Below, piece by piece: positions 1-64,000 of a stretch of 64,000 bases of DNA. Both the position numbers and the translations under genes were made by a program. Numbering within the stretch: position 1 is the stretch's first letter; every line of letters begins with the position of its first letter. A model generated the notes under the pieces. The model searched no databases. It was given only the letters and a program-made list of their open reading frames with translations, and had not been told where the DNA came from. Source of the DNA: Lachnospiraceae bacterium (GTDB lineage Bacteria > Bacillota > Clostridia > Lachnospirales > Lachnospiraceae); the NCBI GenBank assembly GCA_910574885.1, contig CAJTDD010000008.1, forward strand, positions 62,001-126,000, read 5' to 3'.

Positions 1-472
1 CCGCTGTTGCGATTACCCTGTCCGTAATTGTTGAAATTGTCTCGTGGGAAATATCAAACCCATAGATATCTTCAACCGTATCGGCAATATCGCGCTGGCT
101 CATTCCCCTTGCATACATGGACAGCACCTTGTCCTCGATTCCGCTTACATCTTTTGTCCGTTTGGGGATTGCCTTTGGTTTGAAGCTGCCCTCCCTGTCC
201 CTGGGGACGGAAACGTCCATCTTCCCATATGCAGTATTGACAGACTTATGGGAATAACCATTACGCCTGTTCGTGGTATTCTTTTCCCCGCGCTCGTTGC
301 TGCCATATCCCAGATGGGAGTCCATCTCCCCCTGGAGCATGGACTCAAACATGGGGCCGAAGATGTCTTTGATGGCATCCTGCATCTCTTCCCTTGTCTG
401 TGGCTGGTATTCCTCCATGATTGCCTGTGCGATTGCGGCCCCTCTTGTGTTCTGTTTGTTCCTTCGTGCCAT
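1..472 (-). CDS. IS256-family (mutator type) transposase, partial
   Basis: The reverse-complement reading starts MARRNKQNTRGAAIAQ and continues with EEMQDAIKDIFGPMFESML, HLGYGSNERG, the NGYSHKSV stretch and SVPRDREGSF. These are hallmark N-terminal motifs of IS256-family DDE transposases, which catalyse cut-and-paste or copy-out transposition. About 157 residues are visible. The catalytic DDE domain would lie beyond the left window edge, so integrity cannot be judged. An in-frame ATG also exists at 499 (preceded closely by AAAGG) and another at 487. I chose 472 because homologues commonly start with the MARR sequence, but the upstream start is possible. The forward-strand open frame over the same bases is a shadow. 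Confidence 0.85.
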   Translation of the reverse strand, partial: MARRNKQNTRGAAIAQAIMEEYQPQTREEMQDAIKDIFGPMFESMLQGEMDSHLGYGSNERGEKNTTNRRNGYSHKSVNTAYGKMDVSVPRDREGSFKPKAIPKRTKDVSGIEDKVLSMYARGMSQRDIADTVEDIYGFDISHETISTITDRVIATA

Positions 473-531
473 TAGTGCTGTACCCATCCTTTTCTTCATC
501 CTTTCTTTGAGTGTAGCACACTTTATACAGA

Positions 532-585
532 AAAATAAAGTGCGCAGTTAGATTTGTTGTATTTCTAACTTACACACTTTATTTT
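532..585. repeat. Long imperfect inverted repeat near the IS end
   Basis: The left arm 532-552 (AAAATAAAGTG then CGCAGTTAGA) pairs with the right arm 564-585 (TCTAACT then TACACACTTTATTTT), with about 11 nt between and one or two mismatches. It lies upstream of the transposase gene. It could be part of the terminal inverted repeat of the element or a hairpin shielding the transposase from external transcription. Confidence 0.7.
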
Positions 586-632
586 ACACTCCCAGTTTAT
601 CTGAATCGCTATTGATTGTGCTTTATAAGATA

Positions 633-1065
633 CTATACTTGAGAGCAAGCTAGAATTAGAGTCTGACTGACCATTTTTATTTCATTAGTAGCATATTTCA
701 GCAAACGCTTGTCTGTAGATATAAAGTATTCACATCCGGCATATATAGCCGACGCGACATGGCAGGCATCTTTGAATTTCACTCCTGTCTGCATGATTTC
801 TGCCGCTTTTGCTTCAATCATTATCTTGTGTTCGCCTCCTACATATGCGAACGTATTTTTATGGATAAAATCAAGAATAGTATTACGACGCATTTCAAAA
901 GGATTGCAGCCGCATTCATAGCGCAGCAGATGTGATCAATTCAAGTTTTTTATCTTTTATAAGATGCTGAATGTACAGTTTGGACTGCGTCTCTAAAGCT
1001 ATCTTTATTTGAGACTGGTCATCGTATGGTCTATTGTAGCAACACATGTCAAGATAGATTTTCAT
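633..1065 (-). pseudogene. PIN-domain protein (VapC-like), frameshifted
   Basis: The start at 1065 (ATG after AGGAGAG) gives MKIYLDMCCYNRPYDDQ, the N-terminal strand and first acidic residue of a PIN-domain ribonuclease. This frame stops at about 919-921 after LITSAAL. The protein continues in another frame as LRYECGCNPFEMRRN to the stop at 633, including KDACHVASAIYAGC and FISTDKRLLK, the second half of the PIN fold with its conserved aspartates. One extra base (or two missing) near 920 separates the halves, so the intact protein of about 143 residues is not made unless the frame is rescued. PIN domains are usually toxins or RNases. No antitoxin gene is visible next to it. Neighbouring the IS end suggests a decaying accessory patch. 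Confidence 0.8.
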
Positions 1066-1224
1066 CTCAGCTCTCCTTACAAAATGCACAAGGTATTTAT
1101 AATAAGTAGTATAACATGGAGATTTCGCTTTCTGCAAGGGAATTTCTCATGAGCCATCCTTTATCCTAAGAAATGTTAGATAAATTGTAACATCTTAATA
1201 CTTTCTGAAAATTACGGAAACTCC

Positions 1225-1253
1225 TTGACAAACATCTTTACGGTGTCTATAAT
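1225..1253 (+). promoter_or_regulatory. Consensus sigma-A promoter for the valS leader
   Basis: TTGACA at 1225-1230 and TATAAT at 1248-1253 are separated by 17 nt, a perfect vegetative promoter. It lies directly upstream of the T-box leader, so transcription should begin near 1260. Confidence 0.9.
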
Positions 1254-1261
1254 CCTGTTTA

Positions 1262-1587
1262 AAGTTCAAACAACAAATGATTATAGCACAAAGGCGTTGA
1301 AGAAGAGGAGTATGCATAAGTTCGTCCTGACAGAGAGAGTACCCGGTGAGACAGCAACAGGACCGTCTGTTTTACAGGCTGAGAGGTATTTAAGGATTGA
1401 GATGCAGAAGGTAGCTTCGGAGCCGGATAGCTGACCCTTTTGAGCAGGAAGCGTAGGTTATCCCGGAGTCGTTCCCGTTAAAGAATAAGATGAGAGGTAT
1501 AGGAGTCTTTCTTCTATGCAGAATAAAGGTGGTACCGCGATTCGATTGATTCAATCGCCCTTTACACAGTAAAGGGCGGTTTTTTAA
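1262..1587 (+). promoter_or_regulatory. T-box riboswitch controlling valS
   Basis: The leader between the promoter and valS has the architecture of a tRNA-sensing T-box: a Stem I region with a GAGTATGC motif near 1307, a long paired region, the diagnostic T-box sequence AGGTGGTACCGCG at 1527-1539, and an intrinsic terminator at 1556-1586. Uncharged tRNA-Val would stabilise the antiterminator and allow valS expression. A GTA triplet followed by a purine at about 1410 (GAAGGTAGC) could be the valine specifier codon, but I did not fold the RNA, so that assignment is tentative. Small open frames over the leader on either strand are not genes. Confidence 0.93.
1556..1586 (+). terminator. T-box regulated intrinsic terminator
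   Basis: CGCCCTTTAC / GTAAAGGGCG stem with a short ACA loop followed by six T residues, just after the T-box motif. This is the OFF structure of the riboswitch. Confidence 0.92.
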
Positions 1588-1661
1588 TACCTTAAAAATT
1601 ACAGCAGGTACATACGCCCTTAGGTGATACACTGACCAACAAAGAAAGAGAGGAAATGTAC

Positions 1662-4319
1662 ATGAGCCAGAATTTAGAGACGACCTACAATCCGAAAGAG
1701 ATTGAACCTAAGTTATACCAGAAATGGTGCGACAACAATTATTTTCATGCGGAAGTAGACAGGAGCAGGAAACCATTTACCACGGTAATGCCTCCGCCGA
1801 ATATCACAGGAAAGTTGCACATGGGCCATGCGCTTGACAATACCATGCAGGATATCATCATCCGTTACAAGCGGATGCAGGGATTTAACGCCCTGTGGGT
1901 GCCGGGGACAGACCACGCCGCCATTTCCACAGAAGTGAAGGTGACGAACCAGCTAAAGGAAGAAGGCATTGACAAGAAGGAGTTAGGACGGGAGAAGTTC
2001 CTTGAACGGACATGGCAGTGGAAGGAAGAGTATGCGGGAACCATTGAAGGGCAGCTGAAAAAATTAGGCGTTTCCTGCGACTGGGACCGGGAGCGGTTCA
2101 CCATGGACGAGGGCTGCTCAAAAGCCGTAGAAGAGGTATTCATAAGTCTGTACGAAAAGGGATATATTTACAAAGGCTCCAGAATCATCAACTGGTGCCC
2201 AATCTGTAAGACAGCCCTGTCCGACGCAGAGGTGGAGCATGAAGAGCAGGATGGTTTCTTCTGGCATATCAAGTATCCAATCGTAGGGACGGATGAGTTC
2301 CTTGAGATTGCCACCACCCGACCGGAGACCATGCTTGGGGATACGGCAATCGCGGTGCATCCGGACGATGAGCGTTATCAGGGAATCGTCGGCAAGAAAG
2401 CATTATTGCCATTGGTGAATAGAGAAATCCCAATTGTGGCAGATTATTATGTAGACAAAGAATTTGGAACCGGAGCGGTTAAGATTACGCCGGCACATGA
2501 CCCCAACGATTTCGAGGTTGGCAAACGCCATGGCCTTCCGGAAATCAATATCATGAACGACGATGCCACCATCAATGAGCAGGGCGGCAGATATGCCGGT
2601 ATGGAGCGTTACGAGGCAAGAAAAGCGATTGTCAGTGATTTGGAGGAGCAGGGATATCTGGTGAAGGTCGTTCCTCATTCCCATAATGTAGGAACCCATG
2701 AGAGATGTAAGACGACGGTAGAGCCGCTAATCAAGCAGCAGTGGTTCGTGAAAATGGATGAACTGGCGAAGCCGGCCATCGAGGCCATTAAGAAGGGCGA
2801 GCTTAGATTCGTGCCGGAGCGGTTTGACAAGGTGTATCTGCGGTGGCTTGAGAATATCCGGGACTGGTGTATTTCACGGCAGATTTGGTGGGGACATAGG
2901 ATTCCGGCGTACTATTGTGATGAGTGCGGCGAGATTGTAGTGTCAAGAGGAACTCCGGAAGTTTGTCCGAAATGCGGATGCAGGCATTTTACGCAGGATG
3001 AGGATACGTTGGATACCTGGTTTTCTTCTGCATTGTGGCCTTTTTCCACCCTTGGATGGCCCGAGCATACGGAGGATTTGGATTATTTTTACCCGACGGA
3101 CGTGCTGGTTACGGGATATGACATCATATTCTTCTGGGTAGTGCGGATGGTATTTTCCGGGTATGCCCACACGGGCAAATCGCCGTTCCATACGGTATTC
3201 ATCCATGGGCTGATTCGGGACTCGAAAGGCCGCAAGATGAGTAAGTCCCTGGGAAATGGCATTGACCCGTTGGAGATTATTGACCAGTACGGCGCCGACG
3301 CCCTGCGTATGACGGTGATGACAGGAAATGCGCCCGGCAACGATATGCGTTTCTACAACGAGCGGGTGGAGGCAAGCCGTAATTTTGCCAATAAGGTCTG
3401 GAATGCTTCCAGATTTATCCTGATGAACCTTGGGGATAAGGAATTGACGGAGCCTGTGGACTTTAAGCTCCGCCCGGGAGACCGTTGGATTTTGTCTAAG
3501 TGTAACAGCCTGATTCGGGAAGTGACCGAGAACATGGATAAGTTCGAGCTGGGGATCGCGCTGTCGAAGATATATGATTTCCTGTGGGATGAGTTCTGCG
3601 ACTGGTATATTGAGATCGCTAAGTATCGGATCTATCATGCAGGGGAGGATGCCCAGAGCGCAAATGACGCGCTGTGGACGCTGAAAGAGGTGCTGAAGAA
3701 GTCTCTGAAGCTCTTACATCCTTATATGCCATTCGTTACCGAGGAGATTTACAGCAAACTTGTGCCGGAGGAAGAGTCCCTGATGATGTCAAAATGGCCT
3801 GTGTATGAGGAGAGGTATCATTTCCCGATAGCAGAGAATATTGTGGAGCATTACAAGGAGATTATCCGTGGAGTCCGTAATGTGCGTGCCGAAATGAATG
3901 TCCCTAATTCCCGCAAGGCGACGGTGTATGTTGTCTGTGAAGACCAGCAGTTATGCTCTGGGTTAGCGTTCCTGAATAAGTCGGCGGTAATGATGGCGGC
4001 GGCAAATGAATTCATTATCCAGAAGGATAAGTCGGGGATTGCAGACGATGCGGTATCTATCGTTGTCCCGGATGCGACGGTGTATGTTCCGTTGGAGGAG
4101 CTGATTGATTTTGCGCAGGAAATCGAGCGCCTGACGAAAGAGGAGACGAGGCTTTTAAAGGAAATCGCCCGGGCGGAGGGGATGCTTAGGAATGAGAAGT
4201 TCGTGAGCAAGGCCCCGGAGGCGAAGGTCAAAGAAGAGCGGGAGAAGCTTGAGAAGTATCGGCAGATGAAGGAACAGGTAAGCGAACGTCTTATGAGCTT
4301 GAAGGCAAAACGGGCATAG
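1662..4319 (+). CDS. valS: Valine--tRNA ligase
   Basis: A class I aminoacyl-tRNA synthetase that charges tRNA-Val in the cytoplasm and edits mischarged threonine. The catalytic domain shows the HIGH-type motif (GKLHMGHALD, about residue 50) and the KMSKS motif (GRKMSKSLGN, about residue 520). Between them sits the CP1 editing domain (ATTRPETMLGDTAI). A zinc-ribbon-like CDECGEI...CPKCGC stretch follows editing. The C-terminus carries the tRNA-binding helical domain and the ValRS coiled-coil arm rich in E, K and R. The length, about 885 residues, is normal. The ATG at 1662 has AGAGG at a good distance. The ATG at 1656 lies too close to it. Controlled by the T-box upstream. Confidence 0.97.
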   Translation: MSQNLETTYNPKEIEPKLYQKWCDNNYFHAEVDRSRKPFTTVMPPPNITGKLHMGHALDNTMQDIIIRYKRMQGFNALWVPGTDHAAISTEVKVTNQLKEEGIDKKELGREKFLERTWQWKEEYAGTIEGQLKKLGVSCDWDRERFTMDEGCSKAVEEVFISLYEKGYIYKGSRIINWCPICKTALSDAEVEHEEQDGFFWHIKYPIVGTDEFLEIATTRPETMLGDTAIAVHPDDERYQGIVGKKALLPLVNREIPIVADYYVDKEFGTGAVKITPAHDPNDFEVGKRHGLPEINIMNDDATINEQGGRYAGMERYEARKAIVSDLEEQGYLVKVVPHSHNVGTHERCKTTVEPLIKQQWFVKMDELAKPAIEAIKKGELRFVPERFDKVYLRWLENIRDWCISRQIWWGHRIPAYYCDECGEIVVSRGTPEVCPKCGCRHFTQDEDTLDTWFSSALWPFSTLGWPEHTEDLDYFYPTDVLVTGYDIIFFWVVRMVFSGYAHTGKSPFHTVFIHGLIRDSKGRKMSKSLGNGIDPLEIIDQYGADALRMTVMTGNAPGNDMRFYNERVEASRNFANKVWNASRFILMNLGDKELTEPVDFKLRPGDRWILSKCNSLIREVTENMDKFELGIALSKIYDFLWDEFCDWYIEIAKYRIYHAGEDAQSANDALWTLKEVLKKSLKLLHPYMPFVTEEIYSKLVPEEESLMMSKWPVYEERYHFPIAENIVEHYKEIIRGVRNVRAEMNVPNSRKATVYVVCEDQQLCSGLAFLNKSAVMMAAANEFIIQKDKSGIADDAVSIVVPDATVYVPLEELIDFAQEIERLTKEETRLLKEIARAEGMLRNEKFVSKAPEAKVKEEREKLEKYRQMKEQVSERLMSLKAKRA

Positions 4320-4425
4320 CCAAAAGATTGTTAAGGATGGGCTGCATGTGCCGCTTGCATGAAAGGGCGGCGCATGTGGCGGTGTGTTGCGTGAAATATG
4401 GTTTAGCAGTTTCTAAGGGGAGATT

Positions 4426-6606
4426 ATGAAGAAGTTTGGCTCATTTCACAAACTGAAAAATATAAAAAAAGAAGATGTGAAGGCATACTGGAAAGCCAGG
4501 AAAGAGCGGCGGGAGAGGATTCTTGAGGAGAGACGTAACAGCGCATTTGCAAGGAAGATGAAGCCGGTATATCTGTTCATGAACCGGATTTCCCTGCTTC
4601 TGCACGCAGTTTTGGCGTGTGCCATTAATTTTATCATCGAGGCAATTTCCAGACATTCCGCTGTGGAGGCCTGGGAGTATATGACAGGGACGCCGCTGGT
4701 GTTCCTGTATAATGCTTTCATGATATTTGTCACATTTTCTGTGGTCTATCTGGTCAAGCGGAGGATGTTCGTGCGCATCATCATCAGTGTGCTGTGGCTA
4801 GCCCTTGGCGTAGCCAACGGATATATGCTGATGAAGCGTGTGACCCCCTTCAATGCGCAGGATTTCAAGGTGGCAAAAGATGGAATCACTTTGATTAACA
4901 ATTATTTTAACGGGGTGGAGCTGGTAGGCCTTGCCGTCGGAATCGGAGCCGTCGTAATCTGGGTGATTTCCATGTGGCGCCGGGGAGGACAGTATAACGG
5001 TAAGGTCCGCCGCCTGTGGGCGGTGGCCGGCGTGGCTGTCTGGTTCGTGCTGTATGGGATTGTATCGGATTTGGCGGTAGAGAAACGAGTGGTATCCACT
5101 TATTTTGGAAATATTGCATTTGCCTATGAGGATTATGGGCTTCCCTATTGTTTTATGGCGAGTGTGTTCAACACCGGGATTACGGAGCCGAACGATTACA
5201 ATAAGAAGACCATTACGGAGATCAGCAATAACCGGGAGATTACGAAGAGTGAGACGGGGCGCGCGAAAGACGATCTTCCGAATATCATTTTTATTCAGTT
5301 AGAGTCATATTTTGATGTGGCGGAAGCAGAATTTTTTACCACATCAGAGGATGCAAGCCCGAACCTCCGTCATATGTATGAGAATTTTTCTTCCGGTTAT
5401 TTTAAGGTTCCGTCCATTGGGGCGGGAACTGCAAATACGGAGTTCGAGGTTCTGACGGGTATGAACCTCCGGTATTTCGGGCCTGGGGAGTATCCTTATA
5501 AGACGGTGCTCAAGAATCAGGTGAGTGAGAGCGCGGCGACGGCGCTTGCGGCCCTGGGGTACGGAACCCATGCGCTCCACAATAATGGGGGGAATTTCTA
5601 CAGCCGGGCGAAGGTGTTCAATAATGTGGGATTTGACAGTTATACCAGCAAGGAATTTATGAATATCCTGCAGACAACAGAAAATGGATGGGCCAAGGAT
5701 GATATCCTGATTCAGCATATTTTGGAGGCGATGGACACTACAGAAGGGCAGGATTTTGTGTTCGGAATCAGCGTCCAGGGACATGGAGACTACCCGGAAG
5801 AGAGGATTATCGAGAATCCGAAAATTCTGGTGGAAGGGATTGCGGATGAGGGAACGAAGAATAAATGGGAGTATTACGTCAATCAGGTCTATGAGATGGA
5901 TCAGTTTGCCGGAAATCTGGTGAAGGCTATGGAAGAGCGGGGAGAGCCTACGGTGGTTGTGTTCTATGGCGACCATCTGCCGACAATGGGACTGAAGGCG
6001 GAGGACTTAAAGGGGCGTTATCTCTATAATACGAATTACGTGATTTGGGATAATATCGGGCTTCCTAAGGAGGACAGGAATATTCCTTCTTACCAGATTA
6101 TGGCGGATGTGCTGGGGCGGTTGGATATCCATTCTGGCACGGTGTTCAATTATCATCAGGAGCGGCGCAAGACGAAGAATTACCTGGCGGATTTGGAGAT
6201 TTTACAGTATGATATCCTCTATGGGGAGCAGTATGTGTATGACGGAAAGCCTCCGATTACCGAGGGGCATATGGTAATGGGCGTACGGGACGTGACGCTT
6301 CAGAATGTGATCCCCCATCTGGGGGATGGGTACAGCCTTTATGGGGAGAATTTTACCAAGTCCAGCAAGGTATTCGTCAATGGGGAGAAGCAGAAGAGTA
6401 CGTTTTTGAATAATACGAGGATTGATTTGCCGGAGACGGAGTTTTCGGAAGGAGATGAGATTGTGGTCATCCAGATGGGGTCGAGCAATACGGTGTTCCG
6501 GAAATCGGATGTGTATCTGTATCAGGACGGGGAGCTTGCGGTTCAGGAAGGAACGGCGACGGATAAGGATAGGTCTTGGGTGGATCAGTTAGAAGAGGGA
6601 GAGTAA
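4426..6606 (+). CDS. LTA-synthase family phosphoglycerol transferase-like protein
   Basis: A 726-residue membrane protein of the LtaS/alkaline-phosphatase superfamily, which builds polyglycerolphosphate on lipids from phosphatidylglycerol. About five hydrophobic helices occupy residues 45-215. They are followed by an extracellular sulfatase-fold domain beginning NIIFIQLESYFDV (about 285; the Glu is a metal ligand). The GAGTANTEFEVLTG segment contains the expected catalytic threonine. SVQGHGDYP and VVFYGDHLPTMG supply further metal ligands. Past the enzyme domain, a C-terminal segment of roughly 90 residues (DGYSLYGENFTKSSKVFVNG) resembles an IPT/TIG-like beta domain, which is unusual for classical LtaS. 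The N-terminus is a long, very basic cytoplasmic leader. ATG 4426 follows AGGGGAG. Exact substrate is uncertain. Confidence 0.85.
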   Translation: MKKFGSFHKLKNIKKEDVKAYWKARKERRERILEERRNSAFARKMKPVYLFMNRISLLLHAVLACAINFIIEAISRHSAVEAWEYMTGTPLVFLYNAFMIFVTFSVVYLVKRRMFVRIIISVLWLALGVANGYMLMKRVTPFNAQDFKVAKDGITLINNYFNGVELVGLAVGIGAVVIWVISMWRRGGQYNGKVRRLWAVAGVAVWFVLYGIVSDLAVEKRVVSTYFGNIAFAYEDYGLPYCFMASVFNTGITEPNDYNKKTITEISNNREITKSETGRAKDDLPNIIFIQLESYFDVAEAEFFTTSEDASPNLRHMYENFSSGYFKVPSIGAGTANTEFEVLTGMNLRYFGPGEYPYKTVLKNQVSESAATALAALGYGTHALHNNGGNFYSRAKVFNNVGFDSYTSKEFMNILQTTENGWAKDDILIQHILEAMDTTEGQDFVFGISVQGHGDYPEERIIENPKILVEGIADEGTKNKWEYYVNQVYEMDQFAGNLVKAMEERGEPTVVVFYGDHLPTMGLKAEDLKGRYLYNTNYVIWDNIGLPKEDRNIPSYQIMADVLGRLDIHSGTVFNYHQERRKTKNYLADLEILQYDILYGEQYVYDGKPPITEGHMVMGVRDVTLQNVIPHLGDGYSLYGENFTKSSKVFVNGEKQKSTFLNNTRIDLPETEFSEGDEIVVIQMGSSNTVFRKSDVYLYQDGELAVQEGTATDKDRSWVDQLEEGE

Positions 6607-6608
6607 GA

Positions 6609-7919
6609 ATGACATATCGGGAGGCAGTCAGATATATAGAGAAGATTCCTAAGTTCACGAAGAAGCACAGTCTGGAGCATACGAAGGAGTTTTTGAGGAG
6701 GCTTGGGAATCCTGCTTTAGACAGGAAGATTGTCCATGTGGCGGGAACCAATGGTAAGGGGTCTGTCTGTGCATACTTACAGGCGATTTTGATGGCGGAG
6801 GAGAAGAGGGTAGGATTTTTTACTTCTCCCCATCTTGTGTCTGTAAATGAGCGGATACGGGTGAATCATGTCCCGGTTGATGATGCAAGGTTTACTGAGG
6901 TCTTTCATGAAGTGCGAAAGGCTGCGGAGGAGATGGAACGAGAGGGATGGGGACATCCTTCTTATTTTGAGTTTTTGTTCGGTATGGGGATGAAGGCGTT
7001 CGCGGGGACGGATGTGGAGTATATTGTGCTGGAGACAGGCCTTGGCGGGAGGCTGGATGCAACAAACTCGGTGGAACGTCCGCTTCTTACGGTGATTACG
7101 TCCATAAGCCTTGACCATACGGAGATCCTGGGGGATACGATTGAGCAGATTGCCGCGGAGAAGGCGGGAATTATTAAGCGTGGGATTCCGGTGTTCTTTG
7201 ACGGGAGCTGCCCGGCGGCTTCTGAGGTGATTCGCAGAATTGCATTTGAAAAAGGTGCGCCCTGTAGAGAAATATCGAATCATGCGTACGAAATTCAAGA
7301 AGTTACCAGAAAATATATTGCATTTTCCCGGGTGAATGCGTATGATAAAGATGTTATGATACATGTGCCGATGTGTGGGTGCTATCAGGCAATGAATGCT
7401 GAGATTGCCCTCTGCGCGGCGGAGTACCTGCTGGAAGGTGAACAGATTCATGAGGAACGCTGGCAGGAGGCGTTAGCTTCCCTCAGATGGGAAGGAAGGA
7501 TGGAGCGCGTCGCCTTGCATCTGGTAGTTGACGGAGCGCATAATCCGGGAGCGGTGGAAGCGTTCGTGGAGAGCATGAAGGCTCTGGGAGCGGATTCCCA
7601 AGATGGTTCTGTGGTTCTGTTCTCGGCGGTCAGCGACAAGAATTATGAGCAGATGATTGAATGCCTGTGCAGCAATTTGGACGTGAATGCTTTTGTTGTG
7701 ACAGAGGTGGAGGATGCAAGGCGGGTTCCTGCCGAAGAGCTTAGGCGGGTGTTTCAAAAGTATACCAAGAAGAAGGTCGTCTGTGAGGCGGATGTCTGTG
7801 AGGCGCTTCGTGCGGCAGAAGCACAGCGGACAGCGGACGGGGATGTCTATTGCCTTGGTTCTCTGTATCTGGCGGGCATGGTAAAGACGGCAATGCGGCA
7901 GAAGAAGTTTGGAATATAA
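6609..7919 (+). CDS. folC: Bifunctional folylpolyglutamate synthase / dihydrofolate synthase
   Basis: A Mur-ligase-family ATPase that adds glutamate to dihydropteroate and to folates. Visible motifs are the P-loop HVAGTNGKGSVCAYL (about residues 38-52), SPHLVSVNERIRV, the Mur-type LETGLGGRLDATN, SLDHTEILGDT and the C-terminal-domain entry VVDGAHNPGAVEAF. The length, about 436 residues, is normal. The open frame extends 11 codons further upstream into the preceding gene, but ATG 6609 (two bases after that gene's stop) follows GAGGGAGAG and gives the usual N-terminus MTYREAVRYIE. Probably co-transcribed with the gene before it. Confidence 0.95.
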   Translation: MTYREAVRYIEKIPKFTKKHSLEHTKEFLRRLGNPALDRKIVHVAGTNGKGSVCAYLQAILMAEEKRVGFFTSPHLVSVNERIRVNHVPVDDARFTEVFHEVRKAAEEMEREGWGHPSYFEFLFGMGMKAFAGTDVEYIVLETGLGGRLDATNSVERPLLTVITSISLDHTEILGDTIEQIAAEKAGIIKRGIPVFFDGSCPAASEVIRRIAFEKGAPCREISNHAYEIQEVTRKYIAFSRVNAYDKDVMIHVPMCGCYQAMNAEIALCAAEYLLEGEQIHEERWQEALASLRWEGRMERVALHLVVDGAHNPGAVEAFVESMKALGADSQDGSVVLFSAVSDKNYEQMIECLCSNLDVNAFVVTEVEDARRVPAEELRRVFQKYTKKKVVCEADVCEALRAAEAQRTADGDVYCLGSLYLAGMVKTAMRQKKFGI

Positions 7920-7948
7920 GATGGGCGTATAAAGGAGGCATAGGTATT

Positions 7949-8083
7949 ATGCTTGATTTTGAGGAAGAATTAAAGAAGTTCCAGCCGAGCCTGGAAGTGG
8001 AAGATATAGAGAAGGCAATCTATCAGGAGGATTTGACGGACATGACGGATATCCTGCGGGAAGTGATGGAACAGGCAAAGTAG
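7949..8083 (+). CDS. Small acidic conserved-looking protein (44 aa)
   Basis: A 44-residue frame begins MLDFEEELKKFQPSLEVEDI and has an excellent ribosome binding site (AAAGGAGG at 7931-7938). It is acidic and predicted helical, with no signal peptide or membrane segment. It lies 29 nt after folC and 21 nt before the TPR gene, so it is likely part of the same operon. I recognise no domain. The longer open frame starting at 7850 overlaps folC in another frame and is not used. Confidence 0.7.
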   Translation: MLDFEEELKKFQPSLEVEDIEKAIYQEDLTDMTDILREVMEQAK

Positions 8084-8104
8084 AAGAAGGATTGAGGATC
8101 GCAT

Positions 8105-9523
8105 ATGGATTATACAACAAAGCTTTCCTACCAGTCCATGTACTGGTATAACGACGGATTGAAGAAAGCAAAGATTCGGGACTTGTCGGGTGCAATCACG
8201 TCTTTAAGGAAGAGTTTACAATATAACAGGGGAAATATTGCGTCCAGAAACCTGCTCGGCCTGGTCTATTATGGCAGGGGAGACGTGGTAGAGGCGTTAG
8301 TAGAGTGGATTCTGAGCAAGAATTTCCAGTCTCATGATAATATTGCAAATTATTACATACAGAAGATGCGTGAGACGGCGGGAGAGTTAGAGGCGATCAA
8401 CCAGGCTGCGAAGCGGTACAACCAGTCGTTGGATTATTGCAGGCAGAATGGTGAGGATTTGGCAATCATCCAGCTTAAAAAGGCTGTGACGGTACATCCG
8501 TCTTATGTAAAGGCGCATCAGCTCCTTGCATTGATTTACATGCATACGGAGCAGTATACATTTGCAAGGCAGTCCATCCGGACGGCGTATAAGCTGGACA
8601 CCACGGATGAATTTTCCCTGCGCTGTATGCACGAGCTGAACCAGATTCGGCGTGCAAGGAATGTCAAGATTAAGGAGAAGGAGAAGAAGGACAAGCATAC
8701 CGTCACCTATAATCTGGGAAATGAGACGATTATCCAGCCGGTATCTAATAGTATCAAGGACAATGCGGGGCTGCACACAGTCCTGAATATTGCGCTGGGC
8801 CTGGTGGTAGGCGTCGCGGTCATGTGGTTCCTTATCATGCCGACCATCAACGCATCCCGCCAGGAGCGCTCGAACCGCCAGACGGTAGAGTTCAGCGACC
8901 AGATTGCCACCCAGACGGCGCAGATCAGCGCACTGAAAAAAGAACTGGAAGAATACCGTTCCACCAGTGAAGAGACCGAAAATGTACAGGCAACGGCAGC
9001 ATCGACCCAGGAAAGCTATGAAATCGTCCTGAACATGGCGGCCCATTTCCGCGCAGACGATATGGGAGACTCGGCAATGGTGGAAGAATTGTTAAAAGTA
9101 ACTCCGGATTCCCTTGGAACCGTAGGCAGGGAAAGCTACGACGAGATTACCGGCGAACTATTCCCCCGGGTATGTGCCAGCCTATACGGCACGTCACAGG
9201 AAAACTTTGAGGTCGCCAACTACACAGCCGCCGTTACGAACTTAGAGCAGGTGATGAAGATGGACGAAGGCTACGAAGAAGGCGCAGCCTTGCTGCTCCT
9301 CGCCCAATCCTACGAAAAAAGCGGCGACCAGAATCAGGCAAACCTCAAATACCAGAAGCTCGTCGAGAGCTACCCCGACACCGAAGCCGCTCAGACTGCA
9401 AAAGAAGCCTTAGACGCCCAGTCCGGTAACGGCAAGGACGGCGACGAAGGCGCAAACGACGGCGGCGGAAGCGGAGAAGACGGCGGGGACGCTGCCGATA
9501 CAGGCGGAGAAGACGGCGAATAA
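8105..9523 (+). CDS. TPR-repeat, single-pass membrane protein
   Basis: A 472-residue protein. The N-terminal cytoplasmic half has tetratricopeptide-like helices (residues about 15-170: GAITSLRKSLQYN, AIIQLKKAVTVHPSYVKAHQLLALIYM). A transmembrane helix follows at about 225-250 (VLNIALGLVVGVAVMWFLIM), then a coiled coil (about 260-295) and a second TPR block ending in LKYQKLVESYPDTEAAQ. The last 40 residues are a low-complexity Gly/Asp/Glu tail. Codon choice becomes visibly C-richer from about 8870 to the end of the gene than in the first part. Function is unknown; TPR proteins scaffold complexes, and cell-envelope or division roles are possible. Transcription probably ends at the hairpin at 9547. 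Confidence 0.85.
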   Translation: MDYTTKLSYQSMYWYNDGLKKAKIRDLSGAITSLRKSLQYNRGNIASRNLLGLVYYGRGDVVEALVEWILSKNFQSHDNIANYYIQKMRETAGELEAINQAAKRYNQSLDYCRQNGEDLAIIQLKKAVTVHPSYVKAHQLLALIYMHTEQYTFARQSIRTAYKLDTTDEFSLRCMHELNQIRRARNVKIKEKEKKDKHTVTYNLGNETIIQPVSNSIKDNAGLHTVLNIALGLVVGVAVMWFLIMPTINASRQERSNRQTVEFSDQIATQTAQISALKKELEEYRSTSEETENVQATAASTQESYEIVLNMAAHFRADDMGDSAMVEELLKVTPDSLGTVGRESYDEITGELFPRVCASLYGTSQENFEVANYTAAVTNLEQVMKMDEGYEEGAALLLLAQSYEKSGDQNQANLKYQKLVESYPDTEAAQTAKEALDAQSGNGKDGDEGANDGGGSGEDGGDAADTGGEDGE

Positions 9524-9546
9524 GCTTGCCATAGTACACGAAGGAA

Positions 9547-9577
9547 AAGGATATGCAAAAACAGCATATCCTTTTTT
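9547..9577 (+). terminator. Intrinsic terminator after the TPR gene
   Basis: AAGGATATGC and GCATATCCTT form a perfect 10-bp stem with loop AAAAACA, followed by a T run. It separates the folC operon from spoIIAA. Confidence 0.9.
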
Positions 9578-9619
9578 CATACCAATTTTTGGCCAGAACC
9601 TTTGAGAAGGAGGATGAAC

Positions 9620-9931
9620 ATGAAATATCAGGTCCAGGAAAACTGCCTGACAGTCTTTTTACCCAATGAACTAGACCACCACAACGCCGAGGAAATCCGC
9701 AAGGAATCCGACCATTTAATCGAGCACAACCACATCCGCTACGTAGTCTTCGACTTCAAGGAAACGAACTTCATGGACAGCTCCGGAATCGGCGTAATCA
9801 TGGGACGTTACAAACGCATTTACCTGCTTGGCGGCGAAGTATGCGCCGTCCACACCAATGAAAGAATGCGGAAAATATTAACTATGTCAGGAATCACGAA
9901 AATCATGCAGATATATGAGGAGGAAGAATAG
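9620..9931 (+). CDS. spoIIAA: Anti-sigma F factor antagonist SpoIIAA
   Basis: A 103-residue STAS-domain protein. Unphosphorylated SpoIIAA binds SpoIIAB and frees sigma F in the forespore. The conserved phosphorylation site is seen in FMDSSGIGVIMGRYK (Ser at about residue 58). The start at 9620 has AAGGAGG at six bases' distance; the in-frame ATG at 9614 lies against the Shine-Dalgarno sequence. It is immediately followed by spoIIAB with no gap, the classical spoIIA operon order. Confidence 0.96.
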   Translation: MKYQVQENCLTVFLPNELDHHNAEEIRKESDHLIEHNHIRYVVFDFKETNFMDSSGIGVIMGRYKRIYLLGGEVCAVHTNERMRKILTMSGITKIMQIYEEEE

Positions 9932-10387
9932 ATGGAACATACCAATGAGATGCAGTTAATCTTTGACAGCCGCTCATCCAACGAGTCATTTGCCCGGGTA
10001 ACGGTCGCCGCGTTTATGACATCCTTAAATCCTACGGTGGAGGAAGTATCCGACGTAAAGACGGCGGTATCTGAGGCTGTGACCAACGCCGTTATCCACG
10101 GCTATGAAAATGAAGTACATAACATCTACATCCGATGCCGCACAGAGGGAAGGACGCTCTATCTGGAAATCGAGGACGAAGGCAAGGGAATCGAGGATGT
10201 GAAACAGGCGATGGAGCCGCTGTTCACCACGAAGCCGGAGCTTGATCGCTCCGGGATGGGATTTTCCTTTATGGAAGCCTTCATGGACCGCTTAGAGGTC
10301 TTGTCGGCTCCGGGAAAGGGAACTACCGTAAAGATGGAAAAAACAATCGGAAAAGGACGCAGACTATGGACCACACAATCGCTTTGA
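9932..10387 (+). CDS. spoIIAB: Anti-sigma F factor SpoIIAB (serine kinase)
   Basis: A GHKL-family ATPase of 151 residues that holds sigma F inactive and phosphorylates SpoIIAA. Motifs are the N-box AVSEAVTNAVIHGYEN, the G1-box EIEDEGKGIED and the G2-box DRSGMGFSFMEAFMD. The length is typical. Its start abuts the spoIIAA stop, and its 3' end overlaps the sigF start by 22 nt, implying translational coupling of the anti-sigma factor with its sigma partner. Confidence 0.96.
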   Translation: MEHTNEMQLIFDSRSSNESFARVTVAAFMTSLNPTVEEVSDVKTAVSEAVTNAVIHGYENEVHNIYIRCRTEGRTLYLEIEDEGKGIEDVKQAMEPLFTTKPELDRSGMGFSFMEAFMDRLEVLSAPGKGTTVKMEKTIGKGRRLWTTQSL

Positions 10388-11079
10388 TTCAAAAATCTCA
10401 CGAAGGGGATGAAGAAGCGAGAGCACAGCTGGTAGAGGAAAACACAGGGCTTGTCTGGTGTATCGTCAAACGGTTCTACAACCGGGGCGTGGAGGCGGAG
10501 GATTTGTTCCAGGTGGGCAGTATCGGCCTGCTGAAAGCAATCGACAAGTTCGATCTGTCCTTTGACGTTAAATTTTCTACCTATGCGGTTCCTATGATTT
10601 CCGGGGAAATCAAGCGTTTCCTGAGGGACGACGGGATGATTAAGGTGAGCCGCTCGTTAAAGGAGCTTGCCTACAAAGCCTATCTCTGTCAGGAGCGGCT
10701 TCAGGAAAAATGGGGCAGGGACCCGACGGTGGCGGAGATAGCACAGGAGCTTGGAGTCGAGACGGAGGAACTCACACAGGCTTTAGATGCCAGCGGGGAT
10801 ATTGAATCTCTGCACAAACCCATTTACCAGAAAGAGGGACAGGAAGTAAGGCTGATGGATAAGCTTCCTGAGAAGGAGGGAGAAGAAGAGCAGATTTTGA
10901 ACCATTTGCTGTTGAAGCAGTTATTGGCATACCTGAATAAAGAGGAGCGGCGGCTGATTTATCTTAGGTATTTTGCAAACCAGACTCAGACGCAGGTAGG
11001 GGATACCCTTGGCATATCCCAGGTTCAGGTGTCCAGAATGGAAAAGAAAATTTTAAAAAATTTGAGAGAACGAATATAA
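10366..11079 (+). CDS. sigF: RNA polymerase sigma factor SigF (forespore-specific)
   Basis: A 237-residue sigma-70 family factor that starts the forespore programme. Region 2 is clear (RGVEAEDLFQVGSIGLLKAIDKFD, then FSTYAVPMISGEIKRFLRDDG). Region 3 (DPTVAEIAQELGVETEEL) and region 4 (LRYFANQTQTQVGDTLGISQVQVSRMEKKIL) follow. Third gene of the spoIIA operon. Confidence 0.96.
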   Translation: MDHTIALIQKSHEGDEEARAQLVEENTGLVWCIVKRFYNRGVEAEDLFQVGSIGLLKAIDKFDLSFDVKFSTYAVPMISGEIKRFLRDDGMIKVSRSLKELAYKAYLCQERLQEKWGRDPTVAEIAQELGVETEELTQALDASGDIESLHKPIYQKEGQEVRLMDKLPEKEGEEEQILNHLLLKQLLAYLNKEERRLIYLRYFANQTQTQVGDTLGISQVQVSRMEKKILKNLRERI

Positions 11080-11091
11080 CAGGCATACCAT

Positions 11092-11120
11092 GAATATTTT
11101 TCTTGAAAATATCCATACTA
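11092..11120 (+). promoter_or_regulatory. Candidate sigma-G/sigma-F type promoter for the spoVA operon
   Basis: GAATA at 11092-11096 and CATACTA at 11114-11120, spaced 17 nt, match the forespore sigma-G pattern known from Bacillus (GHATR, about 18 nt, CATnHTA). The spoVA operon is sigma-G dependent in B. subtilis, which fits the position 31 nt before the first gene. A weak hairpin overlaps the same bases. Confidence 0.6.
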
Positions 11121-11151
11121 ATCCGCAAAAGGAATAAAGAAGGTGGAAAGT

Positions 11152-11376
11152 ATGGAGAATGCAAGAAGAAAACTCAGGGTATGCCTGATTTGCGTCGTGA
11201 TGGCGGCGGTGGTGATTGGGCTGATTTACTATTTTAATGATATGAGAGACCATGGAAAGCTCAATGAAGGGACGCTGGTTAAGAATGTCATGCATTTGAA
11301 TGAAGAGAATTGGCATGGAATCGGATCTGAGACAGACGGTATGTATGAAAACGGCGTACCGGAAAGCAGGGCGTAG
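11152..11376 (+). CDS. Small single-pass membrane protein leading the spoVA genes
   Basis: A 74-residue protein with one N-terminal transmembrane helix (LRVCLICVVMAAVVIGLIYYF, residues about 8-27) and an acidic, polar C-terminus (LNEGTLVKNVMHLNEENW). ATG 11152 follows AAGGTGG; the frame can be extended three codons to a GTG at 11143, but that would bury the binding site. The stop lies two bases before spoVAA, so it is probably translated together with the spoVA genes. I recognise no family. A role in spore-membrane assembly or dipicolinate transport is an inference from position only. Confidence 0.7.
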   Translation: MENARRKLRVCLICVVMAAVVIGLIYYFNDMRDHGKLNEGTLVKNVMHLNEENWHGIGSETDGMYENGVPESRA

Positions 11377-11378
11377 GA

Positions 11379-12044
11379 ATGGCAAATGAGACAGTATACA
11401 TCAAAGTGGACAAGAACGTGGAGGTCACGAAACCGGAGGTTACGCTTGGGGATGTGATTCAGATGGAGTGTCCCAACCCGTCGGTTGTTCCCAGGCTTAA
11501 AAGCCTGAAATTGCTCACATTTCATCACACGGACGATAAGCATCAGAACCGTGTTGCCATTTCAATCCTGAAGGTGATAGAGCGTATCCATGAGGAATGT
11601 CCGAATGTTGACGTGCAGAATCTTGGGGAGACGGATTTCATTGTGACTTACGAGGAACAGCAGACGGCAGGCGGCGCGGTGCATTACACAAAACTGGCGG
11701 CTGTCGTCATTATCAGTTTCATGGGCGCGGCGTTTTCGATTATGGCGTTCAACAATGACGTTGATACGACGAAATTATTTTCCCAAATCTACGAACTCCT
11801 GACAGGGCAGAAGTCGGACGGGTTCACGATTTTGGAGCTGACGTACTGCATTGGGCTGGTGATAGGAATCCTGACCTTCTTCAACCATTTCGGCAAGAAG
11901 AAGTTCACGGTAGACCCTACGCCGATGGAGATTGAGATGCGTCTATATGAAAATGATATCCAGACCACCCTGATTGAAACGTATTCCAGAAAGGAGAAGG
12001 AGCTGGATGTGGGCACAGGTTCTAATGGCGGTCATCGGACTTAG
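11379..12044 (+). CDS. spoVAA: Stage V sporulation protein AA
   Basis: A 221-residue protein with an N-terminal soluble domain (KPEVTLGDVIQMECPNP, typical of SpoVAA) and two C-terminal membrane helices (about 106-127 LAAVVIISFMGAAFSIMAFN and about 150-170). SpoVA proteins form the inner-membrane channel for Ca-dipicolinate uptake into spores and release at germination. The gene overlaps spoVAB by 38 nt. Confidence 0.92.
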   Translation: MANETVYIKVDKNVEVTKPEVTLGDVIQMECPNPSVVPRLKSLKLLTFHHTDDKHQNRVAISILKVIERIHEECPNVDVQNLGETDFIVTYEEQQTAGGAVHYTKLAAVVIISFMGAAFSIMAFNNDVDTTKLFSQIYELLTGQKSDGFTILELTYCIGLVIGILTFFNHFGKKKFTVDPTPMEIEMRLYENDIQTTLIETYSRKEKELDVGTGSNGGHRT

Positions 12045-12420
12045 CGCAGGTATGGTTGTTGCGGGAGGGCTTTTCTCGTTCATCAGCGAGCTTGGAGTGG
12101 TATCGGATTTTGCCGACAGGACGCACACCGGGGAGCATATCCTGCTTTACGAAAACAGTGTGGCTCTTGGGGGAATTCTTGGTAATATTTTCTTTATCTA
12201 TGGAATTCGGATTCCTTTCGGGGCGTGGCTTCTGCCAGTGTTCGGGCTGTTCGGCGGTATTTTTGTCGGATGCTGGTCCATGGCTCTGGCGGAGATTCTG
12301 AATGTATTTCCCATTTTTGTGCGCAGGGTAAAACTGCTGCGGGGGATACAATATCTGATTCTTGGGGTTGCGGTTGGAAAAGGCGTGGGGGCGTTAATCT
12401 TCTTTTTTAACCGCTTTTAA
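12007..12420 (+). CDS. spoVAB: Stage V sporulation protein AB
   Basis: A 137-residue integral membrane protein with four hydrophobic segments (starting VLMAVIGLSAGMVVAGGLF; later SVALGGILGNIFFIYG and LPVFGLFGGIFVGCW), typical of SpoVAB. ATG 12007 has AAGGAG upstream inside spoVAA. An in-frame TTG at 11974 is less likely. Part of the dipicolinate channel operon. Confidence 0.92.
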   Translation: MWAQVLMAVIGLSAGMVVAGGLFSFISELGVVSDFADRTHTGEHILLYENSVALGGILGNIFFIYGIRIPFGAWLLPVFGLFGGIFVGCWSMALAEILNVFPIFVRRVKLLRGIQYLILGVAVGKGVGALIFFFNRF

Positions 12421-12457
12421 AAGACGGAGAAAATAAGGATGCAGGGAGGAGAGGAAA

Positions 12458-12916
12458 ATGGATAAACAGAAACAACAGCAGGCATATGAAAATTATGTCA
12501 AGAAGAAAACGCCGGTGCATAACCTGCCGATGAATATGGCGAAGGCGTTTGTGGCAGGGGGAGTGATCTGTACTGTGGGACAGGCAATCCTGAACTATTG
12601 CGGGAAGCTTGGGTTTGATAAGGATGTGAGCGGCGGGTGGACGTCTATGATCCTGGTGATTTTAAGCGTCGTCCTGACTGGGTTCAATATTTATCCCCGT
12701 ATTGCGAAATGGGGCGGCGCGGGGACGTTGGTTCCGATTACGGGATTTGCCAATTCGGTTGCGGCCCCGGCGATTGAGTATAAGAAGGAAGGGCAGGTCA
12801 TGGGAATTGGGTGTAAGATTTTTACGATTGCAGGGCCCGTGATACTGTATGGGATATTCACCAGCTGGGTTTTAGGGTTCGGGTACTGGATTTTGAAAAT
12901 CAGCGGGATTATTTGA
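12458..12916 (+). CDS. spoVAC: Stage V sporulation protein AC
   Basis: A 152-residue multi-helix membrane protein of the SpoVAC/SpoVAE family. It has the family's KKKTPVHNLPMNMAKAFVAGGVIC start and the glycine-rich GGAGTLVPITGFANSVAAPAIEYKKEG loop. In Bacillus SpoVAC behaves as a mechanosensitive channel for dipicolinic acid. It has a strong AGGGAGGAG binding site. Confidence 0.95.
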   Translation: MDKQKQQQAYENYVKKKTPVHNLPMNMAKAFVAGGVICTVGQAILNYCGKLGFDKDVSGGWTSMILVILSVVLTGFNIYPRIAKWGGAGTLVPITGFANSVAAPAIEYKKEGQVMGIGCKIFTIAGPVILYGIFTSWVLGFGYWILKISGII

Positions 12917-12938
12917 GAGAAAAGGCAGGTAGGGATGA

Positions 12939-13943
12939 ATGGTTAAGGGATTGCAAAGTATTGCATTTAGAGAGTCCCCGTATCTGGTGAGCAGTGCGTC
13001 GGTGGCGGGGAAGAAGGAGGGAGAGGGCCCTCTGGGGAAGATGTTCGATATGGTAGAGCAGGAGAATCTGTTCGGGGAAAATACATGGGAAGAGGCGGAA
13101 AGTACCATGCAGAAGGAGGCGTGTCTTCTGGCGATGGGGAAGGCCCATGTGGAGGCGTCGGAGGTAAGGTATCTGTTTGGCGGAGACCTTCTCCGTCAGG
13201 GGGTAGCGACTTCTATGGGCGTGGAGGAGCTGGGGATACCGATGTTCGGGCTGTTCGGAGCGTGTTCTACGTCGGGGGAAGCCCTTGCCCTCGCGGCTAT
13301 GAGCGTGGCGGCAGGGTATGGGGATTATATGCTTGCCGTTACATCCAGCCATTTCGGGAGTGCGGAGAAAGAGTTCCGGTTTCCCCTGGGATATGCGAAC
13401 CAAAGACCATTATCCGCCCAGTGGACGGTTACGGGAAGCGGCGCATTCCTGGTAGGGACAAGAAGAAGCCATGTGAGGATTACGGGCGTGACCGTGGGGA
13501 AGATTGTGGATTATGGACTGAAGGATTCCCAGAACATGGGGGCGTGTATGGCTCCTGCCGCGTGTGATACGATTATACGGAATCTAGAGGATTTCGGGAG
13601 GACTGCAGATGATTATAACCGGATTGTGACTGGGGATTTGGGATATGTGGGGCAGAGCATCCTGTTTGATTTGATGCGTGGGAAGGGATACGATATTAAG
13701 AAGAACCACATGGATTGCGGGATGACCATATTTGACCAGGTGTCTCAGGATACCCATGCGGGAGGGAGCGGGTGCGGATGTGCCGCGACCACGTTGTCGG
13801 CGTATATTTTGCCTAAGCTGAACCGCGGGGAGTGGAAACGGGTTCTGTTCGTGCCGACAGGGGCGTTGATGTCAACGGTGAGTTACAATGAAGGATCCAG
13901 CGTACCAGGAATCGCCCACGGGATTGTGTTGGAGCATTGTTAG
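12939..13943 (+). CDS. spoVAD: Stage V sporulation protein AD
   Basis: A 334-residue thiolase-fold protein (MFGLFGACSTSGEALALAAM with the thiolase-like cysteine region; GGSGCGCAATTLSAYILPKL near the end). SpoVAD is a peripheral inner-membrane protein that binds dipicolinic acid. The stop codon TAG (13941-13943) lies within the first bases of the downstream 86-bp tandem repeat, so a duplication event touched the very end of the gene without extending it. Confidence 0.95.
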   Translation: MVKGLQSIAFRESPYLVSSASVAGKKEGEGPLGKMFDMVEQENLFGENTWEEAESTMQKEACLLAMGKAHVEASEVRYLFGGDLLRQGVATSMGVEELGIPMFGLFGACSTSGEALALAAMSVAAGYGDYMLAVTSSHFGSAEKEFRFPLGYANQRPLSAQWTVTGSGAFLVGTRRSHVRITGVTVGKIVDYGLKDSQNMGACMAPAACDTIIRNLEDFGRTADDYNRIVTGDLGYVGQSILFDLMRGKGYDIKKNHMDCGMTIFDQVSQDTHAGGSGCGCAATTLSAYILPKLNRGEWKRVLFVPTGALMSTVSYNEGSSVPGIAHGIVLEHC

Positions 13944-14130
13944 AGGAGAAAGGCAAATGCGAAGCATTTTTAGAATGCCTTTCTCCGACCTGCCGCCGAG
14001 GCAGAGCCGAGGGGGCGCTACCTTGTTAGAGGCAGAACGCAAATGCGAAGCATTTTTAGAATGCCTTTCTCCGACCTGCCGCCGAGGCAGAGCCGAGGGG
14101 GCGCTACCTTGTTAGAGGCAGAACGCAAAT
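13939..14130. repeat. 86-bp tandem repeat between spoVAD and spoVAE
   Basis: Two full copies and a partial third with an exact period of 86 bp: units begin GTTAGAGG at 13939, 14025 and 14111. Each unit contains the small palindrome AAATGC-GAA-GCATTT and a GC-rich part (CCGCCGAGGCAGAGCCGAG). Units one and two differ at only a few bases near their starts. An open frame runs across the repeats but has no binding site and is an artefact. The unit resembles a dispersed palindromic intergenic repeat amplified in place. Confidence 0.93.
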
Positions 14131-14163
14131 GCGAAGCATTTCTGGAAGATAAGGAGTGAAGTT

Positions 14164-14520
14164 ATGGATTATATCAATGCATTTTGGGTTGGGGGCGTCA
14201 TCTGTGCTTTCGTGCAGATTCTCCTTGACCGGACAAAGCTGATGCCGGGGCGCGTCATGGTGCTTCTGGTATGCGGCGGAGCAGTGCTTGGGGCGCTGCA
14301 TATCTATCAGCCGTTTCAGGATTTCGCAGGCGCAGGCGCAAGCGTGCCGCTGACCGGATTCGGCAACCTTTTGTGGAAGGGAGTCAAGGAGGCTGTAGAC
14401 AAAGAAGGATTCATTGGAATCTTTATGGGCGGTTTTAAGGCGAGTGCAGTCGGGATATCCGCAGCCCTTGTGTTCAGCTACCTTGCATCCCTTGTATTTG
14501 AACCCAAAATGAAGAAGTAG
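14164..14520 (+). CDS. spoVAE: Stage V sporulation protein AE
   Basis: A 118-residue membrane protein of the SpoVAC/AE family (MDYINAFWVGGVICAFVQILLDRT; the conserved AGAGASVPLTGFGNLLWKG loop). Final gene of the spoVA set here. ATG 14164 follows AAGGAG. The 86-bp repeat separates it by 220 nt from spoVAD, where an adjacent or overlapping gene would be usual, so the repeat-borne secondary structure may affect its expression. Confidence 0.94.
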   Translation: MDYINAFWVGGVICAFVQILLDRTKLMPGRVMVLLVCGGAVLGALHIYQPFQDFAGAGASVPLTGFGNLLWKGVKEAVDKEGFIGIFMGGFKASAVGISAALVFSYLASLVFEPKMKK

Positions 14521-14649
14521 CTGTTAAGATTTGCTAAGGTTCATTCGGAATCATAAAAAAAGTAGTTGTTTTCTTTTTATATAGATGGTAATGTAAAAGA
14601 GAACGTCGGGAAACAACAGTTACCAATACCTGATATAGGGAGGAAAACA

Positions 14650-16284
14650 ATGAATTATTTAGATATTATCATACCATTTGTGGGCGGGCTTGGAATGTTT
14701 ATTTATGGTATGCAGATTATGGCGCAAGGTCTGGAAAATGCCGCCGGCAACAAGATGAAGTCTCTGCTGGAAGTCCTGACCAAGAATAAGCTGATGGGCG
14801 TACTTTTGGGGGCTGTGATTACAGCCGTTATCCAGAGTTCATCTGCAACTACCGTCATGGTAGTCGGATTTGTCAATGCTGGAATCATGAACCTGACTCA
14901 GGCAATGGGCGTTATCATGGGCGCCAATATCGGTACGACTGTGACTGGATGGTTAGTGTCTGCGGTAGAATGGGCGAAATTCCTAAGCCCTTCCAAGTTA
15001 GCGCCTATTGCGGTCATGCTCGGAGTCATTATTATGCTGACGGGAAAGCGCCGCTCTTCCAAGGAAGTTGCCAGTATCATCGTCGGCTTCGGACTGCTTT
15101 TTATCGGTATCACAACCATGTCTTCGGCAGTATCGCCTTTGCAGGAGTCGGAGAGCTTCTGTAATATATTTGTTACCCTTGGGGATAATCCGCTTTTGGG
15201 AATCCTTGCCGGTGCTTTCGTGACAGCCGTTATCCAGAGTTCATCTGCATCTGTGGGTATTCTGCAGAGCCTTGCGGCGGCGGGGCTGGTTCCGTTCAGC
15301 GCGGCAGTTTACATTATCATGGGACAGAACATCGGTACTTGTGTTACGGCAATCCTGTCAAGCCTTGGGGCGAAGAAGAATGCCAAGACGGCGGCGCTTA
15401 TGCACCTGTTGTTCAACGTCATTGGTACGGTGCTGTTCAGCGCGGTTGCGATTATTTACTATGAGTTCGTGAATCCGCAGATTGGATTCGGCTATATTAC
15501 ACAGACGCAGATTAGTATGGTGCATACGGCGTTCAATATCGGTACGACCGTACTGCTGTTTCCTGTGTCCGGATGGATTATCAAGCTGGCGAAGAAAATC
15601 GGCAGAGTGGACGAGGATGCACAGGACAAGGGTATCGTGCTTCTGGACGACCGTATCTTAGAGACGCCTGTAATCGCGTTGCAGTCTACGGTCAAGGAAG
15701 TGGCCCGGATGGCACAGATTGTAGAGGATTCCCTGATGGTGGCAAAAGACGTGCTGTTTACGCTGAAAGAGGAGGATATTCGTTTCCTGAAAGAAGAAGA
15801 GACGACGGTGGACAAGTTAAGCGCGGGAATCACAGAGTATGCGATTAAGTTAAGCTCCCTGCAAGTCAGTGAGAAAGAGCATCAGGACGTGGCCCATCTT
15901 TTGCAGATGGTTTCGGATGTGGAGCGTATCAGTGATTATTGTGAGAATATTTCCGAATTTGCAGAGACGCTTCATGAGAAGAAGGTTTCCTTCTCGGAGG
16001 TGGGAACCAGACAGTTGAAGGAAATGTTCGATGTGTGTACGGACAGTTACCGGTATGCATTTGAAGCATTTGTGGAGCAGAACAAAGAGAAGGCGCTTAT
16101 GGTCATTGAGAAGGAGACGCAGGCGGACGACTTGGAGATTTCTCTCAGGAGCAAGCATATCAAACGCCTGGCGAATAACCAGTGCAATACGGAGGCGGGA
16201 ATCGTGTTCCTGGACACGCTGGTCTGTCTGGAGCGTATTTCAGACCATGCGCGCAATATTGCGGAGGAGGTTCTTGAGAACTGA
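14650..16284 (+). CDS. Na/Pi cotransporter family protein with C-terminal PhoU domain
   Basis: A 544-residue inner-membrane protein. Two Na_Pi_cotrans repeats are marked by the signature AVIQSSSATTVMVVGFVNAG (about residue 57) and its internal duplicate AVIQSSSASVGILQSLAAAG (about 195). After about residue 330 comes a cytoplasmic PhoU-like helical domain (HLLQMVSDVERISDYCENI). This matches the NptA/YjbB group of sodium-dependent phosphate transporters. The start at 14650 has GGGAGG; the open frame runs further upstream but without support. The 129-nt upstream gap has no convincing promoter. Confidence 0.9.
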   Translation: MNYLDIIIPFVGGLGMFIYGMQIMAQGLENAAGNKMKSLLEVLTKNKLMGVLLGAVITAVIQSSSATTVMVVGFVNAGIMNLTQAMGVIMGANIGTTVTGWLVSAVEWAKFLSPSKLAPIAVMLGVIIMLTGKRRSSKEVASIIVGFGLLFIGITTMSSAVSPLQESESFCNIFVTLGDNPLLGILAGAFVTAVIQSSSASVGILQSLAAAGLVPFSAAVYIIMGQNIGTCVTAILSSLGAKKNAKTAALMHLLFNVIGTVLFSAVAIIYYEFVNPQIGFGYITQTQISMVHTAFNIGTTVLLFPVSGWIIKLAKKIGRVDEDAQDKGIVLLDDRILETPVIALQSTVKEVARMAQIVEDSLMVAKDVLFTLKEEDIRFLKEEETTVDKLSAGITEYAIKLSSLQVSEKEHQDVAHLLQMVSDVERISDYCENISEFAETLHEKKVSFSEVGTRQLKEMFDVCTDSYRYAFEAFVEQNKEKALMVIEKETQADDLEISLRSKHIKRLANNQCNTEAGIVFLDTLVCLERISDHARNIAEEVLEN

Positions 16285-16290
16285 GGAGAA

Positions 16291-16596
16291 TTATTCTTTT
16301 TTGGTTTCGAGAAAAATCCGCATCTGGTCTTTGCTGATGCGCTCCCAGTTGTCGCGGTCTGCCTCGTACTGCTCATTCATCCATGTAAGGGCGTTGGCAA
16401 GCCCTTCCTGGGTGAAGGGAAATTCTTTTTTCTCCTTCTGCTCTTCGGGGGTAGCCTCGAAACACCAGGGTTCGGGATACAAGTATGCCGTCAGTATATC
16501 GTCTGATGTCGTCAGATAATAACGCATACCGCAATGAGAGCCGGAAAACGGCTCTTTTTTTAATGCCTTCAAGGAAAGGCCGAGAGTTGGAATCAT
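16291..16596 (-). CDS. Hypothetical protein, 101 aa
   Basis: A small, acidic, soluble protein with an aromatic-rich middle (MRYYLTTSDDILTAYLYPEPWCFEA) and a helical C-terminus (EGLANALTWMNEQYEADRDNWERIS). ATG 16596 follows GAGG at about eight bases. It converges on the cotransporter gene with only six bases between stops and no clear terminator. No domain recognised. Confidence 0.7.
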   Translation of the reverse strand: MIPTLGLSLKALKKEPFSGSHCGMRYYLTTSDDILTAYLYPEPWCFEATPEEQKEKKEFPFTQEGLANALTWMNEQYEADRDNWERISKDQMRIFLETKKE

Positions 16597-16701
16597 AGGG
16601 ATTACCTCGCTATATAGATATGTTTATATTATAATACTGGTGGATGAAGAAACGCAAGGGAAGAAATAATAAAAATATAGAACAAATGTTCGTTAATGCT
16701 C

Positions 16702-16730
16702 TTGACATAATTGAGGAAGCATGTTAGTAT
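16702..16730 (+). promoter_or_regulatory. Promoter of the Panacea-type gene pair
   Basis: TTGACA at 16702-16707, 17-nt spacer, TAGTAT at 16725-16730. It lies about 80 nt before the GTG start at 16809. The leader between them contains short direct and inverted motifs (GGCCAGTGGCGAATAGCG) that could be an operator. Confidence 0.75.
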
Positions 16731-16808
16731 AAATAAAAAGTAGAAGTGTATTGAGCGGATACAGGCTATTGGCCAGTGGCGAATAGCGTAACAGGAGGTG
16801 GACAAAAG

Positions 16809-17228
16809 GTGTATACGGCAATTGAATTATCCAAATATATTGTCTCTAAGTGTGTTGATGAATATTGTCCGATTAGTAATCTGCAGCTGCAGAAGATTTT
16901 ATATTATATACAAAAGACATACCTACGGCGTGAAGATATGGCATTTCCTGATTATATAGAAGCGTGGCAGTTTGGCCCGGTGGTTCCAAATGTGTACTAT
17001 TATTTTTGTGGATTTGGGGCTATGCCGATTACGGCATCTTACAATATTTTTATTGAACCAGAGGATGCAGAGATTATAGATAAGATTGTAGAGGAAAAGA
17101 GGAAACTTGAGCCTTGGGATTTAGTGGCTGAGACACATAAACCAGACGGGGCATGGAGCAGAACCTATAAGGATGGGGAAGGGAACCGTAAACCGATTCC
17201 CAAAGAGTTAATTAAGACAGCGGGGTAG
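16809..17228 (+). CDS. Panacea/DUF4065-domain protein, putative antitoxin (SocA-like)
   Basis: About 139 residues. It starts YTAIELSKYIVSKC and contains the family signature ISNLQLQKILYYIQ (about residues 24-38) and AWQFGPVVPNVYYYF (about 53-68), diagnostic of the DUF4065/Panacea domain found in SocA and in PanA antitoxins of many toxin-antitoxin pairs. The GTG start at 16809 has AGGAGGTGG at eight bases; the upstream TTG at 16776 is not supported. It is followed after four bases by a gene with a C-terminal membrane helix, the arrangement expected of an antitoxin-toxin operon. Confidence 0.85.
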   Translation: MYTAIELSKYIVSKCVDEYCPISNLQLQKILYYIQKTYLRREDMAFPDYIEAWQFGPVVPNVYYYFCGFGAMPITASYNIFIEPEDAEIIDKIVEEKRKLEPWDLVAETHKPDGAWSRTYKDGEGNRKPIPKELIKTAG

Positions 17229-17232
17229 GAAT

Positions 17233-17814
17233 TTGGATATTGTTAAGGAAGAGCGGCAGCGTAATGAATTTCGGGATTTATTATTTAGTCTTGCTGATTC
17301 GCAGAAGATTTTACAAAGTTCGTCTGAACGGGTAGAGATATATACCTTAATGGACGCAGTCCACCCGCCCCGCAAGGGGCAAGCATTACGGTGTGCCCTT
17401 GGGTATAAGCAGTTGGAAGGGCTCTATTATTCGGTGAATCCGAAAGAAGCTTTCCGGCATTATTATTCCGATATTTTTTCAGTTCTTTCCCGGATACAAC
17501 AGGGGGATCAGCCAGGGAGTATTGACGTATTGGGACAGAATTTGATGGAATTGAGAAAAAGATACAAACCGGTAAATTATGATTCGGATAATAAATTAAT
17601 TGATATCAGCGATAACATCAGGAAATTATACGACCATGTGAGTTTGGACATTGTCTACGGGTTATTCTATTATATCGATAGGGTAGTCCGTGAGAAGAAG
17701 GAGCATCGCTTATTCCCATTTATTTGGGTGAATGTGATATGGATGGTATTGATTGCTTTGACAGTTGGCGCATGGCTGTTTGGATTGGTGGAGAAAAGGA
17801 ATATGGGGATATGA
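17233..17814 (+). CDS. Putative toxin partner of the Panacea protein, C-terminal membrane helix
   Basis: A 193-residue protein of unknown family, starting at TTG 17233 four bases after the Panacea gene (GGGGTAGGAA upstream). The body is helical and polar. Near the C-terminus is one strong transmembrane segment (FIWVNVIWMVLIALTVGAWLFGL, about 165-188) with a basic flank (REKKEHR). Panacea antitoxins are known to neutralise diverse toxins including membrane-active ones, so a membrane-targeting toxin is a reasonable inference. No nuclease or NTPase motif is visible. It ends just before a terminator, so the two genes form a closed operon. Confidence 0.65.
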   Translation: MDIVKEERQRNEFRDLLFSLADSQKILQSSSERVEIYTLMDAVHPPRKGQALRCALGYKQLEGLYYSVNPKEAFRHYYSDIFSVLSRIQQGDQPGSIDVLGQNLMELRKRYKPVNYDSDNKLIDISDNIRKLYDHVSLDIVYGLFYYIDRVVREKKEHRLFPFIWVNVIWMVLIALTVGAWLFGLVEKRNMGI

Positions 17815-17817
17815 TGT

Positions 17818-17858
17818 CGCCTTTGGCAGAACAGGATGTTTCTGCCGGAGGCGTTTTT
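17818..17858 (+). terminator. Intrinsic terminator of the Panacea operon
   Basis: GCCTTTGGCAGAA pairs with TTCTGCCGGAGGC (two mismatches) around a short loop and is followed by TTTTT. It begins right after the second gene. Confidence 0.85.
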
Positions 17859-17986
17859 GTATTTAGAACGCTTTAATTAATTGTCGAATTTTGCCGGATT
17901 TTATTGAATTTACTTCTTTTCTGTGATAAATTAACTTTCATATAGTTTCCAGAATTTGGTAATTTTTTTAAGGTCGGGAGATGAAT

Positions 17987-19318
17987 ATGGTACGAGAATA
18001 TTTAGGACAGAGCGTGTACGAAGCGTTTCAGGAGCGAATTCGGTTTATCTTTGAGGAATTTGACAATATTTATGTCTCTTTTTCCGGCGGCAAGGACAGT
18101 GGACTTCTTTTGAACCTCGTGCTGGATTTTCAGCAGAAATATGCCCCAAAGAAGAGAGTCGGCGTGTTCCATCAGGATTTTGAGGCGCAGTATACGGTGA
18201 CGTCAGAATACGTGGAGCGCACATTTGAGAGGATCAAGGAACAAGTGGAGCCGTACTGGGTGTGCCTTCCGATGGCTACCCGTACGGCTCTCAGCAGTTA
18301 TGAAATGTACTGGTATCCGTGGGACGACAAGAAGGAGGAGCTGTGGGTCAGGAAGATGCCCAAAAAGAAATATGTGGTCAATTTAAGCAACAACCCGATT
18401 ACCACATACCGCTACCGGATGCATCAGGAGGATTTGGCGAAGCAGTTCGGCAGGTGGTACAGGATTTCCCACGGCAATCGGAAGACGGTGTGCCTGCTGG
18501 GAATCCGGGCGGACGAATCTTTGCAGCGGTACAGCGGCTTCTTGAATAAGAAGTTTGGCTATAAGGGAAAATGCTGGATTACGAAGTATTTTAAGGATTT
18601 TTGGTGTGCGTCGCCCCTTTATGACTGGACAATCCAGGATGTCTGGCATGCCAATTATATATTTGATTATGATTATAACCACCTGTACGACCTCTACTAT
18701 AAGGCAGGGCTGAAGGTTTCGCAGATGCGGGTGGCATCGCCTTTCAATGATTATTCAAAGGATTCTCTGAATCTTTACCGGGTGATTGACCCGGAAATCT
18801 GGGTGAGGCTTGTAGGAAGGGTGAAAGGGGCGAACTTTGGGGCTATTTACGGAAAGACGAAGGCGTTGGGCTACCGGAATATTACGCTGCCCGAGGGCCA
18901 TACCTGGAAGTCCTATACCATGTTCCTTCTGGATACGCTTCCCATCCGTCTGCGAAACAACTATGTTAAGAAGTTTAATACTTCCATTAAATTCTGGCAT
19001 GAAACGGGAGGCGGTTTGGATGAGGAGGTCATACAGGAGTTAGAGGAGCACGGTTATCAGATTAAACGGAACGGTGTCTCCAACTATACTCTCAGTAAAA
19101 AGTCCCGAATTGTTTTCATGGGAAAGATTCCGGATGATACGGACGACATCAAATCTACCAGGGATATTCCCAGCTGGAAGCGGATGTGCTGCTGTATCCT
19201 GAAAAATGACCATATCTGCCGTTCGATGGGATTCGGGATGACAAGGGAGCAGCAGAGGAGGATTGATGCGATACGGCATAAATATAAGAGTGTGGAGGAA
19301 ATGAGTTATGGAGTATAG
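17987..19318 (+). CDS. ibrA: IbrA-like PAPS-reductase-family protein with DUF3440
   Basis: About 443 residues. The N-terminus holds a PP-loop ATP pyrophosphatase motif (YVSFSGGKDSGLLLNL, about residue 31), as in PAPS reductases and DndC-like enzymes. The middle contains VCLLGIRADESLQRYSG and the C-terminal DUF3440 region ends with a cysteine-containing RMCCCILKNDH. This is the IbrA family; IbrA with IbrB was described as a regulator of immunoglobulin-binding proteins in an E. coli prophage, but the biochemical activity is not established. ATG 17987 has GGGAG at six bases; the alternative ATG 17981 lies too close. The last 11 bases overlap ibrB. Confidence 0.88.
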   Translation: MVREYLGQSVYEAFQERIRFIFEEFDNIYVSFSGGKDSGLLLNLVLDFQQKYAPKKRVGVFHQDFEAQYTVTSEYVERTFERIKEQVEPYWVCLPMATRTALSSYEMYWYPWDDKKEELWVRKMPKKKYVVNLSNNPITTYRYRMHQEDLAKQFGRWYRISHGNRKTVCLLGIRADESLQRYSGFLNKKFGYKGKCWITKYFKDFWCASPLYDWTIQDVWHANYIFDYDYNHLYDLYYKAGLKVSQMRVASPFNDYSKDSLNLYRVIDPEIWVRLVGRVKGANFGAIYGKTKALGYRNITLPEGHTWKSYTMFLLDTLPIRLRNNYVKKFNTSIKFWHETGGGLDEEVIQELEEHGYQIKRNGVSNYTLSKKSRIVFMGKIPDDTDDIKSTRDIPSWKRMCCCILKNDHICRSMGFGMTREQQRRIDAIRHKYKSVEEMSYGV

Positions 19319-19835
19319 AAGCCCTGCGTATCGTGTGATAGCGGTTCCGGTGGAAAAGGTGGTTCCCAATTCCTACAATCCCAATACGGTTGCGCCGCCA
19401 GAGATGAAGCTGCTCTATGAGAGCATCAAGAACGACGGGTATACGATGCCTGTGGTCTGTTATTACAATAAATCGGACGATAAGTATATCATTGTGGACG
19501 GATTCCATCGCTATCGGATTATGCTGGAGCATCCGGATATTTATGAGCGGGAGAAGGGACTGCTTCCAGTGTCTGTAATCGACAAGCCGTTGGAGCAGCG
19601 GATTGCCAGTACAATCCGGCATAACCGGGCGAGAGGGAACCATGATGTAGACCTGATGGGGAATATTGTGAAGGAGCTTCACGAACTGGGACGTTCGGAT
19701 GCATGGATATCGAGACATCTGGGAATGGACAGGGATGAAATTCTGAGGCTCAAGCAGATTACGGGGCTTGCGGCATTGTTCCGGGATGTGAAGTTCGGGC
19801 AGGCTTGGAGGCCTTCGGAAGAGGAAGAAGAGTGA
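19308..19835 (+). CDS. ibrB: IbrB-like ParB-domain protein
   Basis: A 175-residue protein with an N-terminal ParB/sulfiredoxin-like nuclease domain (VEKVVPNSYNPNTVAPPEM, then IIVDGFHRYRIML with the GxHR motif, and RHNRARGNHDVDLM) and a helix-turn-helix-like end (DAWISRHLGMDRDEILRLKQ). It overlaps ibrA by 11 nt and has GGAGG upstream. The ParB-type domain plus a PAPS-reductase-like partner is the conserved IbrAB pair; a role in nucleic-acid or sulfur modification is possible but unproven. Confidence 0.87.
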   Translation: MEYRSPAYRVIAVPVEKVVPNSYNPNTVAPPEMKLLYESIKNDGYTMPVVCYYNKSDDKYIIVDGFHRYRIMLEHPDIYEREKGLLPVSVIDKPLEQRIASTIRHNRARGNHDVDLMGNIVKELHELGRSDAWISRHLGMDRDEILRLKQITGLAALFRDVKFGQAWRPSEEEEE

Positions 19836-19860
19836 TGCGTAATGTGATTATAAATAGTTT

Positions 19861-19893
19861 ATAGAAGAGGGGCTGATAAAGCCCCTCTTCTAT
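19861..19893. terminator. Bidirectional intrinsic terminator
   Basis: A perfect 13-bp stem (ATAGAAGAGGGGC / GCCCCTCTTCTAT) with loop TGATAAA lies between the converging ibrB and chemoreceptor genes. T- and A-rich flanks suit both directions. Confidence 0.9.
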
Positions 19894-19907
19894 AAAATAG
19901 CAGTATT

Positions 19908-21599
19908 TTAATCCTTTAGCCGGAATGTTCCTACCAGATCTTTCATAAGCTGCGACTGGTTGGATAATTCCTGACTGGCTGCAGCACTCTCTTCTGCGGT
20001 TGCGGAATTGGTCTGCACAACGTTGGAAATCTGGTCAATACCCAGCGTAATCTGGGCGATTGCCTCTGCCTGATTGCCGCTAGCCTCAGCAATCTGACTG
20101 ATGATGCCGGCAACCTCCTCGACTCCTTTTACTGTGTTCATTAAGGAAGCGGCAGTCTCATCGGCAATCAAGGTTCCGTTTTCTACGGCTCTTAATGAAT
20201 TTTCAATGAGGGCGGAGGTATTCTGGGACGCTTCTGCGCTCTTGCCCGCCAGATTGCGGACTTCATCAGCCACAACTGCGAAGCCTTTTCCCGCTTCGCC
20301 GGCACGCGCCGCTTCTACGGCGGCGTTCAATGCAAGAATATTGGTCTGGAAAGCGATATCCTCGATGGTCTTAATAATCTTGCCGATTTCGTCCGAGCAG
20401 GCGCTGATATTGTTCATTGCCTGAATCATTTCCTGCATCTTCTGATTGCTTTTTTGCATCTCGTTTCCTACATTGCCTGCCATATCGTTTGCATTATGTG
20501 CATATTCGGCATTCTGCTGAACATTCTGTGAAATCTCGTTAATGGAGGCAGAAAGTTCCTCGACAGAACTTGCCTGTTCGGTAGCGCCCTGAGAAAGAGC
20601 CTGCGCGCCGTCGGATACCTGGTTGGAACCACTTGCAACCTGAGAGGAACTCTGACTGATCTGCAGGATGGTATGATTGAGCTTTTCGGCGATTGCGCGG
20701 AAGGAAACCAGAAGAGGCTTGAATCCGCCAATGTATTCCTCTTCACAGATGGAATCTACAGTAAAATCCCCGGAAGCCATACGGGCAAGGAATTTATTCT
20801 CATCATCAATAATGACCTGAAGCTTGCGTATCAGCTCACGCATCTGTTTGGAAAGAATTCCCAATTCATCCTTGGAGGTATAGGATATCTCTACATCCAG
20901 ATCTCCCTGCGCTATTCTCGAGGCAGCGCGCTCAATTTCGAGGATTGGGTATTTGATTCCGCGTATGATTATCACAAAGAAGTAGGTGCCAATCAGATAT
21001 ATGACCACCATCACGCTAATCTGAAGAATTATTGCATCTCTGTAAAGAGTTGAGCTTGCGTCGGTTTCTTTCTGGCTTCCGTCTTCCGTATAGTTGATGA
21101 TATCATCCAAAGCTCCGTTCAGGGATATGTACAGGTCTACACATTCCCCCTCTAAAATTGCGCGGGCTCCATCTATATCGCCCTGTGTTGCCAACGTCAT
21201 CAGACGGTCGTCGGCCTCGCTGTACTTAGTCCAGTATTCAAAGGCCGTATCGTATAATGCCTTTTCTTCTCCGGTAATCAGTTCTTCGTATTTTGCAAAA
21301 AGCGAATCCATTTCGCCCTTCTCTTTTTCTACATATTGAAGGCTTGTTTCGGTTACTTTGTCGGAAAGGGCTGTGAGATATCTTAATTCATTAAGACGGA
21401 TGTTAGAGAGTGTTCCGGTCATGTCCCGCGCCATGTCTATGCGGGGAAGCCATTCTGTTGAGATATTGCTGTTCTCGTGATTTAATTTTCCCATTAAGAA
21501 GAATGAGATGCCTCCGATAATGAGCATACCGCTTAACGCAATTACAATGAGAATATAGAGTTTCAGGCTGATTTTCAGGTTTTTAATGCGTGCTGCCAT
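19908..21599 (-). CDS. Methyl-accepting chemotaxis protein
   Basis: A 563-residue receptor: N-terminal transmembrane helix ([20 protein letters not shown]), a helical-bundle extracellular sensor (4HB_MCP type), a second helix (about 190-212), a HAMP linker ([22 protein letters not shown]) and the signalling domain with the conserved tip [23 protein letters not shown]. It transmits ligand information to CheA/CheW. Start 21599 follows AAAGGAG; upstream in-frame codons are unlikely. It is a lone receptor, with no other chemotaxis gene in the window. A sigma-28-like -10 element upstream suggests expression with motility genes. Confidence 0.95.
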
Positions 21600-21666
21600 G
21601 TAGTGTTTTCTCCTTTCATTTCCACAGTCTTTTTTCATTTGGCATATGAGCAAAACTCCATAATTT

Positions 21667-21674
21667 ATATCGGC
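21667..21674 (-). promoter_or_regulatory. Candidate sigma-D (sigma-28) -10 element upstream of the chemoreceptor
   Basis: On the minus strand the bases read GCCGATAT, close to the motility-sigma -10 consensus GCCGATAA, 68 nt before the start codon. The matching -35 (TAAA) is poor (TATC at the right distance), so this is a tentative call. Confidence 0.5.
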
Positions 21675-21792
21675 ATAATAATATAAGCTGATAAGGATTT
21701 GTGTTACGATTTTTTGCTGTACAAACCAGGGGAAATTGAGTATATTATAGGTAATGGGAATCGAATGGAATCACGAAAGGGAGGAATAAAAA

Positions 21793-23850
21793 ATGCGAAA
21801 GTCACAGAATTTCCAATGGAACGCTATTTCACTGGGCGCTTGTTATTACCCGGAGCATTGGGACAGGAGCCTATGGGAGGAAGACCTTGAGCGGATGAAA
21901 TCTGCCGGAATCAAGACAATCCGGATTGGGGAGTTTGCGTGGAGCAAGGTAGAACCAAGGGAAGGAGAATATACTTACGAATTTTTCGACGGTTTCTTAG
22001 AGGCAGCATGCAAGGCGGGTATGAAGGTAATCTTCGGAACGCCGACTGCAACGCCTCCGGCATGGCTGACAGAGAAATATCCGGAAGTCCTGAACTGCCG
22101 GATGGACGGTGTCAAGTTCCGTCATGGCATGCGCAGGCACTACAACTATAATTCACAGGTATACCGGGAGCTAAGCGCGCGGATTGTGGAGAAATTTGCA
22201 GGGCATTATGCATCTCATCCAAGCGTTATTGGATGGCAGATTGACAATGAGATTAACTGTGAGGTGGACGTGTTCTATTCAGAGAGCGATACGCTGGCGT
22301 TTCGCGAATATCTGAAAAGCAAATACGAAACTTTGGAGAACCTGAACCGGGAGCTGGGGATGATTTTCTGGAATCAGGAATATACGGATTGGAATGAGGT
22401 CTATGTGCCGCGTACCACAATCCATAATTCCTCGAACCCCCATCTGACCCTTGAATATTACAAGTTTGTCTCCGGGAGCGCCATCGCATTTTGCCGAATG
22501 CAGAGCGATATTATCCGGAAATATATAAAGAAAGGGGATTTTATCACGACCAACGGCATGTTCAACCATCTTGATAACCACAGGATGATGGATGAGGCCT
22601 TAGATGTCTATACCTATGATTCTTATCCGAATTTTGCATATTGCCTTGAGGAAGACCCGTTACATAGTACGGGACTTAACGACAGGAAATGGAGCAATCA
22701 CCTGTCAAGGGTGCGTTCCGTCTGCCCGCATTTTGGGATTATGGAGCAGCAGTCCGGGGCAAATGGATGGAATACAAGGATGGAAGCTCCTGCGCCTAAG
22801 CCTGGGCAGATGACGCTCTGGGCGATGCAGAGTATCGCTCATGGAGCGGATTATGTTAGTTTCTTCCGCTGGCGTACCTGTACGATAGGGACGGAGATTT
22901 ACTGGCATGGGATTCTGGACTATGATAACCGGGATAACCGGAAACTTAGGGAAGTCGCAGAACTTTCTAACCAGATACAATCCATCAAAGATTTGGCGGG
23001 GGCCAAGTACCGGGCGAGCTTCGGAGTCTTGGAGGATTATGACAACCTCTGGGATGCAGACGTGGATGTATGGCACAGACGGTTGGAGAAGGCGAGCAAA
23101 AAGGAGATTTTTGCCGCGTCTCAGTTGAGCCATACGCCGATGGACTATGTGTTGTTATCAGATGATACGGAGTATGAGGATCTGAAGAATTATCCGGTTT
23201 TGTTCTATCCTCATGGGCTGATTTTGACGGAGAAAAGAGCGGCGCTTTTGAAAATGTATGTAGAGAAGGGTGGATGCCTGATTATTGGCGCACGTACCGG
23301 GCAGAAGGAAGTACATGGCAGGTGTGTGATGGCGCCGATGCCAGGGCTTCTTTCAGAGCTTACGGGAACGGCGGTAGAGGAATTTACCTTTGTAGGGGCT
23401 TTAGACGGAACGGTCTGTATGGATTGGCAGGGAGAGCAGTTTGACACAGGGATATTTAACGATGTTTTGGAAAATGTGAGTGAGGATGTGGAGGTCCTTG
23501 CCCGGTATTCGTCTAACTATTATGCAGGGAAACCGGCGCTTACAAAGCGGGCAGTGGGCGAAGGGAAAGCGCTTCATTTCGGCGGGACATTTACCCGGGA
23601 GACTGTGGAGGCTATGCTTAGGTATGTGGGTGTGAGGAACCCTTATGAGAGCAAGCTTGAACTGCCAAAGGAATGTGAACTGTGCGTCCGGGAGAAGGAG
23701 GCAGCGCAGTATTTCTTCATATTGAATTACTCGGCAAAGGAGCAGGAGATTGTGTTTAGGCAGGAAATGACGGATGTGTATTCCGGGGCGAAAGTGCAAG
23801 GGACGATAAAGGTGAAAGGGTATGGAGTTGTCGTGCTGAAATCCTTTTGA
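21793..23850 (+). CDS. Beta-galactosidase, glycoside hydrolase family 42
   Basis: A 685-residue cytoplasmic enzyme that hydrolyses terminal beta-galactosides. The TIM-barrel domain begins GACYYPEHWDRSLWEEDLERMK. The acid/base glutamate lies in IGWQIDNEINCE (about residue 156) and the nucleophile in TIGTEIYWHG (about 365). The C-terminus has the trimerisation and beta domains usual for GH42 (Glyco_hydro_42M/C), e.g. YPVLFYPHGLILTEK. ATG follows AGGGAGG. No sugar transporter or regulator is adjacent, so it is a single-gene unit. Confidence 0.94.
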   Translation: MRKSQNFQWNAISLGACYYPEHWDRSLWEEDLERMKSAGIKTIRIGEFAWSKVEPREGEYTYEFFDGFLEAACKAGMKVIFGTPTATPPAWLTEKYPEVLNCRMDGVKFRHGMRRHYNYNSQVYRELSARIVEKFAGHYASHPSVIGWQIDNEINCEVDVFYSESDTLAFREYLKSKYETLENLNRELGMIFWNQEYTDWNEVYVPRTTIHNSSNPHLTLEYYKFVSGSAIAFCRMQSDIIRKYIKKGDFITTNGMFNHLDNHRMMDEALDVYTYDSYPNFAYCLEEDPLHSTGLNDRKWSNHLSRVRSVCPHFGIMEQQSGANGWNTRMEAPAPKPGQMTLWAMQSIAHGADYVSFFRWRTCTIGTEIYWHGILDYDNRDNRKLREVAELSNQIQSIKDLAGAKYRASFGVLEDYDNLWDADVDVWHRRLEKASKKEIFAASQLSHTPMDYVLLSDDTEYEDLKNYPVLFYPHGLILTEKRAALLKMYVEKGGCLIIGARTGQKEVHGRCVMAPMPGLLSELTGTAVEEFTFVGALDGTVCMDWQGEQFDTGIFNDVLENVSEDVEVLARYSSNYYAGKPALTKRAVGEGKALHFGGTFTRETVEAMLRYVGVRNPYESKLELPKECELCVREKEAAQYFFILNYSAKEQEIVFRQEMTDVYSGAKVQGTIKVKGYGVVVLKSF

Positions 23851-23899
23851 ACCTGACATCATATTATGGTACGCCATAAGCAAGAGAGGGAGTTAAAAT

Positions 23900-24635
23900 A
23901 TGGTCTGTGCCTTTTTCGGAAAAGCAAAAGACAGTAGGGATGTCTTTGACCGTTTGGCAATTTCAGAGGCGGAGGGATATTTACAACACTTGAATAAGCA
24001 CGAAGTAATCTATCTGGACTGTAGTGAAGTGCCGAAAGGATGCTGTGACTATAGAAGCTACATTTCAAGAATTGAAGAAGGAATTTGCCGAGATTTGGCA
24101 GAAAACTATCCGGAGCTGGAACTGAATTAGGGGAAGGCCTTATGGGATCAGGCAACTAAGATTCGATTTGGGGAATATTTTGGTTTCCTAAAATCGGAGG
24201 TGGATCTCCTTTATGAAAGATATCAGGCTAACAGCGGATGCATTGGTGACAAAGAATCAGATTTATTCTGCTATGGTAGTTTATGGATTGCTTACTTATG
24301 AGAATGGGGAAGTGTTTATTCCTAATAAAGAATTGATGCTGAAAGCAACGCTGGAACAAGATACAGGGACGATGTCCGAGATTCTGCAGTTTGTGCATAA
24401 TACGGAAACGCCGATTCTGTCATATAATCATGAGACGGAGTTAGCCGCAGTGGTGAATTTGGTTTATCTTTCAGCTCGTGATAAATACAGGGTAGAAAAG
24501 GAAAAAGGCTATCTGTTACGGTTCGAGGGAAAACTTGGTGAATTGCCGCAATATACAGGACGGGTTCTTGCTGTAGGAATCGGATATCAAAGAGATACGA
24601 AAGAACATTCTTGTGAGGTGGAGATATTACGATGA
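23900..24635 (+). pseudogene. AAA-ATPase-like / PD-(D/E)XK protein, decayed by deletions
   Basis: Fragments of the AAA-ATPase_like family (PF09820-type) occur in order. The first is FGKAKDSRDVFDRLAISE...YLQHLNKHEVIYLDCSEV (23900-24130), ending at a stop. Then comes a short piece in another frame (GEYFGFLKSEVDLLYERYQ, about 24157-24220). The last is 24213-24635 with NQIYSAMVVYGLLTYENGEVFIPNKEL, MSEILQFVHNTETPILSYN and LRFEGKLGELPQYTGRVLAVG. The Walker A N-terminus, most of the ATPase core and the nuclease active-site segment between DKYRVEKE and KGYLLRFEGK are missing. The last block has a start codon and binding site, so a short 140-residue product might still be made, but it would lack catalytic residues. 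Confidence 0.8.
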
Positions 24636-24700
24636 TATTTTTAGGTGCAGAGTGCATGGAGTGAAGAAATATAGCTGGGGGAATGTAGGAGTGTGTAAGA

Positions 24701-25360
24701 ATGGCAAATATTTTACTTGTGGAGGATGATGAGACGATTTCTTTTGGTATCCGTTCGGCTTTGGCGAAAAAAGGTCATGAGGTAGCCTGCTGTTCGGGTA
24801 TGGAGGAAGGGAAAACCTTGTTCTCGGCGAAATTTGACCTGATTCTTCTGGATTTGAACCTCCCAGACGGAAACGGATATGTTTTCTGTAGTTGGGTGAA
24901 GGAGAGAAGCGATAGCCCGGTTATCTTTCTGACGGTGAGGGATGGCGTAAATGACATCACCCGGGGCCTTGACATGGGGGCAGACGATTATATCACGAAA
25001 CCCTTTCATATTGCTGTGCTGGAATCCAGGATACAGGCGGTTTTAAGACGGGCGGCCGTTTCTTGTATGCTTGTCTGCGGCAATATCCGGATGGACAAGA
25101 AGAGAATGCAGGTGTGGGTGGGGGAGGAGAGCGTTCCCCTCACCAGCCTTGAGTACCGTCTTTTGCAGCTGTTGATGGAGAATAAGGGATGTATTCTGCC
25201 ACGGAATCGGCTTTTGGAGAAATTGTGGGATGTGGAGGGGAATTTTGTAAATGATAATACATTGACGGTCGCTATGAAACGTCTGCGAGAAAAATTGCAT
25301 CATGAACCCTGCATTACCACAGTAAGGGGAATCGGTTATCGGATGGAGGAAACGGAATGA
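24701..25360 (+). CDS. OmpR-family response regulator
   Basis: A 219-residue two-component regulator: receiver domain with VEDDE acidic pair, phospho-acceptor in DLILLDLNLPDG (Asp about 51), the conserved Lys in DYITKPF, and a C-terminal winged helix (LTSLEYRLLQLLMENKG; TVRGIGYRME). It overlaps the kinase gene by four bases (ATGA), so both are translated together. Target genes are unknown; no transporter is directly adjacent. Confidence 0.94.
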   Translation: MANILLVEDDETISFGIRSALAKKGHEVACCSGMEEGKTLFSAKFDLILLDLNLPDGNGYVFCSWVKERSDSPVIFLTVRDGVNDITRGLDMGADDYITKPFHIAVLESRIQAVLRRAAVSCMLVCGNIRMDKKRMQVWVGEESVPLTSLEYRLLQLLMENKGCILPRNRLLEKLWDVEGNFVNDNTLTVAMKRLREKLHHEPCITTVRGIGYRMEETE

Positions 25361-26574
25361 ATACGGCAAGGAAAGCGGCGGGACATTTTATGCTCTGGCT
25401 GTTTCTGGGATTAGCCGCCGGAGTTTTTCTGGCGGCTGTATTAAGTTATCGTGAATATCAGGCAATGGCGGGTATTGCAGGCTCGGTCATGGAGACGGAT
25501 TCGCTGGCAGAGGGATTGAAGCAGAGTTTTACCCTGCAATCCGGCAGTATGTCAGGGGAAATATTTCTGCAAACCTATGGATATCGTCGTATGGGAAAAT
25601 GGGGCACATATCTGCCGTTTACTGCAGGAATTTGTATCCTGCTTTTTCAAATATCGGGTTTTATTACTTTTTCCTTACGTTGCCGGGAGGAGGGACGGGA
25701 GCAGAAACGAATCCGGGAGCTGACTCAATATCTCAGGGCGGTAAATTCTGGGGAAGGAGTAGTTCTGTGCCGTACGGAAGATAATTTCTCACATCTGGAA
25801 GATGAGATGTATAAAACTGTAATGGAATTGCGCAGTACGAAAGAAGCCGCTGTGAAGAACCATGAAATCCTGGCAGAGCGGATTGCAGATATTGCTCATC
25901 AGTTAAAGACTCCTTTGACTTCTATGTCGTTGATGACGGAGCTTTTGGAGGAGTACCAGACAGTTGAGACAAAGGAGTATTACAATCGGTTATCCAGCCA
26001 GATTGAGCGGTTGAAAAGTCTGGTGGCAGGGCTTTTGGCATTGGCAAAGCTGGACTCACATGGAATTGTGTTTTGTAAGGAGAAACTTAGGCTGTCAGAG
26101 CTTATGGAATCCGTATCAGAACCGCTTATGGAAATGATGAGGGAACATAGGATTACCCTTGCTATAGAAGCTTTGGGTTATGAGAAAGGGACGAAAGAAG
26201 TGGCGGACGAAGAGTATTTTATATTTGCAGACCGGCAATGGACGGAAGAGGCATTGTTGAACATTTTGAAAAACTGTGTGGAGCATACGCCGGATGGAGG
26301 CAGAATTATGGTATCATACAGCCAAAATCCGATTTATACGGAACTGCGGATTGTGGATGGAGGAAGAGGATTTGCGGCAAAAGATATTCCACATTTATTT
26401 GAACGATTTTATCGCGGGGAAGGTGCGGCGGGAGATAATGTTGGGATTGGACTGGCATTGGCGAAGGCTGTGCTGGAACGGGAGAATGGACAGATTTTAG
26501 CAGAGAATACGGAGGAAGGGCATGCTTGCTTTCGGGTGAAGTGGTATAATGCTTGCAACAGTCATAGAGGTTAG
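25357..26574 (+). CDS. Sensor histidine kinase
   Basis: A 405-residue membrane kinase with two N-terminal helices (about 9-30 and 86-108) enclosing a short extracytoplasmic loop of about 55 residues. The H-box is IADIAHQLKTPLTSM. The ATPase domain shows NILKNCVEHTP (N-box), VDGGRGFAAKDIPHLFERFYRG (G1/F-box) and NVGIGLALAKAVLE (G2). Partner of the response regulator upstream. The small sensor loop resembles kinases that respond to cell-envelope or antimicrobial-peptide stress, but the ligand is not evident. Confidence 0.93.
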   Translation: MNTARKAAGHFMLWLFLGLAAGVFLAAVLSYREYQAMAGIAGSVMETDSLAEGLKQSFTLQSGSMSGEIFLQTYGYRRMGKWGTYLPFTAGICILLFQISGFITFSLRCREEGREQKRIRELTQYLRAVNSGEGVVLCRTEDNFSHLEDEMYKTVMELRSTKEAAVKNHEILAERIADIAHQLKTPLTSMSLMTELLEEYQTVETKEYYNRLSSQIERLKSLVAGLLALAKLDSHGIVFCKEKLRLSELMESVSEPLMEMMREHRITLAIEALGYEKGTKEVADEEYFIFADRQWTEEALLNILKNCVEHTPDGGRIMVSYSQNPIYTELRIVDGGRGFAAKDIPHLFERFYRGEGAAGDNVGIGLALAKAVLERENGQILAENTEEGHACFRVKWYNACNSHRG

Positions 26575-26587
26575 ATATAATAGAAAG

Positions 26588-26698
26588 AGCGCCCGGGAGA
26601 GGCAGGCGGAGATATTTTCCCGCTTTTACAGAGAGCCGGAGGTTCACAGTCAGAATGGGATTGGTATCGGGCTGTATCTGCCTGGTGGAATGGCATAA
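26588..26698 (+). pseudogene. Histidine-kinase ATPase-domain fragment
   Basis: An open stretch of 36 codons reads AEIFSRFYREPEVHSQNGIGIGLYL, the F- and G2-box region of a histidine kinase ATPase domain. It differs in sequence from the intact kinase just upstream (which has PHLFERFYRGEG), so it derives from another kinase gene rather than a local duplication of this one. It has no start codon or flanking domain. The rest of the 300-nt gap to 26876 shows only a short unidentifiable reading frame (VVYLSRDTKESVREKA, near 26765). Confidence 0.7.
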
Positions 26699-26875
26699 GA
26701 CGGCGGCAGCAGGCCATTTTAAACGCCGCTTTCCCTGACGATATCTTGGCAGGCCGAAATGATCGTGGTGTATCTGTCAAGGGATACAAAGGAGAGTGTC
26801 AGGGAAAAGGCGGCAACTTTGGGATTTTTTGATGTATGGTGTGTTTCCTCAGTTATTATGTATAAAAAGAGAGAT

Positions 26876-28480
26876 TTATCCGATTAAGACCGTTTTCCCT
26901 TCAAATGCAAATCCATACTTCCGCACCGTATCATTAAGCGTATCTTCTTCGTCCGGGTCATGGACTTTAAATTCCAGAATAATAGCGTTGTCTGTGTCTG
27001 AAAGGGGCTCAAGGACTACGTCATATCTTCCGAGTCCGCTTTCGCGGTTGGAAGTAATCACGTACCGTCCGGCAAGGTCCACAATCAAACCAAGAACAAA
27101 ACCATGGTAAAAGCGTTCAGGTTCGGTTGTCTCTGACGGCTGTTTCCCGGTATCAAAGTAACTAAAGGTGGTGAGGGCAACCCGGTTCATATACAAATTC
27201 ATCGCCTTTTTGTCATCTGCTAAAAGCGCTTTGAGGAAGTTGTTATAGGCTGGTGTAAAATCGGAAAACCAATCCTCTACCATTCGCTCAAACATAAGCG
27301 AGACTTCTCGGTTAGTTAAAACAAGCTCATAAATCGTCCGTCCCCTTTTGTCCGTCCGTAGCTGTTTTACACGCAGATAGCCGCTGGCAAGCAGCAGGCT
27401 CCACACTGCGCTTTCTTTGCGTCCCAGATGGTTGAATACAATCTGTTCATCAATCTGTGTCAGAAGCGGCTTGCCGGAAAGCAGATCCTCCATAACCATT
27501 TTAGTATCCGGGCTTCCTTCACGAATCAGTTTTCCGATCAGGCTATTGCTGCTGGTATTCGCCCAATAAGGAGAGAATTTTCTTTTATCTAAATAATTTA
27601 TAATGGACCATGGATTGTAAATGTCTGTAATTCTTCCGAAGGTAAAGCCATCATACCATGTTTGTACATGTCCCCGCTCTTCAAACAGATCATATTCCTT
27701 TAATGCGTTCCAGACTTCTTCCTGAGTGAAACCAAAAGAGGTTTCGTATTTTTCCGAGGTTGTGGTTACAACCTCTATATTATTCAGGTCAGAAAAAATG
27801 GACTCTTTACTGACTCTGGTGATTCCGGTCATGAGGGCTCTTTCAAGGAAAGGATTTGTCTTAAATGTAGAGTTAAGCAGGCTGCGTATAAAGGGAACCA
27901 GTTCATTCCAGTAGCCATAAACGAATGCTTCCTGCATAGGGGTATCGTATTCATCCAGCAGGATGATTACTTTTTTTCCATAATAACGCATCAGGTAATC
28001 AGATAATACGTTCAGGGAATAGGATGCCAGATGGTTTTCCATATCAACAGATACATTATGATACTTTTCTTTTTCATCTTCATTTAAACAATCGCTTTCT
28101 AATAGAAAATCGTATCTGTTATACAGATTTTTTATGATTTGACAAATACTTTTTCGCGCGTCTGGGAAAGAGGCTGCTTTTACGCTGGCGAGGCTTAAAA
28201 AGATTACAGGATAGGTTCCCTGCAAATTCCGGTATTTTTCTTCCTTCCAGATAGACAGACCTTGAAATAAATCACTTCTTTTGCAATGGCTGACAGAGAA
28301 AAAATATTCCAGCATATTCAGGTTCAGTGTCTTACCAAAACGTCTGGGGCGGGTTATCAGGGTTACGGTATCGTTATTTTCCCACCATTCTTTGATGAAT
28401 GAGGTCTTATCAATATAGAAGTTATTCGTTGTAATGATTTGTTCAAAGTCTTGATGTCCGATTCCCACTGTTTTTGACAT
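26876..28480 (-). CDS. AAA-ATPase-like protein with C-terminal PD-(D/E)XK nuclease-like domain
   Basis: A 534-residue member of the family common in Lachnospiraceae and other anaerobes. The N-terminus has NNFYIDKTSFIKEWWE and a degenerate Walker A (TRPRRFGKTLNLNML), then Walker B-like VIILLDEYDTPMQEA, GITRVSKESIFSDLNN and a lid (FGFTQEEVWNALKEYDL). The C-terminal nuclease-like motif is GLGRYDVVLEPL...AIILEFKV. The end is unusual: LNDTV runs directly into RKYGFAFEGKTVLIG, whereas remembered family members carry about 25 residues of helix between these motifs, so a small in-frame deletion is suspected. Biological role is unknown; these genes behave like expanding accessory genes. Start follows GGAGG. 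Confidence 0.88.
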   Translation of the reverse strand: MSKTVGIGHQDFEQIITTNNFYIDKTSFIKEWWENNDTVTLITRPRRFGKTLNLNMLEYFFSVSHCKRSDLFQGLSIWKEEKYRNLQGTYPVIFLSLASVKAASFPDARKSICQIIKNLYNRYDFLLESDCLNEDEKEKYHNVSVDMENHLASYSLNVLSDYLMRYYGKKVIILLDEYDTPMQEAFVYGYWNELVPFIRSLLNSTFKTNPFLERALMTGITRVSKESIFSDLNNIEVVTTTSEKYETSFGFTQEEVWNALKEYDLFEERGHVQTWYDGFTFGRITDIYNPWSIINYLDKRKFSPYWANTSSNSLIGKLIREGSPDTKMVMEDLLSGKPLLTQIDEQIVFNHLGRKESAVWSLLLASGYLRVKQLRTDKRGRTIYELVLTNREVSLMFERMVEDWFSDFTPAYNNFLKALLADDKKAMNLYMNRVALTTFSYFDTGKQPSETTEPERFYHGFVLGLIVDLAGRYVITSNRESGLGRYDVVLEPLSDTDNAIILEFKVHDPDEEDTLNDTVRKYGFAFEGKTVLIG

Positions 28481-28562
28481 AATGTACCTCCGGCATTTTT
28501 TTGTATTTTATCATTCTTTTTGTGTAATTTCAATCATGCCGCAGCAGGATGTTATTTGCCGC

Positions 28563-29186
28563 TTACAGCGTATAGACTAAATTGAGGGCGTCGGGGACCG
28601 CAGGATCTATATACCCTGAGTCCGCGAAGCCCGCCTTTTCGTAGACCCGCAGGGCCGGCGCGTCCGTCTTTTTGACGCACACCTCCACAGTTGGCCAGCG
28701 GCTTTCGGCCCGAAGGCGGTCCAGCACCAGAGTCAGGGCCGCAAACCCCACGCCCCTGCCTTGTTCCCGTCGGTCGATGAGTAGCTGCTGGAGCTCATAG
28801 CCCAAAGGTTCGTCGTCAAACTCCCGGACTAACGCCAGGCCCACGATACGTCCTTCTTCCTCTACCGTCCATACCCGCGCCCGGCAGTCCCGGTAGACAT
28901 ACCCCCGCGCCAAAATGCCCAGAGGTTCGGCCACAAAGGCCGACTGTCCTTCTCCCAGCTCCAGCCGGACCGCCTCCAACCAGTTCTCCTGGGTGATCTC
29001 ACCCAGACGTATCCTGTACGTTTCTCCTTTGGCTTCCCAGACAACCGTTTCGTCTCCCTCGGGGACTTCGAGAGTATCTGCCTCTTTGCCTTCCTTTTCG
29101 GCCGTCTTTTTCATGTTGGCATCGGCGAGCTCCAAGAGGGATTCTTTGGTGCCCTCATTCACAAACGGATTTTCAATGTTTTCCAT
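28563..29186 (-). CDS. GNAT-family N-acetyltransferase
   Basis: A 207-residue protein with a long acidic N-terminal leader (about 50 residues, KEADTLEVPEGDETVVW) and a GNAT domain in the second half (IVGLALVREFDD, then LLIDRREQGRGVGFAALTLVLDRLR, the acetyl-CoA-binding Q/RxxGxG/A loop, and ALRVYEKAGFADSGY). Substrate is unknown. The gene is visibly more GC-rich than its neighbours, with many GCC/CCC/CGG codons, suggesting recent transfer. Its upstream GGAGGTATATT closely resembles the leader of the neighbouring ATPase gene on the same strand. Confidence 0.88.
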   Translation of the reverse strand: MENIENPFVNEGTKESLLELADANMKKTAEKEGKEADTLEVPEGDETVVWEAKGETYRIRLGEITQENWLEAVRLELGEGQSAFVAEPLGILARGYVYRDCRARVWTVEEEGRIVGLALVREFDDEPLGYELQQLLIDRREQGRGVGFAALTLVLDRLRAESRWPTVEVCVKKTDAPALRVYEKAGFADSGYIDPAVPDALNLVYTL

Positions 29187-29623
29187 AATATACCTCCGAC
29201 TTATAGCTGTATTACGGTAGTGATTATATCATAGTTGCTTGCACAATCAGCATTAAATTTTAAAAATTTATTTACGCTCCTTAAAGAAATCAACCCGCTG
29301 AATTATACGGAGATTACCGTACCCTGGGAGCCTGTATTTGCCGACTGGTGGATGGGAGAATTTTACGATATGTGGATGGATATTCCCTATGAGGACGATA
29401 TGGAGGAATATAAAGAATTTCCGGAAAATTTCGGTTCCTCCCTTGTAGGAATCAGATATCTTACAGTGGAAATTATGCACAGTTTTTTAGAGGAAAAATT
29501 GTGCATAATTTTTGTTGTCCATTTTTGATAAAGAATTGACAAAATATATATCCATAATGTATACTTTCACTAACGGACATATTAAGGACGCGTCTTAAAG
29601 TCTGTGGAAGGAGAGAGAGAAAA
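29187..29623. other. 437-nt gap with an uncertain open frame
   Basis: Between the divergent acetyltransferase and the DUF5058 operon. A 97-codon frame (29235-29528, TTG start, no binding site) reads NPLNYTEITVPWEPVFADWWMG and is rich in Trp, Tyr and acidic residues, which looks protein-like, but it lacks a start signal. It may be a remnant of a lost gene. An A+T-rich promoter for the downstream operon follows. Confidence 0.5.
29536..29565 (+). promoter_or_regulatory. Promoter of the DUF5058 operon
   Basis: TTGACA at 29536-29541 and TATACT at 29560-29565 with an 18-nt spacer, 58 nt before the first start codon. Confidence 0.75.
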
Positions 29624-30358
29624 ATGAAGGAAAGTACAAATTATTTAGAGTTGGCAAACAGCCCCCTCATGTGGCTTGCAGCAGCAGTAGCCGTTGGCGT
29701 GGTAGTGGTTCAGTCGGTCGTATTTTTCAGAAAATCATTAAAGGCGGCAAAAGAACTGGAGATTCCCAAGGAACAGGTCAACATAGCGATTAAGAGCAGC
29801 GCCATTGCCTCCATCGGGCCGGCGATTGTGATTCTTGTTACCATGATTTCCCTTATCGTTTCCATGGGCGCGCCGATATCATGGATGAGACTGTCTTTCA
29901 TAGGTTCTGTGAACTATGAGGCGATGGCGGCGGGCTTCGGCGCACAGGCAATGGGGACGACCCTTGAGAATCTGGACCCGGTAGCGTTTGCCTGCGGCGT
30001 ATGGGTCATGATTTGCGGTTCTCTGGGATGGCTGATTTTCACCCTGCTCTTTACGGACAAGATGCATAAGGTGAATCACTTGATGTCCAAGGGAAATGCG
30101 AAGATGGTTCCGATTATTTCCGCAGGGGCAATGCTGGGTGCGTTCGCAAACCTGGCATCAGGAAATTTCTTTTCTGCAGAGGGGAATTTTGCATTCGGCG
30201 GCGCTCCGGCAATCGCGACTGTGGTAGGATGCATCCTGATGATGATACTGTCCAAGCTTGCGAAGGATAAGAAGGTCAACTGGCTGAGAGAGTGGGCGTT
30301 TGCAATTTCCATGTTTTCCGGGATGTTTATCGGATATCTGTGGAGTATGGCGGCATAA
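29624..30358 (+). CDS. DUF5058-family integral membrane protein
   Basis: A 244-residue protein with about six hydrophobic segments (e.g. SPLMWLAAAVAVGVVVVQSVV, SIGPAIVILVTMISLIVSMG, IATVVGCILMMILS). It matches what I recall as the DUF5058 family (SAIASIGPAIVILV and GAPISWMRLSFIGSVNYE). These occur next to a second membrane protein and M20-type peptidases, so a two-component carrier for peptides, acylated amino acids or similar substrates is inferred, not shown. GGAAGGAGAG binding site; 18 nt to the next gene. Confidence 0.85.
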   Translation: MKESTNYLELANSPLMWLAAAVAVGVVVVQSVVFFRKSLKAAKELEIPKEQVNIAIKSSAIASIGPAIVILVTMISLIVSMGAPISWMRLSFIGSVNYEAMAAGFGAQAMGTTLENLDPVAFACGVWVMICGSLGWLIFTLLFTDKMHKVNHLMSKGNAKMVPIISAGAMLGAFANLASGNFFSAEGNFAFGGAPAIATVVGCILMMILSKLAKDKKVNWLREWAFAISMFSGMFIGYLWSMAA

Positions 30359-30376
30359 CGAAGGAGGAGAAAGAAA

Positions 30377-31066
30377 ATGAACAAACAATATTATTCAGAA
30401 ACTTATATTCCCAGTATTATTAAATGGGGAAAATTAACGTTGCTTTTAGGCATCCTTACCAGCTTCTTGCCGGCATTGGTCATTTCCTTTGTATTCGGGC
30501 ATATGCCGCCGGTTTCCGCCATCATTGCAGGAACCATTTCCCAGATTAGCGTGAGCGGTGCGTTCTATGTGGTGGAGCCTATTTCCTATTTTCCGATTCT
30601 TGGAATCCCGGGAACGTACCTTACTTTCCTGTCCGGAAATACGTCGAATATGCGTGTTCCATGTTCATCCGTAGCCCAGGAGGCAGCAGGCGTTCAGATG
30701 GGCACCGATAAGGGTTCTGTCATTTCCACAATCGGTATCGCAGTGTCGATTCTGGTAAATATTGCCATATTGACGGTGGGAGCGATTGGAGGTAACGTCA
30801 TTATCTCTGCCATGCCGGAAGGGTTAAAAGCGGCGCTTAACTTCCTGCTCCCGGCGCTTTACGGCGCGGTATTCGGACAGTTTGCAATCGCACGTCCCAA
30901 GCTTGCGGGAGTGGCGGTAGTGATTGCCTTCGGGATGAACTGGCTGCTGAAAAATAATTTCCTGTCCTTCTTCCCGGGAACTCCGTCCTATGTGGTGATT
31001 CTCGTGGCAGTGTTCGGCTCTATTTTCGCGGGAAGCCTGATTTACAAGAAAGAATTACAGGATTAG
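30377..31066 (+). CDS. Integral membrane partner of the DUF5058 protein
   Basis: A 229-residue protein with about six hydrophobic helices (LTLLLGILTSFLPALVISFVFG; VVEPISYFPILGIPGTYLTFLSGNTSNMRVP). The central conserved-looking loop SGNTSNMRVPCSSVAQEAAG is polar between hydrophobic stretches and could be a substrate-path element. Always expected beside DUF5058 in such operons. Both the strong AAGGAGGAG site and the 12-nt gap to the peptidase gene support one transcript. Confidence 0.8.
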   Translation: MNKQYYSETYIPSIIKWGKLTLLLGILTSFLPALVISFVFGHMPPVSAIIAGTISQISVSGAFYVVEPISYFPILGIPGTYLTFLSGNTSNMRVPCSSVAQEAAGVQMGTDKGSVISTIGIAVSILVNIAILTVGAIGGNVIISAMPEGLKAALNFLLPALYGAVFGQFAIARPKLAGVAVVIAFGMNWLLKNNFLSFFPGTPSYVVILVAVFGSIFAGSLIYKKELQD

Positions 31067-31078
31067 GAGGGTGAAGTT

Positions 31079-32188
31079 ATGTTATCCAGAGAGAGAATGC
31101 AGAATTTATTTCTTGAGATGATTCAGATTTACAGCCCTTCAAAGGGAGAAAAAGAGATGGCGGATTTTATAGAAGCCTATCTTACCAAGCGGGGGATTTC
31201 ATTTCAGTCGGACAACGCCGGGGAAGGATACGGCGGCAACGGAAGAAATATTGTCGCCCATATTCCGGGGACAAAAGAGGGGATTCCGCTGGGATTTGCC
31301 GCCCACATGGACCAGATTGAGCCATGCCGGGACGTAAAGGCGGTGATTGACGCAAATATCATCCGCACAGACGGCACGACGACTCTCGGAGGGGACGACA
31401 AGTCCGGCATTGCCGCTATCTTAGAGGCGTTGGAGGATATTCTTGAGAGCGGCGGGGAGCACAGAGATATTTATCTTGTGTTCACCTGTTCCGAAGAAAT
31501 CAGTATGCAAGGCACGAAGCACATGGATTTGAGCATCCTGCCCTGTAAGGATTTGGTCATTGCCGACGCGACGGGCAATACGGGCGTCATTGCCTATAAA
31601 GCCCCTGCGATGGAAGCCGTTGAGGTTACGGTACGGGGGAAGAAGGCTCATGCAGGAATTGAGCCGGAAAAGGGCGTGAATGCAATCTGTGCTGCGGCAA
31701 AGGCGATTGCGCAGATGCATATCGGAAGGATTGACGCACAGACCACCTCTAATATCGGAAGGATGGAAGGGGGCGGGGCAACGAATGTTGTGACCGACGA
31801 AGTGACGTTTACGGCGGAAATCCGTTCCCACATTATGGAGAAGCTGGGCGAGGAAGTGGCGCACATGGAAAAATGCCTGAAAGAAGCCACAGAGGAAATG
31901 GGCGCGTCATACCAGTTTGAGCATGAATTGGCGTATCCTTCCCTGTCTGTTGACGTGGACTGTGAGCTTGTGCGCCTGACCAAAGAGGCGATGGAGAAAG
32001 AGGGGATAGAGCCTGAGCTTATGGTCATCGGCGGCGGCAGCGACGCCAACGTGCTTGCGGGGCATGGATACCGCAGCGTCATTCTTGGGCTTGGCATGAG
32101 GGATGTGCATACGGTTCAGGAATCTCTTGACATGGACGAGGTGTGGAAGGCAGCCAGAGTAATCAGACGGATGATGTCAGGGGACTAG
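31079..32188 (+). CDS. M20-family metallopeptidase (peptidase T-like)
   Basis: A 369-residue zinc aminopeptidase. Motifs: first metal ligand in GFAAHMDQIEP (about residue 80), bridging Asp in TTLGGDDKSGIAAILE, catalytic Glu pair in TCSEEISMQGTKH, dimerisation lid KKAHAGIEPEKGVNAICAA, and the final His region YRSVILGLGMRDVHTVQE. This pattern fits PepT-like tri/dipeptidases. Located between a putative uptake system and an amidohydrolase, it probably cleaves imported small peptides in the cytoplasm. Confidence 0.9.
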   Translation: MLSRERMQNLFLEMIQIYSPSKGEKEMADFIEAYLTKRGISFQSDNAGEGYGGNGRNIVAHIPGTKEGIPLGFAAHMDQIEPCRDVKAVIDANIIRTDGTTTLGGDDKSGIAAILEALEDILESGGEHRDIYLVFTCSEEISMQGTKHMDLSILPCKDLVIADATGNTGVIAYKAPAMEAVEVTVRGKKAHAGIEPEKGVNAICAAAKAIAQMHIGRIDAQTTSNIGRMEGGGATNVVTDEVTFTAEIRSHIMEKLGEEVAHMEKCLKEATEEMGASYQFEHELAYPSLSVDVDCELVRLTKEAMEKEGIEPELMVIGGGSDANVLAGHGYRSVILGLGMRDVHTVQESLDMDEVWKAARVIRRMMSGD

Positions 32189-32198
32189 GAGAATACAG

Positions 32199-33536
32199 AT
32201 GGAAAAAGAAGAATTAAAGCGCAGATGTATCGAAGCAATCGAGAAACGGAAGGAGGAGATTATCAGGCTCGGTGAGAAAATCTACCGGAACCCGGAGCTT
32301 GGCTATAAGGAATTTGAGACGACAAAGCAGATGAAGGAGGCGTTTGCCTCCTTGGGGCTTGAGACGGTTTCACCTATAGCCTACACCGGCTGCAAGGCAA
32401 GGGTTTCAGGCGGGAAGGGACCGGCGGTGGCAGTCATGGGAGAGCTTGACAGCGTGGTATGCCCGGAGCATAAGGATTGTGCGGCAAACGGAAATATGCA
32501 CGCCTGCGGGCATCACGTACAGCTTGCCAACCTGTACGGGTGTGCAGCGGGCCTGACAGAGTCGGGGATTCTTGAGGAACTTTGCGGGACGGTGGAATTT
32601 ATCGCGATTCCGGCGGAAGAATGTGTAGATTTGGATTACCGGGACAAACTAATCGAAGAGGGGAAAATCCAGTTCTACGGAGGAAAGCAGGAATATCTCC
32701 TGAGAGGCGGCATGGACAATGTGGACATGATTCTGCAATGCCACATGATGGAGGTTGAGGGCGGCAGGAAATGCTGTACCGTGGATACGGATACCAACGG
32801 ATTTATGTCGAAGGGCGTAAAGTTCATCGGCAGGAGCGCTCACGCAGGGATTGCGCCCCATGAGGGGATTAATGCCCTTAACATGGCGCAGCTTGCCCTG
32901 AATAATATCAATGCTTTGCGGGAGACCTTCCGGGAAGAAGACAAGGTGCGAGTCAGCGCCATTATCACAAGCGGCGGAGATTTGGTAAATGTGGTGCCTT
33001 CTGTGGCGACGATGCAGATTATGGTGCGGGCGGCGTCTGTGGATGCGATGGAGGACGCAAGCCGCAAAGTGGGAAGGGCGTTAAAGGCAGGCGCGCTGGC
33101 GGTAGGCGGGAAAGTAGAGATTCGCGACCAGATTGGATACATGCCCCTTTCTACGGATTCTGCGCTGTCCGGGCTGTACCGGGAGAATATGGTTGCATAC
33201 GGCGGCGCGGACGAGGATTCCTTTGTGGAGCATTACGAGACGGCCGGCTCTACGGATTTAGGGGATATGTGCCAGCTCATGCCATGTATGCATATATGGG
33301 CGTCCGGCATTTCTGGAGGGCTTCACTCCAAGGATTTTAAAATCGAAGATTATGACAGGGCGTACGTGCTGCCTGCGAAGATGCTTGCCCTTACCGTAAT
33401 CGACCTGTTATATGGGGATGCCGGGAAGGCGAAGGAGATTATGGAAGCGTACCGGCCCATGTTTACAAGAGAGACGTATTTAAAGTATATGAAAGAGCAT
33501 TCAGTAGTTGAATTATTTGATGGTTCTGCGATATAA
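32199..33536 (+). CDS. M20D-family amidohydrolase
   Basis: A 445-residue metal-dependent amidohydrolase of the family of AbgA, hippurate hydrolase and N-acyl-amino-acid hydrolases. It has KIYRNPELGYKEFETTK at the N-terminus, the metal site in NMHACGHHVQLANLYG (about residue 100), FIAIPAEECVD and the dimerisation domain SAHAGIAPHEGINALNMA. The ending EHYETAGSTDLGD and GGLHSKDF supplies the last ligands. It should release an acyl or aryl group from an amino-acid conjugate. Ten bases separate it from the peptidase gene. Confidence 0.9.
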   Translation: MEKEELKRRCIEAIEKRKEEIIRLGEKIYRNPELGYKEFETTKQMKEAFASLGLETVSPIAYTGCKARVSGGKGPAVAVMGELDSVVCPEHKDCAANGNMHACGHHVQLANLYGCAAGLTESGILEELCGTVEFIAIPAEECVDLDYRDKLIEEGKIQFYGGKQEYLLRGGMDNVDMILQCHMMEVEGGRKCCTVDTDTNGFMSKGVKFIGRSAHAGIAPHEGINALNMAQLALNNINALRETFREEDKVRVSAIITSGGDLVNVVPSVATMQIMVRAASVDAMEDASRKVGRALKAGALAVGGKVEIRDQIGYMPLSTDSALSGLYRENMVAYGGADEDSFVEHYETAGSTDLGDMCQLMPCMHIWASGISGGLHSKDFKIEDYDRAYVLPAKMLALTVIDLLYGDAGKAKEIMEAYRPMFTRETYLKYMKEHSVVELFDGSAI

Positions 33537-33619
33537 TAGGAGCAGCCGGGGCAGTATTTGACGATACGGTCCCGGCTGTATAGGTAAATTTTATGGTTAA
33601 GCTTAGAAAAGGTAAGATT

Positions 33620-34909
33620 ATGAAGATTGGCGTAATTGGTCCGGAATCATCCTGTAAAAGTGTGAAGGAAAGCCTGCAGCAGATTGACAATGAGCTGGAG
33701 GTTTCTTGTTATATAAGAGAACGTGTAAGCCACTGCGGGGAAGTCATTGAAGCCTGCGAGGGAGAGTGTGACGCGATTCTGTTTACCGGCTGTGCGGTAG
33801 AGGATTTTGTGACAGGCTCTTATGAGATTAAGAAGCCCTATACTTCGGTGGAGAGGTCCAGCGTCAGTGTAGCGGGGGCGTTCCTTACGATGCAGAAGCA
33901 GGATATGGAGCTTGACGCGTTCAGTATCGACGTGGTGGAGAACCAGGTGATTACGGACTTGCTGGATGCCGTCCAGATTTTGGCGAGGAATATTTATTCC
34001 TGTTCCATGCAGCCAGGAGTGGACGAGCAGGAATATGTGGACTGGCATATCCGCTTACAGGAGGAGGGGAAGACGAACGTTGCGCTGACTTCCTTTGTGT
34101 GGGTGTATAATACGCTGATTGAACAGGGATATCAGGCGATTTATCTGCAGGGAACCCGGGAGACGGTGCGGCGGGCGCTGGAACGTTTGAAGAGCAAGTA
34201 TGCGCTTACACAGGCAGAGTATTCCCGGATTGCGGTAGAAGCGCTGAAGCTTACGAATTATGAGTGCCATGTGGAGAATTACTATGCTTCGATGATAGAG
34301 AAGGCGGAGATCGAGAAGGAAATCGTGCGGTACGTGCAGAGTATACAGGGAACCATATTTCCTTTTGGGAAACGGGAATATGTGGTGTTCTCCAATGCGG
34401 GCGTGATTGAGAATGTGCAGAATTACGGCAGGATACAGAAGCTCCAGCAGATGGTGAAGAAGACGGGGATTGAGCTGGATGTGGGGATTGGCATGGGGCT
34501 TACCGTTTATAAGGCGGAGATGAACGCGAGAAAAGCCCTGGAGCAGTCGGTCAGGAGGAAGAAGCAGGAGCTTTTTCTGGTAGATGAAAAGGATGTGCTT
34601 TTAGGGCCTCTTGATACGGAGCGGCAGCTTCGGTATGAATTGATTTCCTCAGACCCGAAGATTCGGGAGATTGCGGCGAAGACGGGGCTTAGCGAACATT
34701 CGGTGCTCAAGGTGATTGCCATCGCGGAGGCGAGGAAAAGTTATATTTTTGACGCCCATGAGCTTGCAGAATGCCTGGAAGTGACGGTGAGGAGCGCAAG
34801 GAGGATTATGAATAAAATTATGGATTCCGGGTATGGGAAGCTGCATGCAAAGGAGATGGCGGTTTCGGGGGGGAGGCCGAAGGCGTTGATTGAGATTTTG
34901 TTTCAGTAA
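33620..34909 (+). CDS. Putative transcriptional regulator of the DUF5058 operon
   Basis: About 429 residues. The N-terminal part (MKIGVIGPESSCKSV, ILFTGCAVEDFVTG) resembles a Rossmann-like sensor as in PrpR/RocR-type receivers. The middle (VRYVQSIQGTIFPFGKREYVVFSNAG to IELDVGIGMGLTVYKAEMNARKALEQS) resembles a degenerate GGDEF/cyclase-like fold. The C-terminus has two helix-turn-helix-like segments (KIREIAAKTGLSEHSVLKVI; HELAECLEVTVRSARRIMNKI). I infer ligand-responsive control of the operon. ATG 33620 has AAAAGG at seven bases; the frame also contains ATG 33593 without a site. Confidence 0.7.
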   Translation: MKIGVIGPESSCKSVKESLQQIDNELEVSCYIRERVSHCGEVIEACEGECDAILFTGCAVEDFVTGSYEIKKPYTSVERSSVSVAGAFLTMQKQDMELDAFSIDVVENQVITDLLDAVQILARNIYSCSMQPGVDEQEYVDWHIRLQEEGKTNVALTSFVWVYNTLIEQGYQAIYLQGTRETVRRALERLKSKYALTQAEYSRIAVEALKLTNYECHVENYYASMIEKAEIEKEIVRYVQSIQGTIFPFGKREYVVFSNAGVIENVQNYGRIQKLQQMVKKTGIELDVGIGMGLTVYKAEMNARKALEQSVRRKKQELFLVDEKDVLLGPLDTERQLRYELISSDPKIREIAAKTGLSEHSVLKVIAIAEARKSYIFDAHELAECLEVTVRSARRIMNKIMDSGYGKLHAKEMAVSGGRPKALIEILFQ

Positions 34910-34939
34910 GGGGAGCTTTTTGGGTTAAGGAGATGGATG

Positions 34940-35535
34940 ATGCTTATTTTTTTAGGAGTAGAGAATTTTGCAAAAATTGAAAGGGCTAAAGTCTGGTTGG
35001 ATCGAACAGCAGTGGGAAAACATATTTGATGCAGCTTGTGCATGTTTTCTAAATACAGTCAAGAGATAAGTAAGGTTAAATTATTATTGAGAGATGTTTT
35101 TGCGTATCAGAGTTTGTATTTCCCAGCGTCAAGGACAGGAATCATGTTGCTGTTCAAGCATTTTTTGGCAAACGAAGCAGATGAATTGTTCTCTTATCAG
35201 ACGAATGGAAATAAACCTATTGCTACTAATGATTATTATGGCGAATTGACCCAGCCGATTTACCAGTATTTGAGGTTTTTGCAGACATATTCCGAATGGA
35301 TTGTCGGAGTGCAGGATTATGAATAGGAAATCGAATTTTTTGAAGAGAAATTGATAGAGGGGCATATAAATGCAGATAAACAGAATGGTTTTTCGTACGA
35401 TTCAAAAACAGACCATGAAGGATTTATGATTTGGAGGTTGTTCTTCTGGAAAAAGTATCCCAGGCGGAATATGAGGCTTCTATCAAGGTTTCGGTCTATT
35501 AAACACGTGAAGCTATGTATTTTCTCGGAGTGATA
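34940..35535 (+). pseudogene. Eroded AAA-family ATPase gene
   Basis: ATG 34940 with AAGGAG begins MLIFLGVENFAKIERAKVWLDRTAV, the first strands of an SMC/OLD-like AAA ATPase, and then stops just where the Walker A loop should be. A second frame (35036-35326) continues as LLRDVFAYQSLYFPASRTGIMLLFKHFLANE. An in-frame TAG at 35324 interrupts GVQDYE from EIEFFEEKLIEGHINADKQNGF. A third frame near 35429-35502 reads DLEVVLLEKVSQAEYEASIKVSVY. Walker A, signature and Walker B motifs are absent. The pieces look like one gene collapsed by deletions and a stop. Confidence 0.7.
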
Positions 35536-35596
35536 TAAAATCATGTATGCTTTAGGTACGATATGAAATCAGAAATTGACTGGTTATTATAGAAAT

Positions 35597-35635
35597 GGGG
35601 CTGACGGAATGTGTTGATTGTTTCCGGTCAGCCCC
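35597..35635. terminator. Hairpin between the ATPase relic and the ABC operon
   Basis: GGGGCTGAC at 35597-35605 pairs with GTCAGCCCC ending at 35635, with further GGAA/TTCC pairing in the loop. It lies between converging units and may end transcription, but neither side has a good T run. Confidence 0.35.
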
Positions 35636-35695
35636 TTATAGGATTCATAAGTTTCGCAAACAACGCGCCGTTTATTTCGGCGGGTGAAGAACTGT

Positions 35696-38455
35696 TTACA
35701 GAGTATCATCCTTAATCATAGCGATAATATTTTCCCGCCCAAGCCGTATCCCGCCTGTGGCATACGCCCCTACGATTGCCAGAAGAATCAGGATGGTATA
35801 TCCGGTTAAGACGCCGTATGGGGCGAAGGGCAGGTATTCCGGCAGGGAGATTTCCGTAACAGTAAGCAGGGCTGCCAGTACGGTAATCTGGATTGGCAAG
35901 GAGTAGAGCAAGGGTTTTAAGCCTAACGTCAGCCCTTCCAGAAGCAGCAACTGCCATAACTGCCGGGGAGACAGCCCGACGGATTTCAACATGGCAAATT
36001 CCTGCCGGCGCTGCCGGAGATTGCCGGAGATGCTTGCCCACACGTTGGACAGTCCGATTACGGCGAGGAAGGCTGTCAGGAACGTGACGACTAAGTTCAT
36101 GACGTTCTGCGCGTTTTGGTCAAGCTCATCCCTCTCTGCAAAATTTGTTAATTGATAATCGCCGCTTCCGTAAAAACTTGAGATAACTTTATCCATCTGC
36201 GTGGTGGTCTGCCGGATGGATGAGTAGTCAGGTTCAGAGGCAGTCTTGCCAGAGTGACCGACGTTGCCAGAGTCGTCGGCATTGTTAAGCCCATCGCCGT
36301 ATTCTGCCCAGAATACTCCGTTTATCACCTGTGTAGAATTCTGTCTGCGTTCGCAGCAGGATTCGCCTAATTTTAGGACATGCTCCATCGGCATGACCAT
36401 AGCCAGCGTGAAATTGGAAAGCTCCATGGTTTCCAGAGGAAGTTCCTCCGTGAGATTCCCGGCAGTTACCGTAAATTCAAAATCTCCTTCAATCTCATCT
36501 GTATTTTTTTCCGTAAATGTCAGCTTTTGCCCCTCTTGGATATTAAGCAGTTCCCGATAAAGCACGTTTCGGCGCGTACTGTTTACCGGATCTTTCGTGT
36601 AGTTATAGACGATAGCCCGGGAAGGGTCGTCGAAATAAGGCTGGGGCGCAATTCCTGTCTTTTCGCAGTAATCACGGAAACTGTCTTCCTCCAGGCCATA
36701 GATGACCGACTGGATTCTGTATTTTTCTTCCCGCTTAATCGGAGAAAATTTCTTCATTGCAATAATCTGGTCGATGCCGCCAAGATTCATATTAATATCT
36801 TCGGAAATGTCCTTCTGGTCAACCCAGACGGCGCAGGGCATAGAGTCTCTAATCAGGGACTTTGTGACGCCGTTTACCGCTTTTAACTGCCGGATTGCTT
36901 CCATGTCCGGCTGCCGTCCGTCGCTGATGGAGAGAAAAATATGTCCGCTCTTCCCAGGGTCAGTCCGGAAAATGGCTTTGTTTGCGTCATTTACCGTAAT
37001 CGAATATTGAAAGATTGTCAACAGCAGGAAGGACATGCACAGGGAAATGGTCGCCATCCGGTAAGAGCGGCTTCTTGCTGATACGGCGTTCGCGGCAAGT
37101 TCTCCTGTGATTCCGGGAAAATGAAACCCTTTGCCTTCTTTTTTTCTTTTTTGCCTCTTCTTATCAAGGGTTCCTTCCTGTTTCAGGATTTCAATCGGCA
37201 GTAATTTTGCCGCTTTTTTTGCCGGAATCCGTGCGGAAAGCCATGCAGTCAAAAGTGACAGCAGGACAGCGGGAAGGATAGCGGGCAGCCCATAGGTTAC
37301 GACGATGTCCGGAGCGTCTCTTCCCAGGTCGTTGGAGGCGTTGATTAACTGGAACAGTTTCATGTTCAGAAACCAGCCGGCGAAAAGTCCAAGCGGAAGG
37401 GGGATGGCAGATAACAGCAGGGCTTCGGTCTGGACGGTTTTCTTAATCTGCTTTGGGGTCGCCCCTACTCCGGCGAGGGTGCCAAGTTGTATCAGCTTCT
37501 CATCCACGGACATAACAAATGCATTATGGATGACGAGTACGAATACGCCTACCAGAAATGCTGTGAATAAAAGGAACATCAGAGGGATTGCAAGACCGCT
37601 TAGGTGTGTGGGCGTCCCTTTGGATGACGGGTCAAAAATGCCGTAGGCAGCCAACAGCCCGGTGTTGTAGCGAAGGGTGTATTCCCCGTATTCGTCTGGT
37701 TCGTATCCGATTGCTTTGGCAAGGGCGGGAAGTTCCCGGTAGGTTCTTCCCATGGGGTGGAAACGCAGGTAGACTGTAATCAGGTCGTCGGGAAGGATGG
37801 ATGCCTCATTCAGCCCGGTCATGCCGGTATACGCGGGCACGGCGGATGAGGTGGTGACGTCCATGACGCCGACGATGGTGTAGGTCTTGGTTCCGGTTTC
37901 CTCAAATGTTTCCCCTTCATGGTAGGTGTCGGTGTCCATGCAGGGCTGTCCCCCGTATGTGCGGTATCCGACGGGGAGGGTCAGGGTGTCGCCGATGTGC
38001 GTGTCGGGATGGTCTTCAAAATATTGTTTGGACAGTGCAAGCTCGGACTCAGAGGCGGGGATTCTGCCTTCGGTGATGCTGTCCTTTTCCGGCATGGAAT
38101 CCCAGTATTCTTGGTTTGCGCCTCTGAAAATGAGGTAGAGCCTGGGGTTAGCAGTTTTATTCGGCGAGTCGGGAAGTTTTGCTGTCTCCCATGCCCCTTT
38201 GATTAGTACGGCTGAAACAGAGGCGTAATTCTTTATCTGCTCCAGAGATTCTCCGGGCGTGTTGTCAAAAAGCTCTCCGTGCCAGTTTCCGTTGTGCCAT
38301 TTTTCAAGAACTACGGCGTCAGTCCACATGGTATAGACGAAACCGCAGAAGCAGGACATCAGGCTTGTCATGAGGAATAATGCGGTCATGATAATAATGC
38401 CGGAGCGTTTGTTTTGCCGGAGTGTGTCCCATACATATTCACGTAATATTTTCAT
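35696..38455 (-). CDS. ABC transporter permease, FtsX/MacB type
   Basis: A 919-residue membrane protein. An N-terminal helix (GIIIMTALFLMTSLMSCFCGFVY) precedes a large extracellular region. A first FtsX-type helix group (about 285-410, IPLMFLLFTAFLVGVFVLVIHNAFV...LLSAIPLPLGLFAGWFLNMKLF), a second extracellular region (about 480-780) and a second FtsX group at the C-terminus (NLVVTFLTAFLAVIGLSNVWASISG; LTGYTILILLAIVGAYATGG) follow. Such permeases with LolD-like ATPases export or extract lipophilic or antimicrobial compounds, or transmit envelope signals. It overlaps the ATPase gene by four bases. The internal signature QRRQEFAMLKSVGLSPRQLWQL is typical of FtsX. Confidence 0.9.
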   Translation of the reverse strand: MKILREYVWDTLRQNKRSGIIIMTALFLMTSLMSCFCGFVYTMWTDAVVLEKWHNGNWHGELFDNTPGESLEQIKNYASVSAVLIKGAWETAKLPDSPNKTANPRLYLIFRGANQEYWDSMPEKDSITEGRIPASESELALSKQYFEDHPDTHIGDTLTLPVGYRTYGGQPCMDTDTYHEGETFEETGTKTYTIVGVMDVTTSSAVPAYTGMTGLNEASILPDDLITVYLRFHPMGRTYRELPALAKAIGYEPDEYGEYTLRYNTGLLAAYGIFDPSSKGTPTHLSGLAIPLMFLLFTAFLVGVFVLVIHNAFVMSVDEKLIQLGTLAGVGATPKQIKKTVQTEALLLSAIPLPLGLFAGWFLNMKLFQLINASNDLGRDAPDIVVTYGLPAILPAVLLSLLTAWLSARIPAKKAAKLLPIEILKQEGTLDKKRQKRKKEGKGFHFPGITGELAANAVSARSRSYRMATISLCMSFLLLTIFQYSITVNDANKAIFRTDPGKSGHIFLSISDGRQPDMEAIRQLKAVNGVTKSLIRDSMPCAVWVDQKDISEDINMNLGGIDQIIAMKKFSPIKREEKYRIQSVIYGLEEDSFRDYCEKTGIAPQPYFDDPSRAIVYNYTKDPVNSTRRNVLYRELLNIQEGQKLTFTEKNTDEIEGDFEFTVTAGNLTEELPLETMELSNFTLAMVMPMEHVLKLGESCCERRQNSTQVINGVFWAEYGDGLNNADDSGNVGHSGKTASEPDYSSIRQTTTQMDKVISSFYGSGDYQLTNFAERDELDQNAQNVMNLVVTFLTAFLAVIGLSNVWASISGNLRQRRQEFAMLKSVGLSPRQLWQLLLLEGLTLGLKPLLYSLPIQITVLAALLTVTEISLPEYLPFAPYGVLTGYTILILLAIVGAYATGGIRLGRENIIAMIKDDTL

Positions 38456-39135
38456 TGCTTTGTCACCTCGTCTGATACAATTTTTCCGTCTTCTAATGTG
38501 ATGATTCTGTCGGCTTTCAGCGCTATTTTCTCATCGTGGGTAATTAGGAGTACTGTCTGTTCGTATTGGTGGTTGGACATTTGCAGAAGCTCCAGTGTCT
38601 CGTCGGAGTTCTTCCGGTCAAGGTTGCCGGTAGGTTCGTCTGCCAGCAGGATTGCGGGCTGGTAGATGAGGCTTCGCGCGATGGCGACCCGCTGCTGCTG
38701 CCCGCCGGACAGTTCCCGGGGGTAGTGGGTGAGCCGGTCGGAAAGGCCAAGGGTCGTAACGAGCCGGTCGAATCTGGCCGCGTCCGGTTTCTCGCCGTCC
38801 AGGAGGATTGGGAGCAGGATATTTTTGCGCACGTTCAAGGTCGGTATCAGGTTATAGAACTGATAGACAAGACCTATTTTCCGGCGGCGGAAGATGGCAA
38901 GCTGTTCCAGGGTCAGGGTGGAGATATCGGTGTCCTCTATATAGATATTGCCGTCCGTCGGGCGGTCTACGCCGCCGAGCATGTGCAGGAGCGTGGATTT
39001 CCCGGAGCCGGAGGCGCCGACCACGGCGGTAAAGCTGCCGCGTTCTATGGAGAGGGTTACGTGGTCGAGGGCTGTGACGGCGCCAGAGCCTTGGCCGTAG
39101 GTTTTTGTGAGGTTGCTGCATCGGAGTATTTCCAT
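38452..39135 (-). CDS. ABC transporter ATP-binding protein (LolD/MacB type)
   Basis: A 227-residue ATPase: Walker A GASGSGKSTLLHMLGG, Q-loop YQFYNLIP, signature ELSGGQQQRVAIARSLI, Walker B ILLADEPTGNLD and the switch His in LLITHDEKIAL. It energises the permease encoded immediately downstream. The gene diverges from an ECF sigma gene 209 nt away, suggesting that the sigma factor's regulon may include this exporter. Confidence 0.95.
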   Translation of the reverse strand: MEILRCSNLTKTYGQGSGAVTALDHVTLSIERGSFTAVVGASGSGKSTLLHMLGGVDRPTDGNIYIEDTDISTLTLEQLAIFRRRKIGLVYQFYNLIPTLNVRKNILLPILLDGEKPDAARFDRLVTTLGLSDRLTHYPRELSGGQQQRVAIARSLIYQPAILLADEPTGNLDRKNSDETLELLQMSNHQYEQTVLLITHDEKIALKADRIITLEDGKIVSDEVTKQ

Positions 39136-39248
39136 GACATTATTATCCTTTCTATTTGCATGATGGTCTTCTGATAATGATATAATGACATTTTAACAGG
39201 ACATTGTGACAGGAAGGTGACATTAGAAGAAAATTTAACAGGAACTCG

Positions 39249-39276
39249 TGAAACCTTTCAGGCAAAACGGGTATCT
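39249..39276 (+). promoter_or_regulatory. Candidate ECF-sigma autoregulatory promoter
   Basis: TGAAACCTTT (39249-39258) followed after 15-16 nt by GTATCT (39271-39276) resembles the AAC-containing -35 and CGTAT/C-type -10 of ECF-dependent promoters. It lies about 70 nt before the ECF sigma gene, where autoregulation is usual. Confidence 0.55.
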
Positions 39277-39344
39277 AATAGATATCAATCGATTGAAAAG
39301 GACTCCGCAGCGGAAGACACCAGGGTGAGAAAGGGTGAGTAAAA

Positions 39345-39851
39345 ATGGCAGATTTAACAAAGCTTGTGGAACGAGCGCAGGCAGGAGATAAAGAAGCGTT
39401 TATTGATTTGATAGAGCATTGTAAGCAGGCATTATACAAGACTGCGATTGCAATGCTCAAGAATGACGCCGACGCGGCAGATGCGATACAGGATACGGTA
39501 TTAAAATGTTACGAGAATCTAAGAGGGCTTAGGGAACCAAGATTTTTTAAGACATGGCTCACAAGAATCCTGATTAACCAGTGTAAGAAAATCATAAAAC
39601 ATCGTGGAAATATGGTATCCCTCCACGGGCTTCCGGAACAGGAATGTGAAAGTGCAGATATGTCTGGAGGAGAGTTTTTGGAAATGCTGAATCAGTTGGA
39701 AGAGCAGTACCGCATTGTTTTATATCTCTATTATGTTGAAGAATTTAGTGTCAAAGAGGTTGGGGTAATCCTGGAAATGAATGAGAATACAGTAAAAACA
39801 AGGCTGTCAAGAGGTCGGACTAAATTAAAGAAAATGTATTGTTTTGAATAA
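39345..39851 (+). CDS. ECF-family RNA polymerase sigma factor
   Basis: A 168-residue sigma-70 family protein with region 2 (DADAADAIQDTVLKCYENLRGLREPRFFKTWLTRILINQCKK) and region 4 (LEEQYRIVLYLYYVEEFSVKEVGVILEMNENTVKTRLSRGR). It resembles SigV/SigW-like factors that respond to envelope stress. Twenty-five bases separate it from a DUF4179 membrane protein, its probable anti-sigma factor. Confidence 0.93.
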   Translation: MADLTKLVERAQAGDKEAFIDLIEHCKQALYKTAIAMLKNDADAADAIQDTVLKCYENLRGLREPRFFKTWLTRILINQCKKIIKHRGNMVSLHGLPEQECESADMSGGEFLEMLNQLEEQYRIVLYLYYVEEFSVKEVGVILEMNENTVKTRLSRGRTKLKKMYCFE

Positions 39852-39876
39852 AAATAGATAGAAAGGACTGTGCAGA

Positions 39877-41085
39877 ATGGGGAAATATGATACGAATCTG
39901 ATAGATAAAATGAAAGCGGATGTAGAGATTCCCAAAGTGGTCGATGATAAATTAGAAGAGGTTTACGAGAAAATCTGTCTTGGAGAGGTGAAGATGAAAC
40001 AGACAAAACGGGGAGGGAGGCGGAAAGAAGATGTATTATCTGATGAAATATGTCTTTTACGCGAGGACAGTCAGCAGGGAAAGTACGGCAGGTATATGAA
40101 ATATGCAGTGTCAGCAGCGGTTTTGCTTTTGGTATTAATGGCAGGGGGCGGGATATTATACGCTAATCCTGCGCTTGCAAAAGATATTCCGATTCTGAGA
40201 GACGTGTTTGGAAATCTGGAGAAAATAAGGGATGAAGCACCGTATCCTGAGAAGGATAAGACGGCGTACGAACAGATTGCGGAGTATGCAAAACCTGTGG
40301 AGGCAAAAGAGAATGAGGAAAGCATAACAAATATTGCGGAAGATGAAGGAATTTCGCTGACTGTATCGGATGTCTATTGTGATGGGCTTGAATTGTATTT
40401 TACACTTTCCGCAAGAGTGGAGGATGAGGAGATGAAGAAGGCAGATTTCCTCTATCTAATGAGATATGAAGAAGGGGATGAGATTCCGTTTTTGGGCGGG
40501 CAGATTTATGTGGAAGGAACGAATGTTCATTCAAATGTGCTGACTCTGAAAAAAGCGGAAGAAGGTGTCTATGTGGGATTAATCCGAGCGACTTCCGTGG
40601 GGGGCGGATTTAAAGAGAATAATGTGGTAAATGTGACTGTAGGAGGAATCAGCGCCCATCGGGTTCCTGAAAAGGAGGGGGAAGAACAAGTCGGATATAA
40701 GATGGTGGATGGGGATTGGAAACTGCGCTTTGATGCCAAGACAGATACATCCAATAACCGGATTGCAAGACCGGGAGTGGAACAGAACGGAATTATTGTT
40801 GAGGAAGTAATCCAGACGCCCAGCAATATGCGGATAAAGTGTTATGTAAAAAGCCAATGGGCCAGGAAAGCTTTGGTATTTGTGGTGAAGGATGGAAACG
40901 GAAACAGGGTGGATGTAGAAAGCGGCGGAGCTATAGAGAGTACGGAAGACGGGGGAGAGATTTATGAAATTTCGTTGGCTCATTCTCAGGCGGATCAGTT
41001 TACGGTGTGGGTGTACGATAAAAATGCGGATCCGGACGAAAGCGGGTATCCGCCGGTGATTGCAGAGATTCCGTTTGGGATGTGA
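39877..41085 (+). CDS. DUF4179-domain membrane protein, probable anti-sigma factor
   Basis: A 402-residue protein: cytoplasmic N-terminus of about 85 residues (VEIPKVVDDKLEEVYEKI, the sigma-contacting part in such proteins), one transmembrane helix (AVSAAVLLLVLMAGGGILYA, about 88-107) and a large extracytoplasmic region beginning with the DUF4179 domain (DEGISLTVSDVYCDGLELYFTLSARV). It should hold the ECF factor inactive until an envelope signal arrives. The transcript ends at the hairpin of the left inverted site (41131-41162) followed by eight T residues. Confidence 0.88.
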   Translation: MGKYDTNLIDKMKADVEIPKVVDDKLEEVYEKICLGEVKMKQTKRGGRRKEDVLSDEICLLREDSQQGKYGRYMKYAVSAAVLLLVLMAGGGILYANPALAKDIPILRDVFGNLEKIRDEAPYPEKDKTAYEQIAEYAKPVEAKENEESITNIAEDEGISLTVSDVYCDGLELYFTLSARVEDEEMKKADFLYLMRYEEGDEIPFLGGQIYVEGTNVHSNVLTLKKAEEGVYVGLIRATSVGGGFKENNVVNVTVGGISAHRVPEKEGEEQVGYKMVDGDWKLRFDAKTDTSNNRIARPGVEQNGIIVEEVIQTPSNMRIKCYVKSQWARKALVFVVKDGNGNRVDVESGGAIESTEDGGEIYEISLAHSQADQFTVWVYDKNADPDESGYPPVIAEIPFGM

Positions 41086-41130
41086 TATGTTAGGCGGAAA
41101 AAGTTGGATTGTTGCTAAGGAATATAAAAA

Positions 41131-41162
41131 AATCGCAGAGTATGTTCCTCTGCGATTTTTTT
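41131..41162 (+). repeat. Inverted site A-left; also a bidirectional terminator
   Basis: The core is TCGCAGAG, centre TATGTTC, CTCTGCGA, with an A-rich left flank and T8 right flank. As DNA it is a palindromic-armed site with an asymmetric 7-bp centre. As RNA it is a 10-bp hairpin followed by U residues in either direction. It therefore terminates the sigma/DUF4179 transcript from the left and the minus-strand promoter from the right. Confidence 0.9.
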
Positions 41163-41177
41163 TAAAAACGCAAATTA

Positions 41178-41206
41178 ATTATAACTATCTAATGTAAATA
41201 AGTCAA
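41178..41206 (-). promoter_or_regulatory. Promoter inside invertible segment A, facing left
   Basis: On the minus strand: TTGACT (41206-41201), 17-nt spacer, TATAAT (41183-41178). Transcripts would start near 41171 and run within about 45 nt into the terminator hairpin of the left site. The same promoter at the same relative position occurs in segment B. Confidence 0.85.
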
Positions 41207-41332
41207 TATCTAATTTCATTTTGTAATATTTTGGCGCTAAATCCAGAACAATATTCAGTCTATTTAAAAATTTCTAATATATTTATCTCTATTTTTGTTG
41301 CTATACCCACTATTTTTAAACCGCAAATCAGC

Positions 41333-41364
41333 AAAAAAATCGCAGAGGAACATACTCTGCGATT
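41333..41364 (-). repeat. Inverted site A-right
   Basis: Exact reverse complement of 41131-41162 over 32 bp. It ends one base before GGGGAGAGG, the binding site of the NusG-like gene, so it has no T run on the gene side and would not terminate a transcript entering from the segment. Confidence 0.92.
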
Positions 41365-41373
41365 GGGGAGAGG

Positions 41374-41880
41374 ATGGTTATCTGGTATTTATTACCCTGT
41401 AAGGAACAGGAGGAACAAAGGACTTTAGATTCATGCAGAAACTACCTTTCAGAAACAGCTCTAAGGGATGCCTTCATCCTTACTTACGACAGGATGTGCC
41501 GGTATCAGGGAGCATGGCATCTAGAGAAAAAGTTATTATTTCCGGCATACGTAATATTGGAAAGTGAGAATGCATCTATTTTGAGAGATGAACTGACTCA
41601 ATATAAAGGAATCTTGGGCAAGGCGCAGGCCGTTCTGGAAATAAATCCAAAAGAAGAAAAGTTCCTGAGAGTCCTATGTGGGAAAAGGAATCATATAAGG
41701 ATGTCCAGGGGTGTGATCTGCAAAGGAGTTACACAAGTGACTGAAGGTCCGTTAAAGGGAATGGAAGCCCGGATTTGTAAAATCGACCGGCATAAGCGGC
41801 TGGCAAAATTACGGGTACAGGAGGGGCATGATAGTCGGTATATCCCGGCGGGACTGGAAATTGTGGAGAAAAGTATTTGA
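41374..41880 (+). CDS. NusG-family specialised antiterminator (module A)
   Basis: A 168-residue NusG paralog. The NGN domain starts WYLLPCKEQEEQRTLDSC and includes WHLEKKLLFPAYVILESE; the C-terminal KOW is GVTQVTEGPLKGMEARICKIDRHKRLAKL. Such proteins (LoaP, UpxY, RfaH types) ride on RNA polymerase and let it read through terminators in long polysaccharide operons. ATG 41374 directly follows GGGGAGAGG, which itself abuts the right inverted site. First gene of the long module A, transcribed rightward only if segment A is inverted or by read-through. Close relatives are at 59555-60067 and as a relic near 55079. Confidence 0.88.
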   Translation: MVIWYLLPCKEQEEQRTLDSCRNYLSETALRDAFILTYDRMCRYQGAWHLEKKLLFPAYVILESENASILRDELTQYKGILGKAQAVLEINPKEEKFLRVLCGKRNHIRMSRGVICKGVTQVTEGPLKGMEARICKIDRHKRLAKLRVQEGHDSRYIPAGLEIVEKSI

Positions 41881-41907
41881 CATTTAATACAAACGGGGAG
41901 ACACGAT

Positions 41908-42579
41908 ATGAACTATTTAGTTGTAGTTGCTCATCCGGATGATGAGGTTTTGGGGGCTGGAGCAACAATAAACAAATTTATAAAAAGCGGCCATAGAGTT
42001 GCTGTGGCTATTATGGTTGGGAAAGCTGACGCCCGGAAGAATCTATCAGCCACTTTAGCCGATGATGAGGCCAAGGCTATGTCTATCATGGGCGTTGAAA
42101 AAGTATTTCATGCAGATTTCCCCAATATAAAGATGAATACGGTTCCGCACTTGGAACTTGTACAGTTTATAGAATCATGTATTACCGATTGGCAAGCAGG
42201 GGCGATAATAACTCACCATCCTTCTGATACGAATATAGACCATCAGGAGACCAGCAAGGCTGTCAATGCTGCATGCCGACTGTTCCAGCGAACAGACGAT
42301 GTTCCCAAATTGAAAGAGATGCTTTATATGGAAGTACCAAGTTCTACCGAATGGAGTCTCAACACAGCGGAAAACCAATTCATGCCAAATACATTTGTTG
42401 AAATCGGAGAAGAGGGTGTAAAAGTGAAACTTGTGGCTCTTGCAGCTTACAAGGGCGTCATGAGACAATTTCCACATCCAAGATCAGAAAAGGCTATAGA
42501 AGGCTTAGCTGCATATCGTGGTGTACAGTCCGGTTGTTGTTATGCCGAGGCGTTTGAATGTGTATTACGGACAGAATAA
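41908..42579 (+). CDS. PIG-L family deacetylase
   Basis: A 223-residue LmbE/PIG-L metalloenzyme that removes an acetyl group from an N-acetylated sugar, or acts as a deacylase on a related substrate. The N-terminal zinc motif is VVVAHPDDEVLGAGATI and the second histidine motif is ITHHPSDTNIDHQETSKAV. In an exopolysaccharide operon it likely modifies a lipid-linked or nucleotide sugar. Twenty-seven bases after the antiterminator gene. Confidence 0.92.
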   Translation: MNYLVVVAHPDDEVLGAGATINKFIKSGHRVAVAIMVGKADARKNLSATLADDEAKAMSIMGVEKVFHADFPNIKMNTVPHLELVQFIESCITDWQAGAIITHHPSDTNIDHQETSKAVNAACRLFQRTDDVPKLKEMLYMEVPSSTEWSLNTAENQFMPNTFVEIGEEGVKVKLVALAAYKGVMRQFPHPRSEKAIEGLAAYRGVQSGCCYAEAFECVLRTE

Positions 42580-42597
42580 GATGATGGGAGAGCATGA

Positions 42598-43248
42598 ATG
42601 TATAAGCGTTATATAAAGCGGTTACTTGATATTGTATTGTCTCTGCTTGCAATTATTCTTTTGTTTCCTGTTTATCTTATCCTGGCAATTTGTGTACATA
42701 TTGGTATGGGAAGCCCAATTTTATTTTCACAGAGACGAATTGGAAAAGATGAAAAGGTATTTAATCTTTACAAATTCCGCTCAATGACAAATGCAAGGGA
42801 TGAGAACGGAAACTTATTATCGGAGAAAGATAGATTGACAAAGTTTGGGGTTGCTCTTAGATCTTCTTCTCTGGACGAGCTCCCAGAGCTGTTCTTAATC
42901 TTGAAAGGAGATATGTCTTTTGTTGGTCCCAGACCGTTGCCGACATACTATGGTCCATATTTTTTGGCTCAGGAAAGAATTCGACACAAAGTTAGGGGCG
43001 GTTTAATTCCTCCAGATAGTATCGGAGGAGAGACAACCTCAGATTGGGAAACGCAATTTAAATATGAAACATATTATGCAGAGCATGTTACGTTTCTTAT
43101 GGATGTAAAAGTGGTTTTGTGGACATTTAAAATCTTATTCAAGAGAGTCGAAACGAATTATGGAGCTGATGATCGTCCTCATCTGAATAAGTACAGAGCA
43201 TCAATGAACGTTCCTCAAAGTGAAATCGACCGGTGGAATAGTCTATAA
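42598..43248 (+). CDS. Priming sugar transferase (undecaprenyl-phosphate), module A
   Basis: A 216-residue bacterial sugar transferase of the PglC/WbaP type. An N-terminal membrane hairpin (IVLSLLAIILLFPVYLILAICV) is followed by PILFSQRRIGKDEKVFNLYKFRSM and SLDELPELFLILKGDMSFVGPRP. It moves a sugar phosphate onto undecaprenyl phosphate to start repeat-unit assembly. A second, different priming transferase exists at 62088, arguing for two separate polymers. Confidence 0.93.
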   Translation: MYKRYIKRLLDIVLSLLAIILLFPVYLILAICVHIGMGSPILFSQRRIGKDEKVFNLYKFRSMTNARDENGNLLSEKDRLTKFGVALRSSSLDELPELFLILKGDMSFVGPRPLPTYYGPYFLAQERIRHKVRGGLIPPDSIGGETTSDWETQFKYETYYAEHVTFLMDVKVVLWTFKILFKRVETNYGADDRPHLNKYRASMNVPQSEIDRWNSL

Positions 43249-43265
43249 GGGAGTTTATGATATAA

Positions 43266-44405
43266 ATGAGCGAATATATCGTTTTTGTGTGTAAAGATCA
43301 TTATAATCCGCTTGGGATTGTTCGTACCTTAGGCGAAGTAAGGATAAAACCAATAGCGGTGGTGGTGAAGAGTGATCCACAATTAGTAACGAAATCGAAA
43401 TATGTAAAAACCAAGCATGTGGTTGAAACACCAGAAGAAGGGTTGGAACTGATTCTCAAGTTGTATGCGAAAGATAAAAATGATAAATCTTTTATCTTAA
43501 CAGGAGATGATGTCACTGTACAAATTTTGGATCAAAATTATGATAAGTTAAAAGATTACTTCTACTTTTACAATGCAGGGGAAGCAGGACGTATTCGTCA
43601 TTTCATGAATAAGGATGTGCTGAACGATCTGGCAGTGAAGCATGGATTCAACATAACTAAGACTTGGAAAGTGAAACCTGGGGAATGCGAGATTCCGGAA
43701 GATATTGTTTATCCGGTCATGACTAAGGCAATAAACTCTTTCGGCAAGGAGTGGAAGAGCATAGTTTATATTTGTAATAATGAATACGAACTAAAAGCCG
43801 CTTACAAGAAAATAAAAAGTGAATGTATCCTCCTTCAGCAATATTTGGAGAAGACTGATGAATATGGATTTGAGGGTTTTAGTGTCAATCATGGTAAAGA
43901 TGTTTTTATAAGCATGCGAACAAACCAGGTTTATGAAATCCCGGATAAGTATTCTCCGTATTGGTATATTACCAATGTATATGATAAGGAGCTCATTAAG
44001 CAACTAAGTGGAATGATTGAGGAAATTGGTTTAGAAGGAATCTGGGAGTATGAATTCCTTGTTGGAAAGGATGGGAAGCTCTATTTCCTGGAACTCAATT
44101 TCAGAAATACTGTAATTGGTTGGGCTACTACGGTAGCTGGCATGCCGAATGCAACTCTGTGGACTGAGTCAATGAAAACAGGTCATATTGCGGATAACTG
44201 CTATAGGAAGATTCCTGATGGATTCACTGCAATGGCTGAGTGTTGGGATTACGATGAAAGAGTGAAAACAAGAATTATAAGCCGCAAAGAGTGGATGAGG
44301 CAGTATAAGAAGGTCAATGCAAAGCTATACAGAGGGCGAAATGATTTCAGACCGTTCTTTTCTTTTATGTGGTACAAGATCACACGAATGAAATTAGATC
44401 ATTGA
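43266..44405 (+). CDS. ATP-grasp carboxylate-amine ligase-like protein
   Basis: A 379-residue protein with an ATP-grasp fold (YPVMTKAINSFGKEWKSIVYIC, ILLQQYLEKTDEYGFEGFSV, WEYEFLVGKDGKLYFLELNFRNTVIG with metal-binding E and N). It probably couples an amino acid or other amine to a carboxyl group on a sugar or lipid-linked unit, as suspected for ATP-grasp genes in polysaccharide loci. Distinct from the ATP-grasp protein at 62736. Confidence 0.85.
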   Translation: MSEYIVFVCKDHYNPLGIVRTLGEVRIKPIAVVVKSDPQLVTKSKYVKTKHVVETPEEGLELILKLYAKDKNDKSFILTGDDVTVQILDQNYDKLKDYFYFYNAGEAGRIRHFMNKDVLNDLAVKHGFNITKTWKVKPGECEIPEDIVYPVMTKAINSFGKEWKSIVYICNNEYELKAAYKKIKSECILLQQYLEKTDEYGFEGFSVNHGKDVFISMRTNQVYEIPDKYSPYWYITNVYDKELIKQLSGMIEEIGLEGIWEYEFLVGKDGKLYFLELNFRNTVIGWATTVAGMPNATLWTESMKTGHIADNCYRKIPDGFTAMAECWDYDERVKTRIISRKEWMRQYKKVNAKLYRGRNDFRPFFSFMWYKITRMKLDH

Positions 44406-44492
44406 AGATAGAGGTAATGGAAGATAGAAGTGTATGGATTAGTGCAGCTGGTATCCTCGCATATTGTTGGATAAAAAAGGGAGAATAAATCC

Positions 44493-45350
44493 ATGAAGCT
44501 TTTAATAACAGGCGCAGGAAGTTATATAGGTACTAAGGTTGCTGATTATATTCAGGAACGTGAGCCTGAGTGGAAGATAGATCGGTTGGATGTGCAAACT
44601 GACAAATGGAAGAAGTGCGACTTCTCCTTTTACGATTCTGTCTTCCACGTGGCTGGGCTTGCACATCGGAAGATAACGCCAGATATCGAGCCTTTGTATT
44701 ACATGGTTAATCGGGATCTTGCTATTGAGATTGCTCAGACAGCAAAAGAGAGTGGAGTTAGTCATTTTATCTTCATGTCATCTATGAGTGTGTATAGCGA
44801 TGATGATACGTATGTGGATGTTCACACACCAACGAATCCCGATAATGCTTATGGGAAAAGCAAATTGCAGGCTGAAGATGGCATACAGAAGTTAGTGTCT
44901 GAAGGCTTCTTCGTATCCATTATCCGTCCACCAATGATTTATGGGAAAGGATGTAAGGGTAATTATAATTTACTAAGAAAGATAGCTTTGAAGTTTCCTG
45001 TGTTTCCAAAAGTAAACAACAAACGTTCCATGCTTTTCATTGGTAATTTTGCTGAGTTTATTCACCAGTTGATTTTGAGGAGAGAGCCGGGTGTGTTCTA
45101 TCCACAGAATGCGAAACTGGTCAATACCACGGAATGGGTGAAGTATATAGCCGAAGAGAATGGGAAAAAGGTTCATATGTCCTCGTTCCTCGGCTGGTGC
45201 ACAAAGATAGGAATGCATGTACCGGGGATTAAAAGATACTGTATCAAGGCATTTGGCGATAGCTACTATGACCTTGAGATGAGCGTATATCATGACATGA
45301 ATTATCAGGTTATTGGATTCAGAGAAAGTATTAAAAGAACGGAGCAATAG
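44493..45350 (+). CDS. NAD-dependent epimerase/dehydratase family protein
   Basis: A 285-residue short-chain dehydrogenase/epimerase. Nucleotide-binding GAGSYIGTKVADY at the N-terminus, catalytic Ser region FIFMSSMSVYSD and YGKSK (Tyr/Lys pair, about residue 121). Similar to UDP-glucose 4-epimerase-like enzymes and 4-keto reductases of capsule clusters. Exact sugar not determinable. Confidence 0.88.
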   Translation: MKLLITGAGSYIGTKVADYIQEREPEWKIDRLDVQTDKWKKCDFSFYDSVFHVAGLAHRKITPDIEPLYYMVNRDLAIEIAQTAKESGVSHFIFMSSMSVYSDDDTYVDVHTPTNPDNAYGKSKLQAEDGIQKLVSEGFFVSIIRPPMIYGKGCKGNYNLLRKIALKFPVFPKVNNKRSMLFIGNFAEFIHQLILRREPGVFYPQNAKLVNTTEWVKYIAEENGKKVHMSSFLGWCTKIGMHVPGIKRYCIKAFGDSYYDLEMSVYHDMNYQVIGFRESIKRTEQ

Positions 45351-45365
45351 AAGGAGAGTTCTTAG

Positions 45366-46262
45366 ATGGGACAAGAGTATTTTTCAATGGAAGAATTGGG
45401 GGAAGAAGGTCTTCGAAAGCTCCAGGTGAGATGTCTTGAAATATTGGTGTATTTCAAAAAGATATGTGATGAGAATAAGCTTACATTTTATCTTGCAGGC
45501 GGCACGGCAATCGGAGCGCTTCGCCACAAAGGTTTTATTCCTTGGGATGATGATATAGACGTCTTTATGCCGAGACCTGACTATGAAAAACTTACCAAAA
45601 TTTGGTCAGAAGTTGCAGACACATCAAAGTATGTTTTCATTAGAAGTAATCGTGAACATAACTATCATCATCATGCCGCCAGCATTGTGGATGTTAACAC
45701 CACATGGATAGAAGAACGGAATGTTAATAATGATGTCCCACAGGGAGTAATGATGGATGTCATTCCTCTCGATGGATGTCCAGATTCAAAAGTTAGGAGA
45801 TTCTTTCAGCTTTATAACGCCTTCAAATTTGCTGTTTTCAATGTCCAAAGACTGCCTGAAAATAAAAACAAGAAAGTCTACTATGCTACGAAGGTTGTGC
45901 TTGGAATATTCAGAAGCAAGAGATTAAGTGATGCTATATGGATTTCTGCTGAGAAGAGAATGACGCGATATGATTTTTATATGAATAAGAACATTACAGA
46001 GTTGATAGGCGAGGTTTACGGCATGCTTGAAAAGCATCCAGTGGAGGATTTTTCTACAACTGTGGATGTGGATTTTGAAGGATATAAAATGCCGTTGATG
46101 AAGGGCTATGATGCATATCTTAAATCTGTGTTCGGTGACTACATGCAGATGCCTCCAGTAGAAAAAAGGGTTTCTAAAACTCGTTTAATATACGGAAATT
46201 TTGAGGAGCCATTTAGTAAATTTAAAGGAGTATATTATCTAAAAGGAAATAACATAAAATGA
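45366..46262 (+). CDS. LicD-family phosphotransferase
   Basis: A 298-residue member of the LicD/fukutin-like nucleotidyl/phospho-transferase superfamily with the diagnostic FYLAGGTAIGALRHKGFIPWDDDIDVFMPRPDYE. LicD proteins transfer phosphocholine or another phospho-alcohol from a CDP-carrier to a glycan. The next gene encodes a cytidylyltransferase that could make that CDP donor. The stop overlaps the next start (ATGA). Confidence 0.92.
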   Translation: MGQEYFSMEELGEEGLRKLQVRCLEILVYFKKICDENKLTFYLAGGTAIGALRHKGFIPWDDDIDVFMPRPDYEKLTKIWSEVADTSKYVFIRSNREHNYHHHAASIVDVNTTWIEERNVNNDVPQGVMMDVIPLDGCPDSKVRRFFQLYNAFKFAVFNVQRLPENKNKKVYYATKVVLGIFRSKRLSDAIWISAEKRMTRYDFYMNKNITELIGEVYGMLEKHPVEDFSTTVDVDFEGYKMPLMKGYDAYLKSVFGDYMQMPPVEKRVSKTRLIYGNFEEPFSKFKGVYYLKGNNIK

Positions 46263-46978
46263 ACATAGCAATTATATTTGCTGGCGGTACCGGACAGAGG
46301 ATGAATACAAAACCAAAACCAAAACAGTTCCTCGAGTTGCATGGAAAACCGATAATCATCTACACGATAGAGTACTTTGAGCAGCATGAGCTGATTGATG
46401 GAATTGTCATCGTGTGTGTAGAGAAGTGGATTGATTATTGTCAAAAGTTGGTTGATAAGTTTCATATCGAAAAGGTTAAAGCAATTATCCCGGGCGGCTC
46501 AACGGGAATGCTTTCAAGGTTTGAGGGCGTTAAAAAGGCCAAGGAACTCTACCCGGATGATACGATTTGCCTAATGCATGACGGTGTCAGACCAATGATT
46601 GGACATGACATCATCACTGCTAACATTAAATCAGTCGAGAAGTTTGGGTCTGCTGTGACCGTGGCACCTGCAATCGAGACAATTGCTGTAAGAGGCTCTG
46701 ATAACAAAGTCGGTCAGATTATCGACCGTAGCAAGTGTCAGATGGCTAAGGCGCCGCAGTCATTTAGATTAGGCGAACTATTCAAAGTTCATCGTGAAGC
46801 GATTGATGCCGGTATGAATGATTGCATTGATACAGCATATTTGATGCAGTTGAACGGCTATGATGTTTATACAGTAGAAGGCTCTGCTGAGAATATAAAA
46901 ATCACGACACCAACGGACTTCTATACATTCAGGGCGCTGATGGATATCAGAGAGAATTCACAGATATTTGGAGTATGA
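46259..46978 (+). CDS. IspD/TarI-family cytidylyltransferase
   Basis: A 239-residue nucleotidyltransferase: IIFAGGTGQRMNTKPKPKQFLELHGKPI at the N-terminus, LMHDGVRPMIG, and PQSFRLGELFKVH. It resembles IspD and ribitol-phosphate cytidylyltransferases. Because it is translationally coupled to licD and to an epimerase, it more likely makes a CDP-alditol or similar donor for LicD than an isoprenoid precursor. Confidence 0.9.
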   Translation: MNIAIIFAGGTGQRMNTKPKPKQFLELHGKPIIIYTIEYFEQHELIDGIVIVCVEKWIDYCQKLVDKFHIEKVKAIIPGGSTGMLSRFEGVKKAKELYPDDTICLMHDGVRPMIGHDIITANIKSVEKFGSAVTVAPAIETIAVRGSDNKVGQIIDRSKCQMAKAPQSFRLGELFKVHREAIDAGMNDCIDTAYLMQLNGYDVYTVEGSAENIKITTPTDFYTFRALMDIRENSQIFGV

Positions 46979-46980
46979 TT

Positions 46981-48033
46981 ATGAATCGAGTTCAGATAGA
47001 GGATTGTCAGAATATAGGTAATCTTGATTTTATAGATTGGAATCAGTTCAAAGGCTCTACCATACTGATCACTGGATCCACGGGTCTCATTGGCTCGAAT
47101 CTTGTTAATGTGATTGCGTACAACAGTCAGAAAAAAGGGTTGGATATTAAGTTGATTCTACCTGTGAGAAACACAGGGGCAGCAATGGAGTTTTTTAACT
47201 GGACTGGTGCAGAGATCATACATTATGAACTGGGTAGCGAGCTGACGATTGACACATCAGTAGATTACATCATCAACCTTGCAAGCCCTACAAGCTCTAA
47301 GTTCTTCACAGAGAAGCCTGTGGATACTATGAAGACAAACATAGATGGTACACGCTCACTGTTGGACTGGGCTGTTAGTCATCCGGTGAAAAAGTTTGTA
47401 AGTTTATCTACGATGGAAGTTTATGGATTTCCAGAGAAGGGGCATAAGGTGAAGGAAAATGAACTCGGTGCATTTGAAACAATGAATGTTCGTAACAGCT
47501 ATCCTGTAGCGAAGATTGCGTGTGAATGCCTTTGTAACAGCTACTATGCACAGTATGACGTTCCAACTGTGATCATCCGTGCAACACAGACATTTGGGCC
47601 TGGCGTGAAATATGATGATGGTCGTGTGTTTGCCCAGTTTATGAGATGCGCTGTTGAGAAGAAGAATATCGTGCTGAAATCAGCCGGATTGACGGAGCGT
47701 AGCTACTTATACACAGCTGATGCGGTATCAGCGATTCTGGTAAGTCTAATGAAGGCTGAGCCAGGACAGGCTTACACTGTTGCAAATCCAGACACTTACT
47801 GTTCTATCAAAGGTATGGCTCAGATGATTGCTGACGATATCGCAGGCGGTGAGATAAGAGTTGTGTTTGATATAGAAAAGGATATCGAGAAGCTTGGATA
47901 TGCTGGTACGCTTTTTATGGATTTGAATGTTGAGAAGATGGAGTGTCTTGGGTGGAAACCAAAGACGTCGCTTAAGGAAATGTATATAAGGATGATAAAC
48001 TCCCATCAAATGGGTTATGCTGTAATGGGCTAA
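46981..48033 (+). CDS. NAD-dependent epimerase/dehydratase (coupled to the cytidylyltransferase)
   Basis: About 350 residues. Rossmann motif ILITGSTGLIGSNLVNVI, FVSLSTMEVYGFPEKG and a YPVAK catalytic pair, resembling UDP-glucuronate decarboxylase and dTDP-glucose dehydratase relatives. In similar loci this enzyme sits with IspD-like and LicD proteins, so a role in making the alcohol or sugar moiety of the CDP donor is likely. ATG 46981 has GGAG at seven bases; ATG 46975 overlaps the preceding stop but lies too close to the site. Confidence 0.87.
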   Translation: MNRVQIEDCQNIGNLDFIDWNQFKGSTILITGSTGLIGSNLVNVIAYNSQKKGLDIKLILPVRNTGAAMEFFNWTGAEIIHYELGSELTIDTSVDYIINLASPTSSKFFTEKPVDTMKTNIDGTRSLLDWAVSHPVKKFVSLSTMEVYGFPEKGHKVKENELGAFETMNVRNSYPVAKIACECLCNSYYAQYDVPTVIIRATQTFGPGVKYDDGRVFAQFMRCAVEKKNIVLKSAGLTERSYLYTADAVSAILVSLMKAEPGQAYTVANPDTYCSIKGMAQMIADDIAGGEIRVVFDIEKDIEKLGYAGTLFMDLNVEKMECLGWKPKTSLKEMYIRMINSHQMGYAVMG

Positions 48034-48111
48034 GGCGTGTTCTGTAGTGTGTCAGCCTTATAAAGGAAACTATATCAGAAAATATAAGAAAGAGAAAGTC
48101 CGATTATAAGA

Positions 48112-49014
48112 ATGGAAAAAGTATGTGTGTTAATGAGTACATATAACGGCGAGAAATTCATAAAAACACAAATTGAAAGCATCTTAAATCAAAAAGATGT
48201 AAAAGTGGACTTGTTGGTGCGAGACGATGGTTCCTCAGACAACACATGTGCTATATTGCAGAATTATAAGGCAGAGGGGCTTATAGAATGGTACAATGGC
48301 GAAAATTTGGGTTCTGCTAAAAGCTTTTGGGACTTGCTCTTAAAAGCGCCAAAATCGAAATATTATGCTTTTGCGGATCAAGATGACTATTGGCTGGAAG
48401 ACAAACTTTACAGGGCGATAAGTGTGATTAAATCAGACGGGGATATAGGGTCAAAACTGTACTTCTCCAAAAAGACTATAGTCAATGAGGATTTGGAAGG
48501 AATCGACGTACAGGATGAACCGGTACGTGGAGTAGGATTGGAGTACTCATTAATTAGAGGATTTGCAGCCGGTTGCACAATGTTGTTTAATGAAGAACTA
48601 TATAAAAAACTAATTGAGTATACTCCAAAGGTCATGACTATGCATGATTCCTGGATTTTAAAGGTAGCTGGTGCAATTGGAAAAGTCATATATGATAATG
48701 AATCAAGAATATTATATAGACAACATTCAAATAATGCGATAGGTAATCAAACAAGATACAAGGCTTTTGTGAGACATATTAGCAGTATCTCTAAGTTAAA
48801 AAATGATGATACTCGTATTATTATGGCAAAGCAGTTGGTTGATTATTATTCTGAAATGATGTCTGCCAAAGATGTGTATTTTACAAAACTTTTGTCTGAC
48901 GCTCGAAATTCATTTATTTCACGAATTAAGATGATACTCACGAATTATTATCAAACACAAATAAAATCTGATATATTGTCTTTCAAAATCCTAATATTAC
49001 TTGGATGGATTTAG
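48112..49014 (+). CDS. Glycosyltransferase family 2
   Basis: A 300-residue GT-A glycosyltransferase with KVCVLMSTYNGEKFIKTQIESIL, VRDDGSSDNTC and FADQDDYWLEDKLYRA (DxD-like metal site), most like rhamnosyl- and galactosyltransferases of capsule loci. Start of a strikingly AT-rich stretch (48112-51230) that differs from the flanking genes, suggesting a separately acquired block. Weak binding site. Confidence 0.92.
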   Translation: MEKVCVLMSTYNGEKFIKTQIESILNQKDVKVDLLVRDDGSSDNTCAILQNYKAEGLIEWYNGENLGSAKSFWDLLLKAPKSKYYAFADQDDYWLEDKLYRAISVIKSDGDIGSKLYFSKKTIVNEDLEGIDVQDEPVRGVGLEYSLIRGFAAGCTMLFNEELYKKLIEYTPKVMTMHDSWILKVAGAIGKVIYDNESRILYRQHSNNAIGNQTRYKAFVRHISSISKLKNDDTRIIMAKQLVDYYSEMMSAKDVYFTKLLSDARNSFISRIKMILTNYYQTQIKSDILSFKILILLGWI

Positions 49015-49045
49015 GAAAAGAAATTACGCTAGGTAGGGCTGTCGA

Positions 49046-50197
49046 ATGAGTGCTTTTCAAACTTACACGTTGTATATAGGAGTATTTTTACTTACAACTG
49101 CAATGCTTTTTCTATTTAAGCATACATTTAAATATAAGCTTAAAGCCGGATCAATAGATTTAAATTTTGTTTTTCGGCTCATTTTTATGATTATATCTCT
49201 TATGCCGCTAATACTAATGGCTACATATAGATATGATACCGGAACTGATTATTTTTCATTTGAGTCTACGTACAACTGGTGTATGAGAAATCTTGATTCA
49301 TTTAGTCAATTACAAAAGGCAGTATTAGGATTCAATGATGAGCCAGGTATGCTTATTCTGCTAAGGATGGGAGGAACGATATTCGGCTCTTTTCAGGGTT
49401 TTTTATTTCTAGCATCTATTTTAACAGTAGTTCCTGCCTTAATTGCATTTATTATTTATGATAATGAACATTTTGATTTTTGTTTTTTAATATACTTATT
49501 TACTTTGTATCTATCATCATACAACGGTATTCATCAGCATATAGCAGTTTCGTGGAGCCTGCTTGCCGTTGTGCTTGCTTACAAAGAAAAATATTTAAAA
49601 GCAGTTTTATTGATACTATTTGTAATGTTATTTCACACTACTGCAGTGTTTACCTTTGTATTCTTGATATTAATTCTATGGTCAAAGAGGAATATCGAAC
49701 TAAAATTACATATAGTTTTGCTGATATCAATTATATCCATTATTGGAATGCAGATAATTTTATCGTTATTAAGCAAGATGCCGTTGCTTGCAAGATATGA
49801 ATATGCATTTAATGAGCATCACGTATTTTCGGTTAATTTTATTATCATGCACATGGCATTTAAAATTCCGTTGATTGTTGTGATGTTGTTACGATACAAA
49901 AAGCTTATAAAGAATGATAGAAGGACTTTTGCATTACTGGCATACACATTGTTTGATGCGGTATTTGTTTTTTCGGCATTTTACATGCGATGGTCTATGC
50001 GAATGCAGTATTATACATTATCTGTGTCACCACTATTACTAATCAATATCTTTGAATCTTATGAAGAGGAAAATAATAGCAATCGAGTATTTATTAAGTC
50101 GGCTTTAACCATCACTTATATTGTCAGGTTTTTTGTTTTGTTTGGTATTTACAGTTATGATTCGGTGATTCCATATACTTTCTTGGGAGTGGATTGA
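49046..50197 (+). CDS. EpsG-family polysaccharide polymerase (Wzy-like)
   Basis: A 383-residue membrane protein with about ten hydrophobic segments and the EpsG hallmarks YRYDTGTDYFSFESTYN (RxGTDY motif, about residue 57) and YNGIHQHIAVSWSLLAV (RQ-like GIxQ motif). EpsG proteins act as repeat-unit polymerases. Very AT-rich, like its neighbours. Confidence 0.9.
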   Translation: MSAFQTYTLYIGVFLLTTAMLFLFKHTFKYKLKAGSIDLNFVFRLIFMIISLMPLILMATYRYDTGTDYFSFESTYNWCMRNLDSFSQLQKAVLGFNDEPGMLILLRMGGTIFGSFQGFLFLASILTVVPALIAFIIYDNEHFDFCFLIYLFTLYLSSYNGIHQHIAVSWSLLAVVLAYKEKYLKAVLLILFVMLFHTTAVFTFVFLILILWSKRNIELKLHIVLLISIISIIGMQIILSLLSKMPLLARYEYAFNEHHVFSVNFIIMHMAFKIPLIVVMLLRYKKLIKNDRRTFALLAYTLFDAVFVFSAFYMRWSMRMQYYTLSVSPLLLINIFESYEEENNSNRVFIKSALTITYIVRFFVLFGIYSYDSVIPYTFLGVD

Positions 50198-50322
50198 ATC
50201 TGTTCTCGAGCCTAAGGTAAGGGTGATAGAACTAGATTGTATATCTCAAGGAAACAGAACAAATCCTCATATTTTTATTTGGGGTTAAGGGATTGAAAGT
50301 AATCAAAAGGAAGAGGTAACTT

Positions 50323-51234
50323 ATGGAGGAGCATTTAGTAAGCGTCGTTATTCCTTCTTATAACAGATGTGATAGAATAATGAGAGCTGTTCAAAGCGTA
50401 TTATCACAAACATACTTAAATTTGGAAGTGATTATTGTTGACGATGGATCAAATGATAATACAGACGAATTAGTTAATTCGATTGATGACGATCGTGTAA
50501 AATATATCAAATTACATTCTAACGGGGGAGCTTGTCATGCTAGAAATGTTGGCATAAGTGAATCCAAAGGAGATTATATAGCATTCCAAGATAGTGATGA
50601 CTTTTGGCATCCGGATAAACTTGAAAAGCAGGTAAAAACTCTGATAAAAACAGGCGCTGATGTTCTTGGATGTAGTTATGAGCAATATTTAGAAGACGGA
50701 AGAGTTTTTGTTAAGACTGTACCGAATGACATTGAAAGCGGATTTTGTAAGGTTGATCAGGTGGCTGGAAATGCTTTGTTTGGTACACCTACGATTATAG
50801 CAAAGGCTGACATCATTAAGGCAAACTTGTTTGATGAGAGCTTGCCAAGATTTCAAGATTTTGAATTAATACTACGATTGATACAAAAAAATAGAATCTA
50901 TTTTTTAAATGATTCTTTAGTGGATGCATATGTGCAAAACAATTCTATCACTCAAAACTACGCTAAGTTGATACAAGCAGAGGAAATAATATTATCGAAA
51001 CATGCTGAAGTGATTGAAAAATATAGTTCCCAAAAAGCTTTGCATTTACGACGGTTAATTAGAGCAAAGACAATGGAATCTGTTTCCTGCAAAAATGAAT
51101 GCAAATTACTTTTTCAAACAGATAGGCATCTTAAAAGTCTAACAGTTTGCGCTCTTCATAAAATTGGATTGTTGTCATTCTACTATAATTATCTCGATAA
51201 ATATAATAATAACATGAGTGGAGGAAGAAAATAA
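50323..51234 (+). CDS. Glycosyltransferase family 2
   Basis: A 303-residue GT-A enzyme: VSVVIPSYNRCDRIMRAVQSVLSQTY, IIVDDGSNDNTDELV, GGACHARNVGISESKGDYIAFQDSDDFWHPDKLEKQ. ATG 50323 follows AGGAAGAGG. The stop overlaps the next gene's start by one base. Part of the AT-rich block. Confidence 0.93.
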   Translation: MEEHLVSVVIPSYNRCDRIMRAVQSVLSQTYLNLEVIIVDDGSNDNTDELVNSIDDDRVKYIKLHSNGGACHARNVGISESKGDYIAFQDSDDFWHPDKLEKQVKTLIKTGADVLGCSYEQYLEDGRVFVKTVPNDIESGFCKVDQVAGNALFGTPTIIAKADIIKANLFDESLPRFQDFELILRLIQKNRIYFLNDSLVDAYVQNNSITQNYAKLIQAEEIILSKHAEVIEKYSSQKALHLRRLIRAKTMESVSCKNECKLLFQTDRHLKSLTVCALHKIGLLSFYYNYLDKYNNNMSGGRK

Positions 51235-52556
51235 TGTCTTTATTTGAAAAAATCGTATCCAAAGAAGAAACACTGGCACTGGTTGGTCTAGGATACGTAG
51301 GTATGCCCATCGCCCATGCTTTTGCCAAAAAAGGCATCCATGTGATCGGCTTCGATCTAAATAAAGCAAAAATCGAGCTGTATAAACAAGGCATCGACCC
51401 GACGATGGAAGTCGGAGACGAGGAGATAAAGAATACAAAGATTCACTTCACCGCAGATGAAACTGAGTTGAAGAAAGCTAAGTTCATCATCATTGCGGTG
51501 CCTACCCCTGTGAACACAGACCATACCCCTGATTTGACTCCTGTAATCGGCGCTTCGGAGATCGTTGGCCGAAACCTGACTACAGGCTGTATTGTGGTTT
51601 ACGAATCCACGGTTTATCCTGGCTGCACTGAAGACGTGTGTATTCCGATTCTTGAAAAACAGAGCGGTTTAAAGTGCGGCGCTGATTTCAAGGTTGGATA
51701 CAGTCCGGAGCGTATCAATCCCGGGGATAAGGTTCATCGACTTGAAAACATCCACAAGATTGTTTCCGGCATTGATGCGGAGAGTTTGCAAGAAATCAAG
51801 GCTGTATATGATCTTGTTATTGAGGTAGGAACTCATCCTGTATCCAATCTCCGGACGGCAGAGGGTGTGAAAGTTGTGGAGAACAGCCAACGGGATATAA
51901 ATATTGCTTTTATGAATGAGTTGGCGATGGTGTTTGACCGTATGAACATCGACACAAATGAAGTCGTTGATGGAATGAATACCAAGTGGAATGCATTAGG
52001 ATTCCGTCCAGGTCTGGTAGGAGGCCATTGTATAGGTGTCGATCCTTACTACTTCACATATGAGGCTGAAAAGCTCGGCTACCACAGTCAAATCATTCTT
52101 AATGGCCGCATTGTTAACGACAGCATGGGAGCTTTTGTTGCTGACAAAGCCGTTAAGAAAATGATCGATGCCGGACAAGCTCCCAAAAAGAGTAAAGTGG
52201 TAATCCTCGGCCTAACCTTCAAGGAAAACTGCCCGGATATAAGAAACAGTAAAGTCGATGATATTATTAAGCAGCTTAACAAGTACGGAATAGATCCTGT
52301 TGTGGTTGACCCGTGGGCAAGCGATGGGGATGCCATGCATGAGTATGGTGTGCGGCTCACTCATCTTGATGGGGTTTCGGACGCTGACTGCGTGATTGTT
52401 GCAGTCGCCCATGATGAATTTAAAGCATTAGGACTCGACAAGGTTAAAAGTTTCTTCAAAGATTGTCCGGATGGAGAGAAAGTTGTCATTGATGTAAAAG
52501 GAATATATCCGATTGATGAATTGAAAGCATCTGGAATGCAGTGGTGGAGACTGTAA
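51234..52556 (+). CDS. Nucleotide sugar dehydrogenase (UDP-GlcNAc/GalNAc dehydrogenase type)
   Basis: A 440-residue NAD-dependent 6-dehydrogenase of the WbpO/WbpA/TviB group: LALVGLGYVGMPIAHAFAKKG, VGYSPERINPGDKVH, VVENSQRDINIAFMNELA, FRPGLVGGHCIGVDPYY (catalytic Cys) and KVVILGLTFKENCPDIRNSK. It oxidises a UDP-N-acetylhexosamine to the uronic acid. Base composition is closer to the core genome than the AT-rich genes before it. Confidence 0.93.
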   Translation: MSLFEKIVSKEETLALVGLGYVGMPIAHAFAKKGIHVIGFDLNKAKIELYKQGIDPTMEVGDEEIKNTKIHFTADETELKKAKFIIIAVPTPVNTDHTPDLTPVIGASEIVGRNLTTGCIVVYESTVYPGCTEDVCIPILEKQSGLKCGADFKVGYSPERINPGDKVHRLENIHKIVSGIDAESLQEIKAVYDLVIEVGTHPVSNLRTAEGVKVVENSQRDINIAFMNELAMVFDRMNIDTNEVVDGMNTKWNALGFRPGLVGGHCIGVDPYYFTYEAEKLGYHSQIILNGRIVNDSMGAFVADKAVKKMIDAGQAPKKSKVVILGLTFKENCPDIRNSKVDDIIKQLNKYGIDPVVVDPWASDGDAMHEYGVRLTHLDGVSDADCVIVAVAHDEFKALGLDKVKSFFKDCPDGEKVVIDVKGIYPIDELKASGMQWWRL

Positions 52557-52659
52557 TCCAGCGGACAGATACAACGATGAATTTGCCAAGTATGTGAAAG
52601 TGATTAGATTCAATCATAATGAAAAATACATTCAACAATAGCAAGAGAGGAGTATGAAT

Positions 52660-53553
52660 ATGACCAAACCAGACACGATAATTGGATATGTGGTCTTACA
52701 CTATTTTACATACGATTCTACCGTACAAACGATTCAAAGCATCATTGACCATGATGAAAGTGCGGTGATAGTTCTGGTGGATAATTGTAGCCCAAACGGA
52801 TCTGGAGAAAGTTTAAGAAAGCGGTTCGCTAATCAGATTAATATTGAAGTGGTTCTCTTAGAAGAAAACCTTGGCTTTGCGAAAGGGAACAATGCAGGAT
52901 ATAAAACTTTAAAAGAGAAATACAATGTTGACTATATCTGCATTCTAAATAACGATGTTCTTATCCGCGATTGCGATATGAAACAAAAATTATCCAATGC
53001 ATATCTCCTGTATGGTTTCGGAATACTGGGGCCTCGGATTATTCTTGCAGATGGCAGTGAAAACATATTTATTAAAAAATTTCAGCCAATCGAGTATTAT
53101 GAAAATTTGCTGGAGCAGACACAAGGATTGTTAGAGCGGGTAAAGAGCAGGTCAGAGTTATCCTTGTATCTTGGTGATAAAAAGAGAAAATTTAAGCAGG
53201 TTATCTCCCGCAAGATTAAGAAAGATAATCCCGATACAAATATTGATCTTGATGCTTTGCTCCATGGATGTTGTATATTTTTCTCGCCGCAGTTCATAAG
53301 TAAATTTGATGATGCTTTCTACCCTGGAACATTTTTATATGGAGAAGAAGAACTACTCTATTTGAAATGCCAAAGAAACGGGCTTAAATCGGTTTATTAC
53401 CCGTTCATAACCATCCAGCATCTTGAAGATGTAGCAACGAATTCTTCAGTGCATCAGGTTAAGGAACGGCTGGTTAGAAAACTTACAAATTCGATAGCAT
53501 CTTTGAAGATCATAATTGAAACATATAAAGATCCAAGTGCTTTGGTGGAATAG
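52660..53553 (+). CDS. Glycosyltransferase family 2
   Basis: About 297 residues. GYVVLHYFTYDSTVQTIQSI, VLVDNCSPNGSGES, NLGFAKGNNAGY and ICILNNDVLIRD mark a GT2 enzyme of the rhamnosyltransferase-like group; LHGCCIFFSPQF and YGEEELLYLK follow. ATG 52660 has GAGAGGAGT at a suitable distance; ATG 52654 also in frame. The 97 nt before it contain no gene, only a short protein-like remnant. Confidence 0.92.
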   Translation: MTKPDTIIGYVVLHYFTYDSTVQTIQSIIDHDESAVIVLVDNCSPNGSGESLRKRFANQINIEVVLLEENLGFAKGNNAGYKTLKEKYNVDYICILNNDVLIRDCDMKQKLSNAYLLYGFGILGPRIILADGSENIFIKKFQPIEYYENLLEQTQGLLERVKSRSELSLYLGDKKRKFKQVISRKIKKDNPDTNIDLDALLHGCCIFFSPQFISKFDDAFYPGTFLYGEEELLYLKCQRNGLKSVYYPFITIQHLEDVATNSSVHQVKERLVRKLTNSIASLKIIIETYKDPSALVE

Positions 53554-53581
53554 AAGCACGATCGATATAGAGGAGGTTAGA

Positions 53582-55027
53582 ATGGGCGTCAAAAGAAAAT
53601 CTCTAGCTGCAAATGCGTTACTCAACGGCATTAAGCAGTGTTGCGTTATACTATTTCCATTAATAACTTTTCCCTATGTGTCACGGGTTTTAGGACCGAC
53701 TAATTACGGGAAGGTCAGCTTTGCGTTGTCAATCATATCATACATTACATTAATCGCGGGGCTTGGAATCAATAATTACGCAATAAGAGAGGGTGCGAGA
53801 GTACGAGAGGATAAAAACCGTTTTTCAAAAATAGCCAGTGAGATCTTCTCTATCAATATATTGTCAACTATCGTAGCCATGCTTATCCTCATTGGCCTGA
53901 TAGGATTATGGGCTAAACCTCAGGAGTATAGAGAACTCCTCCTGATACTTAGCTTTTCAGTCATATTCACTACGATTGGAGCAGACTGGATTAATTCTGT
54001 ATACGAAGATTATCTTTATATTACGCTCAGGTATATTGTTTGCAATCTCGTTTCACTGGTCTGTATTTTCATGTTTGTCCGAAATAAGAACGACTATATC
54101 GTATATTCCATTATAAGTGTTATTCCGGTCATTATGGCTAACACAATCAATTGTTATCATATACGGAAAACACAGGGGATCAAGAGAAGATTTGTAGTCA
54201 ATTGCGATTTGTGTATCCATATAAAGCCGATATTTCTGATTTTCGCAACGGCCGTGGCGCAGGTCATATATATTAATTCGGACATAACGATCATTGGAGT
54301 TTTTTGCAGCGATAAACTTGTTGGAAATTATTCTGTGGCCGCAAAAATATATACCCTCATCAAACAACTTATAAATGCTCTAATGGTCGTTGCAATTCCA
54401 AGAGTCTCAAATATGATGGAAAATGCAGAGCTGCGTTTCGTGAAAGATAAGCTAACCCAAATTTTTGATGTTGTATTTATATTACTTGTTCCTATGGCCA
54501 CTGGACTGTTCATGCTTAGACGGGAAGTGGTACTAATTATTTCTGGGACAGAATATCAGGAGGCGATTGCGCCTTTAGGCGTTCTCGCTATTTCATTGGT
54601 TTTTGCTTCCATTGCATGTTTTTATATAAATGTAATTATGTTGCCCTATAAAATGGAGAAGAAGATTCTGATTTACACAGTAATCAGTGCGGTAGTTAAT
54701 GTTATTTTGAATATTATTCTGATTCCGATTATAGGTATTACCGCCGCTGCCATTACAACACTTTTCTCCGAAATCATTATGTTTGGGTGTGGAGCTGCCT
54801 ACACACGGGATTTTGTTAGTTACTCTAAAAAGCCTATCCTATCCGGATTATTAAATGGTGGCTTGGTATTCGTGGTCTGCTTGATTATCAGAAAGTGCAT
54901 GAGTCATCCGTCGGCGATATTAATTTGCTCCATTGTAGTAAGTGGGATGGGTTTCTTTGCCGTATGCTTTGGGTTCTACGGGAAAGATATTATTTTGACG
55001 CTTAAAACGAGAAAACAGGGAAGATGA
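53582..55027 (+). CDS. Oligosaccharide flippase, Wzx type
   Basis: A 481-residue MATE/MOP-fold membrane protein with about 12-14 helices. It starts LAANALLNGIKQCCVILFPLITFPYVSRVLGPTNYGKVSF, the hallmark of Wzx/RfbX-like flippases. It moves undecaprenyl-linked repeat units across the membrane for the polymerase. ATG 53582 follows AGGAGG. Its stop lies 25 bases before a third copy of the recombination-like site. Confidence 0.94.
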   Translation: MGVKRKSLAANALLNGIKQCCVILFPLITFPYVSRVLGPTNYGKVSFALSIISYITLIAGLGINNYAIREGARVREDKNRFSKIASEIFSINILSTIVAMLILIGLIGLWAKPQEYRELLLILSFSVIFTTIGADWINSVYEDYLYITLRYIVCNLVSLVCIFMFVRNKNDYIVYSIISVIPVIMANTINCYHIRKTQGIKRRFVVNCDLCIHIKPIFLIFATAVAQVIYINSDITIIGVFCSDKLVGNYSVAAKIYTLIKQLINALMVVAIPRVSNMMENAELRFVKDKLTQIFDVVFILLVPMATGLFMLRREVVLIISGTEYQEAIAPLGVLAISLVFASIACFYINVIMLPYKMEKKILIYTVISAVVNVILNIILIPIIGITAAAITTLFSEIIMFGCGAAYTRDFVSYSKKPILSGLLNGGLVFVVCLIIRKCMSHPSAILICSIVVSGMGFFAVCFGFYGKDIILTLKTRKQGR

Positions 55028-55051
55028 ATGATATATCAGGCAGAAAGAAAA

Positions 55052-55074
55052 ATCGCAGAGTAGAACATTCTACG
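55052..55074 (+). repeat. Third inverted-site copy (relic, site C)
   Basis: TCGCAGAG, centre TAGAACA, TTCTACGA matches the right-hand sites of segments A and B (same inner arm, diverged gene-side arm) and is followed by AAGAGGGG and a NusG-like frame, as in B. No inverted partner or promoter core is present: it directly follows the wzx stop. Confidence 0.8.
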
Positions 55075-55078
55075 AAAG

Positions 55079-55280
55079 AGGGGATCAATATTTGGTATTT
55101 ATTGGCCTGCAAGGGGCAGGATGAGCAAGAAATAATGGATTTCTGTAATGAACATTTATCCCGAAAAGCGCTCTGGCAAGCATTTGTATGGCGGCGGGCA
55201 TCATCTGAAAATGTCCAGAGGGATTCTGTTTAAAGGAGCCGCACGGATTACGGAAGGACCGCTAAAGGGGATGGAGAACC
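55079..55280 (+). pseudogene. NusG-like antiterminator relic with internal deletion
   Basis: STKEGINIWYLLACKGQDEQEIMDFCNEHLSRKALWQ matches the N-terminus of the module A and B NusG paralogs. The frame then jumps near 55175-55195 to HHLKMSRGILFKGAARITEGPLKGMENRLCK, the KOW region. About 80 central residues are gone and the frame is shifted at the junction, so it is dead. The stretch is open from ATG 55024. Confidence 0.85.
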
Positions 55281-55284
55281 GGCT

Positions 55285-55545
55285 CTGCAAGATTTGGAAA
55301 AATGTATTCTTCCTACGCGTAAGCTTAGGAAGAAATTTCAGGGGGAATGGCATGAGGTGACAGAGAAATTGTTCCCGGAATATGTATTTCTGATAACAGA
55401 ACAACCGCAGTTCTTATATGAAGAATTAAAAAGGATTCCTCTCCTGACACGGATGCTTGGGCAGTGTGAGGAGTATTTCGTCTCTTTGCCGGAAACGGAT
55501 GCCAGGACGTTGGAGAAGTTAGCCAAAGCTATGGCTGAGCAGCCC
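55285..55545 (+). pseudogene. LoaP antiterminator relic (both ends deleted)
   Basis: LEKCILPTRKLRKKFQGEWHEVTEKLFPEYVFLITEQPQFLYEELK and LTRMLGQCEEYFVSLPETD closely match residues about 28-95 of the intact LoaP at 60215. The N-terminal WYVMQV strand and the whole C-terminal KOW domain are missing. It is fused directly to the aminotransferase relic. An ATG at 55294 exists by chance. Confidence 0.88.
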
Positions 55546-55740
55546 AACCATGCATGGGGATGAGCAAAAATGGGTGGATGAGGCGATTCAGACGAACTGG
55601 GTGTCCACGGTGGGCGCTAACATCAATGAAATAGAGCGCATGGTCGCGGAAAAGACAGGGCGCAAATATGCAGTAGCGCTGTCTTCCGGTACGGCGGCTC
55701 TGCATTTGGCGGTTAAACTGTGTGGAGACTTCTTATGCCG
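55546..55740 (+). pseudogene. DegT-type aminotransferase N-terminal relic
   Basis: HGDEQKWVDEAIQTNWVSTVGANINEIERMVAEK and ALSSGTAALHLAVKLCGD are nearly identical to residues about 30-95 of the intact aminotransferase at 60771. The remainder is lost. After 55740 only short unidentifiable reading frames occur before the kinase-SIS gene. Together with the two preceding relics this is a condensed copy of the 59555-61030 region. Confidence 0.9.
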
Positions 55741-55815
55741 ATGGATGTGGAAGGATGGAGAATTCAAGGAAGAACCAAGTCAGGAATTTGGTGTTGCGGG
55801 GCATAACTCCCGAAG

Positions 55816-57303
55816 ATGCGCTGCCGTCCCTTTAACAAGATTACGATTGATGGCGATAAGATGATAAAAGAAGGAATTGATGATCAAGGCCGGAAATTAT
55901 CTGCCCGTGAAGCAGCGTGGTATAAGAAGCTTAAAGGTCGGTCTTTTAATGCGATACCGGCCATTTATTCATATGAGCCACTTTCTATGGAGCTAATTGA
56001 TGGCAAGAACATCTATGAATACACATATTTGGCTGACGGGCAGAAGAAGTATGTGTTGGAGAAAATTGTCCGCTGTCTGAAAGAAGTACATAGTCTTGAG
56101 TCTGCGCCATATGATGATGTCAGCTACAGGGATGCGTATCTTGATAAAACGTATGACAGGCTAAAAAAGGTGAGGAATCTGGTTCCTTTTGCCAATGCTC
56201 CCACTGTTACAGTGAATGGTAAGGTATGTAGAAATATCTTTTATCACCAAGATGAAGTAGAGAAGCTTGTCATGCAATATGCGCCGAGAGAGTTTGTGCT
56301 TCTTCATGGTGTTTGCACGTTCTCGAACATGATGCTGCGGAATGATTCTGAACCTGTGTTGATCGATCCGCGCGGCTATTTTGGAAAGACGGAGTTCTTC
56401 GGAGATGTGGCTTATGATTGGGTGAAGCTCTACTATTCGCTATTTAGCAGCTACGACCAGTTCAATCTGAAACGCTTTAGTTTGGATATCGAAGATAAAG
56501 AAGTTAAGTTGGAGATTGGATCAAACAATTGGGAGAATATGGAGGATTATTTCTTTGAACTGTTAGACGGGGAAGTGACCAGACGACAGATGAAGATTCT
56601 CCTTGCTATTACATGGCTGAGCCTTACTACGTATGCATGGGAAGACTATGATTCTATCTGCGGTGCATTCTATAATGGACTTTATTATCTAGAGGAAGCT
56701 TTGGAGATGGAGAGCGCCTACGGATATTTTGAAAAGACAATGGTTCAACTAGATGATGCTCTGAAAGGTATTTCCATGGCAGATCTGGATAGATTGATTT
56801 CAGATTGTGAGGATACTCTCAAATCAGGACACAAGGTGATTGCGTCTGGTCTTGGAAAGAATGTGCCTATTTGTGAGAAGTTTGAAGGTACGATGCTTTC
56901 TGCCGGAATGGACGCACAGTTCCTTCACACCAATTCTGCTGTTCATGGGGATATGGGGATGGTAAAGTCAGGAGATCTTGTGATCATCCTCACGAAAAGC
57001 GGCAGTACGTCAGAATCGGTATATTTGGTGGATCTCTTGAAAAAGAGAGCAGGCGTCAAATTGTGGCTGCTTAGCTGCCATAGGCACAGCATATTGGCGG
57101 ATGGCTTGGAAAACAAACTTATTGTTCCGCTTGCCCATGAGGGTGACCCGTGGAATATTATGCCGAACAATTCAACAACGCTGTTTCTTATTATTCTGCA
57201 ACAGTTAGCTATGCAGTTGATTAAGAGGATGGGAATAACACTGGAAATGTTTAAGCCAAATCATCCGGGCGGAGTAATAGGAGCGAAATTACAACATGGA
57301 TAA
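55816..57303 (+). CDS. Fusion of an APH/choline-kinase-like kinase and a SIS-domain isomerase
   Basis: A 495-residue two-domain protein. Residues about 1-290 resemble aminoglycoside/choline kinases (ITIDGDKMIKEGIDDQGRKLSAREAAWYKKL; catalytic FVLLHGVCTFSNMMLRNDSEPVLIDPRGYFG, where the usual HGD is HGV). Residues about 320-495 are a SIS sugar-phosphate isomerase domain (ASGLGKNVPICEKFEGTMLSAGMDAQFLH; ILTKSGSTSESVYLVDLLK; HPGGVIG). It may phosphorylate and isomerise a sugar for a nucleotide-sugar pathway. The Asp of the catalytic HGD motif appears replaced by Val, so kinase activity is doubtful. No binding site is seen before ATG 55816; the true start may have been lost in the deletion that made the upstream relic. 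Confidence 0.8.
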   Translation: MRCRPFNKITIDGDKMIKEGIDDQGRKLSAREAAWYKKLKGRSFNAIPAIYSYEPLSMELIDGKNIYEYTYLADGQKKYVLEKIVRCLKEVHSLESAPYDDVSYRDAYLDKTYDRLKKVRNLVPFANAPTVTVNGKVCRNIFYHQDEVEKLVMQYAPREFVLLHGVCTFSNMMLRNDSEPVLIDPRGYFGKTEFFGDVAYDWVKLYYSLFSSYDQFNLKRFSLDIEDKEVKLEIGSNNWENMEDYFFELLDGEVTRRQMKILLAITWLSLTTYAWEDYDSICGAFYNGLYYLEEALEMESAYGYFEKTMVQLDDALKGISMADLDRLISDCEDTLKSGHKVIASGLGKNVPICEKFEGTMLSAGMDAQFLHTNSAVHGDMGMVKSGDLVIILTKSGSTSESVYLVDLLKKRAGVKLWLLSCHRHSILADGLENKLIVPLAHEGDPWNIMPNNSTTLFLIILQQLAMQLIKRMGITLEMFKPNHPGGVIGAKLQHG

Positions 57304-57528
57304 GATGACTCGTTCCTGCCAGGAGTTAAGGATTTTCTGGCTAATATCCCATCGGGCGATATGGTTATTTTCCTTACATCAAGAACGGACGACTATGTAG
57401 AATCTACGAAAGATTTCTTGCAAAAAAATGGTATCAGATTTGATCATATTATATTCAATGCTCCTTATGGCGAAAGAATTCTCATTAATGATGACAAGCT
57501 TATTATTGAAATCGACAAGGGATTATAA
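57304..57528 (+). pseudogene. HAD-hydrolase C-terminal remnant in frame after the kinase-SIS stop
   Basis: Immediately after the TAA at 57301-57303 and in the same frame, 74 codons read FLPGVKDFLANIPSGDMVIFLTSRTDDYVESTKDFLQKNGIRFDHIIFNAPYGERILINDDK. This is the second half of a HAD-type phosphatase (LTSRT with the motif II Thr/Ser). The N-terminal DxD motif and a start codon are absent. Either a separate phosphatase gene lost its 5' part, or a kinase-SIS-HAD polypeptide was interrupted here. Confidence 0.7.
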
Positions 57529-58047
57529 AGTGGCGTATGACTTACAGAAGAGAAACAGAGAACGTATGGAGATGCGGTGCAAAAATTGTTTGGGTAACGA
57601 AAAATGAAGATTTTCAAGTTCCCCTTCCGGCAGGATAGGGGAGCGTTTAGTCAAAGATTTATTTTATGGCATACTTTTCATAATAGCGAGTTGATTTTTT
57701 TTCTGTAATACCGAAATGCTTTTGCATCTTGAGGAGGATTCGCTCCTTTGGAATCTGCTCGTCCAGGTTGTCCGAGTTCTTTTATTGCATCATCCCGAAT
57801 CCCTGCGAAAATGACCTGCTCCAAATTGCTCATGTGCGTCGCCGCCTCCCACAATTCCGCATTCTCAGAATAATCAATATACTCTGTTACCGTCTCCATA
57901 AAATCGTCTTTAATTTCTGGTGTTGGTTATTTCATAGACGGATATGCTATATTATGTGAAATGATTAAGGAATATGGGGAAACGGCCGAAATATTTTAAT
58001 AGGTACAAAAATTATTGGGAACATGTTCCGGAGAGGAGTTTAAAGGA
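57529..58047. other. 519-nt gap with one doubtful minus-strand frame
   Basis: The only candidate is a minus-strand frame 57678-57899 (73 residues, ATEYIDYSENAELWEAATHMSN-like acidic sequence with EQVIFAGIRDDAIKELGQ). It lacks a good binding site and I recognise no family; it could be the tail or head of a lost accessory gene. Otherwise no structure stands out. Confidence 0.45.
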
Positions 58048-59274
58048 GTGAAAATATTAGTAACAGGCAGTAAGGGGTTTGTAGGGAAAAATCTGGTTGA
58101 AAATCTGAAAAATATAAAAGACGGAAAGAATCGGACGAGACCCGGTCTATCCATTTCGGAAATCTATGAATATGATAAAGATACGGAGCCGGCGCTTCTT
58201 CACGAATATTGCCGGGAATGTGATTTTGTGTTTAATCTGGCAGGGGTAAACAGGCCGAAAGACGACGCCGAATTCATGGATGGGAATTTTGGGTTTGCCT
58301 CTGAATTGTTAGAAGCCTTAAAGGAAAACAGCAATACCTGCCCGGTTATGTTGGCAAGCTCTATACAGGCAAGCCTTGCGGGACGGTATGCGCAGTCGGA
58401 GTATGGCAGGAGCAAGCTTGCCGGGGAAGAGTTGTTTTTTCAGTATGCAGAAGCTACCGGCTCTAAAGTATTGGTCTACCGTTTCCCCAATCTGTTCGGG
58501 AAGTGGTGCAGGCCTAATTATAATTCAGCGGTTGCGACGTTTTGCGATGCAGTGGCCAATGGGCGTGATTATACGGTAAATGACCGTGCTACGGAGTTGG
58601 AGCTGCTTTATATTGATGATCTGACGGCAGAGCTGCTTGACGCACTGGAGGGGAAAGAACACCGGTGCGGGTACGAAGGCGTGGATGCGGTTCCCGTGGA
58701 GAATGGACGTTACTGCTATGCGCCGGTTACGCACCATGCGACGTTGGGGGAGATCGTAGATTTGCTGGAATCATTCCGGGCTGCGCCGGAAACGCTTATG
58801 GTACCTGAGATTCCTATGGGTTCCTTTGCCAAGAAACTATATAGTACTTATCTGTCGTATCTTCCAGAGCCTAAGACGTCATATGGTTTCCGGATGAACA
58901 GCGATGAGAGGGGGAGTTTTACGGAATTGCTCCGCACACAGAACTGCGGGCAGGTGTCGGTGAATATTGCAAAGCCGGGAATTACCCGTGGGGAACACTG
59001 GCATAATTCTAAGTGGGAGATTTTTATCGTGGTTTCCGGCCATGGGTTAATCCGGGAGCGGAAGGTGGGCGTAGACCCGGAGACGGGGGCGCGGTATCCG
59101 GTAAATGAATTCGAGGTCACAGGTGAAGAGTTGCGGGCGATTCAAATGCTGCCAGGTTATACCCATAGCATTACGAATCTGTCGGATACGGAAGAGCTGA
59201 TCACGGTTATGTGGGCAAATGAGCCTTTTGATCCCGACAATCCGGACACTTTTTCTGAGAAGGTGGCGGAATAA
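58048..59274 (+). CDS. capF: CapF/WbjC-like bifunctional capsular polysaccharide enzyme
   Basis: About 408 residues. The N-terminal domain is an NAD(P)-dependent reductase (MKILVTGSKGFVGKNL; FNLAGVNRPKDDAEFMDGN; QSEYGRSKLAGEELFF). The C-terminal domain is a cupin (GITRGEHWHNSKWEIFIVVSGHG; TPGYTHSITNLS-like LPGYTHSITNL). This fold pair is CapF/FnlB, which acts in UDP-N-acetyl-L-fucosamine synthesis after CapE. No CapE or CapG is present in the window, so they may lie elsewhere. The GTG at 58048 (GGAGAGGAG upstream) gives the standard N-terminus. Transcription likely ends at the left site of segment B. Confidence 0.9.
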   Translation: MKILVTGSKGFVGKNLVENLKNIKDGKNRTRPGLSISEIYEYDKDTEPALLHEYCRECDFVFNLAGVNRPKDDAEFMDGNFGFASELLEALKENSNTCPVMLASSIQASLAGRYAQSEYGRSKLAGEELFFQYAEATGSKVLVYRFPNLFGKWCRPNYNSAVATFCDAVANGRDYTVNDRATELELLYIDDLTAELLDALEGKEHRCGYEGVDAVPVENGRYCYAPVTHHATLGEIVDLLESFRAAPETLMVPEIPMGSFAKKLYSTYLSYLPEPKTSYGFRMNSDERGSFTELLRTQNCGQVSVNIAKPGITRGEHWHNSKWEIFIVVSGHGLIRERKVGVDPETGARYPVNEFEVTGEELRAIQMLPGYTHSITNLSDTEELITVMWANEPFDPDNPDTFSEKVAE

Positions 59275-59295
59275 ATTTATATAATCCACAAAAAA

Positions 59296-59318
59296 TCGCA
59301 GAATAAGATACTCTGCGA
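59296..59318 (+). repeat. Inverted site B-left; also a terminator hairpin
   Basis: TCGCAGAA, centre TAAGATA, CTCTGCGA, flanked by AAAAAA on the left and TTTTTC on the right. It ends the capF transcript and blocks the leftward promoter. Confidence 0.85.
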
Positions 59319-59340
59319 TTTTTCTTTAAACAGCGTATCT

Positions 59341-59369
59341 ATTATATCTATCTAAATTTGATTAGTCAA
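59341..59369 (-). promoter_or_regulatory. Promoter inside invertible segment B, facing left
   Basis: On the minus strand: TTGACT (59369-59364), 17-nt spacer ending TAGATAGA, TATAAT (59346-59341). The spacer end and both hexamers match the segment A promoter, and it lies at the same side of the core. Confidence 0.85.
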
Positions 59370-59523
59370 TACTTTATTTGTTTTTGTAAAATTTTGTAAA
59401 ATTTTACTCTAAATTTACATTCATATAACGAATAAAATTCTTTTAATTTCTAATTAAATTCAATATTATCTGATATATATTCAAATAATATCACAAATTT
59501 CCACAAAACAATCAACCATATTT

Positions 59524-59546
59524 TCGCAGAGTATCTTACTCCACGA
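59524..59546 (-). repeat. Inverted site B-right
   Basis: TCGCAGAG, centre TATCTTA, CTCCACGA. Its reverse complement matches B-left at 20 of 23 positions, with an identical 7-bp centre. It is followed by AAGAAGGGG and the NusG-like frame, without a T run. Confidence 0.85.
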
Positions 59547-59572
59547 AAGAAGGGGTTGTTATCTGGTATTTA

Positions 59573-60067
59573 TTGACCTGTCATGAGCAGGAAGAACAGA
59601 GAATAATGGAATCCTGTAATAAGCGCTTGTCACGGAAAGCGCTTAGAAGTTCTTTTCTATTAACATACGATAGAATGCGGCGTTATGAAGGGAAGTGGCA
59701 TCTTGAGAGAAGGCTTTTGTTCCCGGCGTGCGTATTGCTGGAAAGTGAAAATGAAGAACGTCTGTTAAAGGAACTGAAAGACTTTAGAAAAATATCGGAG
59801 TCCGGAAGGTGTACTGTAAGGATAAATCCGGAAGAAGAGGAGTTCTTGAAGTCACTGTATGGGAAAGCTTGTCATCTGAAAATGTCCAGAGGAATTCTTT
59901 TCAAAGGAGCCGCTCGGATCACAGAAGGTCCGCTGAAAGGAATGGAGAATCGGATCTGTAAGGTTGACCGGCACAAACGGCTGGCGCATATCCGGACTGT
60001 GATAGGAAGTGGCGGGGAATTAAGTTACATTCAAGTAGGATTGGAAATAACGGAGAAATATAGGTAG
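59573..60067 (+). CDS. NusG-family specialised antiterminator (module B), start codon uncertain
   Basis: Closely related to the 41374 protein: WHLERRLLFPACVLLESENEE in the NGN domain and RITEGPLKGMENRICKVDRHKRLAHIR in the KOW. Homology extends upstream through VVIWYLLTC to 59555, right behind AAGAAGGGG, but the ATG found in module A is GTT here and no ATG, GTG or TTG occurs in frame until TTG 59573, which would remove the first NGN strand. The upstream frame is open only to 59489. Either a rare non-AUG start is used or the gene is newly inactivated. LoaP follows 147 nt later. Confidence 0.72.
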   Translation: MTCHEQEEQRIMESCNKRLSRKALRSSFLLTYDRMRRYEGKWHLERRLLFPACVLLESENEERLLKELKDFRKISESGRCTVRINPEEEEFLKSLYGKACHLKMSRGILFKGAARITEGPLKGMENRICKVDRHKRLAHIRTVIGSGGELSYIQVGLEITEKYR

Positions 60068-60214
60068 TACAAAGGATATCAGGAATGCCCCTTGAAGCTT
60101 TGGCACTTGGGTTCAGGAATGATAGACATAGAGGTAATAACTGTGGCTGTATAAGTATGGGCATGGATGGCGAAGCCATGCATATTGGGCGGAAAAATAG
60201 CAGGGAGAACGTGT

Positions 60215-60778
60215 ATGTGGTACGTAATGCAGGTGGTTTCCGGTCAGGAAAACCGGACGGTCATGTTAGTGGAAAGCATGGTTTCTGAGGGAATTTTAGA
60301 AAGATGCTTTATTCCTACGCGCAGACTCAGGAAGAAGTTCCAGGGAGCGTGGCATGAGGTGACGGAGAAGCTATTTCCAGGGTATGTATTCCTGATTACA
60401 GAACAACCTCAGTTATTATATGAAGAATTAAAACAGATTCCGCGACTGACCCGTATGCTTGGGCGTTGTGAGGAATATTTTGTCCCATTGCCGGAAGCGG
60501 ATGTCTGGATGATGGGGAAACTTCAGGATGGGGCAGGGAAGAACAATGTGTTAGAGGCAGAGATTTCTAAAGTTGCAGTAGAAAAAGGAAAAAAGATTAA
60601 AATTTTGTCCGGACCGCTTATAAATCTGGAAGGACAGATTAAGAAAGTGAACCTGCATAAGAGGACTGCGGCGGTGGAGGTAGAGTTTATGGGGAGTAAG
60701 ACGGTGATTTACCTGGGGATTGAGATGGTAGGAGAAACAGAACAAACAGAAACAGGAGATGTGGGTAGGAATGAATAA
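60215..60778 (+). CDS. loaP: Transcription antiterminator LoaP
   Basis: A 187-residue NusG paralog: MWYVMQVVSGQENRTV at the N-terminus, FIPTRRLRKKFQGAWHEVTEKLFPGYVFL in the NGN domain and a C-terminal KOW (KKIKILSGPLINLEGQIKKVNLHKRTAAVEVEF). LoaP proteins bind a leader-RNA hairpin and let RNA polymerase pass terminators in long polysaccharide or antibiotic operons of Firmicutes. ATG 60215 has GGGAG at seven bases. It overlaps the aminotransferase gene by eight bases. Confidence 0.9.
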   Translation: MWYVMQVVSGQENRTVMLVESMVSEGILERCFIPTRRLRKKFQGAWHEVTEKLFPGYVFLITEQPQLLYEELKQIPRLTRMLGRCEEYFVPLPEADVWMMGKLQDGAGKNNVLEAEISKVAVEKGKKIKILSGPLINLEGQIKKVNLHKRTAAVEVEFMGSKTVIYLGIEMVGETEQTETGDVGRNE

Positions 60779-62066
60779 TTTTTTTACAGATCCCCGATTC
60801 GACGGCATAAAACCATTTGAATCAAAAGTATGGCTGTCCTCTCCAACGATGCATGGTGATGAACAGAAATGGGTGGACGACGCAATTCAGACGAACTGGG
60901 TATCTACAGTTGGAGAAAATATAGATGAAGTTGAAAAGCAGGTGGCGGAAAAAGTTGGCCGGAAGTTTGCGGTAGCGCTGTCCACCGGTACTGCAGCCCT
61001 CCATCTTGCCATTAAGCTATGCGGAGAAAAGCTCTATGGCAAGCCGGCAGTGGGACATGGCGTACTGGAAGGAAAGCGGGTATTCGCTTCCGACATGACT
61101 TTTGATGCGACAGTGAATCCTATCTGTTATGAAGGCGGCATTCCAGTTTTTATCGATACAGAACGCGATACTTGGAATATGGATCCGGCGGCTCTTATGC
61201 AGGCGTTTGAACTCTATCCAGATGTAAGGCTTATTGTTGTGGCGCATCTGTATGGCACGCCGGGAAAGATTGACGTGATCAAGGAAATCGCCTGCCGTCA
61301 TGGCGCTTTAATTGTGGAAGATGCTGCTGAGTCTTTTGGAGCTGCCTATCAACATGTCCAAACAGGCTGTTTTGGTACGGCATCCATCTTGTCTGGAAAC
61401 GGTAATAAGATCGTAACCGGTTCTGGCGGAGGGTTTCTCCTGACGGATGACAGGGAGGATGCGGATAAAGTCAGGAAGTGGTCTACACAGAGCCGGGAAA
61501 ATGCTCCCTGGTATCAACATGAGGAGCTTGGATATAACTACCGGATGAGCAATCTTATTGCAGGAGTTTTGAGAGGTCAAATCCCATATCTGGAAGAACA
61601 TATTGGACAGAAGAAGGCAATCTATAAGCGTTATCAGAGCGGATTGGCAGATCTTCCTGTGAAGATGAACCCATATGGAGTAGAGAGCATTCCTAACTTT
61701 TGGCTGAGTTGTCTCATAATTGACGAAGAAGCGATGTGTGAGACGGTGAGAGGAGAAACAGATGCTTTGTACCTCAGGGAGAGCAAAAAATCCTGCCCGA
61801 CCGAAATCTTAGAGGCCTTGGCCGCATTTAGCGCAGAAGGCAGGCCGATTTGGAAACCGATGCATTTGCAGCCAATTTACCGTACACATCCCTTTGTGAC
61901 GGCACAGGGAAATGGAAGAGGTAGTACGAATGCGTATATCGCCAGCAGCAGTATTGACGTTGGCGCAGACATTTTCCGAAGAGGATTGTGTCTGCCAAGC
62001 GACAATAAGATGACGCCTGAGCAGCAGGATATGGTGATAGACATTATTCACAGATGTTTCCTATAA
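60771..62066 (+). CDS. DegT/DnrJ/EryC1/StrS-family PLP aminotransferase
   Basis: A 431-residue sugar aminotransferase: PTMHGDEQKWVDDAIQTNWVSTVG near the N-terminus, STGTAALHLAIKLCG, IVEDAAESFGAAY (PLP-pairing Asp/His region) and the PLP lysine in SGNGNKIVTGSGGGFL (about residue 213). It aminates a UDP-4-keto sugar, as PglE or WbpE-like enzymes do, to make an amino sugar for the polymer primed by the next gene. The in-frame ATG at 60759 lies against an AGGAG; 60771 gives the usual MNNFFTDPRFDG start. Confidence 0.92.
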   Translation: MNNFFTDPRFDGIKPFESKVWLSSPTMHGDEQKWVDDAIQTNWVSTVGENIDEVEKQVAEKVGRKFAVALSTGTAALHLAIKLCGEKLYGKPAVGHGVLEGKRVFASDMTFDATVNPICYEGGIPVFIDTERDTWNMDPAALMQAFELYPDVRLIVVAHLYGTPGKIDVIKEIACRHGALIVEDAAESFGAAYQHVQTGCFGTASILSGNGNKIVTGSGGGFLLTDDREDADKVRKWSTQSRENAPWYQHEELGYNYRMSNLIAGVLRGQIPYLEEHIGQKKAIYKRYQSGLADLPVKMNPYGVESIPNFWLSCLIIDEEAMCETVRGETDALYLRESKKSCPTEILEALAAFSAEGRPIWKPMHLQPIYRTHPFVTAQGNGRGSTNAYIASSSIDVGADIFRRGLCLPSDNKMTPEQQDMVIDIIHRCFL

Positions 62067-62087
62067 TTGTCAATCAAAGGCAGATGA

Positions 62088-62693
62088 ATGAGGTTGTGGA
62101 AAATGAGGATGTTAAATCTAAGTATAAAAAGGATGTTAGATATTCTTGTAAGCCTGATTAGTATAATCCTAATCAGTCCAATCCTCTTGACTATCCTATT
62201 GCTGGTTAAATGTACGTCAAAAGGTCCGGTTCTATTTAAGCAAGAGCGGCTTGGATTACATGGCGAGTCGTTTCAGATTTTAAAGTTTCGGACAATGGTT
62301 GTCAATGCGGAACATATGGGAACGGGCGTCTATATAAACGAAAAGAGTGATCCGCGAATCACAAAAATAGGAAAGATACTGCGAAAAAGCAGTCTCGATG
62401 AGCTCCCCCAGTTATTTAATATTCTTAAAGGGGACATGTCATTAGTGGGACCGCGCCCGCCTGTTACCTATCATCCTTATGATGGATATCAGAATTATCC
62501 ACAATGGGCAAAAAAAAGATTTGAGTTGCTTCCGGGTTTGACAGGTCTGGCGCAAGTTGAATTGAAGAGTGATGCGACTTGGGATGAAAGGATTACGGTA
62601 GATGTCAGATACGTGGAGAACTTTTCGGTTAGAATGGATATATTGATTCTATTAAGAACCGTTATCGCAGTATTCAAAAGAGACACTTTCTAA
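62088..62693 (+). CDS. Priming sugar transferase (undecaprenyl-phosphate), module B
   Basis: A 201-residue PglC/WbaP-type enzyme: membrane hairpin LVSLISIILISPILLTILLLV, GPVLFKQERLGLHGESFQILKFRTM, SSLDELPQLFNILKGDMSLVGPRPP and LLPGLTGLAQV. It probably loads a diacetamido-type sugar made by the upstream aminotransferase. Clearly different from the transferase at 42598 (shorter, GLTGLAQ end). Alternative in-frame ATG 62103 has a better spaced GAGG. Confidence 0.92.
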   Translation: MRLWKMRMLNLSIKRMLDILVSLISIILISPILLTILLLVKCTSKGPVLFKQERLGLHGESFQILKFRTMVVNAEHMGTGVYINEKSDPRITKIGKILRKSSLDELPQLFNILKGDMSLVGPRPPVTYHPYDGYQNYPQWAKKRFELLPGLTGLAQVELKSDATWDERITVDVRYVENFSVRMDILILLRTVIAVFKRDTF

Positions 62694-62735
62694 TCAATAA
62701 TGAGTCCATTCAACATGGATGGCAGGAGGATAAAA

Positions 62736-64000
62736 ATGGGACGTAAAGCTTTGATTCTTGGAAGCGATTATGGAACTTATGACATGGCGGTTGAAGCTAG
62801 AAACCTGGGGATTTATCTAGTTGTCACAGATTTGATGGAAACTTCGCCTACGAAAGAAATTGCAGATGAAGCATGGATGATCAGCACAACGGATATCGAT
62901 TCTTTGGAACAAAAATGTATTGAAGAAAATATTACTGCAATTATGGTTGGTGCAAGCGATTTTAACATCAATTGCGCCCGCAAACTGTGTAAAAGGCTTC
63001 ATCTTCCCATTTATTGCGAAAGCGATAGGGCGTGGGAAGTTGCTACAGATAAGAGTAAATTCAAAGAGGTGTGTAAAGAGGTAGGAGCGAGGATTGCTGA
63101 GGATGTGCATTACTCTGAGGATATGTCAGACGAGGAGCTTGCAAAGATTCCGTTTCCTGTGGTAGTGAAGCCTGTTGACAAAAGCGGTAACAGAGGAATG
63201 AGTTATTGCAGGAATGTAGAAGAACTCAGAGAGGCATACAGGTATGCGAAGAGCGTTTCGGACAACGAGACAATTATTGTTGAGCGCAAGCTTCATGGAC
63301 CGGAATGGACGGTGAACTATATTCTGGCGGACGGAGAAATTAACCTGTTTTATTTCAGTAGGGAGCATCATCAGCCAGGGCAGCTGGCAAATCTCTACTC
63401 CTTGATGAACACTTCGTCAGGACACCTGAAACAATTTATTGAAGAAGCCAATGAAAAGGTAATTGAAGTATTCAAGAAAGCTGAGTTTAAAGAAGGTATT
63501 GCGTGGGTAGAAGTGATGCTTGACGACGATGGGCATTTTTACCTGATTGAGTGCGGCTACCGATACGGCGGCGATATGTCCTATGCATCCTATGAAAAAG
63601 TATGCGGTTTCAATTCTATCAAATGGATGGTAGAGACTAGCCTGGGTGTGAAGCATACTGCGGCGAATCTTCCTGCAGCCCTTACCGGTTTGTATATGGG
63701 AAGCGCGGCTGCTTACTATTTGTTTGCCGTAAAAGAGGATAAGATTGCAAAGATTATTGGGCTTGATGAGGTTGCAAAGATTCCCGACGTCATCATTGAT
63801 ATGCCTAAGAGAGAGGGAAGCAGAGCCAGATATCATAGCGCCATGGGAGTTATCAGGGCTTATGGCGCAACATGCGAGGAAATGATTGAGAAGATTGATG
63901 CGATTAATAAGAATCTAAGGATTCTGAATAAAGAAGGAGAGGATTTGATTCTCTATTTTACGGATTTCGATGCAGTCAGAAGAGATTTCCAGCTTGGTGT
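62736..64000 (+). CDS. ATP-grasp domain protein, partial (runs off the window)
   Basis: Open from ATG 62736 (GCAGGAGG upstream) to the window end, at least 421 residues. KALILGSDYGTYDMAVEARNLG is a Rossmann-like start. FPVVVKPVDKSGNRGMSYC is the ATP-grasp nucleotide loop, IIVERKLHGPEWTVNYI and AWVEVMLDDDGHFYLIECGYRYGGD supply the metal and ATP ligands. It resembles carbamoyl-phosphate-synthase-like and PurK-like ligases in polysaccharide loci, probably joining an amino acid or carboxylate to a sugar. The 3' end is missing. Confidence 0.87.
   Translation, partial: MGRKALILGSDYGTYDMAVEARNLGIYLVVTDLMETSPTKEIADEAWMISTTDIDSLEQKCIEENITAIMVGASDFNINCARKLCKRLHLPIYCESDRAWEVATDKSKFKEVCKEVGARIAEDVHYSEDMSDEELAKIPFPVVVKPVDKSGNRGMSYCRNVEELREAYRYAKSVSDNETIIVERKLHGPEWTVNYILADGEINLFYFSREHHQPGQLANLYSLMNTSSGHLKQFIEEANEKVIEVFKKAEFKEGIAWVEVMLDDDGHFYLIECGYRYGGDMSYASYEKVCGFNSIKWMVETSLGVKHTAANLPAALTGLYMGSAAAYYLFAVKEDKIAKIIGLDEVAKIPDVIIDMPKREGSRARYHSAMGVIRAYGATCEEMIEKIDAINKNLRILNKEGEDLILYFTDFDAVRRDFQLG

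What the first reader, a model, noticed from the sequence alone, without database searches (positions are those of the whole stretch)
41131..41364. Predicted phase-variable promoter inversion A, in the OFF state, heading an exopolysaccharide module
Two perfect 32-bp inverted copies of one site flank a 170-bp AT-rich core whose only strong promoter (TTGACT-17-TATAAT, minus strand 41206-41178) faces away from the EPS genes. In this orientation the promoter runs within about 45 nt into the left site, whose hairpin plus U run acts as a terminator. The right site abuts the Shine-Dalgarno of the NusG-like gene and has no U run, so an inverted promoter would read straight into the module. The layout (invertible promoter plus NusG paralog) parallels the Bacteroides capsule switches with UpxY proteins, but in a Clostridia background.
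Basis: partly seen in the sequence, partly recalled or inferred. Interest (0 to 1): 0.93.

Follow-up and report, generated by a model that had tools for sequence, protein, structure and literature searches.

The report
Flipping promoter switch for capsule genes
In this gut bacterium a 234-base stretch holding a predicted promoter lies between two mirror-image copies of one site just ahead of a row of predicted surface-sugar genes; related switches carry the matching stretch facing the other way, so it likely flips to turn those genes on and off.

Summary
Window 41131-41162 and 41333-41364 form a perfect 32-bp inverted repeat around a 170-bp core (76% A+T). Its only strong promoter-like site (11 of 12) faces away from a LoaP/NusG-like gene and a polysaccharide module, into a hairpin with a U run.

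It is one of eight complete switches in this genome. The sites share arms around a 7-nt spacer: in 30 pairs from three genomes, partner spacers differ at 0 of 210 bases, arms at 122 of 600. That is the anatomy of tyrosine-recombinase sites. A second copy here (contig C32) faces ON. Homologous switch-LoaP units of IMSAGC_019 and Sporofaciens musculi align with flanks on one strand and core on the other.

A 324-aa tyrosine recombinase beside rpsL is the likely trans-acting invertase; a 59% relative sits directly beside such a switch in one genome and one gene away in another.

Inversion at this locus itself was not observed: no reads were available. Verdict: a real multi-locus promoter-inversion system for polysaccharide loci in Lachnospiraceae, working like the Bacteroides capsule switches but built from other parts.

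The parts
41131..41162 (+). Distal recombination site (27-nt dyad AATCGCAGAG-TATGTTC-CTCTGCGATT plus T run), left arm of the inverted repeat
   Evidence: Perfect inverted partner at 41333-41364
41163..41332 (.). Predicted invertible core, 170 nt, 76% A+T
   Evidence: Lies between the arms; homologous cores found in the opposite orientation
41178..41206 (-). Predicted promoter TTGACT-17-TATAAT, facing away from the module (OFF)
   Evidence: 11 of 12 matches; same module 21-26 nt from a site in all 30 switches of three genomes
41126..41162 (-). Predicted intrinsic terminator formed by the distal site; hairpin plus U run also on the plus strand
   Evidence: folds
41333..41364 (+). Proximal recombination site, right arm; no U run towards the gene
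41365..41373 (+). Shine-Dalgarno-like GGGGAGAGG directly after the proximal site
   Evidence: Read
41374..41880 (+). LoaP-like NusG paralogue, first gene of the module
   Evidence: NCBIfam NF033641 111.6 bits, E 4e-32, below its cut-off of 125; profile of 10 relatives matches PDB 8f5g, a NusG-type protein, E 4e-16
41908..55027 (+). Predicted polysaccharide module: PIG-L deacetylase, initiating sugar transferase, LicD, IspD-like and epimerase genes, glycosyltransferases, UDP-sugar dehydrogenase; end of the operon not determined
   Evidence: Pfam and NCBIfam matches
59294..59548 (.). Second switch of the same kind (sites 59294-59320 and 59522-59548), promoter 11 of 12 on the minus strand, OFF
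59573..60067 (+). LoaP-like gene behind the second switch (listed start TTG; the conserved frame is open from 59555)
   Evidence: NF033641 97.2 bits; alignment
55051..55077 (.). Lone site of a broken switch in front of a LoaP fragment (51-aa match at 55145-55294)

Best explanation
Window 41131-41364 is likely an invertible promoter: two mirror-image sites flank a predicted promoter that here faces away from a LoaP-like gene and predicted polysaccharide genes, and a tyrosine recombinase encoded elsewhere in the genome would flip it to turn them on. In the OFF state the promoter would make a transcript of about 45 nt that ends at the distal site, whose hairpin and U run would act as a terminator; the same hairpin would stop read-through from the upstream gene. 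After inversion the promoter would read through the proximal site, which has no U run, into the Shine-Dalgarno and the LoaP-like gene, and the LoaP-like protein would help RNA polymerase through the long operon. Sites of different loci share arms, so one recombinase could serve them all, while the 7-nt spacers mostly differ between loci, which should confine exchange to the two sites of a pair. The likeliest enzyme is the 324-aa recombinase beside rpsL. Shown: the anatomy, the family of switches, the matched spacers, both orientations among paralogues and homologues. Inferred: inversion at this locus, the enzyme, promoter activity, termination and antitermination.
For: Perfect inverted repeat, promoter and terminator anatomy. 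Eight complete pairs in this genome, 0 matches for the reversed control pattern. In 30 pairs of three genomes partner spacers are identical in 30 of 30, arms differ at 122 of 600 bases; spacers of different pairs of one genome agree in 12 of 276 comparisons; 0 of 100000 permutations reach 30, the best reaches 14. Opposite orientations: C32 of this genome is ON, its core matches the closest paralogue, window 59294-59548, only after reversal (149 of 191, z 19.2; same orientation z 0.2); IMSAGC_019 and S. musculi switch-LoaP units align at 77.6% over 549 bp on one strand and at 73.5% over 257 bp of core on the other. At a recombinase cassette with the same kind of sites, G257 and G260 share the outer flank (25 of 30) but the inner flank fits only when reversed (29 of 31 against 11 of 31). 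T residues in the 9 nt after the site: distal 5.1, proximal 1.1, p 3e-8, n 49. Recombinase: 324 aa, alone upstream of rpsL-rpsG here and in S. musculi (94%), with R151, H267, R270, H293 and Y303 invariant in 11 sequences (role of these residues recalled); 56%-or-better relatives in 11 of 17 genomes with a switch-type LoaP locus and 0 of 5 without; a 59% relative directly beside a switch in L167. Five contigs end 0-7 nt after a site, as a graph with both orientations would.
Against: No inverted read or second strain of this species at this locus. Orientation is lopsided: 43 of 49 score OFF, and the 99.2%-identical MAG locus L144 has the same orientation as S. musculi. The IMSAGC_019 and S. musculi units have different downstream genes and align no further than LoaP, so they are homologues, not proven orthologues. 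Hairpin strength does not differ between distal and proximal sites (p 0.20). Six of 17 switch-bearing genomes lack the 56% recombinase: five are MAGs or incomplete (IMSAGC_019 is 62% complete and lacks the rpsL region), but Drancourtella has only a 43% relative, which sits beside its switch. G012 has a switch and no such enzyme, G201 the enzyme and no LoaP at E<=1e-20. Spacers are not unique: C26 and C32 share one. In L162 another gene lies between recombinase and switch. No UNCG hairpin, the known LoaP loading element, was found behind most switches (5 of 49, weak).
Confidence: 0.86

Rival explanations
1. The switch is real, but its enzyme is a cassette recombinase (contig C14 or C4 of this genome), which lies between its own inverted sites of similar type, and not the protein beside rpsL.
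For: The C14 gene (395 aa) is flanked by TTTCGTAGAATATCAAATTCTACGAAA and its inverted partner, the same arm type as the switches; C4 is flanked by a variant. Drancourtella has a 43% enzyme directly beside its LoaP switch.
Against: S. musculi has 11 complete switches but no C14-like gene above 43%; its C4-like cassette has a different site arm (CAGATTA), whereas the rpsL-side enzyme is 94% conserved at the same place. The enzyme directly beside a switch in L167 is of the rpsL-side type.
Confidence: 0.2
2. A fixed relic: the region once inverted but no longer does, and the module is permanently OFF or is driven from elsewhere.
For: No inverted form at this locus was seen; most switches score OFF; four half-switches in this genome show that such loci decay.
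Against: Both arms are still perfect over 32 bp with identical spacers; the LoaP-like frame and the module are open; paralogue C32 is ON; spacers stay matched while arms drift.
Confidence: 0.08
3. A small transposable element of MITE type whose ends are the inverted repeats.
For: About 230-bp A+T-rich element with inverted ends, many copies per genome; G256 has such a promoter piece at a contig end without a LoaP gene nearby.
Against: The copies stand ahead of LoaP genes at a short distance: 37 of 46 LoaP loci found by homology have one. A MITE does not explain pair-specific spacers or cores reversed between fixed flanks. Target-site duplications were not looked for.
Confidence: 0.03
4. Two ordinary bidirectional terminators that happen to flank a promoter.
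For: Both arms form hairpins, the left one with U runs on both strands.
Against: Terminator loops need no matched 7-nt spacer, yet 30 of 30 pairs match in inverted register, and reversed cores exist.
Confidence: 0.02

Closest known systems
Bacteroides fragilis capsule promoters with UpxY antiterminators and the global invertase Mpi (recalled; passages on UpxY near invertons and the Mpi reference in PMC11892184)
   Same: Many polysaccharide loci in one genome, each with an invertible promoter ahead of a NusG paralogue; one enzyme proposed to act in trans.
   Different: Lachnospiraceae; LoaP-like, no UpxY match in NCBIfam at E<=0.001; sites and candidate enzyme of tyrosine type (Mpi is a serine recombinase, recalled); site doubles as terminator; spacers mostly specific to the locus.
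LoaP antiterminators (Bacillus velezensis; passages of PMC12691694)
   Same: NusG paralogue encoded with long biosynthetic operons rich in intrinsic terminators.
   Different: The window protein scores below the NCBIfam cut-off (111.6 against 125); no UNCG hairpin found behind most switches; the gene sits behind an invertible promoter.
Eggerthella lenta capsule inversions of megabase size that move loci relative to loaP (preprint PMC13174815, passages)
   Same: Site-specific inversion, LoaP and capsule loci together; enzyme suspected to act in trans.
   Different: There the inverted piece is about 2 Mb and flanked by a 16-bp repeat of another sequence; here it is a 207-241-bp promoter piece (start-to-start distance in the 30 pairs).
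Clostridioides difficile promoter switches with RecV (passages of PMC9286219)
   Same: Short inverted repeats around a promoter in Clostridia; one recombinase serves more than one switch (flg, cmr).
   Different: Not polysaccharide operons headed by a NusG paralogue in the passages seen; repeats there 19 bp and imperfect for the 174-bp pdcB switch; sequences were not compared here.
Salmonella Hin segment (recalled)
   Same: The cassettes found here carry a recombinase gene and an outward promoter inside one invertible segment.
   Different: Hin is a serine recombinase; these are tyrosine recombinases; the LoaP switches themselves hold no gene.

Membership tests
Invertible promoter (inverton) | Inverted repeats flanking a promoter | tested here: met
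Invertible promoter (inverton) | Both orientations found among homologous loci | tested here: met
   C32 against window 59294-59548, IMSAGC_019 against S. musculi, cassette G257 against G260
Invertible promoter (inverton) | Both orientations at this very locus | not testable with these tools
   No reads or second strain of the species
Invertible promoter (inverton) | Recombinase-dependent switching of expression | not testable with these tools
   Needs experiment
Tyrosine-recombinase core site | Half sites around a 6-8-nt spacer identical in both partners | tested here: met
   7-nt spacer identical in 30 of 30 pairs; the rule itself is recalled
LoaP (NF033641) | Score above the curated cut-off | tested here: not met
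   111.6 and 97.2 bits against 125, so called LoaP-like
LoaP (NF033641) | UNCG-type RNA hairpin in the leader of target operons | tested here: not met
   Stem of 5 bp or more in the 1.5 kb behind the proximal site in 5 of 49 loci, no shuffle control
Bacteroides UpxY/Mpi system | UpxY-family antiterminator | tested here: not met
   Only the LoaP model matches at E<=0.001 in NCBIfam
Bacteroides UpxY/Mpi system | Serine invertase Mpi acts on the sites | not tested
   Sites and neighbouring genes point to a tyrosine recombinase; no search for an Mpi relative was made

The most novel reading that the evidence does not exclude
Lachnospiraceae have their own multi-locus capsule phase-variation machine: one tyrosine recombinase parked beside rpsL flips eight or more LoaP-headed polysaccharide promoters in trans, each kept apart from the others by a short locus-specific spacer that works like a barcode on a shared site, and each using the recombination site itself as the terminator that makes OFF tight. 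It is a Gram-positive counterpart, built from different parts, of the Bacteroides Mpi-UpxY system.
Probability: 0.6. Interest if true: 0.87.

Novelty: new variant of a known kind. Interest (0 to 1): 0.77.

Why it matters
Capsule switching by promoter inversion is the hallmark of Bacteroides. A parallel system with other parts in Lachnospiraceae would mean that two dominant gut groups reached the same solution: a NusG paralogue, an invertible promoter and a global invertase. It names testable loci in named strains (S. musculi WCA-9-b2, Claveliimonas bilis c-25), bears on phage resistance and host interaction in this family, and offers a natural set of spacer-barcoded sites for one enzyme.

Tried and rejected
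Led nowhere: a same-species strain comparison (the MAG behind L144 holds one switch pair, in the orientation of S. musculi); a UNCG hairpin for LoaP; a viral source (one contig of the viral collection has the exact site pattern); Goodson 2017 (not held). Papers, nine searches of the open-licence library: (invertible promoter + LoaP) 0 papers; (LoaP + antiterminat + polysaccharide) 14; 15 listed; 10; (LoaP + phase vari) only the E. lenta preprint; badly framed and useless; 15 of 20 listed; (Sporofaciens) 10 of 35 listed; 4. By titles and the passages read I saw no LoaP-linked promoter inversion in Firmicutes; subscription journals are mostly missing, so absence from print is not shown.

Rejected: MITE, plain terminators, fixed relic (see rivals). 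My first candidate enzyme, the C14 cassette recombinase, was demoted when S. musculi turned out to have 11 switches and only distant relatives of it. 'The distal hairpin is stronger' was tested and not supported; only the T run differs. No structure was predicted.

Rows set aside: lone sites without partner (three in S. musculi, four here) are not in the 30 pairs; the finder required at most one spacer mismatch, and by eye I saw no switch-sized pair ahead of a LoaP-like gene that this excluded. Six of the 49 orientations are weak or tied (L040, L100, L167, L169, L170, L180). L144 is nearly a copy of the S. musculi locus. For one search I gave one locus per genome, 22 of the 46 loci.

Full report
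Observation. The perfect inverted repeat is there: 41131-41162 and 41333-41364, 32 nt, 170 nt between, core 76% A+T. Each arm is also a dyad, AATCGCAGAG-TATGTTC-CTCTGCGATT, a pattern never met in 100 shuffles. The promoter-like site at 41206-41178 on the minus strand (11 of 12) is the only strong one in 40800-41700; the other hit is 9 of 12, also minus. The left site is a hairpin with U run on both strands; the right one has no U run towards the gene.

A family of switches. The window's genome (5.35 Mb, 126 contigs) has 23 places within 3 mismatches of the second pattern and none of the reversed control (15 with the first pattern). Sixteen form eight complete pairs ahead of LoaP-like genes: three on C8, one each on C9, C19, C20, C26, C32. 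Four are half-switches (window 55051, C13:34909, C13:81838, C20:52999). Two flank the C14 recombinase and one belongs to the C4 recombinase, whose partner site is more divergent.

Site logic. In 30 pairs (8 here, 11 in G250, 11 in G253) the partner spacers are identical in 30 of 30, with 0 of 210 base mismatches; the arms have 122 of 600. Spacers of different pairs in one genome agree in 12 of 276 comparisons; of 100000 permutations none reached 30. Matched spacers with drifting arms are what strand exchange by a tyrosine recombinase requires (recalled). Spacers are not all unique: C26 and C32 share one.

Orientation. G250 is Sporofaciens musculi WCA-9-b2, G253 Lachnospiraceae bacterium IMSAGC_019 (equal contig lengths). 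A scan of named genomes gave 46 LoaP loci: 37 have a site pair upstream, 3 lie on contigs that are cut there but hold one site, 6 have none. Over 49 pairs (30 plus 19 from other genomes) the promoter score gives 43 OFF and 6 ON; without six weak or tied calls, 39 OFF and 4 ON (C32 here, IMSAGC_019 contig 135, MGBC000269, C. bilis). A cut contig (L140), LoaP 69% identical to the window's, is ON; its core part aligns with the reversed window core (z 10.5 against 0.6).

Direct comparison. The C32 core (ON) matches its closest paralogue, window 59294-59548 (OFF), only after reversal: 149 of 191, z 19.2, against z 0.2. IMSAGC_019 and S. musculi units: 77.6% over 549 bp on the LoaP side on one strand, 73.5% over 257 bp of core on the other; their downstream genes differ, so they are homologous units rather than proven orthologous loci. 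At one recombinase cassette G257 and G260 share the outer flank (25 of 30) while the inner flank fits the reversed end (29 of 31) and not the forward one (11 of 31). Five contigs end 0, 1, 1, 4 and 7 nt after a site and one named contig starts inside one (L163), as an assembly graph with both orientations would give; other causes are possible.

Terminator. T residues in the 9 nt after the distal site average 5.1, after the proximal site 1.1 (n 49, Wilcoxon p 3e-8); hairpin energies do not differ (p 0.20). The -10 box lies 21-26 nt from the site in all 30 pairs of the three genomes.

What is controlled. The first gene is LoaP-like (PDB match). Of 49 switches, 47 have homologues of the window's polysaccharide proteins within 9 kb downstream on the same strand, and 33 a second LoaP-like gene behind the first (no control loci).

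The enzyme. A 324-aa tyrosine recombinase stands alone directly upstream of rpsL-rpsG here and, 94% identical, in S. musculi; in G256 a 73% relative lies next to what matches the leader and first bases of rpsL at a contig end. Its best PDB matches are an 'Int protein' (6en0, E 4e-14) and Xer-type enzymes. Relatives of 56% or better: 11 of 17 genomes with a switch-type LoaP locus, 0 of 5 without, though one of the five (Blautia sp. MSJ-9) has a 144-aa fragment at 52%. In 250 genomes of the family it occurs in 4 and the LoaP subfamily in 4 (E<=1e-50, a threshold set after seeing the data; 22 at E<=1e-20); 3 overlap, p 6e-6, or 2 of 3 and 3, p 3e-4, without the window's own genome, from which both queries came. 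All four subfamily genomes have a site pair ahead of LoaP (in G126 judged by eye); of the 25 more distant LoaP loci fetched one (L248) has a related pair. Beside switches: a 59% relative directly adjacent in L167; a 58% relative in L162 with one J-domain-like ORF (by eye) in between; a 43% one adjacent in L180.

Limits. Promoter activity, termination, antitermination, the enzyme and inversion at this locus are inferred. The system works like the Bacteroides capsule switches but fails the tested membership feature (UpxY family). The open-licence library showed no description of it.

Noticed in passing
L041:9346-10780 (G000 contig C14); also L073, L075, L076, L081, L084, L086, L088, L104, L106: Cassettes in which sites of the same kind, 1.35-1.7 kb apart, enclose a tyrosine recombinase gene and a promoter (11 or 12 of 12) on the opposite strand pointing out of the segment: 10 of 12 cassettes examined. 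A Hin-like layout with a tyrosine enzyme; G257 and G260 show it in opposite orientations.
   Followed up: partly
window 55051-55300; G000 C13:34909, C13:81838, C20:52999: Half-switches: one site left, next to LoaP fragments, a LoaP gene without partner site, or promoter remnants.
   Followed up: partly
window 60167-60778: A second, divergent LoaP-like gene (about 30% identical) directly behind the first; 33 of 49 switch loci have one. Role unknown; possibly an accessory or competing antiterminator.
   Followed up: partly
window 59555-59575; L033, L036, L039: Several LoaP-like genes have no ATG, GTG or TTG ahead of the conserved IWYL start; an ATT or GTT codon stands there. Possible unusual starts.
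   Followed up: no
window 39345-41085: ECF sigma factor and a DUF4179 protein (perhaps an anti-sigma partner) directly upstream of the switch, separated from it by the terminator-like distal site.
   Followed up: no
G256 contigs C15 (L105) and C76 (L110): Two contig ends with mirror-image spacers and the conserved promoter tail, but no LoaP gene seen nearby: a switch at another kind of gene, or a relic.
   Followed up: partly
G201 contig C16 (L218): A 57% relative of the rpsL-side recombinase in a genome without a LoaP at E<=1e-20; its target is unknown.
   Followed up: no
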